DNA of 64,000 nucleotides from Gammaproteobacteria bacterium HGW-Gammaproteobacteria-1 (lineage in GTDB: Bacteria; Pseudomonadota; Gammaproteobacteria; Thiohalomonadales; Thiohalomonadaceae). Location: positions 186,001 through 250,000 of the forward strand of contig PGZL01000004.1 of the NCBI GenBank assembly GCA_002840095.1. Reading direction: 5' to 3'. Shown here one piece after another: positions 1-64,000 of this stretch (within the stretch, counting starts at the first letter, position 1; every line of letters begins with the position of its first letter). A model generated the notes under the pieces. That model did no database searches. It saw nothing but the letters and a program-made list of their open reading frames with translations, and was not told the DNA's origin. A program made the translations under genes and the position numbers.

Positions 1-861
1 ACCTTCTATCGTGACGGTGCCGACGGCCGCAAGCAATGGCTCAACCCCGCCGACGTCGCCGTGACCACCGACGACAAGGGCCGGCCGCTGTCCGCCGTGC
101 TCAAGAGCGACGGCCTGCCGGTGATCATGGGCGGCATCGAAAAGATGTCCAAGTCCAAGAACAACGGCGTCGATCCGCAGACCCTCATCGAGCAGTACGG
201 CGCCGACACCGCACGCGTGTTCATGATGTTCGCCGCGCCGCCGGAACAGTCGCTGGAATGGAACGACTCCGGCGTCGAGGGCGCGCACCGTTTCCTCAAG
301 CGGCTGTGGTCCTTCGCCGCGGACAACGGCGCGGCCCTGGCCGACAGCGCGTTGCCGGCCGACGCGGCGGCGGAGGTGCTGGCCGTGCGGCGCGAGATCC
401 ACGAGACGCTGCAGCAGGCGCTGGTGGACTTCGGCAAGCACCAGTTCAATACCGTCATCTCCGCCTGCATGAAGATCCTCAACGCCATCGGCAAGCTGGA
501 AGGCAAGGGCAACGACGCGGTGCGGCGGGAAGGTTTTTCCATCCTGCTGCGCCTGCTCTCGCCCATCGCCCCGCACATCACCCATGAACTGTGGCGCGGC
601 CTCGGTTACGGCGACGACATCCTGCATGCCACATGGCCGCAGGTGGACGAGGCTGCCCTCAAGCGCGACAGCATCGAGCTGGTGGTGCAGGTCAACGGCA
701 AGCTGCGCGGCAAGGTGTGCGTACCGGCGGCCGCCGACAAGGCCGCCGTCGAACAGGCGGCGCTGGCCGACGAGAACGTGCAGCGCTTCATCGAGGGCCA
801 GACGGTGGCGAAGATCATCGTGGTGCCGGGCAAGCTGGTGAACATTGTGGTGAAAGGCTAG
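1..861 (+). CDS. leuS: Leucyl-tRNA synthetase, C-terminal part (5' end outside window)
   Basis: Charges tRNA-Leu with leucine in the cytoplasm. The reading frame is open from the first base of the window and stops with TAG. The class I synthetase KMSKS signature is visible at bases 142-156 ([10 protein letters not shown]), followed by the helical anticodon-binding domain and the small C-terminal domain ending in a VNGKLRGKV-like segment typical of bacterial LeuRS. About 286 residues are present, roughly the last third of the usual ~860. The stop codon overlaps the GTG start of lptE by one base (TAGTG), the normal leuS-lptE pairing of gammaproteobacteria. Identification is secure; only the N-terminal catalytic part is missing. 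Confidence 0.97.
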
Positions 862-1454
862 TGACCACGAAAGTGACAAGTTGCAAGTTGCAAGTTGCAA
901 GTAAAAACCTGCTTCGTTTCATCTCGGGGCGCGGTTTTCTTTTCTTGTCACTTGTCACTTGTCACTTGCTACTGACGTCCTGCGGCTTCCATCTGCGCGG
1001 CGCGGTCACCCTGCCGCCGCAGATGGAACGCACGCAACTGCTCGGCGTCGATGCCCGCAGCGCGCTGGCGGCGGAGATCACGGCGGCGCTGGAAGATGCG
1101 GGCGTGCGCGTGGTGGCGGGCGATGCCACGGCGCAGCTGGTCATCAGCGGCGAGCGCCAGGCGCGGCGCCTGCTTTCCGTCGGCAGCACCGGCCGCGCCA
1201 GCGAATACGAAATCACTTATCAGTTCAGCTTCGAATTGCGCGCCCCGGCGGAGGCCACGGCCGCGGGGGCCAAACCGGCCGCGGTGGTACTGGTGCCGCA
1301 ACAGAGCGTCAGTCTCAACCGCGATTATTCCTTCGACCCGGACAACGTGCTGGGCAAGGGCGACGAGGAGTCCCTGCTGGTGCGCGAGATGCGCAGCTTC
1401 GCCGTGCGCCAGATGCTGGTGCGGCTGCAGGCCGCGTTGCGCCAGTCGCAATAG
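861..1454 (+). CDS. lptE: LPS-assembly lipoprotein LptE
   Basis: Outer-membrane lipoprotein that plugs the LptD barrel during lipopolysaccharide insertion. A GTG start overlaps the leuS stop. The signal peptide ends in a lipobox (LLLTSC, lipidated Cys near residue 41) followed by GFHLRG, the classic LptE mature N-terminus. The remainder (to 197 aa) carries the beta-alpha LptE fold with QVSLNRDYSFDP-like and LLVREMR-like stretches. Oddity: almost the whole presequence is encoded by a tandem-repeat element (heptamers at 873-903 and 944-970), so the hydrophobic core is read from CTTGTCA repeats. In most gammaproteobacteria holA follows directly; here it lies 8.5 kb downstream beyond an accessory block. 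Confidence 0.93.
   Translation: MTTKVTSCKLQVASKNLLRFISGRGFLFLSLVTCHLLLTSCGFHLRGAVTLPPQMERTQLLGVDARSALAAEITAALEDAGVRVVAGDATAQLVISGERQARRLLSVGSTGRASEYEITYQFSFELRAPAEATAAGAKPAAVVLVPQQSVSLNRDYSFDPDNVLGKGDEESLLVREMRSFAVRQMLVRLQAALRQSQ
873..970. repeat. Intergenic-type heptamer element inside the lptE 5' coding region
   Basis: Left arm (873-903) has three to four tandem CAAGTTG units; right arm (944-970) has three CTTGTCA units plus CTTG. The reverse complement of the right arm reads CAAGTGA repeats, so the two arms share the core CAAGT and differ in the two variable bases. The loop between them is about 40 bases. The element begins 12 bases after the lptE GTG start and ends at the lipobox, so it is translated as the signal peptide. 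Confidence 0.85.
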
Positions 1455-1476
1455 CAGGACCGCCGGCTGCGGCTGT

Positions 1477-1650
1477 TCAACCGCCGCCGAGCCGGTTGCA
1501 GGCGCTGCGGATGAAACGCATCTGTTTTTCGAACTGGGTGCAGCCGCTGCACATCATCAGGTGCAGGCGCAGGTTGATCCGTTCCTTCAGCGACAGCGGC
1601 CGGTCCTGGGCCTGGGACATGACTTTGGTGGCTTGCTTGCAGGTCAGCAT
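1477..1650 (-). CDS. Small zinc-finger anti-sigma factor (zf-HC2-like)
   Basis: A 57-residue soluble protein with an H-x3-C-x2-C motif (HLMMCSGC) and an additional N-terminal Cys, the metal ligands of the ZAS/zf-HC2 anti-sigma fold that clamps sigma region 2 and 4. No transmembrane segment is present, so it should act in the cytoplasm. The ATG overlaps the sigma-factor stop by one base (TGATG) and is preceded by GGGGAGAA. It is the last gene of the minus-strand train and converges on lptE. Small size makes family assignment depend on the motif and the partner gene. The presumed role is to hold the adjacent ECF sigma factor inactive until a signal, possibly redox, disrupts zinc binding. Confidence 0.8.
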   Translation of the reverse strand: MLTCKQATKVMSQAQDRPLSLKERINLRLHLMMCSGCTQFEKQMRFIRSACNRLGGG

Positions 1651-2255
1651 CACGGTTTCTCCCCGTCGAACCAGTTTTCCTCCAGGCACAGGCGCAACCG
1701 CGAGCGGGCGCGGTGCAGGATCACCCAGCAATTGCTTTCGCTGATGGCGAGGTCCTTGCAGATCTCCGCCGTCTCCAGGCCGAGCATCTCACGCATCATG
1801 AATACCCGCGCGGTGTTCGCCGGCAGGTAATTCATGCAGGCGTCGAATACCTGCCAGAACCGCCCGTTTTCGAATTCCTGTTCCGGCCGCCCCCAGTCGG
1901 TGGGGCGTCCCTCCTTGCGCCAGTAGCCGCGCTCGTCGAACAGGTCGTCCAGTTCGTCGTCGAGGGCGACGCCATCGTCGTAGCTGTGGGTCGGATGGCG
2001 CACGCGCTCGCGGATGATGTCGACGATCTTGTTGCGCAGGATGGCGAATACCCAGGTCTTGAGCTGGGCGCGGCCGGCGTAGCGTTCCTGGTTGATGAAG
2101 GCGGCGGCCAGCGCGTCCTGCACCGCGTCCTCGGCGGCGCTGGCATCGCGCAGCTGCAGGGTGGCGAAGCGCAGCATGTCTGCGCGCAGGGCGGCGATGG
2201 CGACCCCGTCGAAAGGAGGAGGCGATGCGTCATTCCCAGTCAAGACTCGGTCCAT
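1650..2255 (-). CDS. ECF-type sigma-70 family RNA polymerase sigma factor
   Basis: 201 residues with sigma region 2 at about residues 20-90 (FATLQLRDASAAEDAVQDAL; LKTWVFAILRNKIVD) and region 4 at about 140-195 (LPANTARVFMMREM; AISESNCWVILHRARSRLR, the -35-binding helix-turn-helix). An acidic linker of about 45 residues (VALDDELDDLFDERG) separates them, longer than in minimal ECF factors. The start is the ATG preceded by GGAGAT seven bases upstream; an in-frame ATG at 2333 just after the HD-GYP stop would add 26 residues. The gene is translationally coupled to its anti-sigma. The regulon is unknown; the upstream redox genes are obvious candidates. Confidence 0.9.
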   Translation of the reverse strand: MDRVLTGNDASPPPFDGVAIAALRADMLRFATLQLRDASAAEDAVQDALAAAFINQERYAGRAQLKTWVFAILRNKIVDIIRERVRHPTHSYDDGVALDDELDDLFDERGYWRKEGRPTDWGRPEQEFENGRFWQVFDACMNYLPANTARVFMMREMLGLETAEICKDLAISESNCWVILHRARSRLRLCLEENWFDGEKP

Positions 2256-2337
2256 GGGATATCTCCAGTCTGCGCAAACGGCATCCGCGCCGTCGAATGG
2301 GGCAGGATGCTGAATGTCGACCGCAAAGCCCATGGGA

Positions 2338-3243
2338 TCATCCCTGCCGTTGTTCCAGGGCGCTGGTGGAGGCGCGCACCAGTTCGCCGATGACGTCCAG
2401 ATCCGCCTCCGGTTCCAGGTCCCTGGCCGTTCCCTTGCGACCGGTGGGGATGGCGCAGAGCTCGCCGTGTTCGTGCCCGACCACCGCTTCTCCGCCGCAG
2501 TGGCGACAGTAGACCTTGTCGCCGTCGTGCTGGTGGCGGCGCACCACGATGGTCGGGCCGCATACCGGGCACTCCTGCAAGGGAATGCCGTGATCGGTGT
2601 GGCCGGCAATGTGATCGAGGGCGCCGGTACGGCCGAGGGTGAGGAAGCGGGCGCCGAGGCTGCGATCAAACTGCTGATCCAGACAACTCTCGATAATGCC
2701 CAGCGCCTGCGCGACGGGCATGCCGCGGCGGTAGGGGCGGTTGCTGGTCATGGCGTCGAAGGCGTCGCAGATGCCGACGATGCGCGCATCCAGCGGCACG
2801 TCGGCACCGGCGAGGCGTTGCGGGTAGCCGGCGCCATCGGGGCGTTCGTGGTGGTACAGCACCGCCGCGTGGGCCAGGGTCGCCAGCGGGTGGCCGGCGA
2901 GTAGCCGTGCGCCCACCTCCGGATGGGTTTTGATGACGTCGTATTCGTCGTCGGTGAGCCTGTCCGGCTTGTTGAGGATGGCGTCGGGCACGCTGATCTT
3001 GCCCAGGTCGTGCAGAAAGCCGCCCAGGGTGATGCGCGCCACGTCGGCATCGGGCAGGCCGGCGTCCTGGGCCAGCAGCCGGCTGTATTGCGAGACACGC
3101 CACAGATGGCCGCCGGTGTAGGGATCGCGCGCCTCCACCATCCAGGCCATGACGAACAGACTTTGCAGCAGGTGTTCGGCCGCGGCCGGCGGCTGGCTTT
3201 TGCCGGGGAGCCAGCGTTGCAGCAGGGATCGGGTTGCGCTCAT
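2338..3243 (-). CDS. HD-GYP domain cyclic-di-GMP phosphodiesterase with C-terminal zinc ribbon
   Basis: The HD-GYP core runs from about residue 25 to 200: HDLGK with the HD pair at 78-79, HHERPDGAGYP at 131-141 containing the GYP triad, and the DAMTSNRPYR segment. This family hydrolyses c-di-GMP using a di- or tri-iron centre. After the core, four cysteines in two CxxC pairs (residues 225/228 and 246/249) form a rubredoxin-like knuckle that HD-GYP proteins normally lack. No membrane or PAS sensor is attached, so the zinc or iron ribbon may be the sensory part (inference). The start ATG overlaps the upstream stop by four bases. Confidence 0.9.
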   Translation of the reverse strand: MSATRSLLQRWLPGKSQPPAAAEHLLQSLFVMAWMVEARDPYTGGHLWRVSQYSRLLAQDAGLPDADVARITLGGFLHDLGKISVPDAILNKPDRLTDDEYDVIKTHPEVGARLLAGHPLATLAHAAVLYHHERPDGAGYPQRLAGADVPLDARIVGICDAFDAMTSNRPYRRGMPVAQALGIIESCLDQQFDRSLGARFLTLGRTGALDHIAGHTDHGIPLQECPVCGPTIVVRRHQHDGDKVYCRHCGGEAVVGHEHGELCAIPTGRKGTARDLEPEADLDVIGELVRASTSALEQRQG

Positions 3244-3977
3244 AGGTGGTGTTTCTCCAGTTGTGCGGTCCAGGCAGTGACGTCGATGGGCAGATAGCCG
3301 GTGATCTCCAATCGGCGATCCTCGAAAACGTCTTCATCAGGATAGGCCGCCTGCCAGGCGGTGATCACGGCGTCGCGATGGTGCAGCAGCGCCTCGGCGT
3401 GGGGGCGGAACAGAATCGGCATGGCCGTGATCCAGCGGTTCACCGGCCACGACGGCGCGGCGTGATCGATGCGGAAGCGATCCAGCATGGCGATGGCGTC
3501 GTCGGCCGGATACCAGGTTTCCCCGGTCACCCAGCGGTTGGCGGCGAACAGGCCGACGGGACGGCCCCAGGCATCCATGGCGATGCCGAGCAGGTGGCAG
3601 ATGACGTCGTCTCCCTGCGGCCAGGGTTCGCTCGCCAGCGGCCAATCCAACGGGCGCGTGCCCGCCGGCATGCCGCCGGCGCGCAGAAAGGTATGGAAGT
3701 GGCCGTGCTCGCCCGCCTCGGGCCGGTGGGCGTGGTAGTAGTACTGGCTGCAGGTCTCGCCGTCGAACACGTCGTCGCGGGGATAGTGCTCCAGCTCGAC
3801 GAATTCGCCTTGGCCGCGCAGCACTTCGCCCACCACGTTGAGGCCGGCCTTTGCCAGCACCCGGCAGCACTCGCCGATTTCCCGCGCCGCCGTCAGCATC
3901 CATGCACGCTGCGCCGCCGTGACGGTGCGCGCGTCGGGCGGCAGCAGCGGCGGCGGGACGGGCAGCAGCGCCGTCAT
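3240..3977 (-). CDS. Conserved protein of unknown function (possibly the DUF6969 family)
   Basis: A 245-residue soluble protein. Conserved-looking blocks are an acidic/aromatic segment (ELEHYPRDDVFDGETCSQYY), a His-rich HAHRPEAGEHGHFHTFLR stretch and a Trp-rich C-terminal half. The His cluster could bind a metal, but no known catalytic signature is recognised. The His-rich motif resembles an uncharacterised family I recall as DUF6969; that name is from memory and uncertain. The ATG overlaps the thioredoxin stop by one base and its own stop overlaps the HD-GYP start by four, so it is tightly co-translated with both. Confidence 0.75.
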   Translation of the reverse strand: MTALLPVPPPLLPPDARTVTAAQRAWMLTAAREIGECCRVLAKAGLNVVGEVLRGQGEFVELEHYPRDDVFDGETCSQYYYHAHRPEAGEHGHFHTFLRAGGMPAGTRPLDWPLASEPWPQGDDVICHLLGIAMDAWGRPVGLFAANRWVTGETWYPADDAIAMLDRFRIDHAAPSWPVNRWITAMPILFRPHAEALLHHRDAVITAWQAAYPDEDVFEDRRLEITGYLPIDVTAWTAQLEKHHL

Positions 3978-4351
3978 CACAAGGCCTGGCGCAGCAGCGC
4001 GGCGATGCTCGCGCGGTTGGTATCGGCGGTGGAGCGCCCCACCTCCTGCCCGCCGCGGAACACGATCAGCGTGCTCTGGTACTTGACGCCGAACGACTGC
4101 ACCATCTCCCGCTGGCCGTCGAAGTCCACGCGCAAAACCTCCAGGGCGGCAAAGGCCTCGTCCTGGAGCAGCTCGCCGAGAATGAAGTCCTGCTTCTTGC
4201 AGGTGGGACACCAATCGGCGTGGATGAACACCAGTACCGGGCTGCCCTGCCGTTGCAGCGCGGCAAAGGTCTCGCCGGTAAACGGACGCTCGGCGGCCCC
4301 GGCGGCGGTGGCGAAAAGCAGGCCCAGTGAGACTAGCAGTGTGCGGATCAT
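3977..4351 (-). CDS. Periplasmic thioredoxin-fold protein
   Basis: 124 residues with a cleavable signal peptide (about 20 residues ending AGAA) and a thioredoxin active site WCPTC (Cys48/Cys51) in the context FIHADWCPTCKKQ. The short fold continues through DFDGQREMVQSFGVKYQSTL and a cis-Pro-region change (QSTLIVFRGG). It probably reduces or isomerises disulfides of exported partners; the 11 NPC repeats in the cytochrome two genes upstream are an obvious candidate substrate (inference). The start ATG follows a weak Shine-Dalgarno. It sits in the train DUF302, thioredoxin, unknown, HD-GYP, sigma, anti-sigma. Confidence 0.88.
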   Translation of the reverse strand: MIRTLLVSLGLLFATAAGAAERPFTGETFAALQRQGSPVLVFIHADWCPTCKKQDFILGELLQDEAFAALEVLRVDFDGQREMVQSFGVKYQSTLIVFRGGQEVGRSTADTNRASIAALLRQAL

Positions 4352-4388
4352 GGTGGACTCCCGAGTGTGTGGCCGTTCGGTGACGGCG

Positions 4389-4862
4389 CTACTTGCCGCC
4401 GGCGGCGGCGACGATTTTGGCAACGACCGGATCGAGTTCCGCCGCCATGGTGTCGAGCGCCTTGTTGCGATAAGGGGCGAACACCGCGCTGGGGCGGCGG
4501 TAGGTGATGTTCGCCGTGCCGTCGGCATTTTCGGTGACGTAGATGCGCAAGGGCGCCTCGATGCCGGCGGGGACGCTGGCGGCCAGCATGCGCACGGCGT
4601 AGTCGTTGCGGAACACCATCAACACCTCGTTGCCGGGGATGGTGACGCCGCGCTTGGCGGCGCCGCCGCTGGCGCTGGCGCGGGCCACCAGGCCCATGCC
4701 GTTGGCGGCGATGGCCTGTTCCAGGCGGCCGATCAATGCCGCGTAGGCGTGGGGCGTGGGAACCGTGACGGTACCCGGATAAGGGGCGTCGTCGGCGACG
4801 GCAAGGGGAGCGGTGAACAGCAGGGACAGCGTCAGCAGCAGGCCGGACAGTTTGACGGTCAT
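4389..4862 (-). CDS. Periplasmic DUF302 family protein
   Basis: 157 residues, with a signal peptide of about 23 residues (LLLTLSLLFTAPLAVADD). The mature part has the DUF302 pattern: a helix (YAALIGRLEQAIAANGMGLVA), a GVTIPGNEVLMVFRNDYA strand and APLRIYVTENADGT, the region that in this family forms a dimeric open beta-alpha fold. GGAGG lies eight bases before the ATG. Function of the family is not established; it is often found beside redox and sulfur-metabolism genes. Here a cytochrome c lies upstream and a thioredoxin downstream, consistent with a periplasmic redox role. Confidence 0.87.
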   Translation of the reverse strand: MTVKLSGLLLTLSLLFTAPLAVADDAPYPGTVTVPTPHAYAALIGRLEQAIAANGMGLVARASASGGAAKRGVTIPGNEVLMVFRNDYAVRMLAASVPAGIEAPLRIYVTENADGTANITYRRPSAVFAPYRNKALDTMAAELDPVVAKIVAAAGGK

Positions 4863-5002
4863 GATACGGTTCCTCCATGGGTGCAGGTATTGGCGTATCC
4901 GTGCGGCATGCGGACTTCGCCGTACGCCGTGGATGGGATCAACTGTAGATGGCTGCGCCTCGCCCGCAACGGCGCGGGCCGTGCGGAAATCAAGCGCAGC
5001 GT

Positions 5003-5032
5003 GCGGGCGACGGCCGCTTGGCCGTCGCCCGC
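5003..5032. repeat. Perfect 13-bp inverted repeat between the cytochrome c and DUF302 genes
   Basis: Arms GCGGGCGACGGCC (5003-5015) and its exact complement (5020-5032) enclose a four-base loop, a few bases beyond the cytochrome stop codon. There is no U-run on either strand, so it is not a canonical intrinsic terminator. In the minus-strand transcript it would form a very stable hairpin that could protect the cytochrome mRNA 3' end or attenuate downstream expression. Confidence 0.8.
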
Positions 5033-5043
5033 CGCGTTCAGCG

Positions 5044-5745
5044 TCACCGGGCTGCGCACGGATTCTTTGCGGCGCACGGATTCATCGCCGGTTTCGCCGC
5101 GCAGGGATTCTTCGCCGCGCACGGATTGGCCGTTCCCATCGGTTTGAAGCCTTTCTGCAGCGTGCCGACGTAGGCGGTCAACGCCGCCAGATCCTTCGAA
5201 TTCCAGGCCAGCGGCTTGGCGGCCATGGGTTCGGCCAGGCACAGCTGCACCATCTCGTCCAGGTGCGCCTGCTTCATGCCGTAGCGATCCTTGGCCATTT
5301 GCACGAAGTGCGGATAGGGCTGGGCGAAGGTGGCCTGGAAGGCGCCGTAATTGCTGTGGCAGGTGGCGCACGCCATGCCGTTGCTGGAAAGTTTGCTGTC
5401 CCGGAACAGCTTTTCACCGGCGGCGACGAGTTCCTGCGCATCGCCCCGATAGGGACGGTAATTTTTCGGCCGGGTGACCGCGGCCGAGTCTTTGACGGCG
5501 CCTGCCGCGCAGGGATTGGCCATCGGCTTCGCGGCACAGGGATTTTTTGCGGCACAGGGGTTCTTCGCCGCCTTGGCCGCACATGGATTCCTGGCCGCGC
5601 AGGGATTGGTCGTGGTCCTGGGGGCGCAGGGGTTTCGCGGGGCGCAAGGGTTGGCAAAGGCCGGCATACCGGCCAGGGCGAGCGAGAGCACGCTGCCGGC
5701 GGCGAGTGTGGCGAAAGGAATCTTGGCATGGGCGGTGTGCTTCAT
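5044..5745 (-). CDS. Exported c-type cytochrome flanked by NPCA(A/P)(K/R) repeats
   Basis: 233 residues: signal peptide 1-31 (ending MPAFA), seven NPCAxx hexapeptides at 32-81, a monohaem cytochrome c domain at about 85-205 with haem motif CATCH (126-130), and four more NPCAAK/R hexapeptides at 207-233 ending the protein. Several Met residues follow the haem motif (MAKDRYGMK, DEMVQL, EPMAAK), one of which could be the distal ligand. The family-like core resembles periplasmic electron-transfer cytochromes; the eleven regularly spaced cysteines are the unusual part and could bind metals, form disulfides or act as sacrificial thiols (inference). The ATG is preceded by GGAGAA. It probably heads the redox/sigma operon. 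Confidence 0.88.
   Translation of the reverse strand: MKHTAHAKIPFATLAAGSVLSLALAGMPAFANPCAPRNPCAPRTTTNPCAARNPCAAKAAKNPCAAKNPCAAKPMANPCAAGAVKDSAAVTRPKNYRPYRGDAQELVAAGEKLFRDSKLSSNGMACATCHSNYGAFQATFAQPYPHFVQMAKDRYGMKQAHLDEMVQLCLAEPMAAKPLAWNSKDLAALTAYVGTLQKGFKPMGTANPCAAKNPCAAKPAMNPCAAKNPCAAR
5047..5127 (-). repeat. C-terminal NPCAAK coding repeat block
   Basis: Four 18-bp units, arranged as two adjacent pairs separated by a nine-base spacer (coding PAM), encode NPCAAK, NPCAAK, NPCAAK and NPCAAR at the very end of the cytochrome gene. Confidence 0.9.
5503..5652 (-). repeat. N-terminal NPCA(A/P)(K/R) coding repeat block
   Basis: Seven 18-bp units, again mostly in pairs separated by nine-base spacers (coding TTT, AAK and PMA), immediately after the signal peptide. 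Pair-plus-spacer architecture is the same as in the C-terminal block, suggesting duplication of a 45-bp two-unit module. Confidence 0.9.
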
Positions 5746-5833
5746 GGTGGCGTTCTCCGTGTTTGGTTGTTTGAGCCCTGCATGGGCCTGCCATTTGGTC
5801 GTCGTGTTGCATCGGTTCCTTACAGGCATGCCG

Positions 5834-6076
5834 TCATGAACTGATTTCATGCTGCAACTGGTTGCGCGCCGCACTGTAGCTGGCGACGCAATAGGGCACG
5901 GCGAAGTTCAGCAGCACCAGGCCCCAGCGGACGTCGCCGCCGCTGAACAGCGCGTCACCCTGATTGATCACGTTGAGGGCGGTGCCGACGACCAGGGACA
6001 GCCGCGCGGCGGCCCGTGCAATGGTTCCGCTGCACGCCGTGCTGACGATGCGGATGAAGGATGGCGTGGCTGTCAC
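5834..6076 (-). CDS. Small membrane protein resembling nitrate/nitrite transporter NrtS
   Basis: 80 residues with two hydrophobic segments. The stretch VVGTALNVINQGDALFSGG followed by W, a second hydrophobic helix (LVLLNFAVPYCVASYSA) and a short polar tail matches the pattern of the NrtS family, small proteins linked to nitrate/nitrite transport in marine bacteria. The only available start is GTG, and there is no strong Shine-Dalgarno. It lies between the receiver-like gene and the cytochrome gene on the same strand. The family match is by motif recall; transport activity here is unproven, and no nitrate reductase gene is in the window. Confidence 0.7.
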   Translation of the reverse strand: MTATPSFIRIVSTACSGTIARAAARLSLVVGTALNVINQGDALFSGGDVRWGLVLLNFAVPYCVASYSAARNQLQHEISS

Positions 6077-6109
6077 TGGTGCGGCACTCCCTGGTCGTCG
6101 GCCGCGTGG

Positions 6110-6568
6110 TCAGCGGAAATGGCCGGAAAGGATCTGGCCGGTCAGCGTCAGTCGCGCCGGGTCCTCCAGGTCGCTTTTGTGCACCACCACGAACAGGTTG
6201 CCCCTGCCCAGGTCGCGGTGTGCGAGGGTGGCGGACGTCACCGGGACGAACAACGGCGACGGGACCAGCGGCGCGAACAGCGGCTCCAGTTTTTTGCGGG
6301 TCATCTCGAAATCGAGCAGGGTGGCGATCACCACCGGCAGATCGCGCGACAGCCGATGCACGGCGCGCAGGACGTTTTCCGCCGGCTCGGCCGCGGTGAT
6401 GCTGGTGGAAATCACCGCGCCATGCACCCCGGCGGCGGGCGCCTGATCGATCTCGTCGAGGGAAGCCAGCGGCGTGGCGGCATACCCCTGTTTTTCCAGC
6501 AGGCCTTTCATGCTGGCGGCGATGAAAGGGTGGGGGCGGGCGAGCAGGATCCGGCGTTGAGCTGACAT
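6110..6568 (-). CDS. Receiver-like domain protein of unknown function
   Basis: 152 residues, soluble. The N-terminus (RRILLARPHPFIAASMKGLLEKQGY) reads like the first strand and helix of a response-regulator receiver. The later alternating hydrophobic strands (GAVISTSIT; LPVVIATLL) fit a flavodoxin-like fold, but no clear phosphoacceptor Asp with the usual surroundings is visible, so it may be a degenerate receiver. The ATG has AAGGAG upstream. No output domain is attached. Its neighbours are the NrtS-like protein downstream and two hypothetical proteins upstream. Confidence 0.6.
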   Translation of the reverse strand: MSAQRRILLARPHPFIAASMKGLLEKQGYAATPLASLDEIDQAPAAGVHGAVISTSITAAEPAENVLRAVHRLSRDLPVVIATLLDFEMTRKKLEPLFAPLVPSPLFVPVTSATLAHRDLGRGNLFVVVHKSDLEDPARLTLTGQILSGHFR

Positions 6569-6597
6569 GGGGTTCTCCTTGGCGATAGGGGCGGGTT

Positions 6598-6966
6598 TCA
6601 GTGGCGGTAGCCGAATTCGCCGTGCCATTGGCCGCCGCGGTAGTCGATGCGCAGCCAACGGGGTATGAACGCCCGGGCGTTGACGATGGGGAAATCGGCC
6701 AGCGGCGGGGCATCGCGGCCGAGATCGCTTACGTGGCAGGCGGCGGTCATCACCGGGCGAAAGCGCAGGGCCAGGCCGTCGGTAATCGGCGTGGAGTCTT
6801 CCGCGCCGCCGCCTTCGATGAAGCGCACCTGCTTGCGGATCAGGCAGCTGAACAGCAGTTCCATCTCCGCCAGCAGCGGCGTGTCGCGTCGTGCCAGGGC
6901 GTCGGCGGCAGCGCTGCTCAGTTCGACGGCGACCGGCTTGTCATCGATGTTGACGGTGGTGTGCAT
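6598..6966 (-). CDS. Hypothetical protein, 122 aa
   Basis: Not recognised. It is soluble and acidic-to-neutral, with an N-terminal helix-rich half (AAADALARRDTPLLAEMELL), two cysteines (SCLIRKQ; TAACHVSDL) and an aromatic C-terminal segment (RWLRIDYRGGQWHGEFGYRH). GAGGAGA precedes the ATG. It is 14 bases downstream of the next minus-strand gene and so almost certainly co-transcribed with it. Codon use and spacing support a real gene. Confidence 0.65.
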   Translation of the reverse strand: MHTTVNIDDKPVAVELSSAAADALARRDTPLLAEMELLFSCLIRKQVRFIEGGGAEDSTPITDGLALRFRPVMTAACHVSDLGRDAPPLADFPIVNARAFIPRWLRIDYRGGQWHGEFGYRH

Positions 6967-6980
6967 GGCATTCTCCTCGT

Positions 6981-7406
6981 TCAGGCAAACAGGCTTTGCC
7001 ACCAGCGGCGGCGTCCACCCGGATTGGCGACGGCGGCGTGCAGGTCCACCGGCGGGCAGCGGCTCAGGGTCCAGCCGGGCAGCACCCGCCGGCCGCTGCT
7101 GCCGCAGGACGAACCGAGATGATTGGGGTCGTAGATTTTGACGAAGGCGGGCTGCGCCGCATCGTCCACGTAGACGATGCCGAGGTAGGGCTCCTGATGG
7201 TCGCGGCGCAGCAGCCGATCCAGCTCGCCGATCACATGGGCGAAGCGTTCCGGCGGCAGCGGTTGCTCCGGCACCTCTTCGCCGACGTAGTAGACGTACC
7301 AGCCGCCGTCGTTGGCATGTTGCAGCGCCGCCGTCAGCGTGTCCCACTGCGGCCAGTGCAGCAGGCCGGCGAGCGGTGCGTCGTACTGTTGCAGGTAGTC
7401 AGACAT
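6981..7406 (-). CDS. Hypothetical protein, 141 aa
   Basis: Not recognised. It contains aromatic-rich YVYYVGEEVPEQPLPPERFA and YLGIVYVDDAAQPAFVKIYD segments and a GSSCGSSGR loop with one Cys. The fold looks alpha/beta without export signals. The ATG lies inside the end of the upstream peroxiredoxin-like gene (eight-base overlap), so translation is coupled to it; this argues for a functional link with the redox proteins rather than an independent gene. Confidence 0.65.
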   Translation of the reverse strand: MSDYLQQYDAPLAGLLHWPQWDTLTAALQHANDGGWYVYYVGEEVPEQPLPPERFAHVIGELDRLLRRDHQEPYLGIVYVDDAAQPAFVKIYDPNHLGSSCGSSGRRVLPGWTLSRCPPVDLHAAVANPGGRRRWWQSLFA

Positions 7407-7965
7407 GGCGCATGTCCTCGGTGGGCACGTCGGCGGCAAAGCGGTCGATGCGGGCGAAGGGAATGTGATCGCCGATGTCGCTGCCGTAATAGGCGTCGGC
7501 GATCACCTGGTCCGGGCCGATGAGAAAGTCCGCGGGGATGCGGGTGAGGCTGCCGTCGGGCCGCGCCATGCGGTAGTCCGGATCGAACAGGGCGCGCAGC
7601 AGGGTGGGCAGGCGGAACATGCCGAACAGCAGGCCCGGCAGTGATCGCTTCACGCCATACAATGTGTACAGCGTTCCCTCCGGATCCGGGATGATGGGGA
7701 AGGGCAGGCCGCGCCGTCCCAGGTATTCGCGGATGTAATCCGCGTCCGATTCGAACACCCCTATGAGCTGCAGGCCTTGTGCGGCATACCGCGGCGTCTC
7801 CTGCACCAGGCGCGCGAAGCGCACGGTGCAGAATGGGCAGGTGGCGTAGCGGAAAAACACCAGCAGAACTTTCCTGCCGCGAAAATCCGCCAGCCGTACC
7901 GACCGGCCGTCCAGGCCGGGCAGGGAAAACGCAGGGGCTCGGTTACCGGCAGTCAACGTGTTCAT
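7399..7965 (-). CDS. Peroxiredoxin-like AhpC/TSA-family protein (copy 1)
   Basis: 188 residues with a thioredoxin-like fold of the AhpC/TSA superfamily: APAFSLPGLDG entry, a VLLVFFRYATCPFC active site (Cys43, Cys46), a GVFESDADYIREYL helix and IPADFLIGPDQVI near the C-terminus. Unlike typical peroxiredoxins (PxxxTxxC) the motif is CPFC, as in thioredoxins/glutaredoxins. Substrate is unknown; thiol-disulfide exchange or peroxide reduction is likely. The start ATG has GGAGG upstream. It shares length, motif and C-terminal GDHIPFARIDRFA-type sequence with the next gene upstream, marking a tandem duplication. Confidence 0.85.
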   Translation of the reverse strand: MNTLTAGNRAPAFSLPGLDGRSVRLADFRGRKVLLVFFRYATCPFCTVRFARLVQETPRYAAQGLQLIGVFESDADYIREYLGRRGLPFPIIPDPEGTLYTLYGVKRSLPGLLFGMFRLPTLLRALFDPDYRMARPDGSLTRIPADFLIGPDQVIADAYYGSDIGDHIPFARIDRFAADVPTEDMRHV

Positions 7966-8042
7966 TTTCCTGGCCTCCAATTCGCATCAGCAAGTGTTTT
8001 GCAGTCATTCAGTCGTGGCAGGACGGCAATCCTTACAGACAC

Positions 8043-8591
8043 TCAGCGTGATGCAGCCTGTGCCAGGGCAAATTCCCTTACCTGTTCGAACGGCAGGTGG
8101 TCGCCTTCGTCCGCGCCATAGTGAGCCAGCCGGATCACGCCGTTTGCGTCGACCAGAAAGTCGGCTGGCATGGTGGTCATGCTCCCTTTGATCGTCGTCG
8201 GCAGATATCCCCTGGCCATCGCCCGAAGCAGCGTGGGCATGCGCAGCAGCATTCCCTTTACCACGCCCCACAGCGAGTGCTCGATGCCGTAGTGCAGGTA
8301 GTAGCGGTTGCTCGCGTCGGCGAGGATGGGAAAGGGCGCCTCGTGGCCCTGCGCGTGGTGCACGAGGTTGTCGAGCGGCGAATCGAATACGGCAACGATG
8401 GTGAAGGCGCCGCCCAGTTCGTCGTAGCGGCGGACCAGTTCGTGCACGCGCAGATTGCAGAACGGACAGCCGGCGAAGCGGAAGAAGGCAAGCAGATAGG
8501 GCCTGCCCTGCAGGCTGCGGGTATCGAAGATCGTGCCGTCGACGGCCGGCAGCTGGATGGACGGTGCGGTTTCCCCGTTATGTCTTCTCAT
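8043..8591 (-). CDS. Peroxiredoxin-like AhpC/TSA-family protein (copy 2)
   Basis: 182 residues, paralogue of the downstream gene: the same entry (APSIQLPAVDG), active site LAFFRFAGCPFC (Cys42, Cys45), AVFDSPLDNL helix, MPADFLVDANGVI and terminal EGDHLPFEQVREFAL. Cytoplasmic, with no signal peptide. The 77-base gap to copy 1 and the 39-base gap to the AhpD-like gene suggest one transcript. An adjoining carboxymuconolactone-decarboxylase/AhpD protein supports an alkylhydroperoxide or electrophile-detoxification role (inference from context). Confidence 0.85.
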   Translation of the reverse strand: MRRHNGETAPSIQLPAVDGTIFDTRSLQGRPYLLAFFRFAGCPFCNLRVHELVRRYDELGGAFTIVAVFDSPLDNLVHHAQGHEAPFPILADASNRYYLHYGIEHSLWGVVKGMLLRMPTLLRAMARGYLPTTIKGSMTTMPADFLVDANGVIRLAHYGADEGDHLPFEQVREFALAQAASR

Positions 8592-8630
8592 GATGTTCTC
8601 GCTCCATTGATACGGCCAGGTTGCCGAGGC

Positions 8631-9188
8631 TCAGGCCGGTGTCCAGCTGCTACCGCTCAGGGGCTCGTCCAGCGGCGTGCCGGCGAGGTGGTTGGTGAAG
8701 TTGCTCAGGGTCTTTTGCGCCACGCCCACCAGCGTGTCGAGCAACTGGCCGGGGGTGTAGCCGGCGGCGAGGAAGGCATGGAGTTCCGCCTCGGGCAGAT
8801 GGCCGCGTCGTTCCACCAGCGCGGTGACCAGGCGCCGCAAGGCCTCCAGCCGCGGCGCCGGGATCGGCTGGTCGTTGCGGATCGCCTCGACCACGGCGGG
8901 CGGCACGCCGTACATGTCGGCGGTCATGGTATGGGCCGCCACGCAGTAGCGGCATTCGTGGAAGCGGCTGACGGCGAGCAGCACCACCTGGCGTTCAGCG
9001 GGGGAGAGGGCGGTCTTCTGGTCGAAGATGGCGGCGAGGACCAGATAGGCCTCGGCCAGGGCCGGCGAAGAGGCCATCACGCCGATCAGGTTGGGGACGA
9101 AACCGAAGACGGCGGCGGCGGCCTCCATGGCCGGGCGGGCGGCGGCGGGGGCGGATGCGGCAGTGTGGACGGGAAACGGTGCGGGCAT
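8631..9188 (-). CDS. Carboxymuconolactone decarboxylase / AhpD-like protein
   Basis: 185 residues, all-helical CMD-family pattern. The AhpD-type catalytic signature is present as HECRYCVAAH (Glu78, Cys79, Cys82, His86), which in AhpD is a redox-active CxxC with a proton-relay His. The upstream helix PALAEAYLVLAAIF and downstream IRNDQPIPAPRLEALRRL also fit the family. GGAGC precedes the ATG. It is the first gene of the minus-strand train and is divergent from tetR, with overlapping promoters and two operator-like palindromes between them, so TetR control is very likely. Confidence 0.88.
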   Translation of the reverse strand: MPAPFPVHTAASAPAAARPAMEAAAAVFGFVPNLIGVMASSPALAEAYLVLAAIFDQKTALSPAERQVVLLAVSRFHECRYCVAAHTMTADMYGVPPAVVEAIRNDQPIPAPRLEALRRLVTALVERRGHLPEAELHAFLAAGYTPGQLLDTLVGVAQKTLSNFTNHLAGTPLDEPLSGSSWTPA

Positions 9189-9205
9189 GATGCGTGCTCC
9201 TGTTA

Positions 9206-9221
9206 TTGAGTGAGTGCTCAA
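9206..9221. promoter_or_regulatory. Putative TetR operator O1
   Basis: TTGAG-N6-CTCAA palindrome (TTGAGTGAGTGCTCAA). It covers the expected transcription start of the AhpD-like gene. The same pattern recurs 31 bases away at O2, about three helical turns, on the same face of the DNA. Confidence 0.7.
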
Positions 9222-9223
9222 GA

Positions 9224-9252
9224 ACGATAGCCGTTCTTGAGCGACTGTTCAA
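9224..9252 (-). promoter_or_regulatory. Putative sigma-70 promoter of the ahpD-like/peroxiredoxin genes
   Basis: On the minus strand, -35 TTGAAC (9252-9247) and -10 TATCGT (9229-9224) are separated by exactly 17 bases. The -35 box lies inside operator O2 and the start region inside O1, a repressible arrangement. Confidence 0.6.
9237..9252. promoter_or_regulatory. Putative TetR operator O2
   Basis: Near-palindrome TTGAGCGACTGTTCAA, same outer half-sites as O1. It covers the -35 boxes of both divergent promoters. Between O1 and O2 an additional perfect 11-bp inverted repeat with a 5-base centre spans 9216-9242. Confidence 0.7.
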
Positions 9253-9265
9253 GTACGTCTACAAT
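9237..9265 (+). promoter_or_regulatory. Putative sigma-70 promoter of tetR
   Basis: -35 TTGAGC (9237-9242), 17-base spacer, -10 TACAAT (9260-9265), 25 bases before the tetR start codon. Operator O2 overlaps the -35 box, implying autorepression. Confidence 0.65.
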
Positions 9266-9290
9266 AAAAATCATCAACGGGAGTGAAGCC

Positions 9291-9881
9291 ATGGCCAGAC
9301 CCATAGAATTCGATCGCGACCAGGCCCTGCGGGACGCCATGCTGCTGTTCTGGCGCCGCGGCTATCACCGGACCTCGGTACGCGATCTCACTGAAGCGAC
9401 CCGGCTCAAGCCCGGCAGCCTGTATGGCGCCTTTGCCAGCAAGCGTGACCTGTTCGTGGCGGCGCTGGATTTCTACGCCGCCGAGCTGGCGCGGCTGGTG
9501 GACGAGCTGTTGCGCGGCGATGCTCCTCCGCTGGAGCGCATCGAGCGGTTTTTCGCCTATCTGCTGGCGGACATGGCCGGCGATCCGGAGCGCAAGGGCT
9601 GCCTGCTGGTGAATACCCTGCTGGAGGTGCGGACGGACGACAGCGAGCTGGGACGGCACGCCGCCGCGGCCCTGGCGCGGGTGGAGCAGGCCATGGAGGC
9701 CGCCCTGGCAGAGGCCGCCGCCCGCGGCGAGCTGGCGGCCGGCGCGGAGCCGAAAGACCTCGCCGGCCTGTTGATGGCCGGCATCTACGGCCTGCGGGTC
9801 TACAGCCGGACGCGGCCCGAGCCGGAGAGCCTGCGCCGCATCGCCGATACCCTGCTGGGCATGCTGCGCGCCCGGCGCTGA
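9291..9881 (+). CDS. TetR/AcrR family transcriptional regulator
   Basis: 196 residues. The N-terminal TetR DNA-binding domain is clear: ARPIEFDRDQALRDAMLLFW, GYHRTSVRDLTEAT and the recognition helix LKPGSLYGAFASKRDLF. The C-terminal ligand-binding half contains a GCLLVNTLLEV segment with one Cys, as in the electrophile-sensing NemR-like subgroup, and a LAGLLMAGIYGLRVYSR helix. GGGAG precedes the ATG. It is divergent from the AhpD-like gene with a shared, operator-filled promoter region, so it probably represses both itself and that operon. Confidence 0.92.
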   Translation: MARPIEFDRDQALRDAMLLFWRRGYHRTSVRDLTEATRLKPGSLYGAFASKRDLFVAALDFYAAELARLVDELLRGDAPPLERIERFFAYLLADMAGDPERKGCLLVNTLLEVRTDDSELGRHAAAALARVEQAMEAALAEAAARGELAAGAEPKDLAGLLMAGIYGLRVYSRTRPEPESLRRIADTLLGMLRARR

Positions 9882-9940
9882 CAGGGCATCTTTACTCCGT
9901 CGCGCATCAATCCGGCCGCGTCGCCATGTAGAATGGCGGC

Positions 9941-10954
9941 ATGCGTCTGCGCCCCGAACAACTCCCCGCCCATGTGGAAAGACCGCTGCTGCCCATCTAT
10001 CTGGTGAGCGGCGACGAGCCCTTGCAGCTCAACGAGGCGACCGATGCGCTGCGCGCCGCCGCCCGTGCCCAGGGCTTTGGCGAGCGCGAGGTGTTGCAGG
10101 TGGAGACCGGTTTCGACTGGGCCGCCCTGGCCGCCGCCGGCAGCAACCTGTCGCTGTTCGCCGAGCGTAAGCTGATCGAACTGCGCCTGCCCTCGGGCAA
10201 GCCGGGCGATGCCGGGGCCAAGGCATTGACCGCCTATGCCGCCGCGCCGTCGCCGGACAACCTGCTGCTGATCAGCTGCGGCAAGCTGGAGAAGCAGCAG
10301 CAGAGCAGCAAGTGGTTCAAGGCGCTGGAGGCGGCCGGGGCGGTGGTGCAGGTGTGGCCGGTGGAGCCGCGCGCCCTGCCGGGCTGGATCCGCCAGCGCC
10401 TGCTGTCCCGCGGCATGCAGCCGACGTCGGAGGCGGCGCAGCTGCTGGCCGAGCGGGTGGAAGGCAATATGCTGGCCGCGGCGCAGGAGGTGGAAAAGCT
10501 GGTGCTGCTGCACGGCGCCGGCCCGCTGGACGGCGAGGCGGTGCGGGCGGCGGTGGCCGATTCGGCCCGCTACGACGTGTTCGAGCTGGCCGATGCCGCC
10601 CTGGGCGGCGATGCGGCGCGCTGTGCCCGCATCATCGAGGGCCTGCGCGGCGAGGGGGAGGAGCCGGTGTTGATCCTGTGGGCGCTGGTGCGCGAGGTGC
10701 GCAGCCTGGCGCTGATCGCCGCGGAGCAGGCGGGCGGCGCGGCGCTGGACACCCTGTTGCAGCAGCAGCGGGTGTGGGACAAGCGCAAGCCCCTGTACCA
10801 GGCCGCCCTCAAGCGCCACAACCTGCGCCGCTGGCGCGCCCTGCTGCGCCGCGCCGCCCGCCTGGATCGCATCTGCAAGGGGGCCGAGCCGGGCACCCCC
10901 TGGGACGAACTGTTACAATTCAGCCTGCTCATGGCGGGCGTGCGCATCGTCTGA
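9941..10954 (+). CDS. holA: DNA polymerase III subunit delta
   Basis: The delta subunit opens the beta sliding clamp within the clamp-loader complex. 337 residues. N-terminal domain PIYLVSGDEPLQLNEATDALR (DnaX-like fold with degenerate Walker region), middle NLLLISCGKLEKQQQSSKWFKAL and PRALPGWIRQRL, and the C-terminal collar domain KRHNLRRWRALLRRAARLDRICKG all match HolA. It is normally adjacent to lptE; separation by the accessory block is notable. A TAGAAT hexamer lies 10-15 bases before the ATG and may be a -10 box. Confidence 0.95.
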   Translation: MRLRPEQLPAHVERPLLPIYLVSGDEPLQLNEATDALRAAARAQGFGEREVLQVETGFDWAALAAAGSNLSLFAERKLIELRLPSGKPGDAGAKALTAYAAAPSPDNLLLISCGKLEKQQQSSKWFKALEAAGAVVQVWPVEPRALPGWIRQRLLSRGMQPTSEAAQLLAERVEGNMLAAAQEVEKLVLLHGAGPLDGEAVRAAVADSARYDVFELADAALGGDAARCARIIEGLRGEGEEPVLILWALVREVRSLALIAAEQAGGAALDTLLQQQRVWDKRKPLYQAALKRHNLRRWRALLRRAARLDRICKGAEPGTPWDELLQFSLLMAGVRIV

Positions 10955-10971
10955 AAACAGTTAAACCCACC

Positions 10972-11047
10972 GACAAGATGGACAAGATTTTTCAAGATGA
11001 ACAGGATAAAAATCTTGTGCATCTTGAGTAATCTTGTAAATCTTGTC
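10972..11047. repeat. Intergenic nonamer inverted-repeat element (ACAAGAT class)
   Basis: Left arm units ACAAGAT+2 variable bases; right arm is the near-perfect inverse (ATCTTGT units). Aligning the left arm to the reverse complement of the right, mismatches concentrate at the two spacer bases of each nonamer. It sits in the holA-proA gap. Confidence 0.85.
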
Positions 11048-11091
11048 CCAGTGGTTTCCCCGCAAAAACACTCAAGCACAGAGATACGTTG

Positions 11092-12348
11092 ATGGACGTG
11101 AAGCAGTACATGCAGCAGGTCGGGCAAAAGGCGTGCGCCGCGGCGCGGGCCATGGCCCGTGCCGACACCAATGCCAAGAACGCCGCGCTGTCCGCCATGG
11201 CCGACGCGCTGCTGGCCGGCGAGGCGGCGCTCGTCGCCGCCAACCAGAAGGACCTCGCCGCCGGCAAGGCCCAGGGGCTGGATGCCGCCATGCTGGACCG
11301 GCTGATGCTGGATGCGCCGCGCATCGCCGCCATGGCCGAGGGCCTGCGCCAGATCGTTGCGCTGCCCGACCCGGTGGGCCAGATCTCCGACATGAATTTC
11401 CGTCCCTCCGGCATCCAGGTGGGCAAGATGCGGGTGCCGCTGGGCGTCATCGGCATCATCTATGAGTCGCGTCCCAACGTCACCGCCGACGCGGCGGCGC
11501 TGTGCCTGAAGTCGGGCAATGCCGCCATCCTGCGCGGCGGCTCCGAGGCCATGCACTCCAACCAGGCCATCGCCGCCTGCGTGCGCGCCGGGCTGGAACA
11601 GGCCGGGCTGCCCGCCGATGCGGTGCAGGTGGTGGAAACCACCGACCGCGCCGCGGTGGGCGAGCTGATCACCATGAGCGAATACGTGGACGTCATCGTG
11701 CCGCGCGGCGGCAAGTCGCTGGTGGAGCGCATCAGCAAGGAGGCGCGCGTGCCGGTGATCAAGCACCTGCACGGCGTCTGCCACGTCTACATCGACGACA
11801 AGGCCGACATGGAAAAGGCCCTGCGCATCGCCTTCAACGCCAAGACCCACCGCTACGGCGTGTGCAACGCCATGGAGACCCTGCTGGTGGCCGAGGAGAT
11901 CGCCGAGCGCGTGCTGCCCGAGCTGGGCGCCATGTACCGGGAGAAGGGCGTCGAGCTGCGCGGCTGCGACACCACCCGCCGCCTGCTGCCCTACGCGGTG
12001 GCGGCCACGGCGGAGGACTGGGATGCCGAGTACCTGGCGCCGATCCTCGCGGTGCGCGTGGTGAAGGATCTGGACGAGGCCATGGAGCATATCTACAGGC
12101 ACAGTTCCGGCCACACCGAGGCCATCGTCACCGAGGACATCACCCGCGCCCGCCGTTTCCTGGCCGAGGTGGACTCCAGCTCGGTGATGGTCAACGCGTC
12201 GACCCGCTTCGCCGACGGCTTCGAGTACGGCCTCGGCGCGGAGATCGGCATCTCCACCGACAAGATCCATGCCCGCGGCCCGGTGGGGCTGGAGGGACTG
12301 ACCTCGCAGAAATACATCGTCATAGGTGACGGTCATATTCGCCGCTGA
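11092..12348 (+). CDS. proA: Glutamate-5-semialdehyde dehydrogenase (gamma-glutamyl phosphate reductase)
   Basis: Second step of proline synthesis: NADPH-dependent reduction of gamma-glutamyl phosphate. 418 residues, the usual length. The aldehyde-dehydrogenase fold shows [18 protein letters not shown], the [10 protein letters not shown] loop, VPRGGKSLV and the catalytic Cys258 in [18 protein letters not shown] immediately before the ATG is a less likely start. proB is not adjacent. The gene follows holA after a repeat element and precedes a FimV-like gene. Confidence 0.97.
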
Positions 12349-12358
12349 GACGAGCGCA

Positions 12359-13672
12359 ATGCGGGGAAGGCAGGTGCGGAGAGCCGCGCATGCCGTCCTC
12401 TTCCTCTGTCTGTTCCTGGCGGGAAGCGCCCACGGGCTGGGCCTGGGCGGCGAACTCAACGTTCGTTCCGCCCTCAATCAACCGCTGGACGCCGAACTGG
12501 CGCTGTACCTCGCCGCCGACGAGCCGCCGGACGAGGTGCAGGTCCGCCTGGCCGACCCCGAAACCTACCGCCGCCTCGGCATGGCTTACCACGAGGGCCT
12601 GCCGCAGCTCAGCCTTGCGGTCACCCGCAACGCCGCCGGCGAACCGGTCATCCACTTCACCAGCCGCCAGCCGCTGCGCGAACCGGCGCTGGAACTGCTG
12701 CTGGAGGTGCGCTGGCGCGGTGGGCAAATGGTGCGCGACTATGCCCTGCTGCTCGATCCGCCGGCGCTGTACCAACCGCCCGTGGCGGCGGCTTCCGCCC
12801 CCACGGCCCCGGCCATCGCTCCCGCATCCACCCCGCCGGCCGCCGTCGCGACCCCGCGGGAAAGCTACGGCCCGGTCCGGCGCGGCGAGACCCTGAGCCA
12901 GATCGCCCAGCGCCTGAGGCCGGACGGTATCGGCACGCCGCAAATGACGGTGGCCCTGTTCGAAGCCAATCCCCATGCCTTCATCGGCGGCAACATGAAC
13001 CGCCTGCGCTGGGGCGTCACGCTGTACATGCCGGCCCCCGACGCACTCACGGCCCGCTCGCGCGGCGCCGCCGGCAAACTGATGTTGCAGCAACAGCAGG
13101 CCCTCAAGGCCGACGACGGCGGCGCGGCCCCGCAGGCCGCTGCGGCGGCCGAGACTCCCGCCCCTCCGGCGGCAGAATCGGCACCCATGCTGCAGCTCCT
13201 GGCCCCGGCCGCGGCCGATGCCCCCGCCGGCGAATTGCAGGAAAGCCTGGCCCAGGTGCGGCAGCTCAACCAGGCGGTCGAAGTGGAGAATGAGGAGTTG
13301 CGCCTGCGCCTGACCGCGCTGGAGGAGCAGGCGCAGCGCATGGCCCGCCAGGTGCTGGCCCTGCCCGCACCGCCTGCGGGGACGCCCGCAGCGGCGGAGG
13401 CGGCGGCCCCGCTTGCCGTGCCCGCGCCCGCCCCGCTTGCCGTCCCGACGACAGCGGCGCCGGGCGATCCCTGGTGGCGCAATCCGTCCTGGTGGGTGGT
13501 CGTGCTCGGCATCCTGCTGGCTATCAGCGCGGTGCTGGTGGCCATGCAGCTGTGGCGGCGCAACCAGCATTGGGAGTACCGCGACCTGGCCCAGGCCCTG
13601 CGCGAAGACGCCGAGGCCAAGGAGCGCGCCCGCCAGGCCTTGGTGGAAAAGGCGCGGCGCAGGTATAGCTAA
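12359..13672 (+). CDS. FimV/HubP-like LysM protein, short form without TPR domain
   Basis: 437 residues: signal peptide (about 35 residues, ending AHGLGLGGEL), a FimV N-terminal domain (LNQPLDAELALY; RRLGMAYHEGLPQL), a LysM peptidoglycan-binding module at about residues 165-220 (YGPVRRGETLSQIAQRLRP ... LRWGVTLYMP), Ala/Pro-rich linkers, a coiled coil (QVRQLNQAVEVENEELRLRL) and one membrane helix near residue 375-400, then a 40-residue charged cytoplasmic tail. Full-length FimV/HubP has a large acidic cytoplasmic TPR region that is absent here. FimV-type proteins organise cell poles and type IV pili. The ATG just after the proA stop was chosen because the signal peptide then begins properly. 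Its stop overlaps the nadD start. Confidence 0.85.
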   Translation: MRGRQVRRAAHAVLFLCLFLAGSAHGLGLGGELNVRSALNQPLDAELALYLAADEPPDEVQVRLADPETYRRLGMAYHEGLPQLSLAVTRNAAGEPVIHFTSRQPLREPALELLLEVRWRGGQMVRDYALLLDPPALYQPPVAAASAPTAPAIAPASTPPAAVATPRESYGPVRRGETLSQIAQRLRPDGIGTPQMTVALFEANPHAFIGGNMNRLRWGVTLYMPAPDALTARSRGAAGKLMLQQQQALKADDGGAAPQAAAAAETPAPPAAESAPMLQLLAPAAADAPAGELQESLAQVRQLNQAVEVENEELRLRLTALEEQAQRMARQVLALPAPPAGTPAAAEAAAPLAVPAPAPLAVPTTAAPGDPWWRNPSWWVVVLGILLAISAVLVAMQLWRRNQHWEYRDLAQALREDAEAKERARQALVEKARRRYS

Positions 13673-14307
13673 TGCGGCCCATCGGCATACTGGGCGGCAC
13701 CTTCGATCCGGTACACTTCGGCCACCTGCGCCCGGCGCTGGAGTTGCTGGAAACCCTCGGCCTGGCCGAGGTGCGATTGATCCCCTGCGGCCAGCCGCCG
13801 CACCGCAGCCCGCCGCGGGCCGCCGCCGCCGCGCGGCTGGCCATGCTGGAACTGGCGCTGGCGGGACAGCCGGGGCTGCGCGTGGATACGCGCGAACTGG
13901 AGCGTCCCGGTCCTTCCTATATGGTGGATACGCTGGCCTCGTTGCGGGCGGAATTGGGCCCAACGCCCCTGTGTCTGCTGCTCGGCACCGATGCCCTGCT
14001 CGGCCTGCCCGGCTGGCACCGCTGGCAGGAACTGGTGCAGCTGGCCCACCTGGTGGTGATGCACCGGCCGGGCTGGGAGCTGTCCGCCGCGCCGGCGCCG
14101 CTGGCGCAACTGCTGGCGGCGCAGCGGGTGCAGGATCCGGCGGCCCTGACGGCGCAGCCCGCCGGCGCCATCCTGTTCCAGCCGGTGACCCAGCTGGAGA
14201 TTTCGGCCACGGCGATCCGCGCCATGATCGCCGCCGGCCACAGCCCACGCTATCTGCTGCCCGAGGCGGTGTGGGAGTGGATACGGGCAAACGAGTTGTA
14301 CACCTGA
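13672..14307 (+). CDS. nadD: Nicotinate-nucleotide adenylyltransferase
   Basis: Adenylates nicotinate mononucleotide in NAD synthesis. 211 residues. Nucleotidyltransferase signature GGTFDPVHFGHL at residues 8-19, the KxPPH-like CGQPPHRS segment, LGTDALLGLPGW and ISATAIRAM (the ISSTxIR motif). The ATG overlaps the preceding stop by one base. The neighbouring rsfS and rlmH form the usual nadD-rsfS-rlmH set. Confidence 0.96.
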   Translation: MRPIGILGGTFDPVHFGHLRPALELLETLGLAEVRLIPCGQPPHRSPPRAAAAARLAMLELALAGQPGLRVDTRELERPGPSYMVDTLASLRAELGPTPLCLLLGTDALLGLPGWHRWQELVQLAHLVVMHRPGWELSAAPAPLAQLLAAQRVQDPAALTAQPAGAILFQPVTQLEISATAIRAMIAAGHSPRYLLPEAVWEWIRANELYT

Positions 14308-14367
14308 CCCTCTCCCCAGAGAGACCAAGAGCGCCGTAGGCGCGGCTATATGGATTGGAAGGTATTG

Positions 14368-14721
14368 ATGCAATCTGAACAGATGAAGCAACTGGTGGTG
14401 GATGCCCTGGAGGATCTGAAGGGGGTCGACATCGTCGCCCTGGACGTGCGTAACAAGACCAGCTTTACCGACTTCATGGTGATCGCCAGCGGCCGCTCCG
14501 ATCGCCAGGTCAAGTCGCTGGCGCAGAACGTCGTCACCAAGGCGCGCGAGCGGGGACTGGTTCCCCTCGGCGTCGAAGGCGAACGTGAGGGCGAATGGGT
14601 GGTGGTCGATCTGGGCGAAGTGGTGGCCCACGTCTTCATCCCGGAAAAGCGCGACTTCTACAACCTGGAAAAGCTCTGGGGCGACGAAGCGCCGGCGGCG
14701 GCTCGCGCCGATCGTCAGTAA
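14368..14721 (+). CDS. rsfS: Ribosomal silencing factor RsfS
   Basis: Binds uL14 on the 50S subunit and blocks subunit joining in starvation. 117 residues from this start: [61 protein letters not shown] and FYNLEKLW are the family blocks. The ATG was chosen because GGAAGG lies seven bases upstream; an in-frame ATG six codons earlier has no Shine-Dalgarno. It follows nadD, with rlmH downstream beyond a repeat element. Confidence 0.95.
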
Positions 14722-14725
14722 GCGC

Positions 14726-14808
14726 CACAAGATAAACAAGATGAAAACACGATGCACAAGATTGAAATGGCATCTTGTCAATCATGAAACATCTTGTACA
14801 TCTTGTCT
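14726..14808. repeat. Intergenic nonamer inverted-repeat element (ACAAGAT class)
   Basis: Left arm ACAAGAT-N2 units and right arm ATCTTGT-N2 units in opposite orientation; one internal unit in each arm is altered at the same place (ACACGAT opposite ATCATGA). Same class as the element upstream of proA. It fills the rsfS-rlmH gap. Confidence 0.85.
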
Positions 14809-14838
14809 GATGTTCCTTGTTCGATGAACTGAATACCG

Positions 14839-15306
14839 ATGCGCCTGCACCTGATCGCCGTGGGTAACCGCATGCCCGGCTGGGTGGAGCAGGGCTGGGC
14901 CGAGTATGCCAAGCGCCTGCCCGCCGACTGCGCGCTGGTGCTGCACGAGATCGCGCCGGGCAAGCGTACCAAGGGCGCCGATCTGGAACGGGCGCGGCGC
15001 GAGGAGGGCGAGAAGATGCTCGCCGCCCTGCCCAAGGGCGCCCACGTGGTGGCGCTGGAAGTGGAAGGGCGCTCCTGGAGCACGGAGCAGCTGGCCCAGC
15101 GTCTCAATGACTGGCGCGGACAGGGCTGCGACGTGGCCCTGCTGGTGGGCGGCCCGGAAGGCCTGGCCGACGCCTGTCGCGCGCGTGCCGACGAGATGTG
15201 GTCGCTGTCGAAACTGACCCTGCCGCACCCGCTGGTGCGCATCGTGCTGGTGGAGCAGATCTACCGGGCCTGGAGCATTACCCAGGGGCATCCTTATCAT
15301 CGATAA
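14839..15306 (+). CDS. rlmH: 23S rRNA (pseudouridine-1915 N3) methyltransferase
   Basis: SPOUT-class methyltransferase that methylates pseudouridine 1915 of 23S rRNA in assembled ribosomes. 155 residues, the standard length. [16 protein letters not shown] start, a [17 protein letters not shown] core, the knotted SAM site [10 protein letters not shown], and the C-terminal [20 protein letters not shown] ... HPYHR ending typical of RlmH. It is followed immediately by a large GTTTCGA repeat array. Confidence 0.97.
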
Positions 15307-15311
15307 TCTTG

Positions 15312-15446
15312 GTTTCGAGTTTCGAGTTTCGAGTTTCGAGTTTCGAGTTTCGAGTTTCGAGTTTCGAGTTGAAGGATAAGTGTGCCCCGATGAGCGCGTT
15401 GCCGGTGAACAGTCATTCGAAACCCGAAACCCGAAACTCGAAACTG
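15312..15446. repeat. GTTTCGA heptamer array with inverted CGAAAC(C/T) copies
   Basis: Eight exact tandem GTTTCGA heptamers plus GTT (15312-15370), a 45-base spacer containing the maf start codon, then four inverted heptamers CGAAACC, CGAAACC, CGAAACT, CGAAACT (15418-15445). The right arm lies inside the maf reading frame. This is the longest and cleanest array in the window. Confidence 0.9.
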
Positions 15447-16019
15447 ATTTGGCTGGCCTCATCATCGCCGCGGCGGCGCGAACTGCTGGAGCAGATCGGC
15501 GTGGCGCATGAGGTGGTGGAGGTGCATGTCGACGAGGCGCTGCACGCGGGCGAGGCGCCGGAGCTGTACGTGGTGCGTCTTGCCCTGGCCAAGGCGCAGG
15601 CGGGACATGCGATCTGCAGTGACCGGCCGGTGCTGGGCGCGGATACCGCGGTGGTTATCGACGGAGACATCCTGGGCAAGCCGCGCGATCGCGCCGACTG
15701 CCTGGCGATGCTGGCGCGGCTGTCGGGGCACACGCATCACGTTTATACCGGCGTGGCCGTGGTGGATGCCGCCGGCGAGGCGCACACGCGGCTGTCGGTG
15801 AGCGCGGTGACCTTTCGCGCCATCGGTACACAGGAACAGCAGGCCTACTGGGGCAGCGGCGAGCCCGCCGACAAGGCCGGCGGCTATGCCGTGCAGGGGC
15901 TGGGCGCCGTGTTCATCGAGCGGCTGGAAGGCAGCTACTCCGGCGTGATGGGCCTGCCGCTGTTTGAAACCGCTGCACTGTTGCGCGGTTGCAGGATTTC
16001 AATTTTGGAAGAATCATAA
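15390..16019 (+). CDS. maf: Maf/YhdE-family nucleoside triphosphate pyrophosphatase
   Basis: Hydrolyses dTTP/UTP (YhdE subgroup) to monophosphates, a house-cleaning activity. 209 residues. The family signature [16 protein letters not shown] starts at about residue 22, followed by [34 protein letters not shown] and [12 protein letters not shown]. The first ~20 residues are encoded by the inverted repeat arm and have no counterpart in the family, so either this ATG is used and the protein carries a repeat-derived extension, or initiation is at an internal non-ATG codon. Gene order maf-rng-yhdP matches yhdE-rng-yhdP of Escherichia coli, which supports the YhdE assignment. Confidence 0.92.
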
Positions 16020-16021
16020 TC

Positions 16022-17554
16022 ATGTCCATGAATGCGCCACTGACGCCGACCATGAGCGGCGAAATCCTGGTCAACGTGACACCGCACGAAACCCGCGTCG
16101 CCTTCGTCGAGAACGGCGTGTTGCAGGAAGTGCAGATCGAGCGCGCGCGCAAGCGCGGACTGGTCGGCAACGTCTACAAGGGCACGGTGCGCCGGGTGCT
16201 GCCCGGCATGCAGGCGGCCTTCATCGACGCCGGCCTGGAACGCACCGCCTTTCTCCATGCTTCCGACATACTGTGTCCCGACAACGGCAGCGACGAGCGC
16301 GAACGTTGTCTCAAGGGTGAGGTCAGCGGCGGCGAGCGTGCACCGCAGCGGCAGATCGACGAACTGCTGCGCGAGGGACAGGAACTGCTGGTACAGGTGG
16401 TGAAGGATCCGCTCGGCACCAAGGGCGCGCGCCTCACCACCCACATCACCATTCCCGCCCGTTTCCTGGTGTTCATGCCGCAGTCCAACCACGTCGGCGT
16501 GTCGCAGCGCATCGAGGACGAGGCCGGGCGGCAGCGGCTGAAGGAACGGGTCAGCACCCTGGCGGCGGAATTCGGGCCCGGCGGCTACATCGTGCGCACC
16601 GCGGCGGAAGAGGCGGACGACGAGGCGCTGCGCGCCGACATCGCCTTTCTGCACAAGCTGTGGAACGAGCTCGGCGCCCGCGCCGCCAGCGAAGGCAGCG
16701 GCACGCTGATCCACGAGGACCTGCCGCTGGTCATGCGCACCATGCGCGACGTGGTGGGCGCCGAGGTGGAGAAGGTGCGCATCGACTCGCGCGAGACCTT
16801 CCGCAAGGTGGCGCGCTTCGCCGAGAAGTTCATTCCCGAACTGGTGCCGCGCATCGAGCATTACGCCGGCGAACGGCCCATCTTCGATCTCTACGCCATC
16901 GAGGACGAGATCCAGCGCGCACTGGAGCGCAAGGTGCAGCTCAAGTCCGGCGGCTACCTGATCATCGACCAGACCGAGGCGATGACCACCATCGACGTCA
17001 ATACCGGCGCCTTCGTCGGCCACCGCAACCTGGAAGAAACCATCTTCAAGACCAACCTGGAGGCCAGCCAGGCCATCGCGCGCCAGCTGCGCCTGCGCAA
17101 CCTGGGCGGCATCATCATCCTCGACTTCATCGACATGACCGACGCGGAGCATCGGCGTCAGGTGCTGCGCAGCCTGGAGAAGGCCCTGGAGCGCGACCAC
17201 GCGCGCACTCACATCTCCGAGGTGTCGGCGCTGGGTCTGGTGGAGATGACGCGCAAGCGCACCCGCGAAAGCCTGGAACACGTGCTGTGCACCGCCTGTC
17301 CCACCTGCAACGGCCGCGGCACGCTGAAGACGGCGGAGACCGTGTGCTTCGAAATCTTCCGCGAGATCATGCGTGAGGCACGTCAGTTCGATGCGCAGCA
17401 GCTGCTGGTGCTGGCCTCGCAGGAGGTGGTGGACCGCCTGCTCGACGAGGAGTCCACCGCGGTGGCCGAACTGGAGGAATTCATCGGCAAGCCGATTCAG
17501 TTCCAGGTGGAGACGCTGTACACCCAGGAGCAGTTCGACGTGGTGTTGCTTTAA
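16022..17554 (+). CDS. rng: Ribonuclease G
   Basis: Endoribonuclease that matures the 16S rRNA 5' end and cleaves AU-rich mRNA. 510 residues: S1 domain with EILVNVTPHETRVAFVENG, GNVYKGTVRRVLPGMQAAFI, then the catalytic region with IIDQTEAMTTIDVNTGAFVG (Mg-binding Asp) and IILDFIDM, and the zinc-link CTACPTCNGRG joining dimer halves. It lacks the long C-terminal scaffold of RNase E, so RNase G. Several in-frame ATGs crowd the start; the first after GGAAGAA was taken. Confidence 0.96.
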   Translation: MSMNAPLTPTMSGEILVNVTPHETRVAFVENGVLQEVQIERARKRGLVGNVYKGTVRRVLPGMQAAFIDAGLERTAFLHASDILCPDNGSDERERCLKGEVSGGERAPQRQIDELLREGQELLVQVVKDPLGTKGARLTTHITIPARFLVFMPQSNHVGVSQRIEDEAGRQRLKERVSTLAAEFGPGGYIVRTAAEEADDEALRADIAFLHKLWNELGARAASEGSGTLIHEDLPLVMRTMRDVVGAEVEKVRIDSRETFRKVARFAEKFIPELVPRIEHYAGERPIFDLYAIEDEIQRALERKVQLKSGGYLIIDQTEAMTTIDVNTGAFVGHRNLEETIFKTNLEASQAIARQLRLRNLGGIIILDFIDMTDAEHRRQVLRSLEKALERDHARTHISEVSALGLVEMTRKRTRESLEHVLCTACPTCNGRGTLKTAETVCFEIFREIMREARQFDAQQLLVLASQEVVDRLLDEESTAVAELEEFIGKPIQFQVETLYTQEQFDVVLL

Positions 17555-17630
17555 AGGCAGATACAAGTTGCAAGATACAAGTTACAAGTAAAATCGTGAC
17601 TTCGGCGCGGGATGCGCAACTTATCTGCCG
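17555..17630. repeat. Intergenic element with CAAGTTG / GATACAAG units
   Basis: Left arm directly after the rng stop carries GGCAGATACAAGTTGCAAG-type units; a shorter right arm at 17616-17630 reads GCAACTTATCTGCC, the inverse of the left end. The same GGCAGATACAAG edge occurs, inverted, beside kdsD. Confidence 0.75.
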
Positions 17631-17682
17631 TTAAGCTGCTCCAAGCGGAAGTCACTGATACTCCCTTTACGGACCACTTTGC

Positions 17683-20600
17683 ATGGAAAAGCCCAGCCTG
17701 TTTCGCCGCCTGCGCCGTGCGCTGTGGTTTACCACGGCGGGGCTGGCGATCCTGGCGGCGGTGCTGCTCACCCTGACGCGGATGCTGTTGCCCGGAATGG
17801 AAGGGTATCGCACCCAGGTGGAGGCCATGGCCAGCGCGGCCCTGGGCCAGCCGGTGCATATCCGGACCATGGGCGGACGCCTGCGCGGCCTGTCGCCGGT
17901 GGTGGTGCTGGAGGACGTCGAACTGCTCGACGCCGCCGGCAAGCATCCGGTGGCGCACTTCCGCGAGGCGCAGGTGGGCTTCGACCTGTGGCTCAGTCTG
18001 CGCCGTCTGCAACCGGCCATGTCGGCGCTGACGGTGAGCGGCGCGGATTTGACCGTGGTGCGCCGCAAGGACGGCAGCCTGCGGGTGCAGGGCCTGGCGG
18101 AGAGCGGCGGCGATGGCGATGCCGCGGAGGGCATCGGGCGCTGGCTGCTGGAGCAGGGGAGCCTGGCGCTGCTGGAAAGCCGGCTGCACTGGCGCGACCT
18201 CAAGACCGGACGCAGCCTGGACATCGACCGGGTGGACATCGAGCTGTACAACAGCGCCGGACAGCATCAACTCAACGTGGAGGTGATGCTGCCGCCCGGC
18301 ATGGGGCGCAGCCTGCACCTGTCCCTGGATCTGGAAGGCGACATATTACAGCCCGGCGCCTGGCGCGGCCGCGGCCACGCGCAGGGCTGGGGATTGCGGC
18401 CGGCGCCGTGGCTGGAGGAGTGGGGCCCGCTGGCCGGCATCACCCTGCGCGAAGGCGTGTTCGATCTGCAACTGTGGGGCGAGTGGGGGGCGGGCCGCCT
18501 GGTGCAGGCGCAGGGCACGGTCGAGGCGGGCGGCCTGGCGCTGCGCGCCGGCGACAACGCCCTGGATCTGGCGCGGGTCACGGCGGCGGCGCAGTGGCGG
18601 CGCGGCGAGACCGGCTGGGATTTGCATCTGGACGACCTGCGCCTGTGGCGGCAGGCCGCGGATACGGTGGAACCGGTGGCAGCGGCGCTGCGTCGCGACG
18701 GCGATGCCTGGGACGTGCAGGTATCGGCGCTGCGGCTGGAAGACGTCGCCGCCGTGGCGCCGCTGCTGCCCGACGCGGACCTGCGCGCCACCGTGGCCGC
18801 ATTGCAGCCCAGGGGCCGGGTCCGCCAGTTGCGTCTCGCCCTGGCCGGCGGCGCACTCACCCATGCCCAGGGCACGCTGGAGCAGGCCGCGCTGGCGCCA
18901 TGGCGGCAGCTGCCCGGTTTCAGCGGCCTGAGCGCGAGCTGGGTGTGGAGCGGCGGCCGGGGCCAGGTGCTGCTCGACAGCCTGGACACCGCCCTCGACC
19001 TGCCCTCGCTGTTCCGCGAGCCCCTGCAGTTCGAGCAGTTGCGGGGAACGATCGGCCTGGCGCACGACGCCTCCGGCTGGCGCCTGGACATCGAAGGCCT
19101 GCGCATCGCCACCCCCGACATCCATGCCTCCGTCGACGCGGCCCTCGACCTGCCGGCGGGCGCCGCCCCCTACCTCGATCTGCGCGGCGTGTTCTGGAAC
19201 GGTCGCGCCCTGGGCGTGCCGCGCTACCTGCCGGCGGGCATCATGGGCAAGGAGGCGCTGGCCTGGCTGGACACGGCGTTTCGCGGCGGCAGCGTGACCC
19301 GCGGCGGCGTGCTGTTCCACGGTCCCCTCGACACCTTCCCCTTCGATGGCGGCGAGGGCCGCTTCGAGGTCGATTTCGGCGTGCATGACGCCGAGCTGTT
19401 TTTCCAGCCCGGCTGGCCCAGCCTGCGCGAGGTGGACGCCCAGGTCACCTTCCTCAACCGCGGCCTGGTCATCAATGCCGACAGCGGGCGCATGTACGAC
19501 AGCAACGTCAGCGGCGCCCGGGTGGGCATCGCCGATCTGCACCATCCCCTGCTCACCGTGCAGGGTGCCGCCCGCCTGAACGGCGACGACGCCATCCGCC
19601 TGCTGCGCGACACGCCGCTGCGCGCGCGGCTGGGCGATTACGTCGCGATGCTGCGGCTGGAAGGGGAGAGCGCACTGGAACTGGACTTCGCCCTGCCGCT
19701 GGACTCGGCGCTGGACCAGACCCAGCCCTTCCGCCTGGCCGGTGCCGTGGACTTGCAGGGCAACCGCCTGTGGATCGGCGACCGGCTGTCCGTCGACGCC
19801 ATCGAGGGCCGCCTGGCCTTTACCGATACCGGTATGCAGGCCGAGGCCTTGCAGGCCCGCCTGCTGGACGAACCCGCGACCATCACCATCCGCGGCGAAG
19901 GCAAGGGCAACACCACCCGCACCGTCATCGCCGGCCGCGGCCAGATGCAGGCGGCGGCCTTGCAGCGCCTGTATCCGTCGCCCCTGCTCGCGGCGGTGCA
20001 GGGACGCGGCGGCTGGCAGGGCACGCTCGCCGTACCGCACAAGGGCAGCCGCGGCGGCGCCGAACTGCGCCTGACCTCCGACCTGCACGGCATGGCGCTG
20101 GACCTGCCGGCACCGCTGCGCAAGGCGGCGGAGGAACGCCGCAGCCTGGAAGTGGTGCACCGCTTCTCCGGGCCGCGGCGCGGCCAGCTGCAACTGGCCT
20201 ACGGCGACGGCGTAAAGGCGCTGCTGGCCCTGGACGAAGACGGCGTGCTGCGCCGCGGCGGTATCCACTTCGGCCCCGGCAAGGCGCGCCTGACCCAGCG
20301 CAACGAACTGCTGGTCAGCGGCAGCCTGCGCGACCTGGATCTGGGGCGCTGGGGCGAGGCCCTGCGCGGCGGCGGCAAGGGCAAGCTGCTGCCGCTGCGG
20401 CTGGAGATGGATGAGCTGCACCTGGTGGCGGCGGGGGAGCAGGATTCCGCCCCGAGCCGCTGGCAGGAACTGCCGCCGCTCGACGTGCAGATCAAGCGCT
20501 TCGGCTACGGCGAACAGCAACTGGATCAGCTCGCCTTCAAGCTGCGCAGCAACCGCGAGTCCATGCAGCTGAGCGAGCTGCTGCTCACCGGTCCGGCACT

Positions 20601-21309
20601 GAACCTGAGCGGCCAGGCGCGCTGGCAGCTGCGACCGCGCTCCTACAGCGAAATGAAGCTGCACCTCCAGTCGCCCGATTTCGGCGCCATGCTGCGCCAC
20701 CTCAAGGTGGCCAGCGTGATCACCCGCGGCAAGGCCGACGTGGAGGCCGAACTCAACTGGCCCGGCACTCTGGCGGAAGGCAGCCTCGCCACCCTGGGCG
20801 GTAGCGCCCATGCCCGCATCGAGGACGGCATGGTGGACGAGGTGGAGCCCGGCGCCGGCCGCCTGCTGGGCCTGCTCAGCCTGCAGGCGCTGCCGCGGCG
20901 GCTGGTGCTCGACTTCCGTGACCTGTTCCAGAAGGGACTGGACTTCACCCGCATCGAAGGCGATGTCAGCCTGGGCGGCGGTAACGCCTACACCTCCAAT
21001 CTGGTGATGGACTCCGCCGCTGCCCTGGTGCGCATCGACGGCCGCACCGGACTGGTGGCGCGCGACTACGACCAGCGCGTCATCGTGGTGCCCAATCTGT
21101 CCGGCACCGCGCCGGTGGTGGGCACCCTGGCCTTCGGGCCGCAGGTGGGAGCCTTGCTGCTGCTGTTCCAGAGGCTGCTGAAGAAGAACGTCGACGAAGC
21201 CGCGCGGACCGAATACCGGGTGACCGGACCCTGGGAACAGCCGGTGATCGAAAAAGTGCCCGAGAAGAAGAAGGAAGCCGCCGCAGCCCAGGACAACCCC
21301 CTGTTGTGA
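17683..21309 (+). CDS. yhdP: AsmA-like intermembrane phospholipid transport protein YhdP
   Basis: 1208 residues; one N-terminal membrane anchor (LWFTTAGLAILAAVLLTLTRML) and a long periplasmic beta-rich body of repeated amphipathic strands, the AsmA/VPS13-like bridge. The C-terminal region (RIEDGMVDEVEPGAGRLLGL; LGGGNAYTSNLVMDSAAA; YDQRVIVVPNLSGTAPVVG) is the well-conserved YhdP/TIGR02099 end, and the protein finishes in a Lys/Glu-rich tail. In E. coli, YhdP with TamB and YdbH carries phospholipids to the outer membrane. Position after rng is the conserved order. Confidence 0.94.
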   Translation: MEKPSLFRRLRRALWFTTAGLAILAAVLLTLTRMLLPGMEGYRTQVEAMASAALGQPVHIRTMGGRLRGLSPVVVLEDVELLDAAGKHPVAHFREAQVGFDLWLSLRRLQPAMSALTVSGADLTVVRRKDGSLRVQGLAESGGDGDAAEGIGRWLLEQGSLALLESRLHWRDLKTGRSLDIDRVDIELYNSAGQHQLNVEVMLPPGMGRSLHLSLDLEGDILQPGAWRGRGHAQGWGLRPAPWLEEWGPLAGITLREGVFDLQLWGEWGAGRLVQAQGTVEAGGLALRAGDNALDLARVTAAAQWRRGETGWDLHLDDLRLWRQAADTVEPVAAALRRDGDAWDVQVSALRLEDVAAVAPLLPDADLRATVAALQPRGRVRQLRLALAGGALTHAQGTLEQAALAPWRQLPGFSGLSASWVWSGGRGQVLLDSLDTALDLPSLFREPLQFEQLRGTIGLAHDASGWRLDIEGLRIATPDIHASVDAALDLPAGAAPYLDLRGVFWNGRALGVPRYLPAGIMGKEALAWLDTAFRGGSVTRGGVLFHGPLDTFPFDGGEGRFEVDFGVHDAELFFQPGWPSLREVDAQVTFLNRGLVINADSGRMYDSNVSGARVGIADLHHPLLTVQGAARLNGDDAIRLLRDTPLRARLGDYVAMLRLEGESALELDFALPLDSALDQTQPFRLAGAVDLQGNRLWIGDRLSVDAIEGRLAFTDTGMQAEALQARLLDEPATITIRGEGKGNTTRTVIAGRGQMQAAALQRLYPSPLLAAVQGRGGWQGTLAVPHKGSRGGAELRLTSDLHGMALDLPAPLRKAAEERRSLEVVHRFSGPRRGQLQLAYGDGVKALLALDEDGVLRRGGIHFGPGKARLTQRNELLVSGSLRDLDLGRWGEALRGGGKGKLLPLRLEMDELHLVAAGEQDSAPSRWQELPPLDVQIKRFGYGEQQLDQLAFKLRSNRESMQLSELLLTGPALNLSGQARWQLRPRSYSEMKLHLQSPDFGAMLRHLKVASVITRGKADVEAELNWPGTLAEGSLATLGGSAHARIEDGMVDEVEPGAGRLLGLLSLQALPRRLVLDFRDLFQKGLDFTRIEGDVSLGGGNAYTSNLVMDSAAALVRIDGRTGLVARDYDQRVIVVPNLSGTAPVVGTLAFGPQVGALLLLFQRLLKKNVDEAARTEYRVTGPWEQPVIEKVPEKKKEAAAAQDNPLL

Positions 21310-21356
21310 GCGCGTGGGGGCGGCAGCCGTGCCGCGGAAAATGGTATTCTGCGCCC

Positions 21357-21695
21357 ATGAAACACCTCCTGCCCGCGTTCTGCCTGCTGCTGGCCGCCAC
21401 TGCCGCCGCCGCGGCCGAGCCGCTGTACGTCACCGCTGTGGAATGGGCGCAGCCGCGCACCGGCGCGGCGCTGATGCAGCATCCCGCGCTGGCCCGCGCC
21501 ATGCGCGAACTGCAGCCGGGACAAAGCCTGCAACTGCTCTATCCGGGCGGCGACGAAGGCAGCCTGTGGGCGAGCGAATTGCAGGCCTGGCTGGTGGCGC
21601 TGGGCCTGTCGTCGCAGCGCATCGAACTGCTGCCGGGCAGCCCGCGCGAGGATGCCATCGAACTGCGCGTGGTGGGCGTGCCAGCGGCGGAATAG
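21357..21695 (+). CDS. Small periplasmic protein of unknown function
   Basis: 112 residues with a signal peptide (MKHLLPAFCLLLAATAAAAA). The mature part has TAVEWAQPRTGAALMQHPAL, RELQPGQSLQLLYPGGDEG and LVALGLSSQRIELLPGS, reminiscent of OmpA-like or accessory envelope proteins, but no family is recognised with confidence. It lies 47 bases after yhdP on the same strand and may be co-transcribed with it. The downstream boundary is a repeat element. Confidence 0.7.
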   Translation: MKHLLPAFCLLLAATAAAAAEPLYVTAVEWAQPRTGAALMQHPALARAMRELQPGQSLQLLYPGGDEGSLWASELQAWLVALGLSSQRIELLPGSPREDAIELRVVGVPAAE

Positions 21696-21716
21696 CGGTC
21701 ATCCAATAAAGAATGA

Positions 21717-21830
21717 ATCCGCAAATGAACGCGAATGGACGCGAATCGTCAAGATACTGATGCTCACTCGGCAATGAAGTGGTCAGCCCTTGATCTTGAT
21801 TTGCGTCTATTCGTGTTCATTCGCGGACTG
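21717..21830. repeat. Intergenic inverted-repeat element (ACGCGAAT class)
   Basis: Left arm (from 21717) carries CGCAAATGA, ACGCGAATGG and ACGCGAAT units; right arm (to 21830) is the inverse with TTCATTCGCGGACT at its edge. Mismatches again fall mostly at spacer bases. The class is shared with the element next to the EIIA-Man gene. Confidence 0.85.
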
Positions 21831-21880
21831 AATGGTGTTTCTGGATCAGACGTGACAGATAACGATAAGGAGAAACAAGC

Positions 21881-22705
21881 GTGACTCGTGTGGCAGCCGT
21901 CCAGATGGCCTCCGGCCCCAATATCAGCGCCAACCTCGCCGAGGCCGAGCGCCTCATCGCCAAGGCCGCCGCCGCCGGCGCGCGCCTGGTCGTGCTGCCG
22001 GAGAACTTCGCCCTCATGTGCATGCACGAGAACGACAAGGTGAAGGTGCGCGAAGCGGACGGCAAGGGCCAGATCCAGGACTTCCTCGCTCGCACCGCCG
22101 CACGCTACGGCATCTGGCTGGTGGGCGGCACCGTGCCGCTGGTCGCCGACGACGCCAACAAGGTGCGCGCCGCCTGCCTGCTGTTCGATGACAAGGGCAA
22201 GCGCGTCGCCCGCTACGACAAGGTGCACCTGTTCGACGTGCACCTGGAAGAAAGCAACGAAGACTACGCCGAGTCGCGCACCATCGAGCCCGGCAACAAC
22301 GTGGTGGTGGTCGACACCCCCTTCGGCCGCCTCGGCCTCGCCGTGTGCTACGACCTGCGCTTCCCCGAACTGTTCCGCCGCATGGTGCAGGAAAACGTCG
22401 AGATCATCGCCATCCCCTCGGCCTTCACCGCCATCACCGGCAAGGCGCACTGGGAAATGCTGCTCCGCGCCCGCGCCATCGAAAACCTCAGCTACGTCAT
22501 CGCCTCGGCCCAGGGCGGCTACCACGCCAACGGCCGCGAGACCCACGGCGACTCGATGATCATCGATCCCTGGGGCGTGGTGATGGACCGCCTGCCGCGC
22601 GGCTCCGGCTTCGTCATGGGCGAAATCGAACGCTCCCGCCTGCAGGCCATCCGCCGCAACTTCCCGGCGCTGGATCACCGGCGGTTGCCCTGCACTCTGC
22701 CGTAA
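21881..22705 (+). CDS. Carbon-nitrogen hydrolase (nitrilase superfamily, Nit-like)
   Basis: 274 residues. The Glu-Lys-Cys triad is visible: Glu41 in VLPENFALM, Lys114 in RYDKVHLFDV and Cys156 in GLAVCYDLRFPELF. Sequence around the triad and the short length resemble Nit1/NitA proteins, which deaminate damaged (deaminated) glutathione; that substrate is an inference from the family. The GTG start has AAGGAG eight bases upstream. In many gammaproteobacteria the order is yhdP-nit-tldD; here tldD does not follow. A hairpin terminator lies about 45 bases past the stop. Confidence 0.9.
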   Translation: MTRVAAVQMASGPNISANLAEAERLIAKAAAAGARLVVLPENFALMCMHENDKVKVREADGKGQIQDFLARTAARYGIWLVGGTVPLVADDANKVRAACLLFDDKGKRVARYDKVHLFDVHLEESNEDYAESRTIEPGNNVVVVDTPFGRLGLAVCYDLRFPELFRRMVQENVEIIAIPSAFTAITGKAHWEMLLRARAIENLSYVIASAQGGYHANGRETHGDSMIIDPWGVVMDRLPRGSGFVMGEIERSRLQAIRRNFPALDHRRLPCTLP

Positions 22706-22750
22706 CAGGGCGGAAGTGATGGGAATGGATATCTCGATCTGAAGTACGGA

Positions 22751-22782
22751 GGCCGCACTTGTGAAAGTGTGGCCTTCTTATT
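22751..22782 (+). terminator. Intrinsic terminator after the nitrilase gene
   Basis: GGCCGCACTT - GTGA - AAGTGTGGCC forms a 10-bp stem with one G-U pair, followed by TTCTTATT. Confidence 0.75.
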
Positions 22783-22842
22783 GTCCGCGCGTGGTTTATA
22801 CCGACGAGAGTCTAGTGATGCGCATCAAGGAGGATAGGATAG

Positions 22843-23256
22843 ATGAGGCGTTATGTTCCCATCTTGCTGGGAATGTCGATCGGGATAATTGCCTATGGCG
22901 TCGTCGCGGGACATCCCCTGGTGCGTCTGCTGTTGCTGGGAAGTGTTACGGTGATGTTTCTCCTATGGCGTCTACGTACCGCGACAAGCGGTGAATATCG
23001 GTGGGAACATTGGCTGGACGTTTTGGCGCTGCCCTTGATGTGTCTGTTCTATTTTATGGCCTATTTGCGGAACGTAATGCGTCCCATCCATGAACACGGC
23101 CTTTTGTTTCTTGGATCTGTCGGGCGAGTGATTCACGAAATCGCGGGTGTTGAAGGTGAAGTGGCGGTGGGGGTGATTGCCATATTGTTGTCTCTGGTCT
23201 CTATTATCCTCGCGGTGAAATTACATCGTGAAAGACGGGCTAGCAGGCAACGGTAA
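22843..23256 (+). CDS. Hypothetical inner-membrane protein
   Basis: 137 residues with about four hydrophobic helices (YVPILLGMSIGIIAYGVVAG; VRLLLLGSVTVMFLLW; VLALPLMCLFYFMAYL; VAVGVIAILLSLVSIILAV) and a basic C-terminal tail, giving both ends a likely cytoplasmic location. AAGGAGGAT precedes the ATG. No family is recognised. Its base composition is visibly lower in GC than its neighbours, and it stands alone between a terminator and a convergent gene, consistent with a later addition. Confidence 0.7.
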   Translation: MRRYVPILLGMSIGIIAYGVVAGHPLVRLLLLGSVTVMFLLWRLRTATSGEYRWEHWLDVLALPLMCLFYFMAYLRNVMRPIHEHGLLFLGSVGRVIHEIAGVEGEVAVGVIAILLSLVSIILAVKLHRERRASRQR

Positions 23257-23334
23257 GGTATGCTGGCATAGCCGGTACTCCGGGAATTGATGGCAGATTA
23301 AAGCAACATATGAAGTTAGCCACACCCCTGTCGT

Positions 23335-25272
23335 TCACAGCTGCAACCGGTGAGTAATCTCCAACTCCACGTCTCGCCCCCAACGCTCACTCAGCAACTG
23401 CTTCAAGGCCTTGAGGTCGTCGAGGTCGACGCTTTCGCGCGCGCTGACGTCGGCGCGTAGCTGTACCCGATCGCCTTTTACCGCCACGTGAAGTTCCTTC
23501 AAGTGCAGCGCTTTGCCGTGGATGTGGAATACGGTGTCGGCGGCGTCGTGTTCGATGTTCCAGTGGGTGTAGATGTTGTGGAATGACACCGATAGCGGAA
23601 CGCTCACAAGTGCGAGGAGCAGCAGCGAGATGGCGAGGCCGCGGCGGGCCTTGAGGATCGGGGCGTAGCCGAGTACGAGAAAGGTGAGAGCGGCGGCGAG
23701 GGCGATGCCGACCAGGTTGGTGGTGAACAGCAGCAGGGCGCCGCTGATCACGTGCAGGTCCATCCAGCCGATGCCGATGCCGGCGACGCACAGCGGCGGT
23801 GCGAGGGCTACGGCGATGGCGACGCCGGGCAGGCTCTTTACCACGCTTTCCCTTGCATGGGCATAGGCGCCTGCGACGCCGGAGGCGATGGCGACGCCGA
23901 GATCGAGCAGGTTGGGATTGAGGCGGCCGGCCATTTCCGGGGTGATCTTCTGGATCGGGATCAGCAGGGCGATGAAGGCGGCGGTGCCGAGGGCCAGCAG
24001 CACACCGATGCCTATGCTGACGAGCGAGGTGTCGAGCAGGCTGCGGTCGCCGCGCAGCAGGCCCATGGCGAGGGAGATGATGGGCGCCATCAGCGGTGCC
24101 AGCACCATGGCGCCGATGATTACCGCGGCGCTGGAGAGGAACAGGCCGAGGGTGGCGACGATGGCGCTTAGCACCATCAGCAGGAGATAGTGTCCCGGCG
24201 CGCGCGAGCTTTCGCGCAGTTGCAGGAACAGATCCTTGAAGTCTTCTTCCAGGGCGTGGGTGAACAGCGGCAGCTTGCGCTGAATCATGGCGAGGCGCGC
24301 CTCGTTGAGGGGCAGGTTCTCGGTCTTGAGAGTGTCTTTTTCGTCGACTGCGGTTTCGTGTTGCTCGTGATAGGCCGCGCTGAGGTTGACGCGCACCGCC
24401 GCCTGGTGAATTTCCAGTTCCACGCTTTCCGCGCTGCGTTTGCGGCCGTCGACCAGGTAGCGCAGCGGTTTGGAGCTTTCGATCTTCAGATAGCCGCTCT
24501 TGATGTAGCTGATGGCCGTCGGCAGGCGGTTCACCTTTTGTTCGCCGCGCACCAGGGCGGTGAACAGGAAGGCGAGGTATTCCATGATCGACTTGGGTGC
24601 GATGAGGATGGTGGACACCTTGGCGTCCTGTACCGACAAGGTGGTGTTGAGCAGGCGGGCGGCGGCGCTGCTGACGTCGTTCTCGATGGCGACCAGGCCG
24701 GTGATGGCGGTCTTGAAGGTCTTGTCCTTGCCGGTGGTGAGCGTCACCGGGAACGGATGAATGGTGAACAGGCTGCGGATGCTGGCGAGGAGCAGGGTCA
24801 GGGTGTAGCGCAGGGCACGCAGCCAGGAACCGGTGCGCTCGCGGTAGATGCGGTTGCGCGGGCTGAGAAACGGCGTTTCGCCCAGCAGCACCGAGCCCAG
24901 GGCCAGCTCCTCGTTGCAGCGCATGATGTCGATGGCCACCGCGCCGTCATCGAAAGCCAGGGCGATGGCTTCGTCCAGGACGCGCGGTACCTTGAACCAG
25001 TCGTAGATGCGGCTGCGCGGTTCGAGGGGCAGGATGCCGAGGGATACGTTTTCAATACGGGCGCGCTGGATCAACGGCGCCAGGGTGGCGTCGTCCACCA
25101 CGGCAACGACGTGGGTGCAGCCGCGCAGGCTGGCGGCGGGGCGTTGCAGAAACTCCTCGTTTTCCGCGTGCACCAGGGTGATGCCCTGGGCCGTGGCGAA
25201 GGCCTGGACTGCGTTGATCAGGGGCTGCGCATCGGGCGGCGCGACCAGCAGGGCGCGGGTGACGTAGGGCAT
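23335..25272 (-). CDS. TIGR00341/DUF389 membrane protein with N-terminal kinase-like domain
   Basis: 645 residues in three parts. Residues 1-300 resemble the diacylglycerol/lipid-kinase catalytic fold (NEELALGSVLLGETPFLSPRN; RSLFTIHPFPVTLTTGK; GYLKIESSKPLRYLVDGRK), as seen in long DUF389 proteins. Residues about 355-585 are the DUF389 membrane domain with six or more helices (AAVIIGAMVLAPLMAPIISL; LPGVAIAVALAPPLCVAGIG). The C-terminal ~60 residues are soluble. The biochemical role of DUF389 is unestablished. It is monocistronic, convergent with the preceding small membrane gene. Confidence 0.85.
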   Translation of the reverse strand: MPYVTRALLVAPPDAQPLINAVQAFATAQGITLVHAENEEFLQRPAASLRGCTHVVAVVDDATLAPLIQRARIENVSLGILPLEPRSRIYDWFKVPRVLDEAIALAFDDGAVAIDIMRCNEELALGSVLLGETPFLSPRNRIYRERTGSWLRALRYTLTLLLASIRSLFTIHPFPVTLTTGKDKTFKTAITGLVAIENDVSSAAARLLNTTLSVQDAKVSTILIAPKSIMEYLAFLFTALVRGEQKVNRLPTAISYIKSGYLKIESSKPLRYLVDGRKRSAESVELEIHQAAVRVNLSAAYHEQHETAVDEKDTLKTENLPLNEARLAMIQRKLPLFTHALEEDFKDLFLQLRESSRAPGHYLLLMVLSAIVATLGLFLSSAAVIIGAMVLAPLMAPIISLAMGLLRGDRSLLDTSLVSIGIGVLLALGTAAFIALLIPIQKITPEMAGRLNPNLLDLGVAIASGVAGAYAHARESVVKSLPGVAIAVALAPPLCVAGIGIGWMDLHVISGALLLFTTNLVGIALAAALTFLVLGYAPILKARRGLAISLLLLALVSVPLSVSFHNIYTHWNIEHDAADTVFHIHGKALHLKELHVAVKGDRVQLRADVSARESVDLDDLKALKQLLSERWGRDVELEITHRLQL

Positions 25273-25357
25273 GGACGATCTCCTGCGGTGGTTCGGAAAA
25301 GCTTAAACGCAAATGCGCCGTGGGTGCCAAGAATGCGGCGATTAATTTTGGGAGGTC

Positions 25358-25540
25358 GTGGTGTGCGCGGTGGCGGGGCTTGATGGGTTTCGCTGCGCTC
25401 TAACCATCCTACGGTTGGAGAGTGGGTGGGGGCGTGGTGTGTGCGGTGGCGCAGCTTGATGGGTTTCGCTGCGCTCTACCCATCCTACATTTAGGTCGGT
25501 CTGCGTTCGTAGGATGGGTAGAGCGCAGCGAAACCCATCA
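25358..25540. repeat. Tandem ~76-bp repeat with an adjoining inverted copy
   Basis: Two direct units (25358-25412 and 25434-25488) share a GTGGTGTG..GCGGTGGC lead and a 32-base core beginning TGATGGGTTTCGCTGCGCTC. An exact inverted copy of that core occupies 25509-25540, giving a perfect 32-bp stem with a 20-base loop. The core is a dispersed intergenic repeat I recognise from other gammaproteobacterial genomes. Confidence 0.9.
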
Positions 25541-25563
25541 TGGGCACAGCACGGAGCGTCTGC

Positions 25564-26073
25564 CTAGCCGATGAGTTCGCGCAGGAAGCGGAACAGTTCG
25601 CGTGAGCTTTTGGGCGGCCTGTCCTTGGCCAGTTCGGCCTGGGCGGCGCGCATCAGCTGGCGCAACTGCTGGCGATCGGCGTGGGGGAATTCTTCCAGCA
25701 GGGCGGTGAGGGCGGTGTCGCCTTCGGTGATGAGGCGGTCGCGCCAGCGTTCGCACTGGTGATGGTGGGCGACGGTGAGGGCGTGGCGGCCCTGGATGCG
25801 TTCCAGCGCTTCGCGTATCGGCCCTTCCTCTTCCTGGCGCAGCAGTTTGCCCAGGTATTTGAGCTGGCGCTTGCGCGCGCCGTGGGCGGTGATGGCGCGG
25901 GTTTCGCGCACCGTGGCGAGCACCTCTTCCGACAGCGGGATCTCGGCCAGCTGCTGCGCCGACAGTTCGACCAGTTCGGCGCCGAGGTCCTGCAGGCCAT
26001 GGGCGTCGCGCTTGAGCTGGCTCTTGCTGGGGCCGAGGTCTTCGTCGTCGAAGTCGTCGTGGTCGTGTGTCAT
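25564..26073 (-). CDS. darP: Ribosome biogenesis factor YjgA (DarP)
   Basis: Helps late assembly of the 50S subunit. 169 residues: acidic N-terminus, PSKSQLKRDAHGLQDLGAEL, LPLSEEVL-type IPLSEEVLATVRETRAI, ARKRQLKYLGKLLRQEE, HHHQCERWRDRLI and SSRELFRFLREL are the recognised YjgA blocks. The gene begins one base after the mgtE stop. pmbA, its common neighbour, is not here. Confidence 0.94.
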   Translation of the reverse strand: MTHDHDDFDDEDLGPSKSQLKRDAHGLQDLGAELVELSAQQLAEIPLSEEVLATVRETRAITAHGARKRQLKYLGKLLRQEEEGPIREALERIQGRHALTVAHHHQCERWRDRLITEGDTALTALLEEFPHADRQQLRQLMRAAQAELAKDRPPKSSRELFRFLRELIG

Positions 26074-26074
26074 G

Positions 26075-27433
26075 TCAGATGAGGAACAGGGTGGCGAGGC
26101 CGAGGAAGGAGAAGAAGCCCACCACGTCGGTGACGGTGGTGAGGATCACCGGGCCGGCCAGGGCCGGATCCATGCCGAGGCGGCGCAGCACGTGCGGCAG
26201 GGTGGCGCCGGTGGCGGCGGCGGCGGCCAGGTTGATGACGATGGCGGCGCCGATGATGAAACCGATGCCGCTGTTCTGGAACCAGAGCATGGCGGTGGCG
26301 GCGATGATCACCGCCCACAGTGCGCCGTTGAGCAGGCCGACGGCCAGTTCCTTGTTGAGCAGGCGGCGTGCGTTGCTGCTGCCGACGCGGCCCTGGGCCA
26401 TGCCGCGGATCACCAGGGTCAGGGTCTGGCTGCCGGCGATGCCGCCCATGCTGGCGACGATGGGCATCAGCACGGCGAGGGCCACCAGCTGTTCGATGGT
26501 GGCGTTGAACAAATCGATGACCGAGGAGGCGAGCAGGGCGGTCACCAGGTTGACGCCCAGCCACACGGCGCGGCGCCGGATGGTGGTGACGGCGGGGGCG
26601 AACAGGTCTTCCTCTTCCGACAGGCCGGCCATGGACAGTACGGAGTGATCCGCCTCGTCGCGGATGACGTCGACCACGTCGTCGATGGTGATACGGCCGA
26701 GCAGCTTGCCGTCGTCGTTGACCACCGGCGCGGAGATGAGGTCGCGCCGCTCGAACAGGTGGGCGACCTCGCTCACCGGCGTGGCGGCGTTGATGCCTTC
26801 CACGTCGCGGATCATGACTTCGCTGACGGACAGATCCGGGGTGCGGGTCAGCAGATCGGTGAGGGAGAGCAGGCCGAGATATTTTCCCTCGCGATCGACC
26901 ACCATCAGGTTGTCGGTGGTCTCGGGGATTTCGCCGTGCCAGCGCAGGTAGCGCAGCACCACGTCGAGGGTGATGTCCTCGCGCACCGTGATGGTGTCGA
27001 CGTTCATCAGGCCGCCGGCGGTGTCTTCCGGGTAGGACAGCACCGCTTCCAGGCGCTGGCGGTGCTGCGCATCCATGGTGTTGAGGATGTGCTGGATCAC
27101 CTCGTCCGGCATTTCCGCCAGCAGGTCGGCGAGGTCGTCGGTATCGAGGCCCTCGGTGGCGGCGACCAGCTCGTGGGACTCCATCTCCCGGATCAGGGTG
27201 GCACGCACGTTCTCGTTGACGTGGGTGAGCACCTCGCCGTCCAGCTCCGGGCTGACCAGCTCCCACGCCGTGATGCGTTCCGGTCCCGGCAACGATTCCA
27301 GCAGCACGGCGATTTCCGCCGGGTGCATGTCGTTGATCAGTTCCTGGGCGCGCGGCAGGTGATCCTCCTGCAACGCGTCACGCAGCGCTTGCAGGCGGTC
27401 GGTGTCCTTTTCCTGTTCGATGGCTTCGGTCAT
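26075..27433 (-). CDS. mgtE: Magnesium transporter MgtE
   Basis: 452 residues: cytoplasmic MgtE-N superhelix (HPAEIAVLLESLPGPERITAW; DTDDLADLLAEMPDEV), two CBS domains (MNVDTITVREDITL; VSEVMIRDVEGINAATPVSE) and five C-terminal membrane helices with the conserved GIAGSQTLTLVIRGMA and VGPVILTTVTDVVGFFSFL-like segments that line the Mg channel. Mg binding between CBS domains gates the pore. Start taken as the ATG just downstream of a short purine-rich repeat. It lies between the PTS genes and yjgA. Confidence 0.95.
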   Translation of the reverse strand: MTEAIEQEKDTDRLQALRDALQEDHLPRAQELINDMHPAEIAVLLESLPGPERITAWELVSPELDGEVLTHVNENVRATLIREMESHELVAATEGLDTDDLADLLAEMPDEVIQHILNTMDAQHRQRLEAVLSYPEDTAGGLMNVDTITVREDITLDVVLRYLRWHGEIPETTDNLMVVDREGKYLGLLSLTDLLTRTPDLSVSEVMIRDVEGINAATPVSEVAHLFERRDLISAPVVNDDGKLLGRITIDDVVDVIRDEADHSVLSMAGLSEEEDLFAPAVTTIRRRAVWLGVNLVTALLASSVIDLFNATIEQLVALAVLMPIVASMGGIAGSQTLTLVIRGMAQGRVGSSNARRLLNKELAVGLLNGALWAVIIAATAMLWFQNSGIGFIIGAAIVINLAAAAATGATLPHVLRRLGMDPALAGPVILTTVTDVVGFFSFLGLATLFLI

Positions 27434-27487
27434 TGCGCGGGGAAGATGTGGATGGATCGGCGCGCAAAGTGTACCAAGCGGGGGCGT

Positions 27488-27518
27488 AAAAAGGCAGAAG
27501 GCAGAGGGCAAAAGGCGG
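27488..27518. repeat. Short AAGGCAG heptamer run upstream of mgtE
   Basis: Four tandem heptamers, AAGGCAG, AAGGCAG, AGGGCAA and AAGGCGG, without a clear inverted partner. Length and periodicity match the other heptamer arrays in the window. Confidence 0.6.
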
Positions 27519-27602
27519 AATTAAAGGCACGCTGCATGCGGCTGCCGGCAGGACCGCGACTGTCACAAAGGGGACAAAAGACGTGCCGGGCGGCGCGGGC
27601 CG

Positions 27603-29336
27603 TCAGTCGTTGAGTTCGGCCAGCAGGGCGGCGGACTGATCGACGTCGTCCTGGCGCAGGATGCTCCTGGCGACGCGGCGCAGCGGTTCCAGCTCGCTGT
27701 CGGTGATGATGCGCTTGACCTCCAGCAGAACGGGCGGCGGCACGCTGAATTCGGTGAGGCCAAGGCCGAGCAGCAGGCGGGTGAGCAGGGGATCGCCGGC
27801 CATTTCGCCGCACATGGTCACCGGGATGCCGGCCTCGCGGCCCGCCTGCAGGGTGGTGTGGATCAGGCGCAGCACCGCCGGGTGCAGCGGCTGGTAGAGA
27901 TGGTTGATGGCGTCGTCCATGCGGTCGGCGGCCAGGGTGTACTGGATCAGGTCGTTGGTGCCGATGGAGAGGAAATCGAGGCGGCGGGCGAAATCCTCGG
28001 CGCAAATGGCGGCGGCGGGCACCTCGATCATACCGCCGATGGCGATGTCGGCGGCGTAGGGCTGGCGTCGCTGGCGCAGCTCGGCCTTGGCCTCCTCGAT
28101 CAGTTCGTGCACCTGCCGCACTTCATGCAGGGTGGTGATCATCGGGATCAGCAGACGCACCTGGCCGTGGGCCGAGGCGCGCAGGATGGCGCGCAGCTGC
28201 GGCCGGAACAATTCCGGCTCGCGCAGGCACAGGCGCACGGCGCGCAGGCCGAGGGCCGGGTTGGTGACGCCGCGTTCCGGCGCGGCGCCGTCGGTGGTCT
28301 TGTCGGCGCCCAGGTCCAGGGTGCGGATGGTGACCGGCTTGCCCTTGAGCGCCTTCACCACCTTGCTGTAGGCGCGGTACTGCTCCTCCTCGTCCGGCGG
28401 CGCACTGCGGTTCATATAGAGGAATTCGGTGCGGTACAGGCCGATGCCGGCGGCGCCGACGCGGCGCGCGGCCTGGATGTCCTCCGGCAGCTCGATGTTG
28501 GCGAACAGGGCGATGGGCGTGCCGTCGGTGGTGACTGCCGGCGTGTCCTTGAGGCGGCGCAGGGCGGCGCGGGCACGTTTTTCCTGCTGCTGGCGGGCGC
28601 GGTAAAAGGCGAGCCCGGCCGCATCGAGGCCGGCCAGCAGCACGCCCTGGCGGCCGTCGACCACCAGGGTTTCGTTGTCGCGGATGTATTGCCAGGCGTG
28701 GTGCATGCCGACCACCGCCGGGATGCCCAGGCTGCGCGCCAGGATGGCCACGTGGGACATGGGACCGCCGTGTTCGGTGACGATGGCGGCGACGCCGTGC
28801 TGGTGCAGCAGCACCAGTTCGCCCGGCGACAGATCGTCGGTGACGATGATGCGGCCGCCCTCCGCCTCGGCGGCGATGGCCTCCTCGCGCTGGGTCTGAT
28901 CGAGCAGTATCTGCTGCACGCGCATGATGGCGTGCTCGACGTCGTCGCGTCGCGTGCGCAGGTAGGCGTCGTCCATCTGGTCGAAGGCGCGGGTCAGCGC
29001 CTCCTGCTGCATCGCCAGCGCCCATTCGGCGTTGCAGTGCTCGCTGCGGATCAGGTCGACGGGCACCGTGGCGAGGGTGGCGTCCTCCAGCATCAGCAGG
29101 TGGGTGTCGATGAAGGCGGCGATGTCGCTGGGGGTGCCGGCGGGGATCTGCTGGCGGATGGCGCGCAGCTGCGCCCGCGCCGTTTCCAGGGCGCCGAGGA
29201 AGCGCGCCACCTCCTCTTCTATGAGGGCGGCGGGCAGGACGTATTCGGGAATTTCGGGATGGCCGCGCTGCAGCAGGCGCGCCGGACCCAGGGCGATGCC
29301 CCTGGAAACACCGGTGCCGTGCAGGGCGACGGGCAT
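27603..29336 (-). CDS. ptsI: Phosphoenolpyruvate-protein phosphotransferase (enzyme I)
   Basis: Autophosphorylates from PEP and passes the phosphate to HPr. 577 residues with no N-terminal GAF domain, hence PtsI-like rather than PtsP. The HPr-binding domain begins GTGVSRGIALG; the active-site His195 sits in TEHGGPMSHVAILARS; the PEP-binding TIM barrel shows GIGLYRTEFLYM, RTLDLGADK, SIGTNDLIQYT and the catalytic Cys in VTMCGEMAGDP. The partner HPr is the next gene upstream, and no sugar-specific EIIBC is present, so the cascade is regulatory. Confidence 0.96.
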   Translation of the reverse strand: MPVALHGTGVSRGIALGPARLLQRGHPEIPEYVLPAALIEEEVARFLGALETARAQLRAIRQQIPAGTPSDIAAFIDTHLLMLEDATLATVPVDLIRSEHCNAEWALAMQQEALTRAFDQMDDAYLRTRRDDVEHAIMRVQQILLDQTQREEAIAAEAEGGRIIVTDDLSPGELVLLHQHGVAAIVTEHGGPMSHVAILARSLGIPAVVGMHHAWQYIRDNETLVVDGRQGVLLAGLDAAGLAFYRARQQQEKRARAALRRLKDTPAVTTDGTPIALFANIELPEDIQAARRVGAAGIGLYRTEFLYMNRSAPPDEEEQYRAYSKVVKALKGKPVTIRTLDLGADKTTDGAAPERGVTNPALGLRAVRLCLREPELFRPQLRAILRASAHGQVRLLIPMITTLHEVRQVHELIEEAKAELRQRRQPYAADIAIGGMIEVPAAAICAEDFARRLDFLSIGTNDLIQYTLAADRMDDAINHLYQPLHPAVLRLIHTTLQAGREAGIPVTMCGEMAGDPLLTRLLLGLGLTEFSVPPPVLLEVKRIITDSELEPLRRVARSILRQDDVDQSAALLAELND

Positions 29337-29350
29337 GGCCTAGGCCGGCC

Positions 29351-29620
29351 TCATTCGTCCTCGCCGAAACGGTCGGCGAAGAGTTGTTCCAGCTTGGTCA
29401 GCGCCTCCTGCTCGTCGGGGCCGTCCACGGTGAGCTGCACCGTGCTGCCGCAGGCGGCGGCCAGCATCATCACGCCCATGATGCTCTTGCCGTTGACGCT
29501 GCGGCCATTGCGCGCCAGCTGCACGTTGCTGGCGCAGGAGGAGGCCAGGTTGACGAACTTGGCCGCGGCCCGCGCGTGCAGGCCGAGGCGGTTGACGATG
29601 GTGATGTCCTTGCTCAGCAT
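29351..29620 (-). CDS. ptsH: HPr phosphocarrier protein
   Basis: 89 residues. His15 (NRLGLHARAA) accepts phosphate from enzyme I, and Ser46 (VNGKSIMGVMML) is the site for HPr kinase; both fall at the canonical positions. The presence of Ser46 and an hprK gene 1.4 kb away means both phosphorylation inputs are possible. It is separated from ptsI by 14 bases. Confidence 0.95.
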   Translation of the reverse strand: MLSKDITIVNRLGLHARAAAKFVNLASSCASNVQLARNGRSVNGKSIMGVMMLAAACGSTVQLTVDGPDEQEALTKLEQLFADRFGEDE

Positions 29621-29642
29621 GTTGTAATCCTTAATTCCAGTT

Positions 29643-29758
29643 CAGTCCGCGAATGAACGCGAATGCTCATGACTAAACCGGGTTTTCGGCGTGATCAGCC
29701 GGTTGATATGGAGTCATGTCGTCGGTCATGAATTTATTTGCGTTCATTCGCGGACTGT
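29643..29758. repeat. Intergenic inverted-repeat element (ACGCGAAT class)
   Basis: Arms AGTCCGCGAATGAACGCGAAT (from 29643) and its inverse (to 29758) plus inner TCATGAC/GTCATGA match nearly perfectly over about 30 bases; the loop is about 50 bases. The outer right arm is within the EIIA-Man coding sequence and supplies its last eight residues and stop. Confidence 0.9.
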
Positions 29759-30168
29759 ATATTTCTCCCCGCACAGACCAGGATGGCGTCGCGGCCCCCG
29801 CTGGCGGCTTTTTCGGTCAGGTGTTCCAGATCGAGGGCGTGGTAGTTGCACACCCGCAGCAGCATCGGCAGGTTGAGGCCGGAAACCACCCGCACCTGTT
29901 CCCATTCCAGCAGACTGCAGGCGATGTTGCCCGGGGTGGAGCCGTACAGATCGGTGAGCACCAGCACGCCGGCGCCGCGATCGAGCTTGGTGGCCATGCG
30001 CCGCGCCTCGGCGGCGGTCAGCTCCGGATCGGCGTCCAGCGGCACCGTGAGCACCTCCACCGGCAGCGGGCAGTGGCCGAGGATGGCGTCGGCGGTGGAC
30101 AGCAGGACCTTGCCCAGCGGGTCATGGGTCACCAGCAGAATGCCTACTTTGGCGTCGGTCGACATCAT
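29734..30168 (-). CDS. PTS mannose-type EIIA component
   Basis: 144 residues of the EIIA-Man fold: KVGILLVTHDPLGKVLL with the phosphorylatable His15, VEVLTVPLDADPELTAAE, GVLVLTDLYGSTPGNIA and VVSGLNLPMLLRV. Single-domain EIIA-Man proteins without EIIB/C act as regulatory phosphate sinks. The C-terminal NIQSANERK is encoded by the repeat arm and looks like an added tail. The start overlaps the rapZ stop by four bases. Confidence 0.93.
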   Translation of the reverse strand: MMSTDAKVGILLVTHDPLGKVLLSTADAILGHCPLPVEVLTVPLDADPELTAAEARRMATKLDRGAGVLVLTDLYGSTPGNIACSLLEWEQVRVVSGLNLPMLLRVCNYHALDLEHLTEKAASGGRDAILVCAGRNIQSANERK

Positions 30169-31022
30169 GAGAGCTCGCGGTGACGCACGCTGACCTTGGC
30201 TGCACCGCCGCCGAAGTGGCGTGCCAGGCGCTCGGCGAAATAGACCGAGCGGTGCTGGCCGCCGGTGCAGCCGATGGCGACGGTAAGGTAGCTGCGGTTG
30301 TCATTTTCGAATTGCGGCAGCCAGGTGGCGATGAAGCCGCTGATGGACTGGAACATGCGCTCCACTTCCGGCTGCTGTTCGAGGAAGTGGATCACGTCGG
30401 CATCGCGCCCGGTGAGCGCGCGCAGGCTGGGTTTCCAGTGCGGGTTGGGCAGGCAGCGGATGTCGAACACGAAGTCGGCGTCCACCGGGATGCCGTGCTT
30501 GTAGCCGAAGGATTCGAACAGCAGCGACAGCTTGCCTTCGGTGCTGGCGCCGACGTGGGCCTGCACCAGGTCGCGCAACTGGTGCACGTTGGTGTGACTG
30601 GTGTCGAGGCGCAGATCGGCGCGCGAGGCGATGGGTTCGAGCAGGGCGCGCTCGCGGCGGATGGCCTCGGCCAGCGGCGTGTCGCCGCGGGTGAGCGGAT
30701 GGCGCCGGCGCGTTTCCGAGAAGCGCTTGAACAGGGTGTCGTCGTCGGCGTCCATGAACAGGATCTGGTAGGGCATGCCGCTTTCGCGCAGTTGGCGCAG
30801 GGCCTCGGGCAGGATGCTGAAGTCGTTGGCCAGGTTGCGCGCGTCGACGCCGACGGCGGCATTGCTGTAGCCCTGGCGCTCGGCGCCCTGCAACTCCTGC
30901 ACGAAGGCCGGCAGCAGGCCCACCGGCAGGTTGTCGATGCAGTAGTAGCCGAGGTCCTCCAGTGCATGCAGGGCGATGGACTTGCCCGAGCCCGAGGTGC
31001 CGCTGACGATGAACAGCCTCAT
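30165..31022 (-). CDS. rapZ: RNase adapter protein RapZ
   Basis: Nucleotide-binding protein which in enterics targets GlmZ sRNA to RNase E to control glucosamine-6-phosphate synthase. 285 residues: Walker A GTSGSGKS at 8-15, YYCIDNLPVGLLP, the FMDADDDTLFKRFSETRR segment, LSLLFESFGYKHGIP, FDIRCLPNPHW and the C-terminal VAIGCTGGQHRSVYFAE domain. It overlaps hprK by four bases. Confidence 0.96.
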   Translation of the reverse strand: MRLFIVSGTSGSGKSIALHALEDLGYYCIDNLPVGLLPAFVQELQGAERQGYSNAAVGVDARNLANDFSILPEALRQLRESGMPYQILFMDADDDTLFKRFSETRRRHPLTRGDTPLAEAIRRERALLEPIASRADLRLDTSHTNVHQLRDLVQAHVGASTEGKLSLLFESFGYKHGIPVDADFVFDIRCLPNPHWKPSLRALTGRDADVIHFLEQQPEVERMFQSISGFIATWLPQFENDNRSYLTVAIGCTGGQHRSVYFAERLARHFGGGAAKVSVRHRELS

Positions 31023-31969
31023 TCCTGTTCTTCCCGTGCGATGAGATGGCGCTGGCGTTCGATGAAGTGGCCGGTGGCGTCGTAGCCGTTCTCGCGCAGG
31101 ATGTGGTTGCGCGCGGCGGCCTCCACCAGCACGGCAAGGTTGCGGCCCGGGGCCACCGGCAGCTGGATCTCCGGCACTTCCACCTCGAACAGGTTGCGGT
31201 GGCTGAAGCTGCCCTGCAGGCGGTCGATGTTGTGGATGTCGCTCTTGCTCACCGCCACCAGGTTGACGATGAGACGCAGGTTCTTGTGCCGCTTCACCGC
31301 GCTGTCGCCGAACATGGCGCGGATGTTGAGCAGGCCGAGGCCGCGCACCTCGAGGAAGTCCTGCAACAGCTCGGGGCAGCTGCCGCGCAGGGTGTCCGGG
31401 CCGACGCGGCGGAACTCCGGGGCGTCGTCGGCGATGAGGATGTGGCCGCGGGTGATCAGTTCCAGTGCCAGCTCGCTCTTGCCCACCGAGCTTTCGCCGG
31501 TGAGCAGCACGCCGATGCCCATGACGTCCATGAACACGCCGTGCACCACCTGCTTGTCGGCCAGCAGGTCGGTGAGGTAGTAGTCGAGGTGGTTGAGCAG
31601 CTTGTCGCTGGCCAGGGAGGAGCCGAGCAGGGGCGTGTCGTGGCGATCGGAGGCGCGGCGCAGGGCCACGGGTGCCGGCAGGCCGCCGGTGATGAGCACC
31701 GCCAGGGTCGGCGCGGAGAACAGGTGGTCCAGCGCCTCGGTATAGGTTTTCTCGTCCAGCCCCTGCAGGTAATCCAGTTCCGCCGCGCCGAGGATTTGCA
31801 GGCGCGACGGATGGATCAGGTTGAGGTAGCCGACCAGGGTGGCGCCGGCTTCGTCGGGGTCACGGCTGATGGTGCGTTCGGCCCCGGCGTGCCCGGCCAG
31901 CCAGTGCAGCGCCAGCCGCTTCTGGTAGGTTTCGAACAGGACGCGGACGCTGAGCGGGGCGACGGGCAT
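31019..31969 (-). CDS. hprK: HPr kinase/phosphorylase
   Basis: Phosphorylates and dephosphorylates Ser46 of HPr. 316 residues; Walker A GESSVGKS at 158-165, preceded by VMGIGVLLT, and the HprK/P signature EVRGLGLLNIRAMFG. The N-terminal domain has LVGYLNLIHPSRLQILG. This enzyme is common in Firmicutes and in many non-enteric Proteobacteria with the rpoN-linked PTS. Downstream coupling to rapZ is by an ATGA overlap. Confidence 0.96.
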   Translation of the reverse strand: MPVAPLSVRVLFETYQKRLALHWLAGHAGAERTISRDPDEAGATLVGYLNLIHPSRLQILGAAELDYLQGLDEKTYTEALDHLFSAPTLAVLITGGLPAPVALRRASDRHDTPLLGSSLASDKLLNHLDYYLTDLLADKQVVHGVFMDVMGIGVLLTGESSVGKSELALELITRGHILIADDAPEFRRVGPDTLRGSCPELLQDFLEVRGLGLLNIRAMFGDSAVKRHKNLRLIVNLVAVSKSDIHNIDRLQGSFSHRNLFEVEVPEIQLPVAPGRNLAVLVEAAARNHILRENGYDATGHFIERQRHLIAREEQE

Positions 31970-31984
31970 GGTGGGGTCAGTACG

Positions 31985-32446
31985 TCAGCCCGGCGCCCGC
32001 CACTGACTGAGGCGCGCGTGCAGGTCTGCGCCGGAGGTCGCGGCGCGCAGGCCGCTGACGAACTGCGCGTCGCTGAACATCTCCGCCAGCTGGGCCAGCA
32101 GCTCCAGGTGTTCCTGGGTGGACTGTTCCGGCACCAGCAGGCCGAACAGCAGATCCACCGGCTCGCCGTCGACGGCATCGAAGTCGATGGGGGTCTGCAA
32201 CTGAATGAAGGCGCCGACGGTTTCCGTACCATTCTTGACCCGGCCGTGGGGGATGGCCACGCCATGCCCCAGTCCGGTGCTGCCAAGCCGCTCGCGGGCG
32301 ATCAGGCTGTCGAACACTTCGGTCTGGTTCAACGCCTGCTGGCCGCCCGCGATGAGCTTGCTCATCTGTTCCAGCACCCGTTTCTTGCTGGCCGAGGGGT
32401 CGCCGCAGGCGACGCGATCGGCCGTGAGCAGGTCTGCGATATGCAT
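31985..32446 (-). CDS. ptsN: Nitrogen-regulatory PTS EIIA component
   Basis: 153 residues. Phosphoacceptor His67 in GLGHGVAIPHGRV; surrounding ISDLLTADRV-like start and FIQLQTPIDFDAVDGEPVDLLF core are typical EIIA-Ntr. Controls K+ transport and other envelope processes through its phosphorylation state in the family. It is flanked by hpf and hprK in the conserved rpoN cluster. Confidence 0.95.
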   Translation of the reverse strand: MHIADLLTADRVACGDPSASKKRVLEQMSKLIAGGQQALNQTEVFDSLIARERLGSTGLGHGVAIPHGRVKNGTETVGAFIQLQTPIDFDAVDGEPVDLLFGLLVPEQSTQEHLELLAQLAEMFSDAQFVSGLRAATSGADLHARLSQWRAPG

Positions 32447-32470
32447 GATGGAAGCGTCGGGTGCCGGGCC

Positions 32471-32803
32471 TTATTCGCTGACGGAGTTGTTCTTCAGCGT
32501 GGCGCCTTCCGTGCGGTGATGGTCGGTGAGCTTCTCCTTGTGCTTCTTGATCTGGCGGTCCAGCTTGTCGGCCAGGGCGTCGATGGCGGCGTACATATCC
32601 TCATCCTCGGAGTTGGCGAACAGGTTGTTGCCGGTGATGGAGAAGGTGGCTTCGGCCTTGTGGCGCAGTTTTTCCACGCTCAGTACCACATGCACGTTGG
32701 TGACGTGGTCGAAGTGACGCTCCAGGCGCTCCAGCTTGCTGCTGACGTAGTCACGCAGGGCGGGGGTGATTTCGACGTGGTGGCCGGTGAGGTTGAGTTG
32801 CAT
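32471..32803 (-). CDS. hpf: Ribosome hibernation promoting factor
   Basis: Binds the 30S decoding region during stationary phase. 110 residues of the short HPF type: LNLTGHHVEITPALRDYVSSKL, LERHFDHVTNVHVVLSVEK and EDMYAAIDALADKLDRQIKKHKEK. The tail beyond position 95 is slightly longer than in E. coli but lacks the dimerisation domain of long HPF. Situated directly after rpoN. Confidence 0.95.
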   Translation of the reverse strand: MQLNLTGHHVEITPALRDYVSSKLERLERHFDHVTNVHVVLSVEKLRHKAEATFSITGNNLFANSEDEDMYAAIDALADKLDRQIKKHKEKLTDHHRTEGATLKNNSVSE

Positions 32804-32838
32804 GGTGTTCTCCTTGACGGTTCGAATGGTGCACTGAT

Positions 32839-34371
32839 TCAGGACAGGCGTTTGCGCTCGTTGGACGGGGGAATGTTCATGGCTTCGCGGTATTTGGCGA
32901 CGGTACGGCGGGCCACGTTAATCCCCTGTTTGCAGAGCACTTCTGCGATCTTGCTGTCGCTGAGGGGCTTGGCGGTGTTTTCCTCAGCGATCATTTTCTT
33001 GATGAAAGCCCGTATTGCCGTTGACGAGCACTCGCCGCCGCTGGCGGTGCTGACGTGACTGGAAAAGAAATACTTCAGCTCGAAAATCCCGCGCGGAGTG
33101 TGCATGTATTTCTTGGTCGTCACGCGGGAGATGGTGGATTCGTGCATGCCCACCTCCTGAGCAATATCATGCAGCACCAGCGCCTTCATTGCCACTTCGC
33201 CCTGTTCCAGGAACTCGCGCTGGTGCTCGACTATGCAGCTGGCCACCTTGAGCAGGGTCTCGTTGCGGCTTTGCAGGCTCTTGATGAACCAGCGCGCCTC
33301 CTGCAGGTGGTTTTTCAGGGTGGTGTTGTCGCTGGCGTTGCCGACCTGCTTGATCATGCCGGCGTAGGTGGCGTTGATGCGCAGGCGCGGCGCCGCCTCC
33401 GGGTTCAGTTCCACCCGCCAGGCCCCCTTGGCCTTGCGCACGATGACGTCGGGCACGATGTATTCGGTGCGGCTGGTGGAGATTTGCGAGCCGGGACGGG
33501 GGTTGAGCGACTGGATCAGGCGGATCACCTGGCCCAGATCCTCCTCCTCCAGCTTGAGGCGGCGCTTGAGCTGGTTGTAGTCGCGGTTGGCCAGCAGGTC
33601 GAAATGGTCGGTCAGCAGCAGCTGCGCGTCGGCCAGGCAGGGGGTGTCCTCCGGCAGCTGGCGCAGCTGCAGCAGCAGGCTTTCGCGCAGGTCGCGCGCC
33701 GCGATGCCCGGCGGATCGAGGTTCTGTACCGCGTGCAGCACCGCCTCCACCTCGTCCAGCTCGATGTCGAATTCCTCGCGCAGGCTTTCGTACAGCTCCT
33801 CCAGCGGCACGCTGAGCAGGCCGTCGTCGCCCACCGCGTCGACGATGGAGTCGGCGATGGCGCGGTCGGTGTCGCTCATGGGCATCAGGCGCAGCTGCCA
33901 GTTGAGGTGTTCCTGCAGGGTTTCGCCCGAGGTGTCGCCGTAGTCGTAGTCGCGGTCGTCGCTGTCGTAGCTGGAGGCGCCGCCGCTGTTGATGTTGTCG
34001 TAGATGTCTTCCCAGACGCTGTCCACCGGCAGCTCGTCGGGGATGTCGCTGCTGCCCTGCAGCTCCAGGTCGTGTTCGGCGGAGGCGGCCTCGTGGCGCA
34101 GTTCGGTGTCCGGGGCCTCGCTTTCGACGTAGCTTTCCGGTTCCGTATCCGGAGCCGAAGAGCCGGTCTCCAGTGCCTCCAGGGCCTCCGCGGCCTCGGT
34201 CCCTTCGTCCTCGCCCTCTTCGGCCAGCTCCAGCATGACGTTGGACTCCAGGGCCTGCTGGACCTCCAACTGCAGCTCGAGCGTCGACAGCTGCAACAGG
34301 CGGATGGCCTGCTGCAACTGCGGCGTCATGGTGAGCTGTTGTCCGAGCCGGAGCTGTAATGACTGTTTCAT
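32839..34371 (-). CDS. rpoN: RNA polymerase sigma-54 factor
   Basis: 510 residues. Gln/Leu-rich region I ([24 protein letters not shown]) that contacts enhancer-binding proteins, a long acidic region II (about 50-150), the core-binding region with [20 protein letters not shown], a helix-turn-helix around [19 protein letters not shown], and the RpoN box [10 protein letters not shown] at 487-496 which reads the -24 element. Located in the standard lptB-rpoN-hpf order. Confidence 0.97.
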
Positions 34372-34431
34372 TGAGTTATCGGGGGCCCTGGGGGCGGGGG
34401 GATGATTCTATCGCAAATAACATGCCAGGGA

Positions 34432-34541
34432 GAAAGAGAAAAGATATCAAGTGGCAAGATGCCAGTAAGGAAATGGATCGGGGCGGTTGTGGGTGCACCT
34501 GCCAACTTCTTGTATCTTTTATCTTTCCTCTTGCATCTGAC

Positions 34542-34545
<4 letters not shown>
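34432..34545. repeat. Intergenic element with AAGAT/CAAG units upstream of rpoN
   Basis: Left arm AAAAGATATCAAGTGGCAAGATG; right arm TTGTATCTTTTATCTTTCCTCTTGCATCTG with a 40-50-base loop. Complementarity is imperfect but the ATACAAG/AAAGAT unit set is the same as in the elements by kdsD and hisG. It occupies the rpoN-lptB gap. Confidence 0.7.
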
Positions 34546-35275
<730 letters not shown>

Positions 35276-35279
<4 letters not shown>

Positions 35280-35800
35280 GGCTTGCTCTCTGCGGCGGGG
35301 GCGCTCTGGCGCGGCTGGATGATGGCGTGGACCCGGCCGTCGCCGCCGTCCTTGTCCTGGCCGCTGGCCTGGACCCGGCTTTGCTGGGTGTCGTATTCGA
35401 TGCGCTCGCCGCTGAACAGGTCGCCGCCCTGGCGCACGCTGGCGGTGCCCTGCAGCAGCAGCTGTTCCCGGGCCGTGCTGTATTCCAGCCGCAGCGCCTC
35501 GCCTTCGATGTCGGCCGCGGCGCCGTCCGGGCGCTGGCGGAAGCGCACCGGTCGGCCCTCGGCCTCGATGCGGTCCAGGCCGTCGGCGCCGCGGTGCACC
35601 ACGAGCACGTCGGCCTCCAGGTGCAGCGAGCCCTGGTCGAGGGTGACGTTGCCGCGGTAGGTGCCGATGCCCTGGCGGTTGTCCAGCTCCACCCGGTCGG
35701 CACGCACGTGGATCGGTTCCCGGCGGTCGCCTTCCAGGGCGGCGGCGGCCAGGGGCAGCGCCAGCAGCAGGGCGCACAGTGTCTTACGGTAAGGGTGCAT
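35276..35800 (-). CDS. lptA: Lipopolysaccharide export periplasmic protein LptA
   Basis: 174 residues. Signal peptide ([14 protein letters not shown]) followed by beta-jellyroll repeats: [35 protein letters not shown] and [18 protein letters not shown]. LptA polymers bridge LptC to LptD. It overlaps lptC by 17 bases and lptB by 4, so translation of the three is coupled. Confidence 0.95.
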
Positions 35801-36344
35801 AGTCCCCCCGGACCTGGGCCAGCAGCACCAGGCGTTCGTCCTTCATATAGGCGCGCAGGCCCACGGCATCGACCCGGCCGCGCGGATGGGTGAGGGTGAG
35901 CGGGGCGTCGGTCTCCGCGTAGCGCTGCTTGGGCAGCAGCAGCATGTCGTCGGTGGTCAGTTCCAGCCTTTCGCCCGGTTCGTCGCGGCTCACGCGCACG
36001 CCGCCGCTGAGCTGCATGCGGGTGCCGTCGCGGTTGAGGTGGCCGCGGGCGGCGTCGATCTGCCACGGCACGTCGTCGTCGCCGTACAGCGTCAGGCGCG
36101 GCTGGGTCAGTTCCATGGAGCCGTCGTCGGCGTAGCGCAGCATCTCGTCCGCCGCCAGGCGCTGCTCCGGCCGGCCGCGGTCGTCCATGGTGGTGGCGAC
36201 GAAGCCGCGCAGGAAATAGTCCGGCACGTGCCGCACCGCCTCCGCCTGCGCCCGTGCCGCCTCCTCGCGCTGGCCCGACAGCCAGTTGTTGAGCAGGACG
36301 ACCAGGGCGACCAGGACGGTGACGATGAGGATGCGGCGGTTCAT
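35784..36344 (-). CDS. lptC: LPS export system protein LptC
   Basis: 186 residues with an N-terminal membrane anchor (RILIVTVLVALVVLLNNWLS) and a periplasmic jellyroll (DYFLRGFVATTMDDRGRPEQ; RLTLYGDDDVPWQIDAARG; LLLPKQRYAETDAP) that receives LPS from LptFG. The ATG overlaps the kdsC stop by four bases. lptF and lptG are not in the window. Confidence 0.94.
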   Translation of the reverse strand: MNRRILIVTVLVALVVLLNNWLSGQREEAARAQAEAVRHVPDYFLRGFVATTMDDRGRPEQRLAADEMLRYADDGSMELTQPRLTLYGDDDVPWQIDAARGHLNRDGTRMQLSGGVRVSRDEPGERLELTTDDMLLLPKQRYAETDAPLTLTHPRGRVDAVGLRAYMKDERLVLLAQVRGDYAPLP

Positions 36345-36865
36345 GTCAGATAGTGTTGCAGCTGGGCGTCGAGGGCGCCCTGGGCACGCATGATCAGTTC
36401 GCACACGTCGCGCGCCGCGCCGCGGCCGCCGCCGTGATCGGTGGTCCAGTGGGCGTGCTGCTTGACCAGCGGGGCGGCGTCCTGCACCGCGACGGCCAGG
36501 CCGACGCGGCGCATCACCGGCAGGTCAACCACGTCGTCACCGACGTAGGCCACCTGGTGCGGCGGCAGGCCCAGTTTGGCCACCAGCTCCTCGAAGGCCG
36601 GCAGTTTTTCCTGCTTGCCCTGGTAGACGTGGCGGATGCCGAGGCCGTCCATGCGGTGCTGCACCACCTGGGAGGTGCGGCCGGTGATGATGCCGATCTC
36701 CACCCCGGTGGCCTGCAGCATCTTCATGCCGTGGCCGTCGCGGGAATTGAAGGCCTTGTATTCCTGGCCGTCGTCGCCCAGGTACAGGCTGCCGTCGGTG
36801 AGCACGCCGTCGACGTCGAAGATGACGAGGCGTATCTGTGCGGCACGTTCCAGGATGTCCTGCAT
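36341..36865 (-). CDS. kdsC: 3-deoxy-D-manno-octulosonate 8-phosphate phosphatase
   Basis: HAD-superfamily enzyme releasing KDO for LPS core. 174 residues: catalytic DxD in VIFDVDGVLTDGSLYLG, NSRDGHGMKMLQATGVEIGIITG, and VAYVGDDVVDLPVMRRVG. The start is the ATG following a conserved short leader; upstream lies a repeat element separating it from kdsD. Confidence 0.96.
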   Translation of the reverse strand: MQDILERAAQIRLVIFDVDGVLTDGSLYLGDDGQEYKAFNSRDGHGMKMLQATGVEIGIITGRTSQVVQHRMDGLGIRHVYQGKQEKLPAFEELVAKLGLPPHQVAYVGDDVVDLPVMRRVGLAVAVQDAAPLVKQHAHWTTDHGGGRGAARDVCELIMRAQGALDAQLQHYLT

Positions 36866-36912
36866 GGCGTTTGGTTGTCCGTGGTTTGTTTGGTTTTTAT
36901 GGCCCGCCGGTC

Positions 36913-36990
36913 GAGATACAAGATACAAGAGTAAAGATACAAGTAAAAAGTCTTTCCTTTTCTCTTGTATCTTGCCTCTTGTATCTGCCG
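36913..36990. repeat. Intergenic element with GATACAAG units between kdsD and kdsC
   Basis: Left arm GAGATACAAGATACAAGAGT... and right arm its inverse (CTCTTGTATCTTGCCTCTTGTATCTGCC); the right arm abuts the kdsD stop codon exactly. Inner mismatches sit between the ATACAAG cores. Confidence 0.85.
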
Positions 36991-37977
36991 TTAAACCACG
37001 CCTGCCCGCAGCAGGTCGTGCATGTTGATGGCGCCGCACAGCGTCCCTTCGGCGTCGACCACCGGCAGGGCGTTGATGCGTCGTTCGTCCATGATGCGCA
37101 GGGCCTCGGCGGCGAGCAGGTCGGCGCGGACGGTGGTGCAGCCGCGCGACATCACCTGGGCCACCTTCATGTTGCCGATGGACACCTCGCCGTGGTCGAG
37201 CAGGCGGCGCAGGTCGCCGTCGGTGAACACGCCCACCACCTTGTTGCGGGCATCGACCACGGTGGTCATGCCCAGGCCCTTGCGGGTCATTTCCAGCAGG
37301 GCGTCGCGCAGGCTGGCCTCTTCCTGCACCCGCGGTGTGCTTTCGCCGGTGTGCATGATGTCCTCGATGCGCAACAGCAGGCGCCGGCCCAGGCTGCCCG
37401 CGGGGTGGGACAGGGCGAAGTCCTCGGCGGTGAAGCCGCGCGCCTCCAGCAGGGCGATGGCCAGGGCGTCGCCCATGGCCAGGGTGGCGGTGGTGCTGGA
37501 GGTGGGGGCCAGGCCCAGGGGGCAGGCCTCCTTTTCCACGCTGACGTCGAGATGGACGTCGGCGGCCTTGGCCAGGCGCGAACGGGCATTGCCGGTGAGG
37601 GCGACGAGGGCGATGCCGAGGCGCTTGATGATGGGCAGGATGGTGAGCAGTTCCTCGGTTTCGCCCGAGTTGGACAGGGCCAGCACCACGTCCTTGGGGG
37701 TGATCATCCCCAGGTCGCCGTGGCTGGCCTCGCCCGGATGGACGAAGAAGGCCGGGGTGCCGGTGCTGGCCAGGGTGGCGGCAATCTTGGCGCCGACGTG
37801 GCCGGACTTGCCCATGCCGGTGACCACGATGCGACCGGTGCAGGCCAGCATGTGGTGGCAGGCGCGGACGAAGCCGGCGTCGATGCGCGGCGCCAGATCG
37901 GCCACCGCCTTGGCCTCGGTGTCGATTACCGCGCGGCCCAGCTGTTGCAGCTTGCTGTCGTCGATGGCGCGTGTCAT
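36991..37977 (-). CDS. kdsD: Arabinose-5-phosphate isomerase
   Basis: Makes arabinose-5-phosphate for KDO synthesis. 328 residues: SIS domain ([33 protein letters not shown]) and two C-terminal CBS domains ([40 protein letters not shown]). The GKSGH and SNSGET loops carry the sugar-phosphate site. The ATG overlaps the CopZ-like stop by one base. Confidence 0.96.
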
Positions 37978-38174
37978 CAGGCGACCGGGTAACCCAGTTC
38001 GGCCAGCTTGGCGGTCAGGACGGCGCGATCCAGCCCTTCACCACGGACGGTAACCTGACCTGCCAAAGTGACCTCAACGGCGCTGACGCCGGGCATGTCC
38101 TTGAGGCCGTTCTGGATGTTGGCGACGCAGCCGCCGCACTTGACGTTCTTGACGGTGAATTCTTCGGTTTGCAT
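37977..38174 (-). CDS. Heavy-metal-associated (CopZ-like) metallochaperone
   Basis: 65-residue single HMA domain: [19 protein letters not shown] with Cys13/Cys16 in a CGGC motif instead of the common MxCxxC, then [18 protein letters not shown] and a typical amphipathic C-terminal helix. Expected to carry Cu(I) or another soft metal in the cytoplasm; the metal cannot be read from the sequence. It lies between kdsD and the Ca/Na antiporter, and no copper ATPase is in the window. Confidence 0.87.
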
Positions 38175-38184
38175 GTCGATGTCC

Positions 38185-39177
38185 TCAGTGGGTGTTGGCC
38201 ACGAACAGCAGGCCCATGTAGGCGGCGAAGGCGGCGAGCAGGACTCCGCCCTCCAGGCGGTTGAGCCGGCCCTGGCCGCGGAAGCCGTAGGCAAAGCCGA
38301 ACAGCATCACGGTGAAGCCGAACATCACCGGAAAGTCGCGGCTCATCACGTCGGCCGGCGTCGCCAGCGGGTGGATCAGCCCCGGCAGGCCCAGCACCGC
38401 CAGCAGGTTGAACATATTGGAGCCCAAGACGTTGCCGATGGCAATGTCATGTTCCCCCTTGAGGGCGCCGGTGATGGAGGCCGCCAGCTCCGGCAGGCTG
38501 GTGCCGATGGCGACGATGGTCAGGCCGATGATCAGGTCGGACACGCCGTAATACTGGGCGATATTGACCGCGCCCCACACCAGCAGACGCGAGCTGAGCA
38601 GCAGCACGGCCAGGCCGAGGCCGACCCAGAACAGGGCGCGGCCGGTGGCCATGTCGGCAGGGATTTCGTCGGCGAACTCCTGCTGCATGGGGTCGCAGGC
38701 CTGCTGCGCCGGGTCGCAGGCGCGCTCGCGCAGGCCCAGGCTCACCAACCAGTACATCATCAGGCCGAAGCCGGCCAGCAGGATGACGCCGTCCATGCGG
38801 CCAAGGTCGCCGTCCACCAGCAACAGCAGGGTCAGCATCATCACGGCGAACAGGATGGGGAATTCGCGGCGCAGGGTTTCCGAGCGCACCGCCAGCGGGG
38901 TGATCAGGGCGGTGAGGCCCAGCACCAGGCCGATGTTGGCGATGTTGGAGCCCAGGGCGTTGCCCACGGCGATGCCCGGATTGCCGGCCCAGGCGGCCAT
39001 GGCCGAGACCAGCATCTCCGGCGCCGAGGTGCCGAAGCCGACGATGGTCAGGCCGATGATCAGGGGCGACACGCCCAGGTTGCGGGCGGTGGCGGCGGCG
39101 CCGGTGACGAAGCGGTCGGCGCCCCACACCAGCAGCACGAAGCCGCCGGCAACGGCGAGGAAGGAGGTCCAGAGCAT
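38185..39177 (-). CDS. yrbG: Calcium/sodium antiporter (YrbG/CaxA family)
   Basis: 330 residues, about ten membrane helices in two inverted halves. Each half carries the alpha-repeat of K+-independent Na/Ca exchangers: VGFGTSAPEMLVSAMA in the first and VAIGTSLPELAASITG in the second, whose Glu residues coordinate Ca2+. Both halves also have GNALGSNIANIGLVLG / GNVLGSNMFNLLAVLG. Position next to kdsD matches the E. coli yrbG-kdsD order. Confidence 0.95.
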   Translation of the reverse strand: MLWTSFLAVAGGFVLLVWGADRFVTGAAATARNLGVSPLIIGLTIVGFGTSAPEMLVSAMAAWAGNPGIAVGNALGSNIANIGLVLGLTALITPLAVRSETLRREFPILFAVMMLTLLLLVDGDLGRMDGVILLAGFGLMMYWLVSLGLRERACDPAQQACDPMQQEFADEIPADMATGRALFWVGLGLAVLLLSSRLLVWGAVNIAQYYGVSDLIIGLTIVAIGTSLPELAASITGALKGEHDIAIGNVLGSNMFNLLAVLGLPGLIHPLATPADVMSRDFPVMFGFTVMLFGFAYGFRGQGRLNRLEGGVLLAAFAAYMGLLFVANTH

Positions 39178-39248
39178 GGTTTCAGCTTATCAATGGTTGG
39201 AAGCGGGGCATTCTGCCATAAGAAGGCAGGGACGAGGATCAGGTCCAG

Positions 39249-39280
39249 GGTTCAAGGTTCAAGGTTCAAGGTTCAAGGTT
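39249..39280. repeat. Four tandem GGTTCAA heptamers
   Basis: Four exact GGTTCAA copies (39249-39276) followed by GGTTTCGG. No inverted arm is close, although a GGTTCG/GAACC-rich pair lies at 40061-40115 on the other side of mlaA. Confidence 0.8.
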
Positions 39281-39309
39281 TCGGGTGGGGCGGTCGGTCG
39301 CTGTTGTCG

Positions 39310-40053
39310 TTACTGTGCAACCGGCTCGTCAGGGGGCAAATCGTCGAAGGCGTCGAGATCGAAGGCGGGCGCCGGCGGGTTACCGTCGTAGACCAGGTTC
39401 TGGCGCATCTGCAGGTAGCCCTCGCGCACGAACAGGTAGGGGTCAAGGGCGCCCTGGTCGACCAGGCGCGTGGTGCGCAGCAGGCCGGCGCGGATGTCGA
39501 CCACGGACAGGCCGATGACGGTGTAACGGGCGGTGTCGTCCTTGATGTTTCCGATGAGGTCGAACTGGGAGTAGTCCACCACGCGGCCGCTGCCGTCGCG
39601 CAGGGAGCTGGGGCCGAGGAAGGGGATGACCAGGTAGGGGCCGGGACCGGCGCCCCAGTGGCCCAGGGTCTGGCCGAAATCCTCGTTGTGCTTGGTGAGG
39701 CCCATGGGCGTGGCGACGTCGATCAGCCCGCCCAGGCCCACCGTGGTGTTCCACACCAGGCGCGAGAAATCGGAGGCGGCCTGGCCCAGCTTGAATTGCA
39801 GCAGGTCGTTGGCCAGCACCACCACGTCGCCCAGATTGCTGAAGAAATTGCTCACCCCGGTGCGCGCCGTCTGCGGCACCACCCGTACGTAACCCTCGGC
39901 CACCGGCTTGAGGATGGCGTTGTCGAAATCGGTGTTGAAGGCATAGGCGCCGCGGTTGAAGCTCTCCCAGGGATCGCGCGGATCACGCTCGCCGTGCACC
40001 GTGGCGCAGCCGGTGAGGGCGAGGAGGAGGGGAAGGACGAGGAGGCGCTTCAA
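39310..40053 (-). CDS. mlaA: Phospholipid-binding lipoprotein MlaA (VacJ)
   Basis: Outer-membrane lipoprotein removing mislocalised phospholipids from the outer leaflet. 247 residues; lipobox LTGC with Cys16, then DPWESFNRGAYAFNTDFDNAILKPVA, RTGVSNFFSNLGDVVVLAN, FGQTLGHWGAGPGPYLVIPFLGPSSLRD and YTVIGLSVVDIRAGLL, all MlaA hallmarks. It lies more than 17 kb from mlaFEDB, on the opposite strand, with the large biosynthetic operon and katG between. Confidence 0.95.
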   Translation of the reverse strand: MKRLLVLPLLLALTGCATVHGERDPRDPWESFNRGAYAFNTDFDNAILKPVAEGYVRVVPQTARTGVSNFFSNLGDVVVLANDLLQFKLGQAASDFSRLVWNTTVGLGGLIDVATPMGLTKHNEDFGQTLGHWGAGPGPYLVIPFLGPSSLRDGSGRVVDYSQFDLIGNIKDDTARYTVIGLSVVDIRAGLLRTTRLVDQGALDPYLFVREGYLQMRQNLVYDGNPPAPAFDLDAFDDLPPDEPVAQ

Positions 40054-40060
40054 GATGTCG

Positions 40061-40115
40061 GGTTCGCGGTTCGAGGTTTGCTGCGCACCTTACCGCTTTT
40101 TCATTCAACTTTGAA
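40061..40115. repeat. Short GGTTCG / GAACC element upstream of mlaA
   Basis: GGGTTCGCGGTTCGAGGTTTG faces CAACTTTGAACCCTC; heptamer units GGTTCGN in the left arm. It is a degenerate member of the heptamer family. The rest of the 150-base mlaA-PPTase gap shows no gene. Confidence 0.55.
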
Positions 40116-40205
40116 CCCTCACGCCACTTTCGCCTTGATTGCCGCCTCCGGTGCGGGGCGACCGGTGCGGAAGGTTCAGCGAACCTATGGTAGGTGCGGT
40201 GATTA

Positions 40206-40943
40206 TCAGTTTCGGAGCAGGTAACCTGCTGTAAAGAGATGCGTGTCACTGGTTTGGAAATGACCGTAAAAACTCAACTCGACAGGAAATTCGATTTCAC
40301 AATCCACGTTCGGTTTGAAGCAAAAGGTTTGGTTTTTTATATCGAAAGCCAAACTCACTGATTGAAATCCGAAGTAGCGTGTTAACAGCGGGTAGTAACA
40401 TTTGTAGAGGCATTCCTTGGCGCTGAAGATCAGCCTCTGTGGGAGTCCTGATTGCTCCAACAGAGAATGTTCCATGTCTGTGTGAATGTAGCGTTCAACA
40501 CCTTCGGGCAGGGGGGAAAGCGGTTCCACGTCCACCCCCATACCCACAATTTCCCCTTTTATAGCGCACGCCGCCACACAGAGATCATGGCAGTGGGATA
40601 TGGTACCTAGATAACCGGATGGCCAGACAGGTTCGCGCCGACTGCCCCAGAGGATGGGCTGCTGTGGCGCTTGCAGTTGCTGTAGCGCCTCGTGGGCTGC
40701 GTTTCGCCCCGCACGAAATTCCCTCTGTCTCTTCGCTGATGCTCCGTCGACTAATGCCTCTTCCTCGGCGCACAGAGGTGTCTGCCACATCTCCGCGCTG
40801 GCAATGACCAGGGCAGTTTCGGCAGGAAACAGATTGGTGAGTGGTATTGACAATAGGGCGTGGCTACTGACACCGAGGTTCGGTGGTGAGGTTTGAATTG
40901 TGAGGGGCTTGTTGAGGGCGCGCGACAAGTTTGACTCTGCCAT
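40206..40943 (-). CDS. 4'-phosphopantetheinyl transferase (EntD/Sfp-like)
   Basis: Loads the phosphopantetheine arm onto carrier proteins. 245 residues with RAGRNAAHEALQQL, WPSGYLGTISHC, the Mg-binding GMGVDVEP block and FSAKECLYKCYYP, the WxxKExxxK-equivalent. The likely client is the operon's own ACP. It is the last gene of the operon, six bases after the acyltransferase. The 3' half is conspicuously AT-rich relative to the rest of the window, in keeping with horizontal origin. Confidence 0.92.
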   Translation of the reverse strand: MAESNLSRALNKPLTIQTSPPNLGVSSHALLSIPLTNLFPAETALVIASAEMWQTPLCAEEEALVDGASAKRQREFRAGRNAAHEALQQLQAPQQPILWGSRREPVWPSGYLGTISHCHDLCVAACAIKGEIVGMGVDVEPLSPLPEGVERYIHTDMEHSLLEQSGLPQRLIFSAKECLYKCYYPLLTRYFGFQSVSLAFDIKNQTFCFKPNVDCEIEFPVELSFYGHFQTSDTHLFTAGYLLRN

Positions 40944-40949
40944 GGTGAA

Positions 40950-42386
40950 CTAGGAGTTGACCACTGATGAATCGCGTGTTTGCCGTTCATTGCCTCTCGC
41001 GTCCACGAGCTGCTCCAATTCCCAGAGAAATGGCTTGACGAACTGTCCGTCTATGTCACTGAAGCTGGAGCGGCGATAGACCAAATCCAGCTGCAGCCTA
41101 CCACCGATAGTGGGGGTGTGTATCACGAGGTCATAGGGGGGGACCAGGCAGCTGAATATGGTCATTGCCGAGATGGAGGGGCCCCCGGGACCGACGGTGG
41201 AGAAATCCTCCTCAATGACCCCTGGGTTGGAGTAGAGAATGTTCGTTCCCTGGGTTCGTTTCATGATCCAAAGCACGAGCGCGCGGGGTAGCGGGCTCTT
41301 GAACAGGGTGATGGCGCTCTCCATACGGCCCAACTCGACCTCCAGGCCCTCCTGGCGGGCGGCCGCCGTTTGTGCCTCGATCCTGGAGAATAGTTTCTGG
41401 TCCTCCAGTTCATGGGGAACTCGCAAGGTGCAGTCGATCATGTAACTGCGGAAAGTCTCCGCGTAGGCGGCGCCGATGAGTTTGCGCAGGCTGATGGCGA
41501 TGGTATAGACCGCGAGCGGATGCCTTCGCCGCTGGTAGCGTCCGATATACCGTACCAGCGCAGCCGAAAAAAGGGTGTTGATGGTCACGTTGTAGCGGCG
41601 AGCCGCCAGCGGCAGTTCCTCCCGCAGCTGCTGCGGCAGCACGATATGCCGGAAGTCCACGTCTCCCTCCGGAGGGGAAGGGTTCGCGCCGGATGCCGGT
41701 AACGATATCTGTGTCCTTGCCCGGGTGGCCATGCGCCGGGTGATCTCCAGGTTGGCCCTGGCCCAGCGAACAACGGGGGCCCATCCCGCAAACCAGTCGG
41801 GTCTGAGACGCTCCAGCGGGAGGTGCTCGAAGCGCGGCCCTTGCTCCCGTTCCGTCGCGGATTCCGGGGCTGTCTCTCCTGTTGTCCCCGCATACTCCCG
41901 CATCAATTCCACAAGGAAGATGTTGCCGCTCTTCACATCCGCCACGTCATGGGTGATGCTCAGATGGAGGCAGCTGCGCCGGCGATCGGCGGAGTGCACG
42001 AGGAGCAGGTGCACCGGTTCGTAGTCCCGGTTCACGCCGTTATTCCGGGCCACCTGCGCCATCAGATTTTCCCTGAATCCCGTGCTGTCGAAGTCGAGGG
42101 GATGTTCCGATGAGATGACGGTGAGGGCATTTCCGGAGAGATGGGTTCGGCGTATGCCCTCATCGGCCGTCAGCAGATCATGCAAATGGTCGAAGCGGCC
42201 GAGGGTGGTTTGCAGGGCGTGGCGAAGACGGTTGGGGTCGAGTTCCCCTTCCACTATGCAAACATGGCTGTTGGCGATCGGGAAGAGCCTCCGACCCCAG
42301 CGAAAAAAGCCGCTCAGGGGGTCTCTGTGGGCCCGCAGGTGGGAATCCATTGTCATCGCCTTCTCCTGTGCCTCGATCGTAGTCAT
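40950..42386 (-). CDS. HXXXD acyltransferase, condensation/PapA-like superfamily
   Basis: 478 residues. Catalytic HXXXD motif as His146-Asp150 (SITHDVADVKSG) in the first half, and a second-half scaffold including a TINTLFSAALVRYIGRY helix and VSNPG-like YSNPGVIEE, the pattern of chloramphenicol-acetyltransferase-fold condensation domains and PapA/alcohol acyltransferases. It is free-standing, with no attached carrier or adenylation domain. Likely esterifies or amidates an acyl chain made by the operon (inference). The start overlaps the barrel-protein stop by four bases. Confidence 0.8.
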   Translation of the reverse strand: MTTIEAQEKAMTMDSHLRAHRDPLSGFFRWGRRLFPIANSHVCIVEGELDPNRLRHALQTTLGRFDHLHDLLTADEGIRRTHLSGNALTVISSEHPLDFDSTGFRENLMAQVARNNGVNRDYEPVHLLLVHSADRRRSCLHLSITHDVADVKSGNIFLVELMREYAGTTGETAPESATEREQGPRFEHLPLERLRPDWFAGWAPVVRWARANLEITRRMATRARTQISLPASGANPSPPEGDVDFRHIVLPQQLREELPLAARRYNVTINTLFSAALVRYIGRYQRRRHPLAVYTIAISLRKLIGAAYAETFRSYMIDCTLRVPHELEDQKLFSRIEAQTAAARQEGLEVELGRMESAITLFKSPLPRALVLWIMKRTQGTNILYSNPGVIEEDFSTVGPGGPSISAMTIFSCLVPPYDLVIHTPTIGGRLQLDLVYRRSSFSDIDGQFVKPFLWELEQLVDARGNERQTRDSSVVNS

Positions 42387-43612
42387 GGCAGCGCCGCCTT
42401 CAACCCGAGGGTCAGTGTGGAGTGATAGATATCTGAAAATTCCTGCCGCTCGTGTTCGCCCGCCAGCTCGCCTAGGGCGAGTGCGGTGACCGAATCCGAC
42501 AGCTTGTATTCGACGTAGGCGGAGAGCTTCCTGCTGTGATCGGTCAGACTGTGGGTCGCCATCAGGCGCCAGTAGCCGTAGCTCTCCAGGGGATTGCTCT
42601 GCCACGCCAGGTAGAGGTAGTCGCGCCCCAGCAGCGCGGGTGCATAGCTCAGAGCCTGAGCTGCCCACAACAGCGATGATTCGGCACGTGCGAAGTAAGC
42701 CTCCTCTTCATCCGCCGTGTAGCCGTGGCCATAGTGGAGATACTCGAGATTGATCGACTGGCCGCTTTCGAATGCGTAGGCCGCTCCCAGCAGGGCGTCG
42801 GTGCGGCGCAGCGAGGGCGTTGCGATGGTGAAGGGCTGTGCCGCGTCTGCCGGAGAGCTCAGGGCGTTGGCAAGGGTCGAGGAGCGGGCCTCGGCATAGA
42901 GCAGCAGGGCGTCGCTCACCGTGCGTTGGCCATAGAGACCGAAGAACGGATCCAGGTCAGGAGTTTGCGATACCACCAGGCCACCCGCCCACTCATCGCC
43001 CCGGTGCTCGGCTTTCAACAACCAGGTGTCGCGCCAGACATCTTCCCTGTCGTGTCCCGAACCGGTGATCCAGGCGAGGCTCAGGGACTGTTCCCGGTCC
43101 GGTGCCCAGAGCAGTTTGGCGTTGTCCACCCCGCTCAGTTCCCGCAGCGGGTTGCTGCGGCCGTTGTCGAAGTAGAACGGGCTGGCCAGGGAGGCAAACT
43201 GCGCAGGTCCCCAATTGAGTATCTCGCGTCCTCCGCTCAGGCTCCAACTTTCCGATGACTGGAGCCTGATCTGCCACTGGCTGAGGTAGCCTTCGCGTTG
43301 TTGCCAACTATCGATGTCCGTGCGGTTTTCCTGCGCGAGGAGAATCGGGCGCATTGTCAGCTGCAGGTTGTCCCGTTGTGCCCGAAGATTGAGCCTGAGT
43401 TCGACGGTGGCGCTCTTCTCCGGCAGACGGGCGATGCTGTTGTCAGGATTGAGCAGACTTTGCTCCCGTAGATCCATGTGGCTCAGGTAGCCATAGGCCT
43501 CGCCGTCCCAGGAGATTTCCCAGGTGTTCTCTACGGCCGCCGCCAGAGAGCCACAGTAAAATCCGGTGCAAAGCGCCGCGCCGGCCAGCCAGCCGGACCA
43601 TCTGTCCCTCAT
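42383..43612 (-). CDS. Predicted outer-membrane beta-barrel protein
   Basis: 409 residues: signal peptide (about 25 residues ending SLAAAVE), then alternating amphipathic strands with frequent aromatic ends, including LRLNLRAQRDNLQLTMRPIL, SWSLSGGREILNWGPAQFAS and a C-terminal HSTLTLGLKAALP strand. The GREILNWGP segment resembles a motif in DUF1302/alginate-porin-like barrels. Probably the outer-membrane end of the operon's export route. It overlaps the LolA-like gene's stop by four bases. Family is not assigned with certainty. Confidence 0.72.
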   Translation of the reverse strand: MRDRWSGWLAGAALCTGFYCGSLAAAVENTWEISWDGEAYGYLSHMDLREQSLLNPDNSIARLPEKSATVELRLNLRAQRDNLQLTMRPILLAQENRTDIDSWQQREGYLSQWQIRLQSSESWSLSGGREILNWGPAQFASLASPFYFDNGRSNPLRELSGVDNAKLLWAPDREQSLSLAWITGSGHDREDVWRDTWLLKAEHRGDEWAGGLVVSQTPDLDPFFGLYGQRTVSDALLLYAEARSSTLANALSSPADAAQPFTIATPSLRRTDALLGAAYAFESGQSINLEYLHYGHGYTADEEEAYFARAESSLLWAAQALSYAPALLGRDYLYLAWQSNPLESYGYWRLMATHSLTDHSRKLSAYVEYKLSDSVTALALGELAGEHERQEFSDIYHSTLTLGLKAALP

Positions 43613-44349
43613 CGCAATGCGCCAAGGTCGAACTCGGCTGGCGGGATCTTGCGCACCTGTATGTTCCCGAAATTCATGTGGGTCTCTGCATCGATCAGTG
43701 CATCCCGGATGATCATCTGGCTGACGAACGGAATGTGCCGGCCGTCAAATTCGATGGTATTCCCGTACTCGAACCGTGCTGTCTTCAGTAGTTTTCCGGA
43801 GAGGGAATAGAATTCGGCTTTGACGCCGACGGTCCTCACCGCCGATATCCAGTAGCGTACACGGTCATAGGTCACCCGCTTATGGCGCGCGGCCAACTCG
43901 AGGACATGGCAGGCCTCTCCGTTCACCGGTTCTTCGCCAATCAGGCGGGCATCGTAGTCTTCGGCGTAGTTGGTCGCCGCAATGTCGCCGTTCGAGGCCT
44001 GGCCGCTCAGCCGCTGTCGCGGTGAGATGGGCACGGGTTTCGACAGTCCCGGGCGCGTGAGCCACATGTTGCGTCCCACCTGCAACAGCTTCGAGCCTCT
44101 GAAGCGTGGCGGCTCAAGGGTCTCCGCCACGCTGGCGTCGTTAACCGCGCGCACCTCCAGCCGCTGGCTGTCGGAGACCGCCCCGTCTTCATGGGACGTT
44201 AGTTCGATCTTCCAGACGATCCCGGGCAAGCCGCCGCCGCGGGCGTGATCGGCCCGTTGCAGCAGGGCCTGGGCATCGGGTTCCCCTCGGGCATGGCCTG
44301 TCAGGGCAAGGAGCGCTACGGCGAGCAGCCAATGCAGGTGGATATTCAT
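43609..44349 (-). CDS. Outer-membrane lipoprotein-sorting (LolA-fold) periplasmic protein
   Basis: 246 residues with a signal peptide ending TGHARGEPD. The mature part opens AQALLQRADHARGGGLPGIV and contains RLEVRAVND, RGSKLLQVGRNMWLTRPG, RLSGQASNGDIAATNYAEDY and ARHKRVTYDRVRYWIS, matching the outer-membrane lipoprotein-sorting protein family, an open beta-barrel that holds acyl chains. These proteins commonly sit beside RND or ABC exporters of lipids. Here the ABC permease is 11 bases upstream and a barrel is immediately downstream. Confidence 0.85.
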   Translation of the reverse strand: MNIHLHWLLAVALLALTGHARGEPDAQALLQRADHARGGGLPGIVWKIELTSHEDGAVSDSQRLEVRAVNDASVAETLEPPRFRGSKLLQVGRNMWLTRPGLSKPVPISPRQRLSGQASNGDIAATNYAEDYDARLIGEEPVNGEACHVLELAARHKRVTYDRVRYWISAVRTVGVKAEFYSLSGKLLKTARFEYGNTIEFDGRHIPFVSQMIIRDALIDAETHMNFGNIQVRKIPPAEFDLGALR

Positions 44350-44360
44350 AGTGGTCTCCC

Positions 44361-45620
44361 TCAGACATGCCCCAGGGCATCGATGATGTGCTGCCGGGCT
44401 GAGCGAAAGGACGGCAGAAAGGCCGCCAGCATGCCGACCGCCAGCATCAGCACCATGGTCAGGAGGATGCGCGGATAGTCCATGTCCACCAGCAGCGGAA
44501 CAGCATTGGCTCCGTTGGGGGGGGTGTAGGCGATATGCGACCCGTTGATGCCGTAGCGGACACCCACGGTCAATAGAAAGCCGACACCGCAACCCAGCAG
44601 GGTCAGCAGCAAGGTCTCGGTGGCGAAGAGTCGGATTACCCCGCTGCGCTTGAGGCCGATGGCACGCAGGGTGCCGATCTCCCGCGTGCGCTCGATCACC
44701 GTCATGCCCACGGAGTTGGCCACGCTCATCAATACCACCGCGAGCACGATGGAGAAGATGAATCCGAAGATCATGTTGAACATGCCATGCACCTGACGGT
44801 AAAAGCTGGAGAGCTCCTGCCAAGTCGCAATTTCCAGGTCGAAGCCAGCGGCGCTCAGCTTGGCCAGCAAGCGGTCCCGTATCGCCTCCGTCTGCGTCAC
44901 ATCCTCCAGCAGCAAGGTCAGGCGGTCGGCCCGGCCCTCGGCATCAAGCAGACTCTGGGCCAGCGCCAGCGGCACGAAGGCGAACTTGTCGTTGGTCCCG
45001 GCATTGCCGGTATTGAAGCTGCCGTCCACCGTCACATCCATGGCATTGGCTTGGCCGGATAGGGTATTGACCAGCAGGATTGCCTCCCCACCGACATGAA
45101 GGTGCAAAAGTTCGACCAGGCCGGCGCTGAGCGCCACACCGCTCTCCCGCGCAGGATCGAGTTTCTTCGCCAATCTGTCGTACATCCCGCTCCGCGCTTC
45201 CTGCTCGGTCAACATGTTTTCCTGAAGCCGGTCCATGGCCTGGGGCGATATCCCTTCGGCGATGAAGATGGTGCTGGCACGTCCGTTGGTCACCAAGCCT
45301 GAAAAGGCGAGGCGTGGTGCAATCAGTGTGATTTGTGGTTCGTGCTGCAGCGCAGCTTCGATGCGGGCCACCTCGTCGAGGGTGAGCAGATAGCGCTGCG
45401 GGTCGAGCTTGCCGGCCGTACTCATGCCGCGCTTGCTCAGGGTGAGATGGCCGAGCAGTTCACCGTGGATGGACTGGCGGGCCAGGCCGCTATAGATATT
45501 GTGGGTGTAGCCGGCGAAAAGGCTGATAGCTGCAAAGCCGAAGGCGATCGCCAGCAAGGTTACGATTGAACGGCGATGATTTCTGGTCAAACCGCGTAGC
45601 GCCAGGGTAAGGGTATTCAT
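44361..45620 (-). CDS. ABC transporter permease, MacB/FtsX (LolCE-like) family
   Basis: 419 residues: first membrane helix near residue 20-40 (HRRSIVTLLAIAFGFAAISL), a large periplasmic domain of about 230 residues, then three helices (FIFSIVLAVVLMSVANSVGM; ATETLLLTLLGCGVGFLL; ILLTMVLMLAVGMLAAFLP). VIERTREIGTLRAIG is the cytoplasmic coupling helix of FtsX-type permeases. Such mechanotransmission transporters extract lipoproteins or lipids from the inner membrane. With its ATPase it would hand cargo to the LolA-like protein. Confidence 0.9.
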   Translation of the reverse strand: MNTLTLALRGLTRNHRRSIVTLLAIAFGFAAISLFAGYTHNIYSGLARQSIHGELLGHLTLSKRGMSTAGKLDPQRYLLTLDEVARIEAALQHEPQITLIAPRLAFSGLVTNGRASTIFIAEGISPQAMDRLQENMLTEQEARSGMYDRLAKKLDPARESGVALSAGLVELLHLHVGGEAILLVNTLSGQANAMDVTVDGSFNTGNAGTNDKFAFVPLALAQSLLDAEGRADRLTLLLEDVTQTEAIRDRLLAKLSAAGFDLEIATWQELSSFYRQVHGMFNMIFGFIFSIVLAVVLMSVANSVGMTVIERTREIGTLRAIGLKRSGVIRLFATETLLLTLLGCGVGFLLTVGVRYGINGSHIAYTPPNGANAVPLLVDMDYPRILLTMVLMLAVGMLAAFLPSFRSARQHIIDALGHV

Positions 45621-46351
45621 GGGGTCGATTCGTCACGTTCGATGCAACCATCCTGCAGCAGTACTTTTCGGTCGACATGTGCTAACAGTCGCGGATCATG
45701 GGTGGTAAAGACAAAGGTTACGCCTCTCGCCCGATTCATCTCGCGCATCATGTCGATGATCATGAGGCTGTTATGGGAGTCCAGGTTTGCGGTCGGTTCG
45801 TCTGCGATCACCAGCCGGGGTTCAACCACCAGTGCACGGGCGATGGCGACGCGCTGACGCTGTCCGCCGGAGAGTTTATCCGGCCGGGAATGAATAAACT
45901 TTGCCAGACCCACATCCTGTAACGCCGCCGTTGCGCGGGTGCGCGCCTCGCGCCCGCCGACACCGCGAATGTGCAAGGGCAGCATTACATTTTCCAGTGC
46001 GGAGAGTACCGGCATCAGATTGAAGCCCTGAAAGATGAAGCCGATATTCTTGCCGCGAAACGCTGTCAGCTCATCGTCGCTCAAGTCACCTGTACAATGG
46101 CCATCGAAATATATCTCGCCGGTTGTCGGGGCATCAATCAACCCGATCAGGTTCATCAACGTCGATTTGCCGCTGCCGGAAGGGCCCCACACCGCCAGGA
46201 ATTCTCCGGCATGGATGTCGAACCTGATCGCGTGCAGCGCATCGATTGGCGTTTCTCCCAGCATGAAGCGACGGCCCACTTCGCGCAGTTGCAGCAGCGT
46301 GGAGGCAGGCCGCTGCGTCGGGACGGAAACGCGGGGGTGACTGAGAGACAT
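45617..46351 (-). CDS. ABC transporter ATP-binding protein, LolD/MacB type
   Basis: 244 residues. Walker A WGPSGSGKSTLMN, Q-loop IFQGFNLMPVLSALENV, signature KLSGGQRQRVAIARAL, Walker B LVIADEPTANLD and the switch His in TTHDPRL. The ENVMLPL and FQ-FNL features are typical of LolD/MacB ATPases that pair with FtsX-type permeases. It overlaps the permease start by four bases. GAGG precedes the ATG. Confidence 0.93.
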   Translation of the reverse strand: MSLSHPRVSVPTQRPASTLLQLREVGRRFMLGETPIDALHAIRFDIHAGEFLAVWGPSGSGKSTLMNLIGLIDAPTTGEIYFDGHCTGDLSDDELTAFRGKNIGFIFQGFNLMPVLSALENVMLPLHIRGVGGREARTRATAALQDVGLAKFIHSRPDKLSGGQRQRVAIARALVVEPRLVIADEPTANLDSHNSLMIIDMMREMNRARGVTFVFTTHDPRLLAHVDRKVLLQDGCIERDESTP

Positions 46352-46367
46352 CGGTAGCCTCGCTTGG

Positions 46368-47921
46368 TCAGCTGGCGAAGAGCTTGGTGATGGCTTGACT
46401 ATAGCGGCCCTGTTCGCGGAAGTAGCGGCCTACCAGGGTCCAGGCGGAGAGCATCGAACCCATATAGCCGCCGCCGGGGAAGGTCCAGGCGCCTACCTGG
46501 TAAAGCCCTTTGATGGGATAGCGCATGGGGAAGCGTTTGAGCAGGCCCGATTGATCCACTGTTTGGGCGAAGCCGTTGATGCTCCCGAGGTGATTGCCGG
46601 TATATTTCGTCATGGTCCGAGGCGACCCCGCTTCGATCACCTCAATGTGCCGCGTGAGTCCGGGGAGCCGGCTTTCGGCCTGCGCTATGAGCTGCTGCAC
46701 CAGGGCCTCCTTCTTTTCGCGGTAGGCCTCTTTCGACAAGTCCTGCCAGTCGCGGCCGGAGAGCAGGACAAAAATTCCCATCGTCGATTTACCTGCCGGG
46801 GCGAGACTCGGGTCCAGGTTGGAGAAGAAGTTGAGGAACCAGCAGACCTCCTCGCCATCGACCTTTCCGGTGACCATCTTCTCGAACTGGGCCGACGAAT
46901 CCAGATCGTAGGTGTGGAAGACGCTGTACTCCTCCTCGGAGACGCCCAATTCTGCAGGCGTGCAGTCGAGTCCCAGGTATATCTGGAAGCCCGACATGGC
47001 GGGGCGGATATGTTCCAGCCGTTTGAGATAAGCGGCGGGAAAGGCCTCCCGGCCCGTCAGCTCCACCACCGCGTGTGGGGCGATGTTGGAGATGACGATG
47101 GGGGCAGATATGCGGCCGAGCTTGTTGGCGCTGACCCCTGTCACCCGGTTGTCCTCGACATGCAGGCGCACTGCGGGAGTGGATAGCGAAACCTCGCCGC
47201 CGTGTTCCCTAATCACCTCTGCCAAGGCATCGGAGAGCATCTGCGAGCCCCCCTTGATGGCATAGCCGCCATGGGCCAGATAATCGTAGAAGGGGTACGA
47301 AAAGTAGGAAAACGCCAACTGCTTCGGCGGCAGTCCGTAGTAGGGCCATTGCGCGGCGAGCACCTCCTTCAGTCGCGCGTTGTCGGTATAGCGCGAAAAA
47401 AAGTCATGCACCGTTGCCTTGTCGTAGCGCAACAGGCGAGGGTAGCGGAAGGGGGTGATGGCCAGCTTGAGCCAGAACGGCAGGCCAGAGTAGAGATAGT
47501 CGCCGACCTCTCGGAACATACGTCCGGCTTCGTCGAACAATCGGTCGATGTTCGCTGCTTCGTCAGGAAAACGTTCGCTCAGGAAACGCTTGTAGCCTTC
47601 GACTCCACCGTGCTTGACTAGCAATTCATCTTCGTTGGTCACCAACCGATAGATGCTTTTTTGCGGAATGAAGCTCACACGATCGGCGACCCCGCAAGCC
47701 CGCAGGCAGCGATAGGAGGGGCTGTCCGGAGTAGCTCCGTTCAGTGCGTGCAGAGAGACATCGAAAGTGAAGCCGCCACGTTCGAAATTGGTGGCATAAC
47801 CGCCCGGCTTGGTATGCCGGTCGAGCACCAGTACCTTGCGCCCCTGTTGTGCGAGCAGGCTACCGGCGGCCAGGCCGCCGATACCCGCACCCACGATAAT
47901 CATGTCGTAGGCGTCGCTCAT
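46368..47921 (-). CDS. FAD-dependent oxidoreductase, CrtISO/retinol-saturase-like
   Basis: 517 residues. N-terminal dinucleotide-binding motif MIIVGAGIGGLAAGSLLAQQ with DRHTKPGGYATNFERGGFTFD, the amine-oxidase/phytoene-desaturase second signature, and a C-terminal FAD-binding GLYQVGAWTFPGGGYMGSMLSA. The closest relatives by pattern are carotenoid isomerases and all-trans-retinol 13,14-reductases, which reduce or isomerise conjugated double bonds. No carotenoid pathway gene is nearby, so an acyl polyene substrate is more plausible here (inference). It overlaps the thioester-reductase stop by four bases. Confidence 0.87.
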   Translation of the reverse strand: MSDAYDMIIVGAGIGGLAAGSLLAQQGRKVLVLDRHTKPGGYATNFERGGFTFDVSLHALNGATPDSPSYRCLRACGVADRVSFIPQKSIYRLVTNEDELLVKHGGVEGYKRFLSERFPDEAANIDRLFDEAGRMFREVGDYLYSGLPFWLKLAITPFRYPRLLRYDKATVHDFFSRYTDNARLKEVLAAQWPYYGLPPKQLAFSYFSYPFYDYLAHGGYAIKGGSQMLSDALAEVIREHGGEVSLSTPAVRLHVEDNRVTGVSANKLGRISAPIVISNIAPHAVVELTGREAFPAAYLKRLEHIRPAMSGFQIYLGLDCTPAELGVSEEEYSVFHTYDLDSSAQFEKMVTGKVDGEEVCWFLNFFSNLDPSLAPAGKSTMGIFVLLSGRDWQDLSKEAYREKKEALVQQLIAQAESRLPGLTRHIEVIEAGSPRTMTKYTGNHLGSINGFAQTVDQSGLLKRFPMRYPIKGLYQVGAWTFPGGGYMGSMLSAWTLVGRYFREQGRYSQAITKLFAS

Positions 47922-49165
47922 TTCAGGAGTTCCGCCGGACTGCCATGGCCGGAGGGCAAACTGTTCCGATTGCGCTCTTCCATGCGCTGAAAGGCTGCGG
48001 CGTCGAAATGCTGCTCTACGACAAAGCGTACGCTGGCTTCGATCACCTCCGCCATCGGCGGCAGCGAGATGCCGCCCCGGGCGAGGCGCTGCATGGTCTC
48101 CTCAACCTGGAAATCCCGGTCGTAGGTCAGGTAGGTTTGATAGATCCCCAGCAGTCCGCTCAATGCCTGGTGGATCTGGCCACCGTTCACCTGTTGTTCG
48201 AATATCTCGGGGGGCAGAAATCCGGGTTTCTGGATGCTTACGATATCCGGTGCCCGGTGACGGATGATGTCATAGGCGATGTCGATTACCTCATCCAGGC
48301 GCAGGCTTCGCGCCACGCCGGCAGCCAGATGGAAGGTGCGATTCAGTGTGTCAGGCTCGCCACTGAGATAGGCGATGGCATCGCAGACATAGTCGATCGG
48401 CACCATATCGGATCTCACCTCCGGCCGCGCCGGAAGAACGCTAATCCTGGCCCGGCCGGAACAGGCGAGCTTCATGAACTCGAGAAAGCCGAACAGCTTG
48501 CGCACCCGGCCGTCGGCGGAGAGGCAGATCACCTGGCTGGGTCGGTAGATGGTTACCGGCATTTCGCGCCGGGCGTCGACAGCCATCTGCTCGGCTTCGA
48601 GTTTCGACTGTTCGTAGGCGTTCCAGAAGCCCTGTCCACACGCGAGCTCATCCTCTCGCAATGGGCCCTGGCGGTCCCCGACCACATAGGAGGTGGACAC
48701 ATAGTGCAATTCGAAGCGCTCGGGATTGGCATCCCGGCATTGGCGGGAGAAATTGATCACGGCCTTAGTGGTGTCCACATTGCCGGCCCGGGATTCGGGG
48801 AGGGAGGCGCTGAAGCGGACATTGGCCGCCAGATGGAAGAGCTTCTCCGTGCTGGCGGCAAGCTGTTGTGCCGTCGTTTCATCGAGACCCAGCAGCGGCT
48901 TGCTCACATCCCCCGGCAGCACCCGGATCCGGTGGCCCTCGGCTGCCAGTAGTTCGGGATTGTCCAGCGCACGTGCCAGGCGCGTCTCGGCCTCCTGGGG
49001 TGAGACGGCCCGGACTACGGCAACCAGGTCCATCTCCGGATAGCGACGCAGCAGTCTCGGCAGGAGTTCCATTCCGAGGGCGCCGGTCGCGCCGGTGAGC
49101 ACAATTGTCTTGTGATTCGTCTTGTCCTGCACAGATAGTTCCTTGCCAGAGTTCGGTGTTGTCAT
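47918..49165 (-). CDS. Thioester-reductase-like extended SDR protein
   Basis: 415 residues. NAD(P)-binding TIVLTGATGALGMELLPRLL, HLAANVRF, the catalytic Tyr-Lys in WNAYEQSKLEAEQM and the VTIYRPSQVI strand give the NAD-binding_4 (fatty acyl-CoA/thioester reductase) family, which releases carrier-bound chains as aldehydes or alcohols. An in-frame ATG ten codons upstream and a GTG at 49132 with a good AGGAA site are alternative starts. In this operon it is the obvious chain-release enzyme (inference), since no thioesterase is present. Confidence 0.82.
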   Translation of the reverse strand: MTTPNSGKELSVQDKTNHKTIVLTGATGALGMELLPRLLRRYPEMDLVAVVRAVSPQEAETRLARALDNPELLAAEGHRIRVLPGDVSKPLLGLDETTAQQLAASTEKLFHLAANVRFSASLPESRAGNVDTTKAVINFSRQCRDANPERFELHYVSTSYVVGDRQGPLREDELACGQGFWNAYEQSKLEAEQMAVDARREMPVTIYRPSQVICLSADGRVRKLFGFLEFMKLACSGRARISVLPARPEVRSDMVPIDYVCDAIAYLSGEPDTLNRTFHLAAGVARSLRLDEVIDIAYDIIRHRAPDIVSIQKPGFLPPEIFEQQVNGGQIHQALSGLLGIYQTYLTYDRDFQVEETMQRLARGGISLPPMAEVIEASVRFVVEQHFDAAAFQRMEERNRNSLPSGHGSPAELLK

Positions 49166-49238
49166 TCCACGGACGGACCCCTTGTGGCCCGGCATTCGGT
49201 GGCGGTCTCGTTACACCAGATGCCGATCGCATGCGTCC

Positions 49239-49979
49239 TCAGGCGGTCAGCCCGCCGTCGATCACGAAGGTTTGTCCCGTCAGGTAGCGACCACCCTCGC
49301 CGAGTAGAAACTCGATCATGGCGGCCACCTCGTCCACGCTACCCATGCGCTTGAGCGGCACATGGGCGAGCAGCCGCTTGCGCTCTGCTTCAGGCATCCT
49401 CTCGGCCATCTCGGTTTCGATGAGCCCAGGAGCGACGGCGTTGATCCGCAGGTTGAAGCGGCCGAGTTCTCTGGCCAGTGACTTCGTCATACCGATCAAC
49501 GCCGCCTTTGTCGCACCGTAGTTTGATTGCCCCGGATTTCCCTTGAAGGCAGTCACCGAACTCATGTTGATGATGCTGCCATCGCCGTTTTCCGCCATTT
49601 TCGGAACGAACGCATGAATGGTGTGGTAGGCGGAGTCCAGATTGCTGCGCAAGACTTCGTGCCACTTGTCCTGACCCATCATGAATATAAGGGAGTCGCG
49701 CGTAATTCCCGCATTGTTCACCAAACCCACAGGCGCACCATGGTCCTGGCAAAGCGCATCGCTCATCTCATGCACCCGCTCCCCGTCGCTCATATCGCAC
49801 TGGATGCCCCGGCACCAGACACCGTCCCGGCTGCATTCGTCGGCCAAGGCATCTGCCGTCTCCCGAGAGGAGAGGTAGGAGAAGGCCACGTTGTAGCCGT
49901 TGCGGGTCAGGCGCCGTACTATTCCGGCACCGATGCCCCGACTGCCGCCCGTCACGAAAATCCATCGCTGGTTAGCCAA
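49239..49979 (-). CDS. 3-oxoacyl-ACP reductase (FabG-like)
   Basis: 246 residues, classical SDR. Cofactor motif VTGGSRGIGAGI, VNNAGITRD, catalytic Ser in IINMSSVTA, the Tyr-x3-Lys in GQSNYGATKAAL and VAPGLIETEM, all as in FabG. It would reduce the beta-keto group produced by the operon's ketosynthase. It is less GC-rich than core fab genes would be expected to be in this genome. Separated from the diiron gene by 58 bases. Confidence 0.93.
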   Translation of the reverse strand: MANQRWIFVTGGSRGIGAGIVRRLTRNGYNVAFSYLSSRETADALADECSRDGVWCRGIQCDMSDGERVHEMSDALCQDHGAPVGLVNNAGITRDSLIFMMGQDKWHEVLRSNLDSAYHTIHAFVPKMAENGDGSIINMSSVTAFKGNPGQSNYGATKAALIGMTKSLARELGRFNLRINAVAPGLIETEMAERMPEAERKRLLAHVPLKRMGSVDEVAAMIEFLLGEGGRYLTGQTFVIDGGLTA

Positions 49980-50037
49980 TTTCCTCTCCCTATTGCTGAT
50001 GGGGCAGTTCCACTTCTACGAGGCTACGGTGAGCCTG

Positions 50038-50952
50038 TCAGGCGACGAACTCGATGTTGGTGGGACTGTCTTCCGAGAACTTGGCCCGGGTATGCCCGGA
50101 GGCTGTGCGCAGGTAGTCGAGATGCATGTCCTGGACCTCTTTCTCACTGTAGGGATTATCGTCGCCAAACAGTTCACCCAGGATTCGGTACTTCTGCCGG
50201 GTGATCCGCCGGATGGGGTCGAGCTTGTCGCCCTGATTCGAGAGAAAGAGCGGCAGCATCTTGTTGAGTCCTTCGAAGTAGGTCTCGTGAACCATGGCGT
50301 TGTGGTAGAGCAGACCTCGCTCCAACGATGCCAGAGCCGCCTTTTTGTGGCGCGGATCGGCATTGATCATGTCCTTGATCAGCGCTGTCCAGGCGGCGAT
50401 ATGACGCGCCTCGTCATTGCGGATGTTAGCCAATGCCGCCTTCAGCTCTGGGTGATGGACGCGATTCACCACATCGCGATAAAGCTCCGTATTAATCACT
50501 TCCGAGAAGAGGTGGGTGAGGATATAGCTGTACTTGTCCCAGTAGCGCCGCTCCTCGTAGCACCAGATGTAGCGTTTTCCGAAATCACGAACATCCACCT
50601 GCGCAATGTAATCCGTCTTGCCGGTAGTCACATAGTGGTACAACAAGCCGAGCACGATGCCGTGGCGCATCTCTTCGTAAACGATGGTGTACATATAGGA
50701 GAAAAGCGGGGACCAATCGGCAACGAGCTCTTCGGGATAGCCGTTCTTCTTGGCGTTAATCAGCATGTCATAGAACTGGGTGGTTGAAGCCTGGCCCGAA
50801 TACTCGCCGTCGCGAAGGCAGTCGAGAAGTTTGACGATCTCACGATCGTGTTCATCGAGTTCCGCCAGCCAGGGGAAGTCGTAACGATTGGCGTTCCAGC
50901 GGTTTTCGTCGGAAAGGCATCCGAACTTGGCAATTGTCTCTAGTCCACTCAT
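50038..50952 (-). CDS. Ferritin-like diiron protein, acyl-ACP-desaturase/oxygenase-like
   Basis: 304 residues, mostly helical, no membrane segment. Two ExxH motifs in the style of soluble acyl-ACP desaturases: EEMRH (residues 93-97; EENRH in plant desaturases) and DEARH (180-184; DEKRH). Further helix Glu residues at 151 and 156 (FSEVINTELYRD) and near 50 could complete the four-helix iron site. The family spans desaturation, N-oxygenation (AurF) and hydroxylation, and sequence alone does not decide which. Because the next gene upstream is an ACP, an ACP-bound acyl chain is the likely substrate (inference). Confidence 0.78.
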   Translation of the reverse strand: MSGLETIAKFGCLSDENRWNANRYDFPWLAELDEHDREIVKLLDCLRDGEYSGQASTTQFYDMLINAKKNGYPEELVADWSPLFSYMYTIVYEEMRHGIVLGLLYHYVTTGKTDYIAQVDVRDFGKRYIWCYEERRYWDKYSYILTHLFSEVINTELYRDVVNRVHHPELKAALANIRNDEARHIAAWTALIKDMINADPRHKKAALASLERGLLYHNAMVHETYFEGLNKMLPLFLSNQGDKLDPIRRITRQKYRILGELFGDDNPYSEKEVQDMHLDYLRTASGHTRAKFSEDSPTNIEFVA

Positions 50953-50975
50953 GTCACACCTCTTGTGAATTGGGA

Positions 50976-51221
50976 TCAGGCCAGGGCCATACGATCTTCG
51001 ATGTAACTGCAGAACTGGCCGAGATTGGTAATCTGGCCGGAGGTGAAGTCGTCAAAATCGATTTCGGCGCCGTATCGCTTACGGATGGCGAGTTGCAGGG
51101 AGACATAGTCCAGGCTCACCAGGCCGAGTTCCTGCAGGCTGGTTTCCTGGCGCATTTCGTCCGGTTCGAAATCAACGAGTTTGCCAATCTCCGTGGTGAG
51201 GAAGTCAAAGGTATCACTCAT
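50976..51221 (-). CDS. Acyl carrier protein
   Basis: 81 residues. The phosphopantetheine attachment Ser36 lies in ELGLVSLDYVSLQLAI, a variant of the usual DSL motif with Val in place of Asp just before the Ser (LVSLD). Helix-rich, acidic, about the size of AcpP. The ATG overlaps the dehydratase stop region by eight bases. Dedicated to the operon, given its own PPTase. Confidence 0.92.
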   Translation of the reverse strand: MSDTFDFLTTEIGKLVDFEPDEMRQETSLQELGLVSLDYVSLQLAIRKRYGAEIDFDDFTSGQITNLGQFCSYIEDRMALA

Positions 51222-52044
51222 ACATCGCTCCTTGAGTTGTGGCAGGTCGAATCGTTCTGGCCATCAGACCGATTTGCACGACCTGCTCGAGGTTGCCGTT
51301 AATCCATACCGGGATTTCAACCATCAAAAATACCGAGTCCCTGGTGAGGATTTCGTCTGTCTTGCAGTAGCCGTATTCGAAGCTGGATATTTTGTTGAAA
51401 TCCAATCGTTGCAGCAGCGGGCCGCAAAAAATGTCGTGGTGGTGAGTCTGCATGGTCACGATGTTTTCCGGGGATGGTAGTCCCGGCATATCTGTGCCGA
51501 CGTACTTGGCGGCCACCTCATGGAAAATCTCGTCGGCGTGGTGGCGGAGATAGCGGGAGAACATCATGGCGTCGATCGCGATCCATGCGGCGGGAGCAGC
51601 TGGGAACCGGGAGCCGAAGCCCTCCAGTTCTCGACGCACTTCCTCCGGTGGGACTGCCAGTCGCCGATATTTTTCATAGGGCGCCGGATTGAAATCTACG
51701 ACCGCGCAATGCCCGCTGATCATTGTCTGTGCATCGCCGGCCTTCGATAACTTGAAGCGTATCTGCCGGTTCGGATCGACAACCCTCGATTCCAGTCGAT
51801 AGTCGGCATGAAGCGGCATTGCCTGGCGCAGCATGGCGCTCCACTGGAGCCAGCCGTCGTCGGCCCAAGTCATGGCTGAGTGGGAGGACTTAAGCGGCAT
51901 CATGGCCAACATGCCGTGCATCACGACGCCACTCTGGCCGATCGCCGCCTCTGCGATTTCTTCGTCGAAGTGGATCGGGTTGTAATCCCCCGAGTAGTCG
52001 GCCCAAGCCTGGAGTTCCGCCTGATTGAAACGCAGCAGGGTCAT
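51214..52044 (-). CDS. MaoC-like hot-dog dehydratase/hydratase
   Basis: 276 residues. N-terminal MaoC signature: AWADYSGDYNPIHFDEEIAEAAIGQ with the D-x-N-P-x-H catalytic core, then GVVMHGMLAMM, the (R)-specific hydratase/dehydratase pattern. The longer C-terminal half (HHHDIFCGPLLQRL; VFLMVEIPVWINGN) looks like a second, degenerate hot-dog domain. It would dehydrate the 3-hydroxyacyl-ACP made by the FabG-like enzyme. It overlaps the KS gene by four bases. Confidence 0.85.
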   Translation of the reverse strand: MTLLRFNQAELQAWADYSGDYNPIHFDEEIAEAAIGQSGVVMHGMLAMMPLKSSHSAMTWADDGWLQWSAMLRQAMPLHADYRLESRVVDPNRQIRFKLSKAGDAQTMISGHCAVVDFNPAPYEKYRRLAVPPEEVRRELEGFGSRFPAAPAAWIAIDAMMFSRYLRHHADEIFHEVAAKYVGTDMPGLPSPENIVTMQTHHHDIFCGPLLQRLDFNKISSFEYGYCKTDEILTRDSVFLMVEIPVWINGNLEQVVQIGLMARTIRPATTQGAMYE

Positions 52045-53300
52045 TGGTTCGGGCTCGCGAAGATTAAGGCGCTATTGGAACCGCCGAAACCGTAATTCAC
52101 GTTCATGATGCGGTGAATTTCGTCGTTACGGCGGTGGACGTTGGGAATGAAGTCCAGATCGCACTCGGGATCGGGGTTCGCCAGGTGTATGGTTGCCGGC
52201 ATCACACCTGTCTCGAAGGTTTTCAGGCAGAAAATCGATTCGATCGCTCCGGCGCCGCCGACCAAGTGCCCCGTATAGGACTTGGTGCTCGATATGGGGA
52301 TGTTGTAGGCATGCTCGCCCAAAGCCAGTTTGAGTGCCTTTGTTTCGTTGAGGTCGTTGAGGGGTGTCGATGTTCCGTGTGCATTGATGTAGTCGATGGA
52401 CTCGGGTGTTGCCCCGGCCTGGGCGAGCGCCGAGGAGATCGTCTTCGCGCGGGCCAGTAAATCCTCCGCGGGGGAGGTGATGTCCCTGGCGTCAGAGTAG
52501 TTGCCATAGCCGATGACCTCACCCAGTATCCGTGCCCCGCGTGCCTGCGCGGAGGCCATATCTTCGAGGCAGAGCACCGCGGCCCCCTCTGAGAGCACGA
52601 ATCCGCTGCGGTCGGCGCTGAAGGGGCAGCAGGCTTTTTCGATCGCGTCCTGTTCTTTGCTCAGTGCGCGCAGGGCATCGATGCTCCAGACGCAGAAATC
52701 GGCGCGAATGCTTTCTCCGCCGCCGGCGATCATTACCTTTGCGCGTCCCGAGCGGATGATCTCGTAGGCATCGCCGATGGCAATGCTGCCGGTGGCGCAT
52801 GCGGCGATGGGGGTGTTCTGATAGCCCCGCAGATTCCAGTGCATTGAAATGGCCGCGGTGGCCACGTTGGGCATGACTATCAAATTCGAGAAGGGTGACG
52901 CCATCCCTACGTCATGGTAGTTCTTGATCTCGACCGTAGCCTCGTCCAGGGAACCCCAACCGGTACCGAAGATAACCCCGCGCTCGAAGGGGTCGTAGCA
53001 GCGGTCCAACTCGTCCTTATGGCCGAAGGCCATAGTGACAGCCTCGGCGGTGACGGCCATTCCAAGCTTTGCGAACTCCGGCAAAAATTTGAGGATGGCT
53101 TTCGGAAAGCCTTTCATGGAGGGCTTGTCCTCCATCTTTCCGAAAAACCTGGAGACTATGTTTGGATCCTGGAGCGGTACCGACTTATAGCCCACTTTGT
53201 AGTGGGTGATGGAGTTCCATATTTCCTCGACGCTGTTTCCCAGCGAACAGACGGCGCCATAACCGGTGATTGCCACTCGGCGGGGATGATTGTTTGACAC
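52041..53300 (-). CDS. Beta-ketoacyl-ACP synthase (FabF/KAS II-like)
   Basis: 419 residues from the GTG start; catalytic triad Cys168 (PIAACATGSIAIG), His308 (NAHGTSTPLND) and His345 (KSYTGHLVGGAG). Decarboxylative Claisen condensing enzyme. There is no partner chain-length-factor gene, so it acts alone like FabF. The GTG is preceded by AAGGGA nine bases upstream; an upstream TTG at 53330 lies in a palindrome and is less likely. First gene of the operon, with a good promoter about 160 bases upstream. Confidence 0.92.
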   Translation of the reverse strand: MSNNHPRRVAITGYGAVCSLGNSVEEIWNSITHYKVGYKSVPLQDPNIVSRFFGKMEDKPSMKGFPKAILKFLPEFAKLGMAVTAEAVTMAFGHKDELDRCYDPFERGVIFGTGWGSLDEATVEIKNYHDVGMASPFSNLIVMPNVATAAISMHWNLRGYQNTPIAACATGSIAIGDAYEIIRSGRAKVMIAGGGESIRADFCVWSIDALRALSKEQDAIEKACCPFSADRSGFVLSEGAAVLCLEDMASAQARGARILGEVIGYGNYSDARDITSPAEDLLARAKTISSALAQAGATPESIDYINAHGTSTPLNDLNETKALKLALGEHAYNIPISSTKSYTGHLVGGAGAIESIFCLKTFETGVMPATIHLANPDPECDLDFIPNVHRRNDEIHRIMNVNYGFGGSNSALIFASPNQ

Positions 53301-53317
53301 GTGGATAATTCCCTTTA

Positions 53318-53330
53318 TTGAATGATTCAA
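53318..53330. promoter_or_regulatory. Palindrome just upstream of the ketosynthase start
   Basis: TTGAATGATTCAA, six-base arms around a single G, 18 bases upstream of the GTG codon; could be an operator or leader structure. Confidence 0.45.
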
Positions 53331-53411
53331 AATCTTCCATAATTTGTTACCACTGCATCCCGATTACCGACCTCGGCCCGGCATTCGCTGGTTCCCCTGT
53401 CTGGTACTCAG

Positions 53412-53429
53412 GCGTTATTCAAATAACGC
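53412..53429. promoter_or_regulatory. Perfect 18-bp palindrome in the operon leader
   Basis: GCGTTATT-CA-AATAACGC, eight-base arms, located about 30 bases downstream of the predicted transcription start. Suits a dimeric regulator site. Confidence 0.6.
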
Positions 53430-53461
53430 AAACCAACACATCCATCCTAAAAGCCGCGTCG

Positions 53462-53491
53462 ATAGTACGGTTATTGGATTCTGTGAGTCAA
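53462..53491 (-). promoter_or_regulatory. Putative sigma-70 promoter of the biosynthetic operon
   Basis: On the minus strand: -35 TTGACT (53491-53486), 18-base spacer, -10 TACTAT (53467-53462). It is the best promoter match in the region and leaves a leader of about 155 bases. Confidence 0.6.
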
Positions 53492-53923
53492 GCGCGCAAA
53501 TCTCCCTTTGAACGTTGATGCCATAAATTGTTAACTCGATCACTCAAAATGAAAGCGTTTGCCCCCCCCGGTTTACCGGACAGTTCAAAAAAATCAGTCT
53601 CTTGGCCTCAGTCTTCGAGGGTCGCGACAGGAAAAAAAAGGTGACGAGAAATTAAGGTGACAGATAGAGCTCCCCGTTTCCCGGATATGTGGATAAGCAA
53701 CTTCCGCATAGTTCATCGATTGATATAGACACAGGCGATTGTAGAAAGCCTCCATTTAAAACGTTAGCCGCGCGGGAGGGACGCTATCCTCATACACCGG
53801 TTTTTCGACTGACTGCTTGTCAGGGCTGAGGTTGTTCATTGGTGTGAGAGTTCCGCATCACATCTGCCCGTTGAAGTTTGAACCTCCTGTTTCCTGGGCG
53901 TGTTCTGGGTAAGAACGGTGACG

Positions 53924-53957
53924 GGAAAAAGCCGCCGGGACGCATGCCCCGGCGGCG
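53924..53957 (-). terminator. Intrinsic terminator of katG
   Basis: On the minus strand a stem of GCCGCCGGG pairing with CCCGGCGGC around a short loop is followed by TTTTT. Confidence 0.85.
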
Positions 53958-53994
53958 CTTGTCCTACCCGGCCTCGCGGATCGGTCCCGCGGGC

Positions 53995-56268
<2,274 letters not shown>

Positions 56269-56311
56269 CTATCAGCGGGGACGGGGCACCCTGGAGGCAG
56301 GGGGAGGGGCT

Positions 56312-56497
56312 TTATTTCGCTTCAGTCCTGGTTGCGCCGCAGCGGGCGCAGCGGTACAGGGTCAGCAGCCGGCCCAGTTTGACGTCGAAGGGCTGTTCCT
56401 TCTGTACCTCCCAGCGATGAAAGCCGCTTTTGCACAGGGTCTTGCCCTTGTGCTTTTCGGCGGGGGAGGGACGCTTGAATTTGATGACTTCACCCAT
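56312..56497 (-). CDS. Small zinc-ribbon-like hypothetical protein
   Basis: 61 residues, basic. LCKSGFHRWEVQ and YRCARCGATR give a C-x5-H ... C-x2-C ligand set consistent with one zinc site. A conserved small protein of this shape is found in other gammaproteobacteria, without known function. The start ATG has only a weak Shine-Dalgarno; the arrangement of Cys residues is the main support. Confidence 0.6.
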   Translation of the reverse strand: MGEVIKFKRPSPAEKHKGKTLCKSGFHRWEVQKEQPFDVKLGRLLTLYRCARCGATRTEAK

Positions 56498-56505
56498 GGT
56501 GAGGC

Positions 56506-56599
56506 AGTTTCAAGTTTCAAGTGGCAAGTTGCAAGGGAGGAACGGGGCGCAGGCGTTTATACTGGCCGCCGAAAACTCGAAACTCGAAATCCGAAACTA
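56506..56599. repeat. Intergenic heptamer element (GTTTCAA / CGAAACT)
   Basis: Left arm GTTTCAA, GTTTCAA, GTGGCAA, GTTGCAA; right arm AACTCGAAACTCGAAATCCGAAACT ending at the next gene's ATG. Combines the CAAGTTG and GTTTCGA unit types seen elsewhere in the window. Confidence 0.8.
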
Positions 56600-57042
56600 T
56601 GTTCATAGCCTCCCTTGGTTGGGACCACGCCGGCTGGTGCGGCAGCTTCTACCCCGACGATCTGCCGCCCGAGTGGCGGCTGGCCTATTACGCCAACGAG
56701 TTCCGTGCCGTGGTGGTGCCGGCGGCGCTGTGGCGCGGCGCCGATGCGGGTACCGCGGCGCAGTGGGCGACGGATACGGCGGAGGGTTTCCGCTTTTTGC
56801 TGGAGGCGGCGGCCGGCGCGCCGCCGGCGGCCCTGGTGCAGGCCTTGGGAGAGCGCTACGGCGGCACGGCGGGGCCCGGCGGGCGGGCCGTGGCGCGCTG
56901 GGAGGGCGGGGCGGATGCCCGCGCCCTGCGCGGGTTGATCGAGGGTTTGCCGGCGGACGGCGTTCTGCTGGTGGCGGGTGAGCCGCCGTCCCTGGCGGCG
57001 CTGCGCGCGGCGCAGACCCTGACGCAACTGATGGGCGTGTGA
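56599..57042 (+). CDS. Hypothetical protein with DUF72-like N-terminus
   Basis: 147 residues. The start (FIASLGWDHAGWCGSFYPDD then LPPEWRLAYYANEFRAV) looks like the first strand and helix of DUF72 TIM-barrel proteins (GTSGWxYxxWxGxFYPxxLP), but the protein is about 100 residues shorter than that family and the rest is Ala/Gly-rich. It may be a truncated relative. The ATG is the last three bases of a repeat arm, so there is no conventional Shine-Dalgarno. Confidence 0.6.
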   Translation: MFIASLGWDHAGWCGSFYPDDLPPEWRLAYYANEFRAVVVPAALWRGADAGTAAQWATDTAEGFRFLLEAAAGAPPAALVQALGERYGGTAGPGGRAVARWEGGADARALRGLIEGLPADGVLLVAGEPPSLAALRAAQTLTQLMGV

Positions 57043-57097
57043 CGGTTGACTGATCCCGGCAAGTCGTCGACACTTCAGCCTTCTCAAGGAGAGTGAC

Positions 57098-57120
57098 GGC
57101 CCCTGCGGGGCCTTTTGTTT
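57098..57120 (+). terminator. Terminator-like hairpin immediately before mlaF
   Basis: GGCCCC-TGC-GGGGCC followed by TTTTGTTT, ending three bases before the mlaF ATG. It may end transcripts of the upstream gene, attenuate mlaF, or, as mRNA, bring the upstream AAGGAG (57086-57091) near the start codon. Confidence 0.7.
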
Positions 57121-57122
57121 AT

Positions 57123-57947
57123 ATGGCTGAAGACACCACCCCTCCGCTGGTCCAGGTTCGCGGGCTGCGCTTTGCGCGCGGCAGCCGCCCCATTTTCGAC
57201 GGTGTCGATCTCGACATCCGCCGCGGCAAGATCACCGCCATCATGGGGCCGAGCGGCACCGGCAAGACCACCCTGCTCAAGCTCATCGGCGGCCAGCTGC
57301 GGCCGTCGGCCGGCTCGGTCACCGTCGACGGCCTCAACGTGCACAAGCTGGGGCACGGCGCCCTGTATGACCTGCGCAAGCGCATGGGCATGCTGTTCCA
57401 GTCCGGCGCCCTGCTCACCGACCTCGACGTCTACGAAAACGTCGCCTTTCCGCTGCGCGAGCACACCGACCTGCCGGAGTCGATGATCCGCGACCTGGTG
57501 TTGATGAAGCTGGAGGCGGTGGGCCTGCGCGGCGCGCGCGGCCTGATGGCCAACGAGCTGTCCGGCGGCATGGCGCGCCGCGTGGCCCTGGCCCGCGCCA
57601 TCGCCCTGGATCCCATGATGATCATGTACGACGAACCCTTCACCGGGCAGGACCCCATTTCCATGGGCGTGCTGGTGAAGCTGATCCGCTCCCTCAACGA
57701 CGCCCTGGGGCTGACCTCGGTCATCGTCTCCCACGATGTGCACGAGACCGCCGCCATTTCCGATTACATCTACCTGCTGTCCGACGGCCGCGTGGTGGCC
57801 CACGGCACCCCCGAGGAACTGGACCGCTCCAGTTCCGACTGGGCCCAGCAGTTCATGCAGGGCCTGCCCGACGGCCCGGTGCCCTTCCACTACCGCGCCG
57901 CGCCCTATGCCGACGACCTGCTGGCCGGGCGCGAGGGGAGGGTGTGA
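57123..57947 (+). CDS. mlaF: Phospholipid ABC transporter ATP-binding protein MlaF
   Basis: 274 residues. Walker [15 protein letters not shown]-loop [18 protein letters not shown] (the QSGALF-type Mla/Mce Q-loop), signature [16 protein letters not shown], Walker [14 protein letters not shown] and VSHDVHE. Powers retrograde phospholipid transport with MlaE/D/B. ATG is used because the [10 protein letters not shown] start matches family N-termini; a GTG at 57093 is in frame. The stop overlaps mlaE by one base. Confidence 0.96.
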
Positions 57948-58729
57948 TGCTGGACTGGCTGAGACAACTGGGCCGCCACGGCCTGAACTTTTTTGAACGG
58001 CTGGGGCGCGGCCACCTGCTGCTGCTGGCCCTGCTGCGCGGCCAGCCCGGCCTGCTGTTGCGGCCACGGCTGGTGATGCAGCAGGTGTTCGCCATCGGCG
58101 TGCTGTCGCTGCTGATCATCGTCGTGTCGGGCACCTTCGTCGGCATGGTGCTGGGCCTGCAGCTGTACAACACTTTGGTGGATTTCGGTGCCGAGGCCTC
58201 CCTCGGCCCGGTCATCGCCCTGACCCTGGTGCGCGAGCTGGGGCCGGTGGTGACCGCGCTGCTGTTCGCCGGCCGCGCCGGTTCGGCCCTCACCGCCGAA
58301 ATCGGCCTGATGAAGGCCACCGAGCAGCTGTCGGGCATGGAGATGATGGCGGTGGACCCGGTGAAGCGGGTGCTGGCGCCGCGCTTCCTCGGCGGCATCA
58401 TCGCCATGCCGCTGCTGGCGGCCATCTTCAGCCTGGTGGGCGTGTACGGCGGCTACTTCGTCGGCGTCGGCCTGCTCGGCGTGGACGAGGGCAGCTACTG
58501 GTCACAGATGCAGTCGCTGGTGGATTTCGACGATGATTTGATGAACGGCGTGATCAAGAGTCTGGTGTTCGGCGTGGTGGCGACCTGGATCGCCGTGTTC
58601 GAGGGGTATGACGCGGTGCCCACCTCGGAAGGGGTGAGCCGGGCTACGACCCGTACCGTGGTGCATTCCTCCCTGGCGGTGCTGGGACTGGACTTCGTGT
58701 TGACGGCCCTGATGTTCGGAGTGGACTGA
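57947..58729 (+). CDS. mlaE: Phospholipid ABC transporter permease MlaE
   Basis: 260 residues, five to six membrane helices. Family hallmarks: [63 protein letters not shown] and [19 protein letters not shown]. It forms the inner-membrane core beneath the MlaD hexamer. The stop overlaps the mlaD start by one base. Confidence 0.96.
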
Positions 58730-59199
58730 TGATGCAGGTAAAAACCTTGGAGATTTGGGTCGGCGTGTTCGTGGCGGCGGGTCTGGCCGCGCTGTTCATG
58801 CTGGCCATGCAGGTGAGCAACCTCACCGTGGTGGGCGCCGACGAGGGCTATCTGCTCAAGGCGCGCTTCGAGAACGTGTCCGGGCTCAAGGTGCGCTCGC
58901 CGGTGACCGTGGCCGGGGTGCGCGTGGGCCGGGTCACCGCCATCGACTTCGACACCCAGACCTTCCAGGCGGTGGTGTCCATGCGCATCGGCGCCGGCTA
59001 CGACCAGCTGCCGCTGGACACCTCGGCGGCGGTGCTGACCTCGGGCCTGGTGGGCGAGAAGTACGTCGGCCTGGAGCCGGGCGGCGACATGGACGTGCTC
59101 AAGGACGGCGGCGAGATCAAGCTGACCCAGTCCACCCTGGTGCTGGAGCAGATGATCGGCAAGTTCCTGTTCGACAAGGCGGAGAGCGGCAAGGAGTGA
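58729..59199 (+). CDS. mlaD: Phospholipid-binding MCE protein MlaD
   Basis: 156 residues. One N-terminal anchor (IWVGVFVAAGLAALFMLAM), then the MCE domain with YLLKARFENVSGLKVRSPV, TVAGVRVGRVTAIDFD and LTSGLVGEKYVGLEPGG, and the hydrophobic pore-forming C-terminal helix STLVLEQMIGKFLF. A second ATG one codon on is equally possible. The next gene is mlaB; mlaC does not intervene. Confidence 0.96.
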   Translation: MMQVKTLEIWVGVFVAAGLAALFMLAMQVSNLTVVGADEGYLLKARFENVSGLKVRSPVTVAGVRVGRVTAIDFDTQTFQAVVSMRIGAGYDQLPLDTSAAVLTSGLVGEKYVGLEPGGDMDVLKDGGEIKLTQSTLVLEQMIGKFLFDKAESGKE

Positions 59200-59510
59200 G
59201 CCAGGAGCAGCAGCCGCATATCGAGGCGGACGGCGCCGGCCTGCGGGTCAGCGGCGCCCTGACCTTTGCCACGGTGACCGCGCTGCTGCGCGAGAGCCGG
59301 GGCCTCATCGGCGCCGGCGACGGCCCGCTGGCGGTGGACCTGTCCGGCGTCACCCACGCCGACAGCGCCGGCCTGGCCCTGCTCATGGAGTGGTTGCGCC
59401 TGGCCCGCGATGCCGGGCGCGAACTGGAATACCGCGCCATCACCGAGCAGATGCTGGCCATCGCCAGCGCCGGCGGCCTGCTCGAAATCCTGCCCCTGGC
59501 CCCCGGCTGA
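59196..59510 (+). CDS. mlaB: STAS-domain protein MlaB
   Basis: 104 residues from a GTG that overlaps the mlaD stop by four bases. The STAS fold is visible: GLRVSGALTFATVTALL, LAVDLSGVTHADSAGLALLMEW (with the conserved Ser of the DSAG loop) and LEYRAITEQMLAIASAGGL. In the Mla complex MlaB stabilises the MlaF dimer. In enterics mlaC lies between mlaD and mlaB; here the two genes are fused head to tail. Confidence 0.9.
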   Translation: MSQEQQPHIEADGAGLRVSGALTFATVTALLRESRGLIGAGDGPLAVDLSGVTHADSAGLALLMEWLRLARDAGRELEYRAITEQMLAIASAGGLLEILPLAPG

Positions 59511-59612
59511 CCTGGCGGTTTCTTGCGCTGGGTCCGGTCCTCCAGCTTACAAAATCGCGGTTCAGGGGGTATCATTCCTCCCCTTGTTTTTCAGGCGGAG
59601 AGCCGAATCCCC

Positions 59613-59870
59613 ATGGAACCGAACGAGATCAAGCGCCTCATCGAGGCCGGCATCCCCGGTTGTGAAGCCATCGTGACCGGCGACGGCAGCCATTTCGACG
59701 CCACCGTCATCAGCGCGGCCTTCGACGGGCTGTCCATGGTCAAGGAACAGCAGATGGTCTACGCCACCCTGGGTGATCGCATCACCAGCGGCGCCATCCA
59801 TGCCCTGTCCATCAAGGCCTACACGCCGCAGGAGTGGGAAACCCAGCGCAAGCTGAAGGTCTCCTTCTGA
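59613..59870 (+). CDS. ibaG: BolA-family protein IbaG
   Basis: 85 residues. EIKRLIEAGIPGCEAIVTGDG, SHFDATVISAAFDG and ALSIKAYTPQEW are the BolA fold with the conserved GDGSHF and C-terminal His region (AIHALS). Works with monothiol glutaredoxins in Fe-S handling and acid response. GGCGGAG precedes the ATG. Position between mlaB and murA is conserved. Confidence 0.94.
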   Translation: MEPNEIKRLIEAGIPGCEAIVTGDGSHFDATVISAAFDGLSMVKEQQMVYATLGDRITSGAIHALSIKAYTPQEWETQRKLKVSF

Positions 59871-59903
59871 TTCCATTCATCAAACCGACGGTCCGGGCAG
59901 TGA

Positions 59904-61888
<1,985 letters not shown>

Positions 61889-61937
61889 TGCGGTTTTCCC
61901 TTGTATCTTTTCACTTTGCTCTTGTATCTGGTGACTT

Positions 61938-63236
61938 ATGACCATCAAACGACTCGATACCTCCGCCCCTGATTTCTGGACCGCGCTGGAGCAGCTGCTG
62001 GCCTGGGAAGGCGTGTCCGACGACCAGGTCAACGCCACCGTGCGCGAAATATTGCGCGCGGTGAAGCAGCGCGGCGATGCCGCGGTGATCGAATACACCA
62101 ATCGTTTCGATCGCATGCAGGCCAGGAGCATGGCCGAGCTGGAGATTCCGCGCGCCCGGCTGGAAGCGGCGCTGGAGCGGATCACCCCGGAGCAGCGTCA
62201 GGCGCTGGAACTGTCCGCCGCCCGCGTGCGCGCCTATCACGAACACCAGAAGGTGGATTCCTGGAGCTACACCGAGGCCGACGGCACCCTGCTGGGCCAG
62301 CAGGTGACGCCGCTGGATCGCGTCGGCCTGTATGTGCCGGGCGGCAAGGCGGCCTATCCGTCGTCGGTGCTGATGAACGCCATTCCCGCCAAGGTGGCCG
62401 GAGTGCAGGAACTGATCATGGTGGTGCCGACGCCGGACGGCGTGGTCAACGATCTGGTGTTCGCCGCCGCAGTTGTGGCCGGCGTCGATCGCGTGTTCGC
62501 CATCGGCGGCGCCCAGGCCGTGGCGGCCCTGGCCTACGGTACCGAGAGCGTGCCGCAGGTGGACAAGATCGTCGGCCCCGGCAACATCTACGTCGCCACC
62601 GCCAAGGGCATGGTGTTCGGCAGCGTCGGCATCGACATGATTGCCGGACCCTCCGAGATTCTCATCGTCTGCGATGGGGAGACCAATCCGGACTGGATTG
62701 CCATGGACCTGTTCTCCCAGGCCGAGCACGACGAGGATGCGCAGTCGATCCTGCTCTGTCCCGACGCCGCTTTCCTCGACCAGGTGCAGGACAGCATCGC
62801 GCGCCTGCTGCCCACCATGGAACGGGCCGACATCATCCGCAACTCGCTGTATGCGCGCGGTGCGCTGATCAAGGTGCGTGACCTGGACGAGGCAGTCGAA
62901 GTCGCCAACCACATCGCGCCGGAACACCTGGAGCTGTCGGTGGCCGAACCGCAGGCGATGGCGGCGAAGATCAAGCACGCCGGCGCCATCTTCATGGGCC
63001 GTCATACCGCCGAGGCGGTGGGCGACTATTGTGCCGGCCCCAACCACGTGCTGCCCACCTCGCGCACCGCGCGCTTCTCCTCGCCGCTGGGCGTGTACGA
63101 TTTCCAGAAGCGCTCGTCGCTGATCATGTGTTCGCCCGACGGCGCCTCCGAACTGGGCAAGACCGCCTCCATCCTGGCGCGCGGCGAGGGCCTCACCGCC
63201 CACGCCCGTTCGGCCGAATTCCGCATCAAGCCGTAA
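61938..63236 (+). CDS. hisD: Histidinol dehydrogenase
   Basis: Last two steps of histidine synthesis. 432 residues. [71 protein letters not shown], the zinc-ligand region [13 protein letters not shown] and catalytic APEHLELS with His. It follows hisG with the repeat element in between and precedes hisC by 13 bases. Confidence 0.98.
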
Positions 63237-63249
63237 CCGGGGAACGCAC

Positions 63250-64000
63250 ATGAGCCGCTACTGGAGTCCGGTGGTGCACCGGCTGTCGCCCTACGTGCCG
63301 GGCGAGCAGCCCAAGATCAAGAACCTGATCAAGCTCAACACCAACGAAAATCCCTACGGTCCCTCGCCGCGGGCGCTGGCGGCCATAAGCGCCGAGGTCA
63401 ACGACGGCCTGCGCCTGTATCCGGACCCGACCTCGATGCAGCTGCGCCAGGCGCTGGCCGGCTATCACGGCCTCGACACGGCACAGGTGTTCGTCGGCAA
63501 CGGCTCCGACGAGGTGCTGGCGCATATTTTCCACGGCCTGCTCCAGCAGTCGGCACCGTTGCTGTTTCCGGACATAACCTACAGTTTCTACCCGGTGTAC
63601 TGCGGCCTGTACGGCATCGACTACGCCACCGTGCCGCTGGGCGAGCAGTTCGAGCTGCGCGTGGCCGATTACGTGCGTCCCAACGGCGGCATCATCTTCC
63701 CCAATCCCAACGCCCCCACCGGCCGCCTGCTGGCGCTGGCCGACATCGACTGGCTGCTCGCGCGCAACACCGACTCGGTGGTGGTGGTGGACGAGGCCTA
63801 CGTGGACTTCGGCGGCGACAGCGCCGTGGCCCTGGTGAACCGCTATCCCAATCTGCTGGTGACGCAGACCCTGTCCAAGTCACGCTCCCTGGCCGGCCTG
63901 CGCGTGGGCTTCGCCCTCGGCCATGCCGACCTCATCCAGGCGCTGGAGCGGGTCAAGGACAGCTTCAACTCCTACCCGCTGGATCGCCTGGCCATCGCCG
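63250..64000 (+). CDS. hisC: Histidinol-phosphate aminotransferase, N-terminal part (runs off window)
   Basis: The frame is open from ATG to the window end, about 250 residues. PLP fold-type I pattern: [51 protein letters not shown] and the PLP-Lys in [18 protein letters not shown]. The Shine-Dalgarno is GGGGAAC. It is the third gene of the hisG-hisD-hisC run. Confidence 0.97.

Follow-up and report, generated by a model that had tools for sequence, protein, structure and literature searches.

In the mycobacterial phthiocerol-ester pathway, the HXXXD enzyme PapA5, the Drr ABC exporter and the LolA-fold carrier LppX serve one surface lipid; the pathway uses a type I polyketide synthase (PKS) and belongs to an envelope of another kind. 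The PKS proteins of the heterocyst-glycolipid (hgl/devBCA) system are large and multidomain, and its DevBCA exporter works with TolC. Excerpts from two papers describe the hgl system as an acyl chain on carrier proteins, with HglB (ACP plus TER), a KR, a DH, a PPTase and an ABC exporter required for delivery of an envelope lipid (PMC8064123, PMC11804610), and a figure legend in one of them includes AT, CLF, ER and glycosyl transferase parts (PMC11804610). For the aryl polyene, arcuflavin, xanthomonadin and flexirubin clusters, an excerpt of a third paper describes a KS with a chain-length-factor-like partner, an AMP ligase and XanB2-type starter supply (PMC3949708).

The operon analysed here lies in a 64,000-nt stretch of DNA (the window, meaning the whole stretch), with the following features.

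52041..53300, minus strand: KS, a FabF-like condensing enzyme with Cys-His-His (PF00109/PF02801)
51214..52044, minus strand: MaoC-type dehydratase (DH), 276 aa (PF01575, E 6.5e-8)
50976..51221, minus strand: dedicated acyl carrier protein (ACP), 81 aa (PF00550)
50038..50952, minus strand: diiron protein, 304 aa, predicted ferritin-like fold (ligand residues and structure model)
49239..49979, minus strand: KR, a FabG-like SDR (PF13561 and PF00106)
47918..49132, minus strand: putative thioester reductase (PF07993, E 6.9e-52)
46368..47921, minus strand: CrtI/CrtISO-type flavoenzyme, accessory (PF01593)
45617..46351, minus strand: ABC ATPase, LolD/MacB type (PF00005)
44361..45620, minus strand: ABC permease, FtsX/MacB_PCD, LolCE-like (PF02687, PF12704)
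43609..44349, minus strand: LolA-like periplasmic carrier, start ATG 44349 (PF17131, E 5.7e-35)
42383..43612, minus strand: porin-like outer-membrane beta-barrel (no Pfam match; predicted structure)
40950..42386, minus strand: HXXXD acyltransferase, condensation/PapA superfamily, start ATG 42386 (PF00668)
40206..40943, minus strand: Sfp/EntD-type phosphopantetheinyl transferase (PPTase; PF17837, PF01648; GC3 0.57)
53462..53491, minus strand: promoter-like site upstream of the KS gene (consensus match only)
53931..53956, minus strand: terminator-like hairpin between katG and the operon, after katG (pattern match: 11 pairs, T run)
40062..56311, no strand: inserted segment (operon plus katG), missing at this site in two congeners

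All thirteen open reading frames (ORFs) lie on the minus strand from 53300 to 40206 and are free of internal stops, in keeping with the initial annotation, which had described an uninterrupted thirteen-gene operon. Its further description of junctions coupled throughout stands for nine of the 12, which overlap or are separated by at most 16 nt, and is slightly too strong because of the wider gaps between the ACP and diiron genes (23 nt), the diiron and KR genes (58 nt) and the KR and reductase genes (43-106 nt, by start choice). Above-cut-off Pfam matches were obtained for the KS, MaoC-type DH, ACP, KR (SDR), NAD_binding_4 reductase, Amino_oxidase/CrtI-type flavoenzyme, ABC ATPase, FtsX/MacB_PCD permease, LolA_like protein (PF17131) and PPTase, and most NCBIfam models fell under their own cut-offs for the operon proteins. 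No Pfam model matched the diiron protein or the barrel above cut-off, and these two were assigned from conserved ligand residues and structure predictions. Catalytic residues are conserved in those operon enzymes that were aligned. Because the gene set recurs in other genera, its arrangement is not due to chance. Seven promoter-like sites were found in the region against 4.5 expected from shuffles, and six terminator-like sites against 13.0; since fewer of the latter were found than shuffles give, their count is no evidence by itself.

With the hgl system, as far as it is set out in the excerpts, the operon has in common a predicted carrier-bound chain, a thioester reductase, a KR, a DH, a PPTase and an ABC exporter; reductase and ABC genes are both present (NAD_binding_4 and ABC matches, with the NCBIfam reductase model under cut-off). 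It differs in its discrete type II proteins, diiron enzyme, HXXXD enzyme, LolA-like protein and barrel, and no hgl-type AT, CLF, ER or glycosyl transferase was recognised among the 13 operon proteins. In common with the aryl polyene, xanthomonadin, arcuflavin and flexirubin clusters, in the excerpted account, are a discrete KS, ACP, DH, KR, LolA, exporter and acyltransferase (PMC3949708), the LolA-plus-exporter combination being represented here by PF17131 and the ABC exporter, whereas the single KS, putative reductive release, diiron enzyme, ABC exporter and HXXXD enzyme set the operon apart. Its logic resembles that of both systems, and the set of parts that would place it within either was found incomplete. 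The gene set occurs in no title or abstract among the matches listed from open-licence PMC full text; the earlier statement that no characterised product could be matched agrees with this, no characterised whole-set match having been found among those listed. On balance, we regard the chances as about even that the operon is a specialised-lipid cassette, in which an acyl chain would be processed on its own ACP, reductively released, esterified and exported.

For the KS, the best NCBIfam model was fabF TIGR03150 (392 bits, under cut-off), and residues C168, H308, K340 and H345 are invariant in 10 aligned sequences. Its start is most likely the GTG at 53300, the position given in the initial annotation, rather than the TTG at 53330 where the mechanical ORF opens. 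The Pfam match of the DH is confined to residues 7-47; an orthologue is present in 9/9 other loci reaching that far (L002 ends before the DH), and the ACP gene was found in 10/10 related loci. The KR scored above the cut-off of the NCBIfam FabG subfamily model NF009466 (236.1 bits, cut-off 222) and under that of TIGR01830 (259 bits). The name of PF13561, one of its two Pfam families, covers enoyl reductases. The best solved relative of the flavoenzyme is gamma-carotene desaturase (4rep); the weak matches that it gave in further genomes (E 6e-8 to 9e-4) were attributed to flavoproteins of other kinds. The PPTase was found in no other locus among those read. As had been noted earlier, the operon has one KS, and neither a chain-length factor nor a thioesterase was recognised among the 13 proteins by Pfam or NCBIfam.

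It is unlikely that the product is a polyene pigment akin to aryl polyenes or xanthomonadins, whose conjugated polyene would come from KS, KR and DH and gain further unsaturation from the flavoenzyme and diiron protein, LolA and the exporter placing the pigment in the outer membrane. That the 13 proteins include no recognised separate enoyl reductase speaks for such a product, as do the LolA, exporter, acyltransferase, ACP, reductase and dehydratase that the arcuflavin, xanthomonadin and flexirubin clusters share with the operon in the excerpted text (PMC3949708), but the lone Cys-His-His KS scores best as FabF and is accompanied by no recognised chain-length-factor-like partner; nor did any of the 13 proteins give an AMP-binding (AMP ligase, aryl starter supply), XanB2-type or glycosyl transferase match. 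The putative release enzyme is, moreover, a reductase, and the flavoenzyme has no orthologue in the genomes of three beta-type relatives (Azoarcus/Zoogloea).

Gene positions in related loci were taken from tblastn. Counts of full-length loci exclude L002, whose contig opens shortly before the ACP gene. The order KS-DH-ACP-diiron-KR-reductase is kept in all five other full-length beta-type loci (two Azoarcus, Zoogloea, Azonexus and Undibacterium), and a search of L003-L007 with the KS of the window yielded no second KS. The HXXXD gene is also near the core in 5/5 of these relatives, with varying position and strand: it lies at most 0.5 kb from the KS in four, and about 4.7 kb away in the Azonexus locus (L006), where export genes stand between. 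Gamma-type loci keep the KS, DH, ACP, diiron and KR genes without orthologues of the reductase, HXXXD enzyme or exporter, and the core can thus be put to other uses. Correlations between the identity matrices of these five core genes are strong (r 0.92-0.97, Mantel p ≤0.003, 8-9 loci), partly reflecting the deep split between beta and gamma types; export-gene matrices compared with those of the core and HXXXD genes gave r from -0.12 to 0.85 over four taxa, with p >0.05 in 15 of 21 comparisons. The matrix comparison omitted L004 and L010, which nearly duplicate L003 and L008, as well as the barrel, for which taxa were too few. Conserved linkage and the core matrices support the single pathway on a dedicated ACP that had been proposed, and the scattered, unlinked homologues that would have counted against it are not what was found in the genomes searched. 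A smaller set than thirteen genes is conserved: the flavoenzyme and PPTase are not shared, and the thirteen-gene unit is thus one variant around a seven-gene biosynthetic set.

The L009 locus (Pseudomonas) has the core beside LuxI-, LuxR- and AMP-ligase-type genes (Pfam), and by eye an ORF in L011 resembles the L009 LuxI. Together with the sharing of the core by gamma-type relatives, these neighbours would suit a diffusible small molecule, a signal or antibiotic that the core would synthesise and the ABC/barrel genes would secrete, in place of an envelope lipid; FtsX/MacB-type ABC exporters are also able to secrete small molecules. We consider such a product rather unlikely, since the beta-type loci have the reductase, the HXXXD enzyme and, mostly, the LolA-like carrier, neighbours that the LuxI-linked loci lack, and no regulator was noticed among the beta-type loci.

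The diiron ligands E50, E94-x2-H97, E151, E156 and E181-x2-H184 are invariant in 11/11 sequences, and the structure model reached a pLDDT of 83.4. E / ExxH / E / ExxH is the ligand plan of soluble acyl-ACP desaturases; the protein has this plan on a ferritin-like fold in its predicted structure, a combination also common to other ferritin-like diiron enzymes. The top VIA-align rows were plant and mycobacterial acyl-ACP desaturases (Z 15.3, in a program where helical models commonly reach a top Z of about 14; rmsd 4.1, 251 aligned, about 11-14% identity in the structural alignments). Phenol hydroxylase, at Z 14.5, ties with them (less than 1 Z apart), and sMMO and VlmB lie within 2 Z of the top. 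Foldseek placed R2lox first, with no match at E 0.001 or better, and a search of solved structures with the sequence gave marginal matches (E 0.13 or worse). The predicted fold is nearest, not decisively, to acyl-ACP desaturases, and the protein is plausibly a candidate on-ACP desaturase or oxygenase. Because FA_desaturase_2 (PF03405) scored 18.7 bits against a cut-off of 22.7, it is called desaturase-like, not a member. The diiron protein belongs to a rare, conserved family matched by no Pfam model at cut-off. It had no match in 72,556 plasmid records, and strong matches in a 249-genome family sample came solely from the known related loci. Fifteen of these 249 genomes also gave weak profile matches over residues about 114-227 (E 1.8e-5 to 8.8e-4), interpreted as remote ferritin-like proteins; matches of this kind fall outside the E 1e-20 threshold of further searches.

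The reductase start suggested by alignment is GTG 49132, the ORF opening at 49195. The protein scored 159.9 bits against the thioester-reductase model TIGR01746, under cut-off; its best solved relative is the MxaA release domain (E 2e-31), and Y194, K198 and TGxTGxxG are kept in 7/7 aligned sequences. A reductase making an aldehyde and a diiron protein deformylating it, as in cyanobacterial AAR/ADO, would yield a hydrocarbon. This outcome is very improbable: cyanobacterial ADO and a Kitasatospora protein with ADO activity are among the fold matches of the diiron model (Z 12.8 and 13.4), but desaturases score higher, and four gamma-type loci retain the diiron gene with no reductase orthologue found in its neighbourhood.

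Against the LolD model TIGR02211 the ABC ATPase scored 225.9 bits (cut-off 307.75), and the permease scored 84 bits against TIGR02212 (cut-off 362.45); with scores under both the LolD and LolC/E equivalog cut-offs and a single permease gene present, the pair is not assigned to LolCDE. PF17131 was matched in 10/10 tested genomes and 6/14 controls, so LolA_like alone is not diagnostic. The host carries a second LolA_like gene elsewhere. The best of five barrel models (mean pLDDT 66.8; others 37-52) has a signal-like helix followed by antiparallel strands, and its Foldseek matches were porins, the OprD family and AlgE (best E 1.7e-10, query TM about 0.43-0.57). The ABC/LolA-like/barrel set of L006 is 26-43% identical to that of the window (barrel 25%) and differently positioned, which suggests that an exporter of one kind was replaced or recruited on separate occasions; L007 has no exporter beside the core genes.

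The HXXXD protein matched the Condensation family (PF00668) marginally (32.2 bits, cut-off 30.6), and its likeness to the phthiocerol-ester pathway is likewise marginal (PapA5 model, E 4e-4, 19.4 bits, cut-off 396). H144 and D148 of the HxxxD motif are invariant in 6/6 aligned sequences. A profile search of solved structures returned NRPS C domains (E 5e-4), and the single sequence returned zero matches. The gene occurs once per genome in five beta-type genomes (the host's own, L003, L005, L006 and L007, the L007 copy being just 28-29% identical), in none of four gamma-type genomes, and not in the L002 genome. Its acceptor is unreadable from sequence and the trafficking part is Lol-like, as would be expected if the HXXXD enzyme and exporter decorated a pre-existing envelope glycolipid with a new acyl group and formed no free ester lipid, yet no glycosyltransferase or LPS-enzyme match was obtained among the 13 proteins, and we hold this improbable.

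For the specialised-lipid cassette, we infer the reactions, their order and the exporter's cargo from the observed genes, residues and linkage and the predicted folds. The ACP would be charged by the operon PPTase (in relatives, presumably by one encoded elsewhere), and KS, KR and MaoC-type DH would extend and process an acyl chain on it. The diiron protein would desaturate or oxygenate the ACP-bound chain, the NAD_binding_4 reductase would free it, most likely as a primary alcohol and otherwise as an aldehyde, and the HXXXD enzyme would ester-link it to a second acyl or other partner. The ABC transporter (LolD/FtsX type), LolA-like carrier and porin-like barrel would take the product to the outer membrane, and the CrtI-type flavoenzyme may add an extra redox step in this strain. 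Counting against the scheme are the lack of a recognised separate enoyl reductase, the L007 core with no adjacent exporter, the uneven export-gene correlations, the weak HXXXD profile match and divergent L007 copy, the tied fold comparison of the diiron protein, the gamma-type cores and the wide occurrence of LolA_like. Much of the pathway in the initial annotation survives in this scheme: the dedicated ACP, a plausible diiron step on the bound chain, and reductive release, to which the closeness of the reductase to MxaA points at the level of enzyme type. Its lipid-trafficking and outer-membrane parts are likewise borne out by PF17131, the Lol-like ABC matches and the predicted barrel fold.

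More specifically, and more doubtfully, the operon may do for a Gram-negative envelope what surface ester-lipid pathways do for envelopes of other kinds: a new diiron family would desaturate or oxygenate the chain while it is bound to its own ACP, reduction would give a fatty alcohol, and the HXXXD enzyme would esterify this to a free ester lipid, which dedicated ABC, LolA-like and porin-like components would insert into the outer membrane or pass through it. The lipid would then form a new class in the outer membrane, and its dedicated export route would be one that ends in a barrel. If the broader cassette reading is right, an undescribed envelope lipid is made and exported by a compact gene set that moves from one bacterium to another; the reading would also add a diiron family outside Pfam, probably acting on ACP-bound chains, and make the ABC/LolA-like/barrel genes a testable lipid-delivery route. 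Because several named strains in culture carry the genes, among them Azoarcus indigens DSM 12121 and Zoogloea oleivorans, comparing mutants would be a direct way to look for the product.

The cassette was most likely acquired horizontally. No tRNA was found in the window, no recombinase was noticed next to the operon in the ORF list, and short repeats considered as traces of a mobile element (38500-57000) look like chance matches. The diiron gene is absent from all four congeners, and in two of them the flanks nearly adjoin (78 nt apart in L071, 95 nt in L072), which identifies 40062-56311 as an insertion; its edges follow from the flanking sequence, which runs to window position 40061 (40047 in L072) and resumes at 56312-56313. 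Across 40206-53300 the GC content is 0.595, lower than in the flanks (0.663 and 0.666), and GC3 is 0.57-0.78 in the operon genes against 0.90-0.91 in the neighbouring mlaA and katG.

The ORFs listed for the window bore out the claim of the initial annotation that one unbroken operon of thirteen minus-strand genes is present, none of which is interrupted. The operon is laid out as follows:

53300–40206, minus strand: ketosynthase (KS), MaoC-type dehydratase (DH), acyl carrier protein (ACP), diiron protein, ketoreductase (KR), thioester reductase, CrtI-type flavoenzyme, ABC ATPase, ABC permease, LolA-like carrier, beta-barrel, HXXXD enzyme, phosphopantetheinyl transferase (PPTase)

Junctions had been described as coupled throughout; this held for 9 of 12, which overlap or are ≤16 nt apart, but not for the remaining three (23, 58 and 43–106 nt). 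Pfam matches over the cut-off were obtained for 11 of the 13 proteins, the HXXXD enzyme barely so, and the majority of NCBIfam models scored under their own cut-offs. The diiron protein and the barrel, without a Pfam match at cut-off, were recognised on other evidence.

Gene content, conserved residues, linkage and insertion were established directly; the chemical steps and the molecule that the exporter carries are inferred. The most likely scheme starts from an acyl chain on the dedicated ACP, which KS, KR and DH would elongate and process and the diiron enzyme would desaturate or oxygenate; reductive release would follow, after which the HXXXD enzyme would esterify the released product and the ABC/LolA-like/barrel set would transport it outward. 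The gene set varies a known kind of locus, the type II acyl-chain cluster that has its own envelope export, and centres on a diiron family outside Pfam cut-offs. Functionally, the operon comes closest to heterocyst-glycolipid deposition, with a thioester reductase in HglB and export by DevBCA (PMC8064123, PMC11804610), and to aryl-polyene-type clusters, with LolA and an exporter (PMC3949708); it likewise combines a thioester reductase with ABC export, and a LolA-like carrier with an exporter. By the features compared, however, the operon belongs to neither type. Among the open-licence papers listed by literature searches, no title or abstract described its gene set.

The gene set is real, inserted and recurrent. 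The operon has a GC of 0.595, where its two flanks have 0.663 and 0.666; GC3 of its genes is 0.57–0.78 versus 0.90–0.91 in the adjoining mlaA and katG. At the empty sites of two congeners (L071 and L072) the flanks nearly meet, separated by 78 and 95 nt, respectively; window sequence ends at 40061 (40047 in L072) and resumes at 56313 or 56312. Because the window flanks adjoin there, the inserted segment is approximately 40062–56311, katG included. Relatives of katG (82% and 86% identical) sit at other sites of those two congeners, so katG may have been relocated. The katG gene itself (53995–56232) has host-like GC despite lying within the inserted segment. The diiron gene was found in none of four congeners (stated completeness 84–100%).

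The gene set is rare, yet recurs as a unit. The window's own genome was the sole carrier of the diiron protein among 369 genomes of the class and 20 of the family (E 0.001), as well as among 398 of the phylum (E 1e-20), and 72,556 plasmid records held none. A one-genome-per-species scan of a stated 84,980 species using exact short-peptide patterns gave, as a lower bound, 10 loci from 21 matching stretches (Sulfuritalea, two Azoarcus, Zoogloea, Azonexus, Undibacterium, Erwinia, Tenebrionibacter and two Pseudomonas). Strong matches in family samples around three carriers (3/249, 1/343 and 2/298 genomes) were confined to already known carriers; the 249-genome sample gave 15 further, weak matches.

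The order KS-DH-ACP-diiron-KR-reductase was identical in all five full-length loci closest to the window (L003–L007: two Azoarcus, Zoogloea, Azonexus and Undibacterium). This conserved linkage argues for a single pathway behind the operon, in line with that part of the earlier proposal. An HXXXD gene lies 30–481 nt from KS in L003, L004, L005 and L007; in L006 the distance is ~4.7 kb. The gene is encoded on the same strand in L003–L005 and on the opposite one in L006 and L007. The flavoenzyme was found in the window, L002 (whose contig starts just before the ACP gene), L006 and L007, and searches of the Azoarcus and Zoogloea genomes gave no match of orthologue grade. In L003–L005 the reductase gene is followed by the ABC-ABC-LolA-barrel set, which was not found beside the core in L007. 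In L006, an Azonexus MAG, a divergent set (3246–7156) precedes KS, with identities to the window's of 43% (ATPase), 31% (permease), 26% (LolA-like) and 25% (barrel); its divergence, though the core is the same, suggests replacement or separate recruitment. Separate acquisition is likewise suggested for the PPTase (40206–40943), because its GC3 of 0.57 is markedly low, the lowest of the operon genes, and no other related locus examined has a copy. Pairwise-identity matrices of KS, DH, ACP, diiron protein and KR correlated at r 0.92–0.97 (8–9 loci; Mantel p ≤0.003), partly owing to the deep beta/gamma split; for export genes against core and HXXXD genes r was −0.12 to 0.85 (4 loci), with p >0.05 in 15 of 21.

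The gamma-type loci L008–L011 retain ACP, KS, DH, KR and the diiron gene (51–53% identical):

L009, Pseudomonas, 670–12785: KS-DH-ACP-KR-diiron core plus the additional genes named below
L011, Pseudomonas, 1672–11896: the same core; overall likeness to L009 by eye
L008, Erwinia endophytica, 1545–7122: small version of the core, then a PF10118-type gene
L010, Tenebrionibacter, 1996–7574: as L008; of the two, the PF10118-type gene has a Pfam assignment in this locus only

No reductase, HXXXD or exporter orthologue was found within the stretches examined, nor HXXXD in whole-genome searches of the four genomes. The core is thus a reusable cassette whose diiron protein needs no such reductase alongside, which favours its putative action on an ACP-bound chain. 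An aldehyde-deformylase reading of the protein is weakened by the same loci. Beyond the core, Pfam assigned to L009 a LuxI and a LuxR, a second KS, an AMP ligase, a thioesterase, a flavin reductase and a PF10118 protein; this combination marks the locus as a candidate for a metabolite cluster under quorum control. L010 likewise has a PF10118 protein by Pfam, whereas ORFs of this sort in L008 and L011 were identified only visually. The diiron proteins of L008 and L010 are near-identical. L008 opens with transposase-like ORFs, again by eye.

The operon enzymes look competent, judging by residues and predicted folds. Invariant positions comprised C168, H308, K340 and H345 of KS (10/10 aligned), E50, E94-x2-H97, E151, E156 and E181-x2-H184 of the diiron protein (11/11), and Y194 and K198 of the reductase (7/7), whose best solved relative is MxaA; MxaA releases a primary alcohol. 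The HXXXD motif was present in 6/6 aligned, with a distant relation to NRPS condensation domains. The KR, an SDR, scored over the cut-off of an NCBIfam FabG subfamily, and its best Pfam family covers enoyl reductases too. For the diiron model (pLDDT 83.4), the top structural rows were acyl-ACP desaturases (Z 15.3, rmsd 4.1, 251 aligned), then phenol hydroxylase (Z 14.5, a tie by the tool's criterion), followed by sMMO (14.0) and VlmB (13.6), where helical models lacking a clear match usually get ~14. Foldseek alone placed R2lox first (E 0.002), with nothing at E 0.001 or better. Because the structural ranks are tied and near that baseline and the Foldseek order differs, the model supports an enzyme class and not a reaction. 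The best of five barrel models had mean pLDDT 66.8 (others 37–52), with a signal-like helix followed by antiparallel strands, and matched porins, the OprD family and the alginate exporter AlgE in Foldseek. A second LolA_like gene lies in the host outside the operon (L083; G000 contig C1, 324896–325414), and two congeners have similar-scoring matches (L082, L084).
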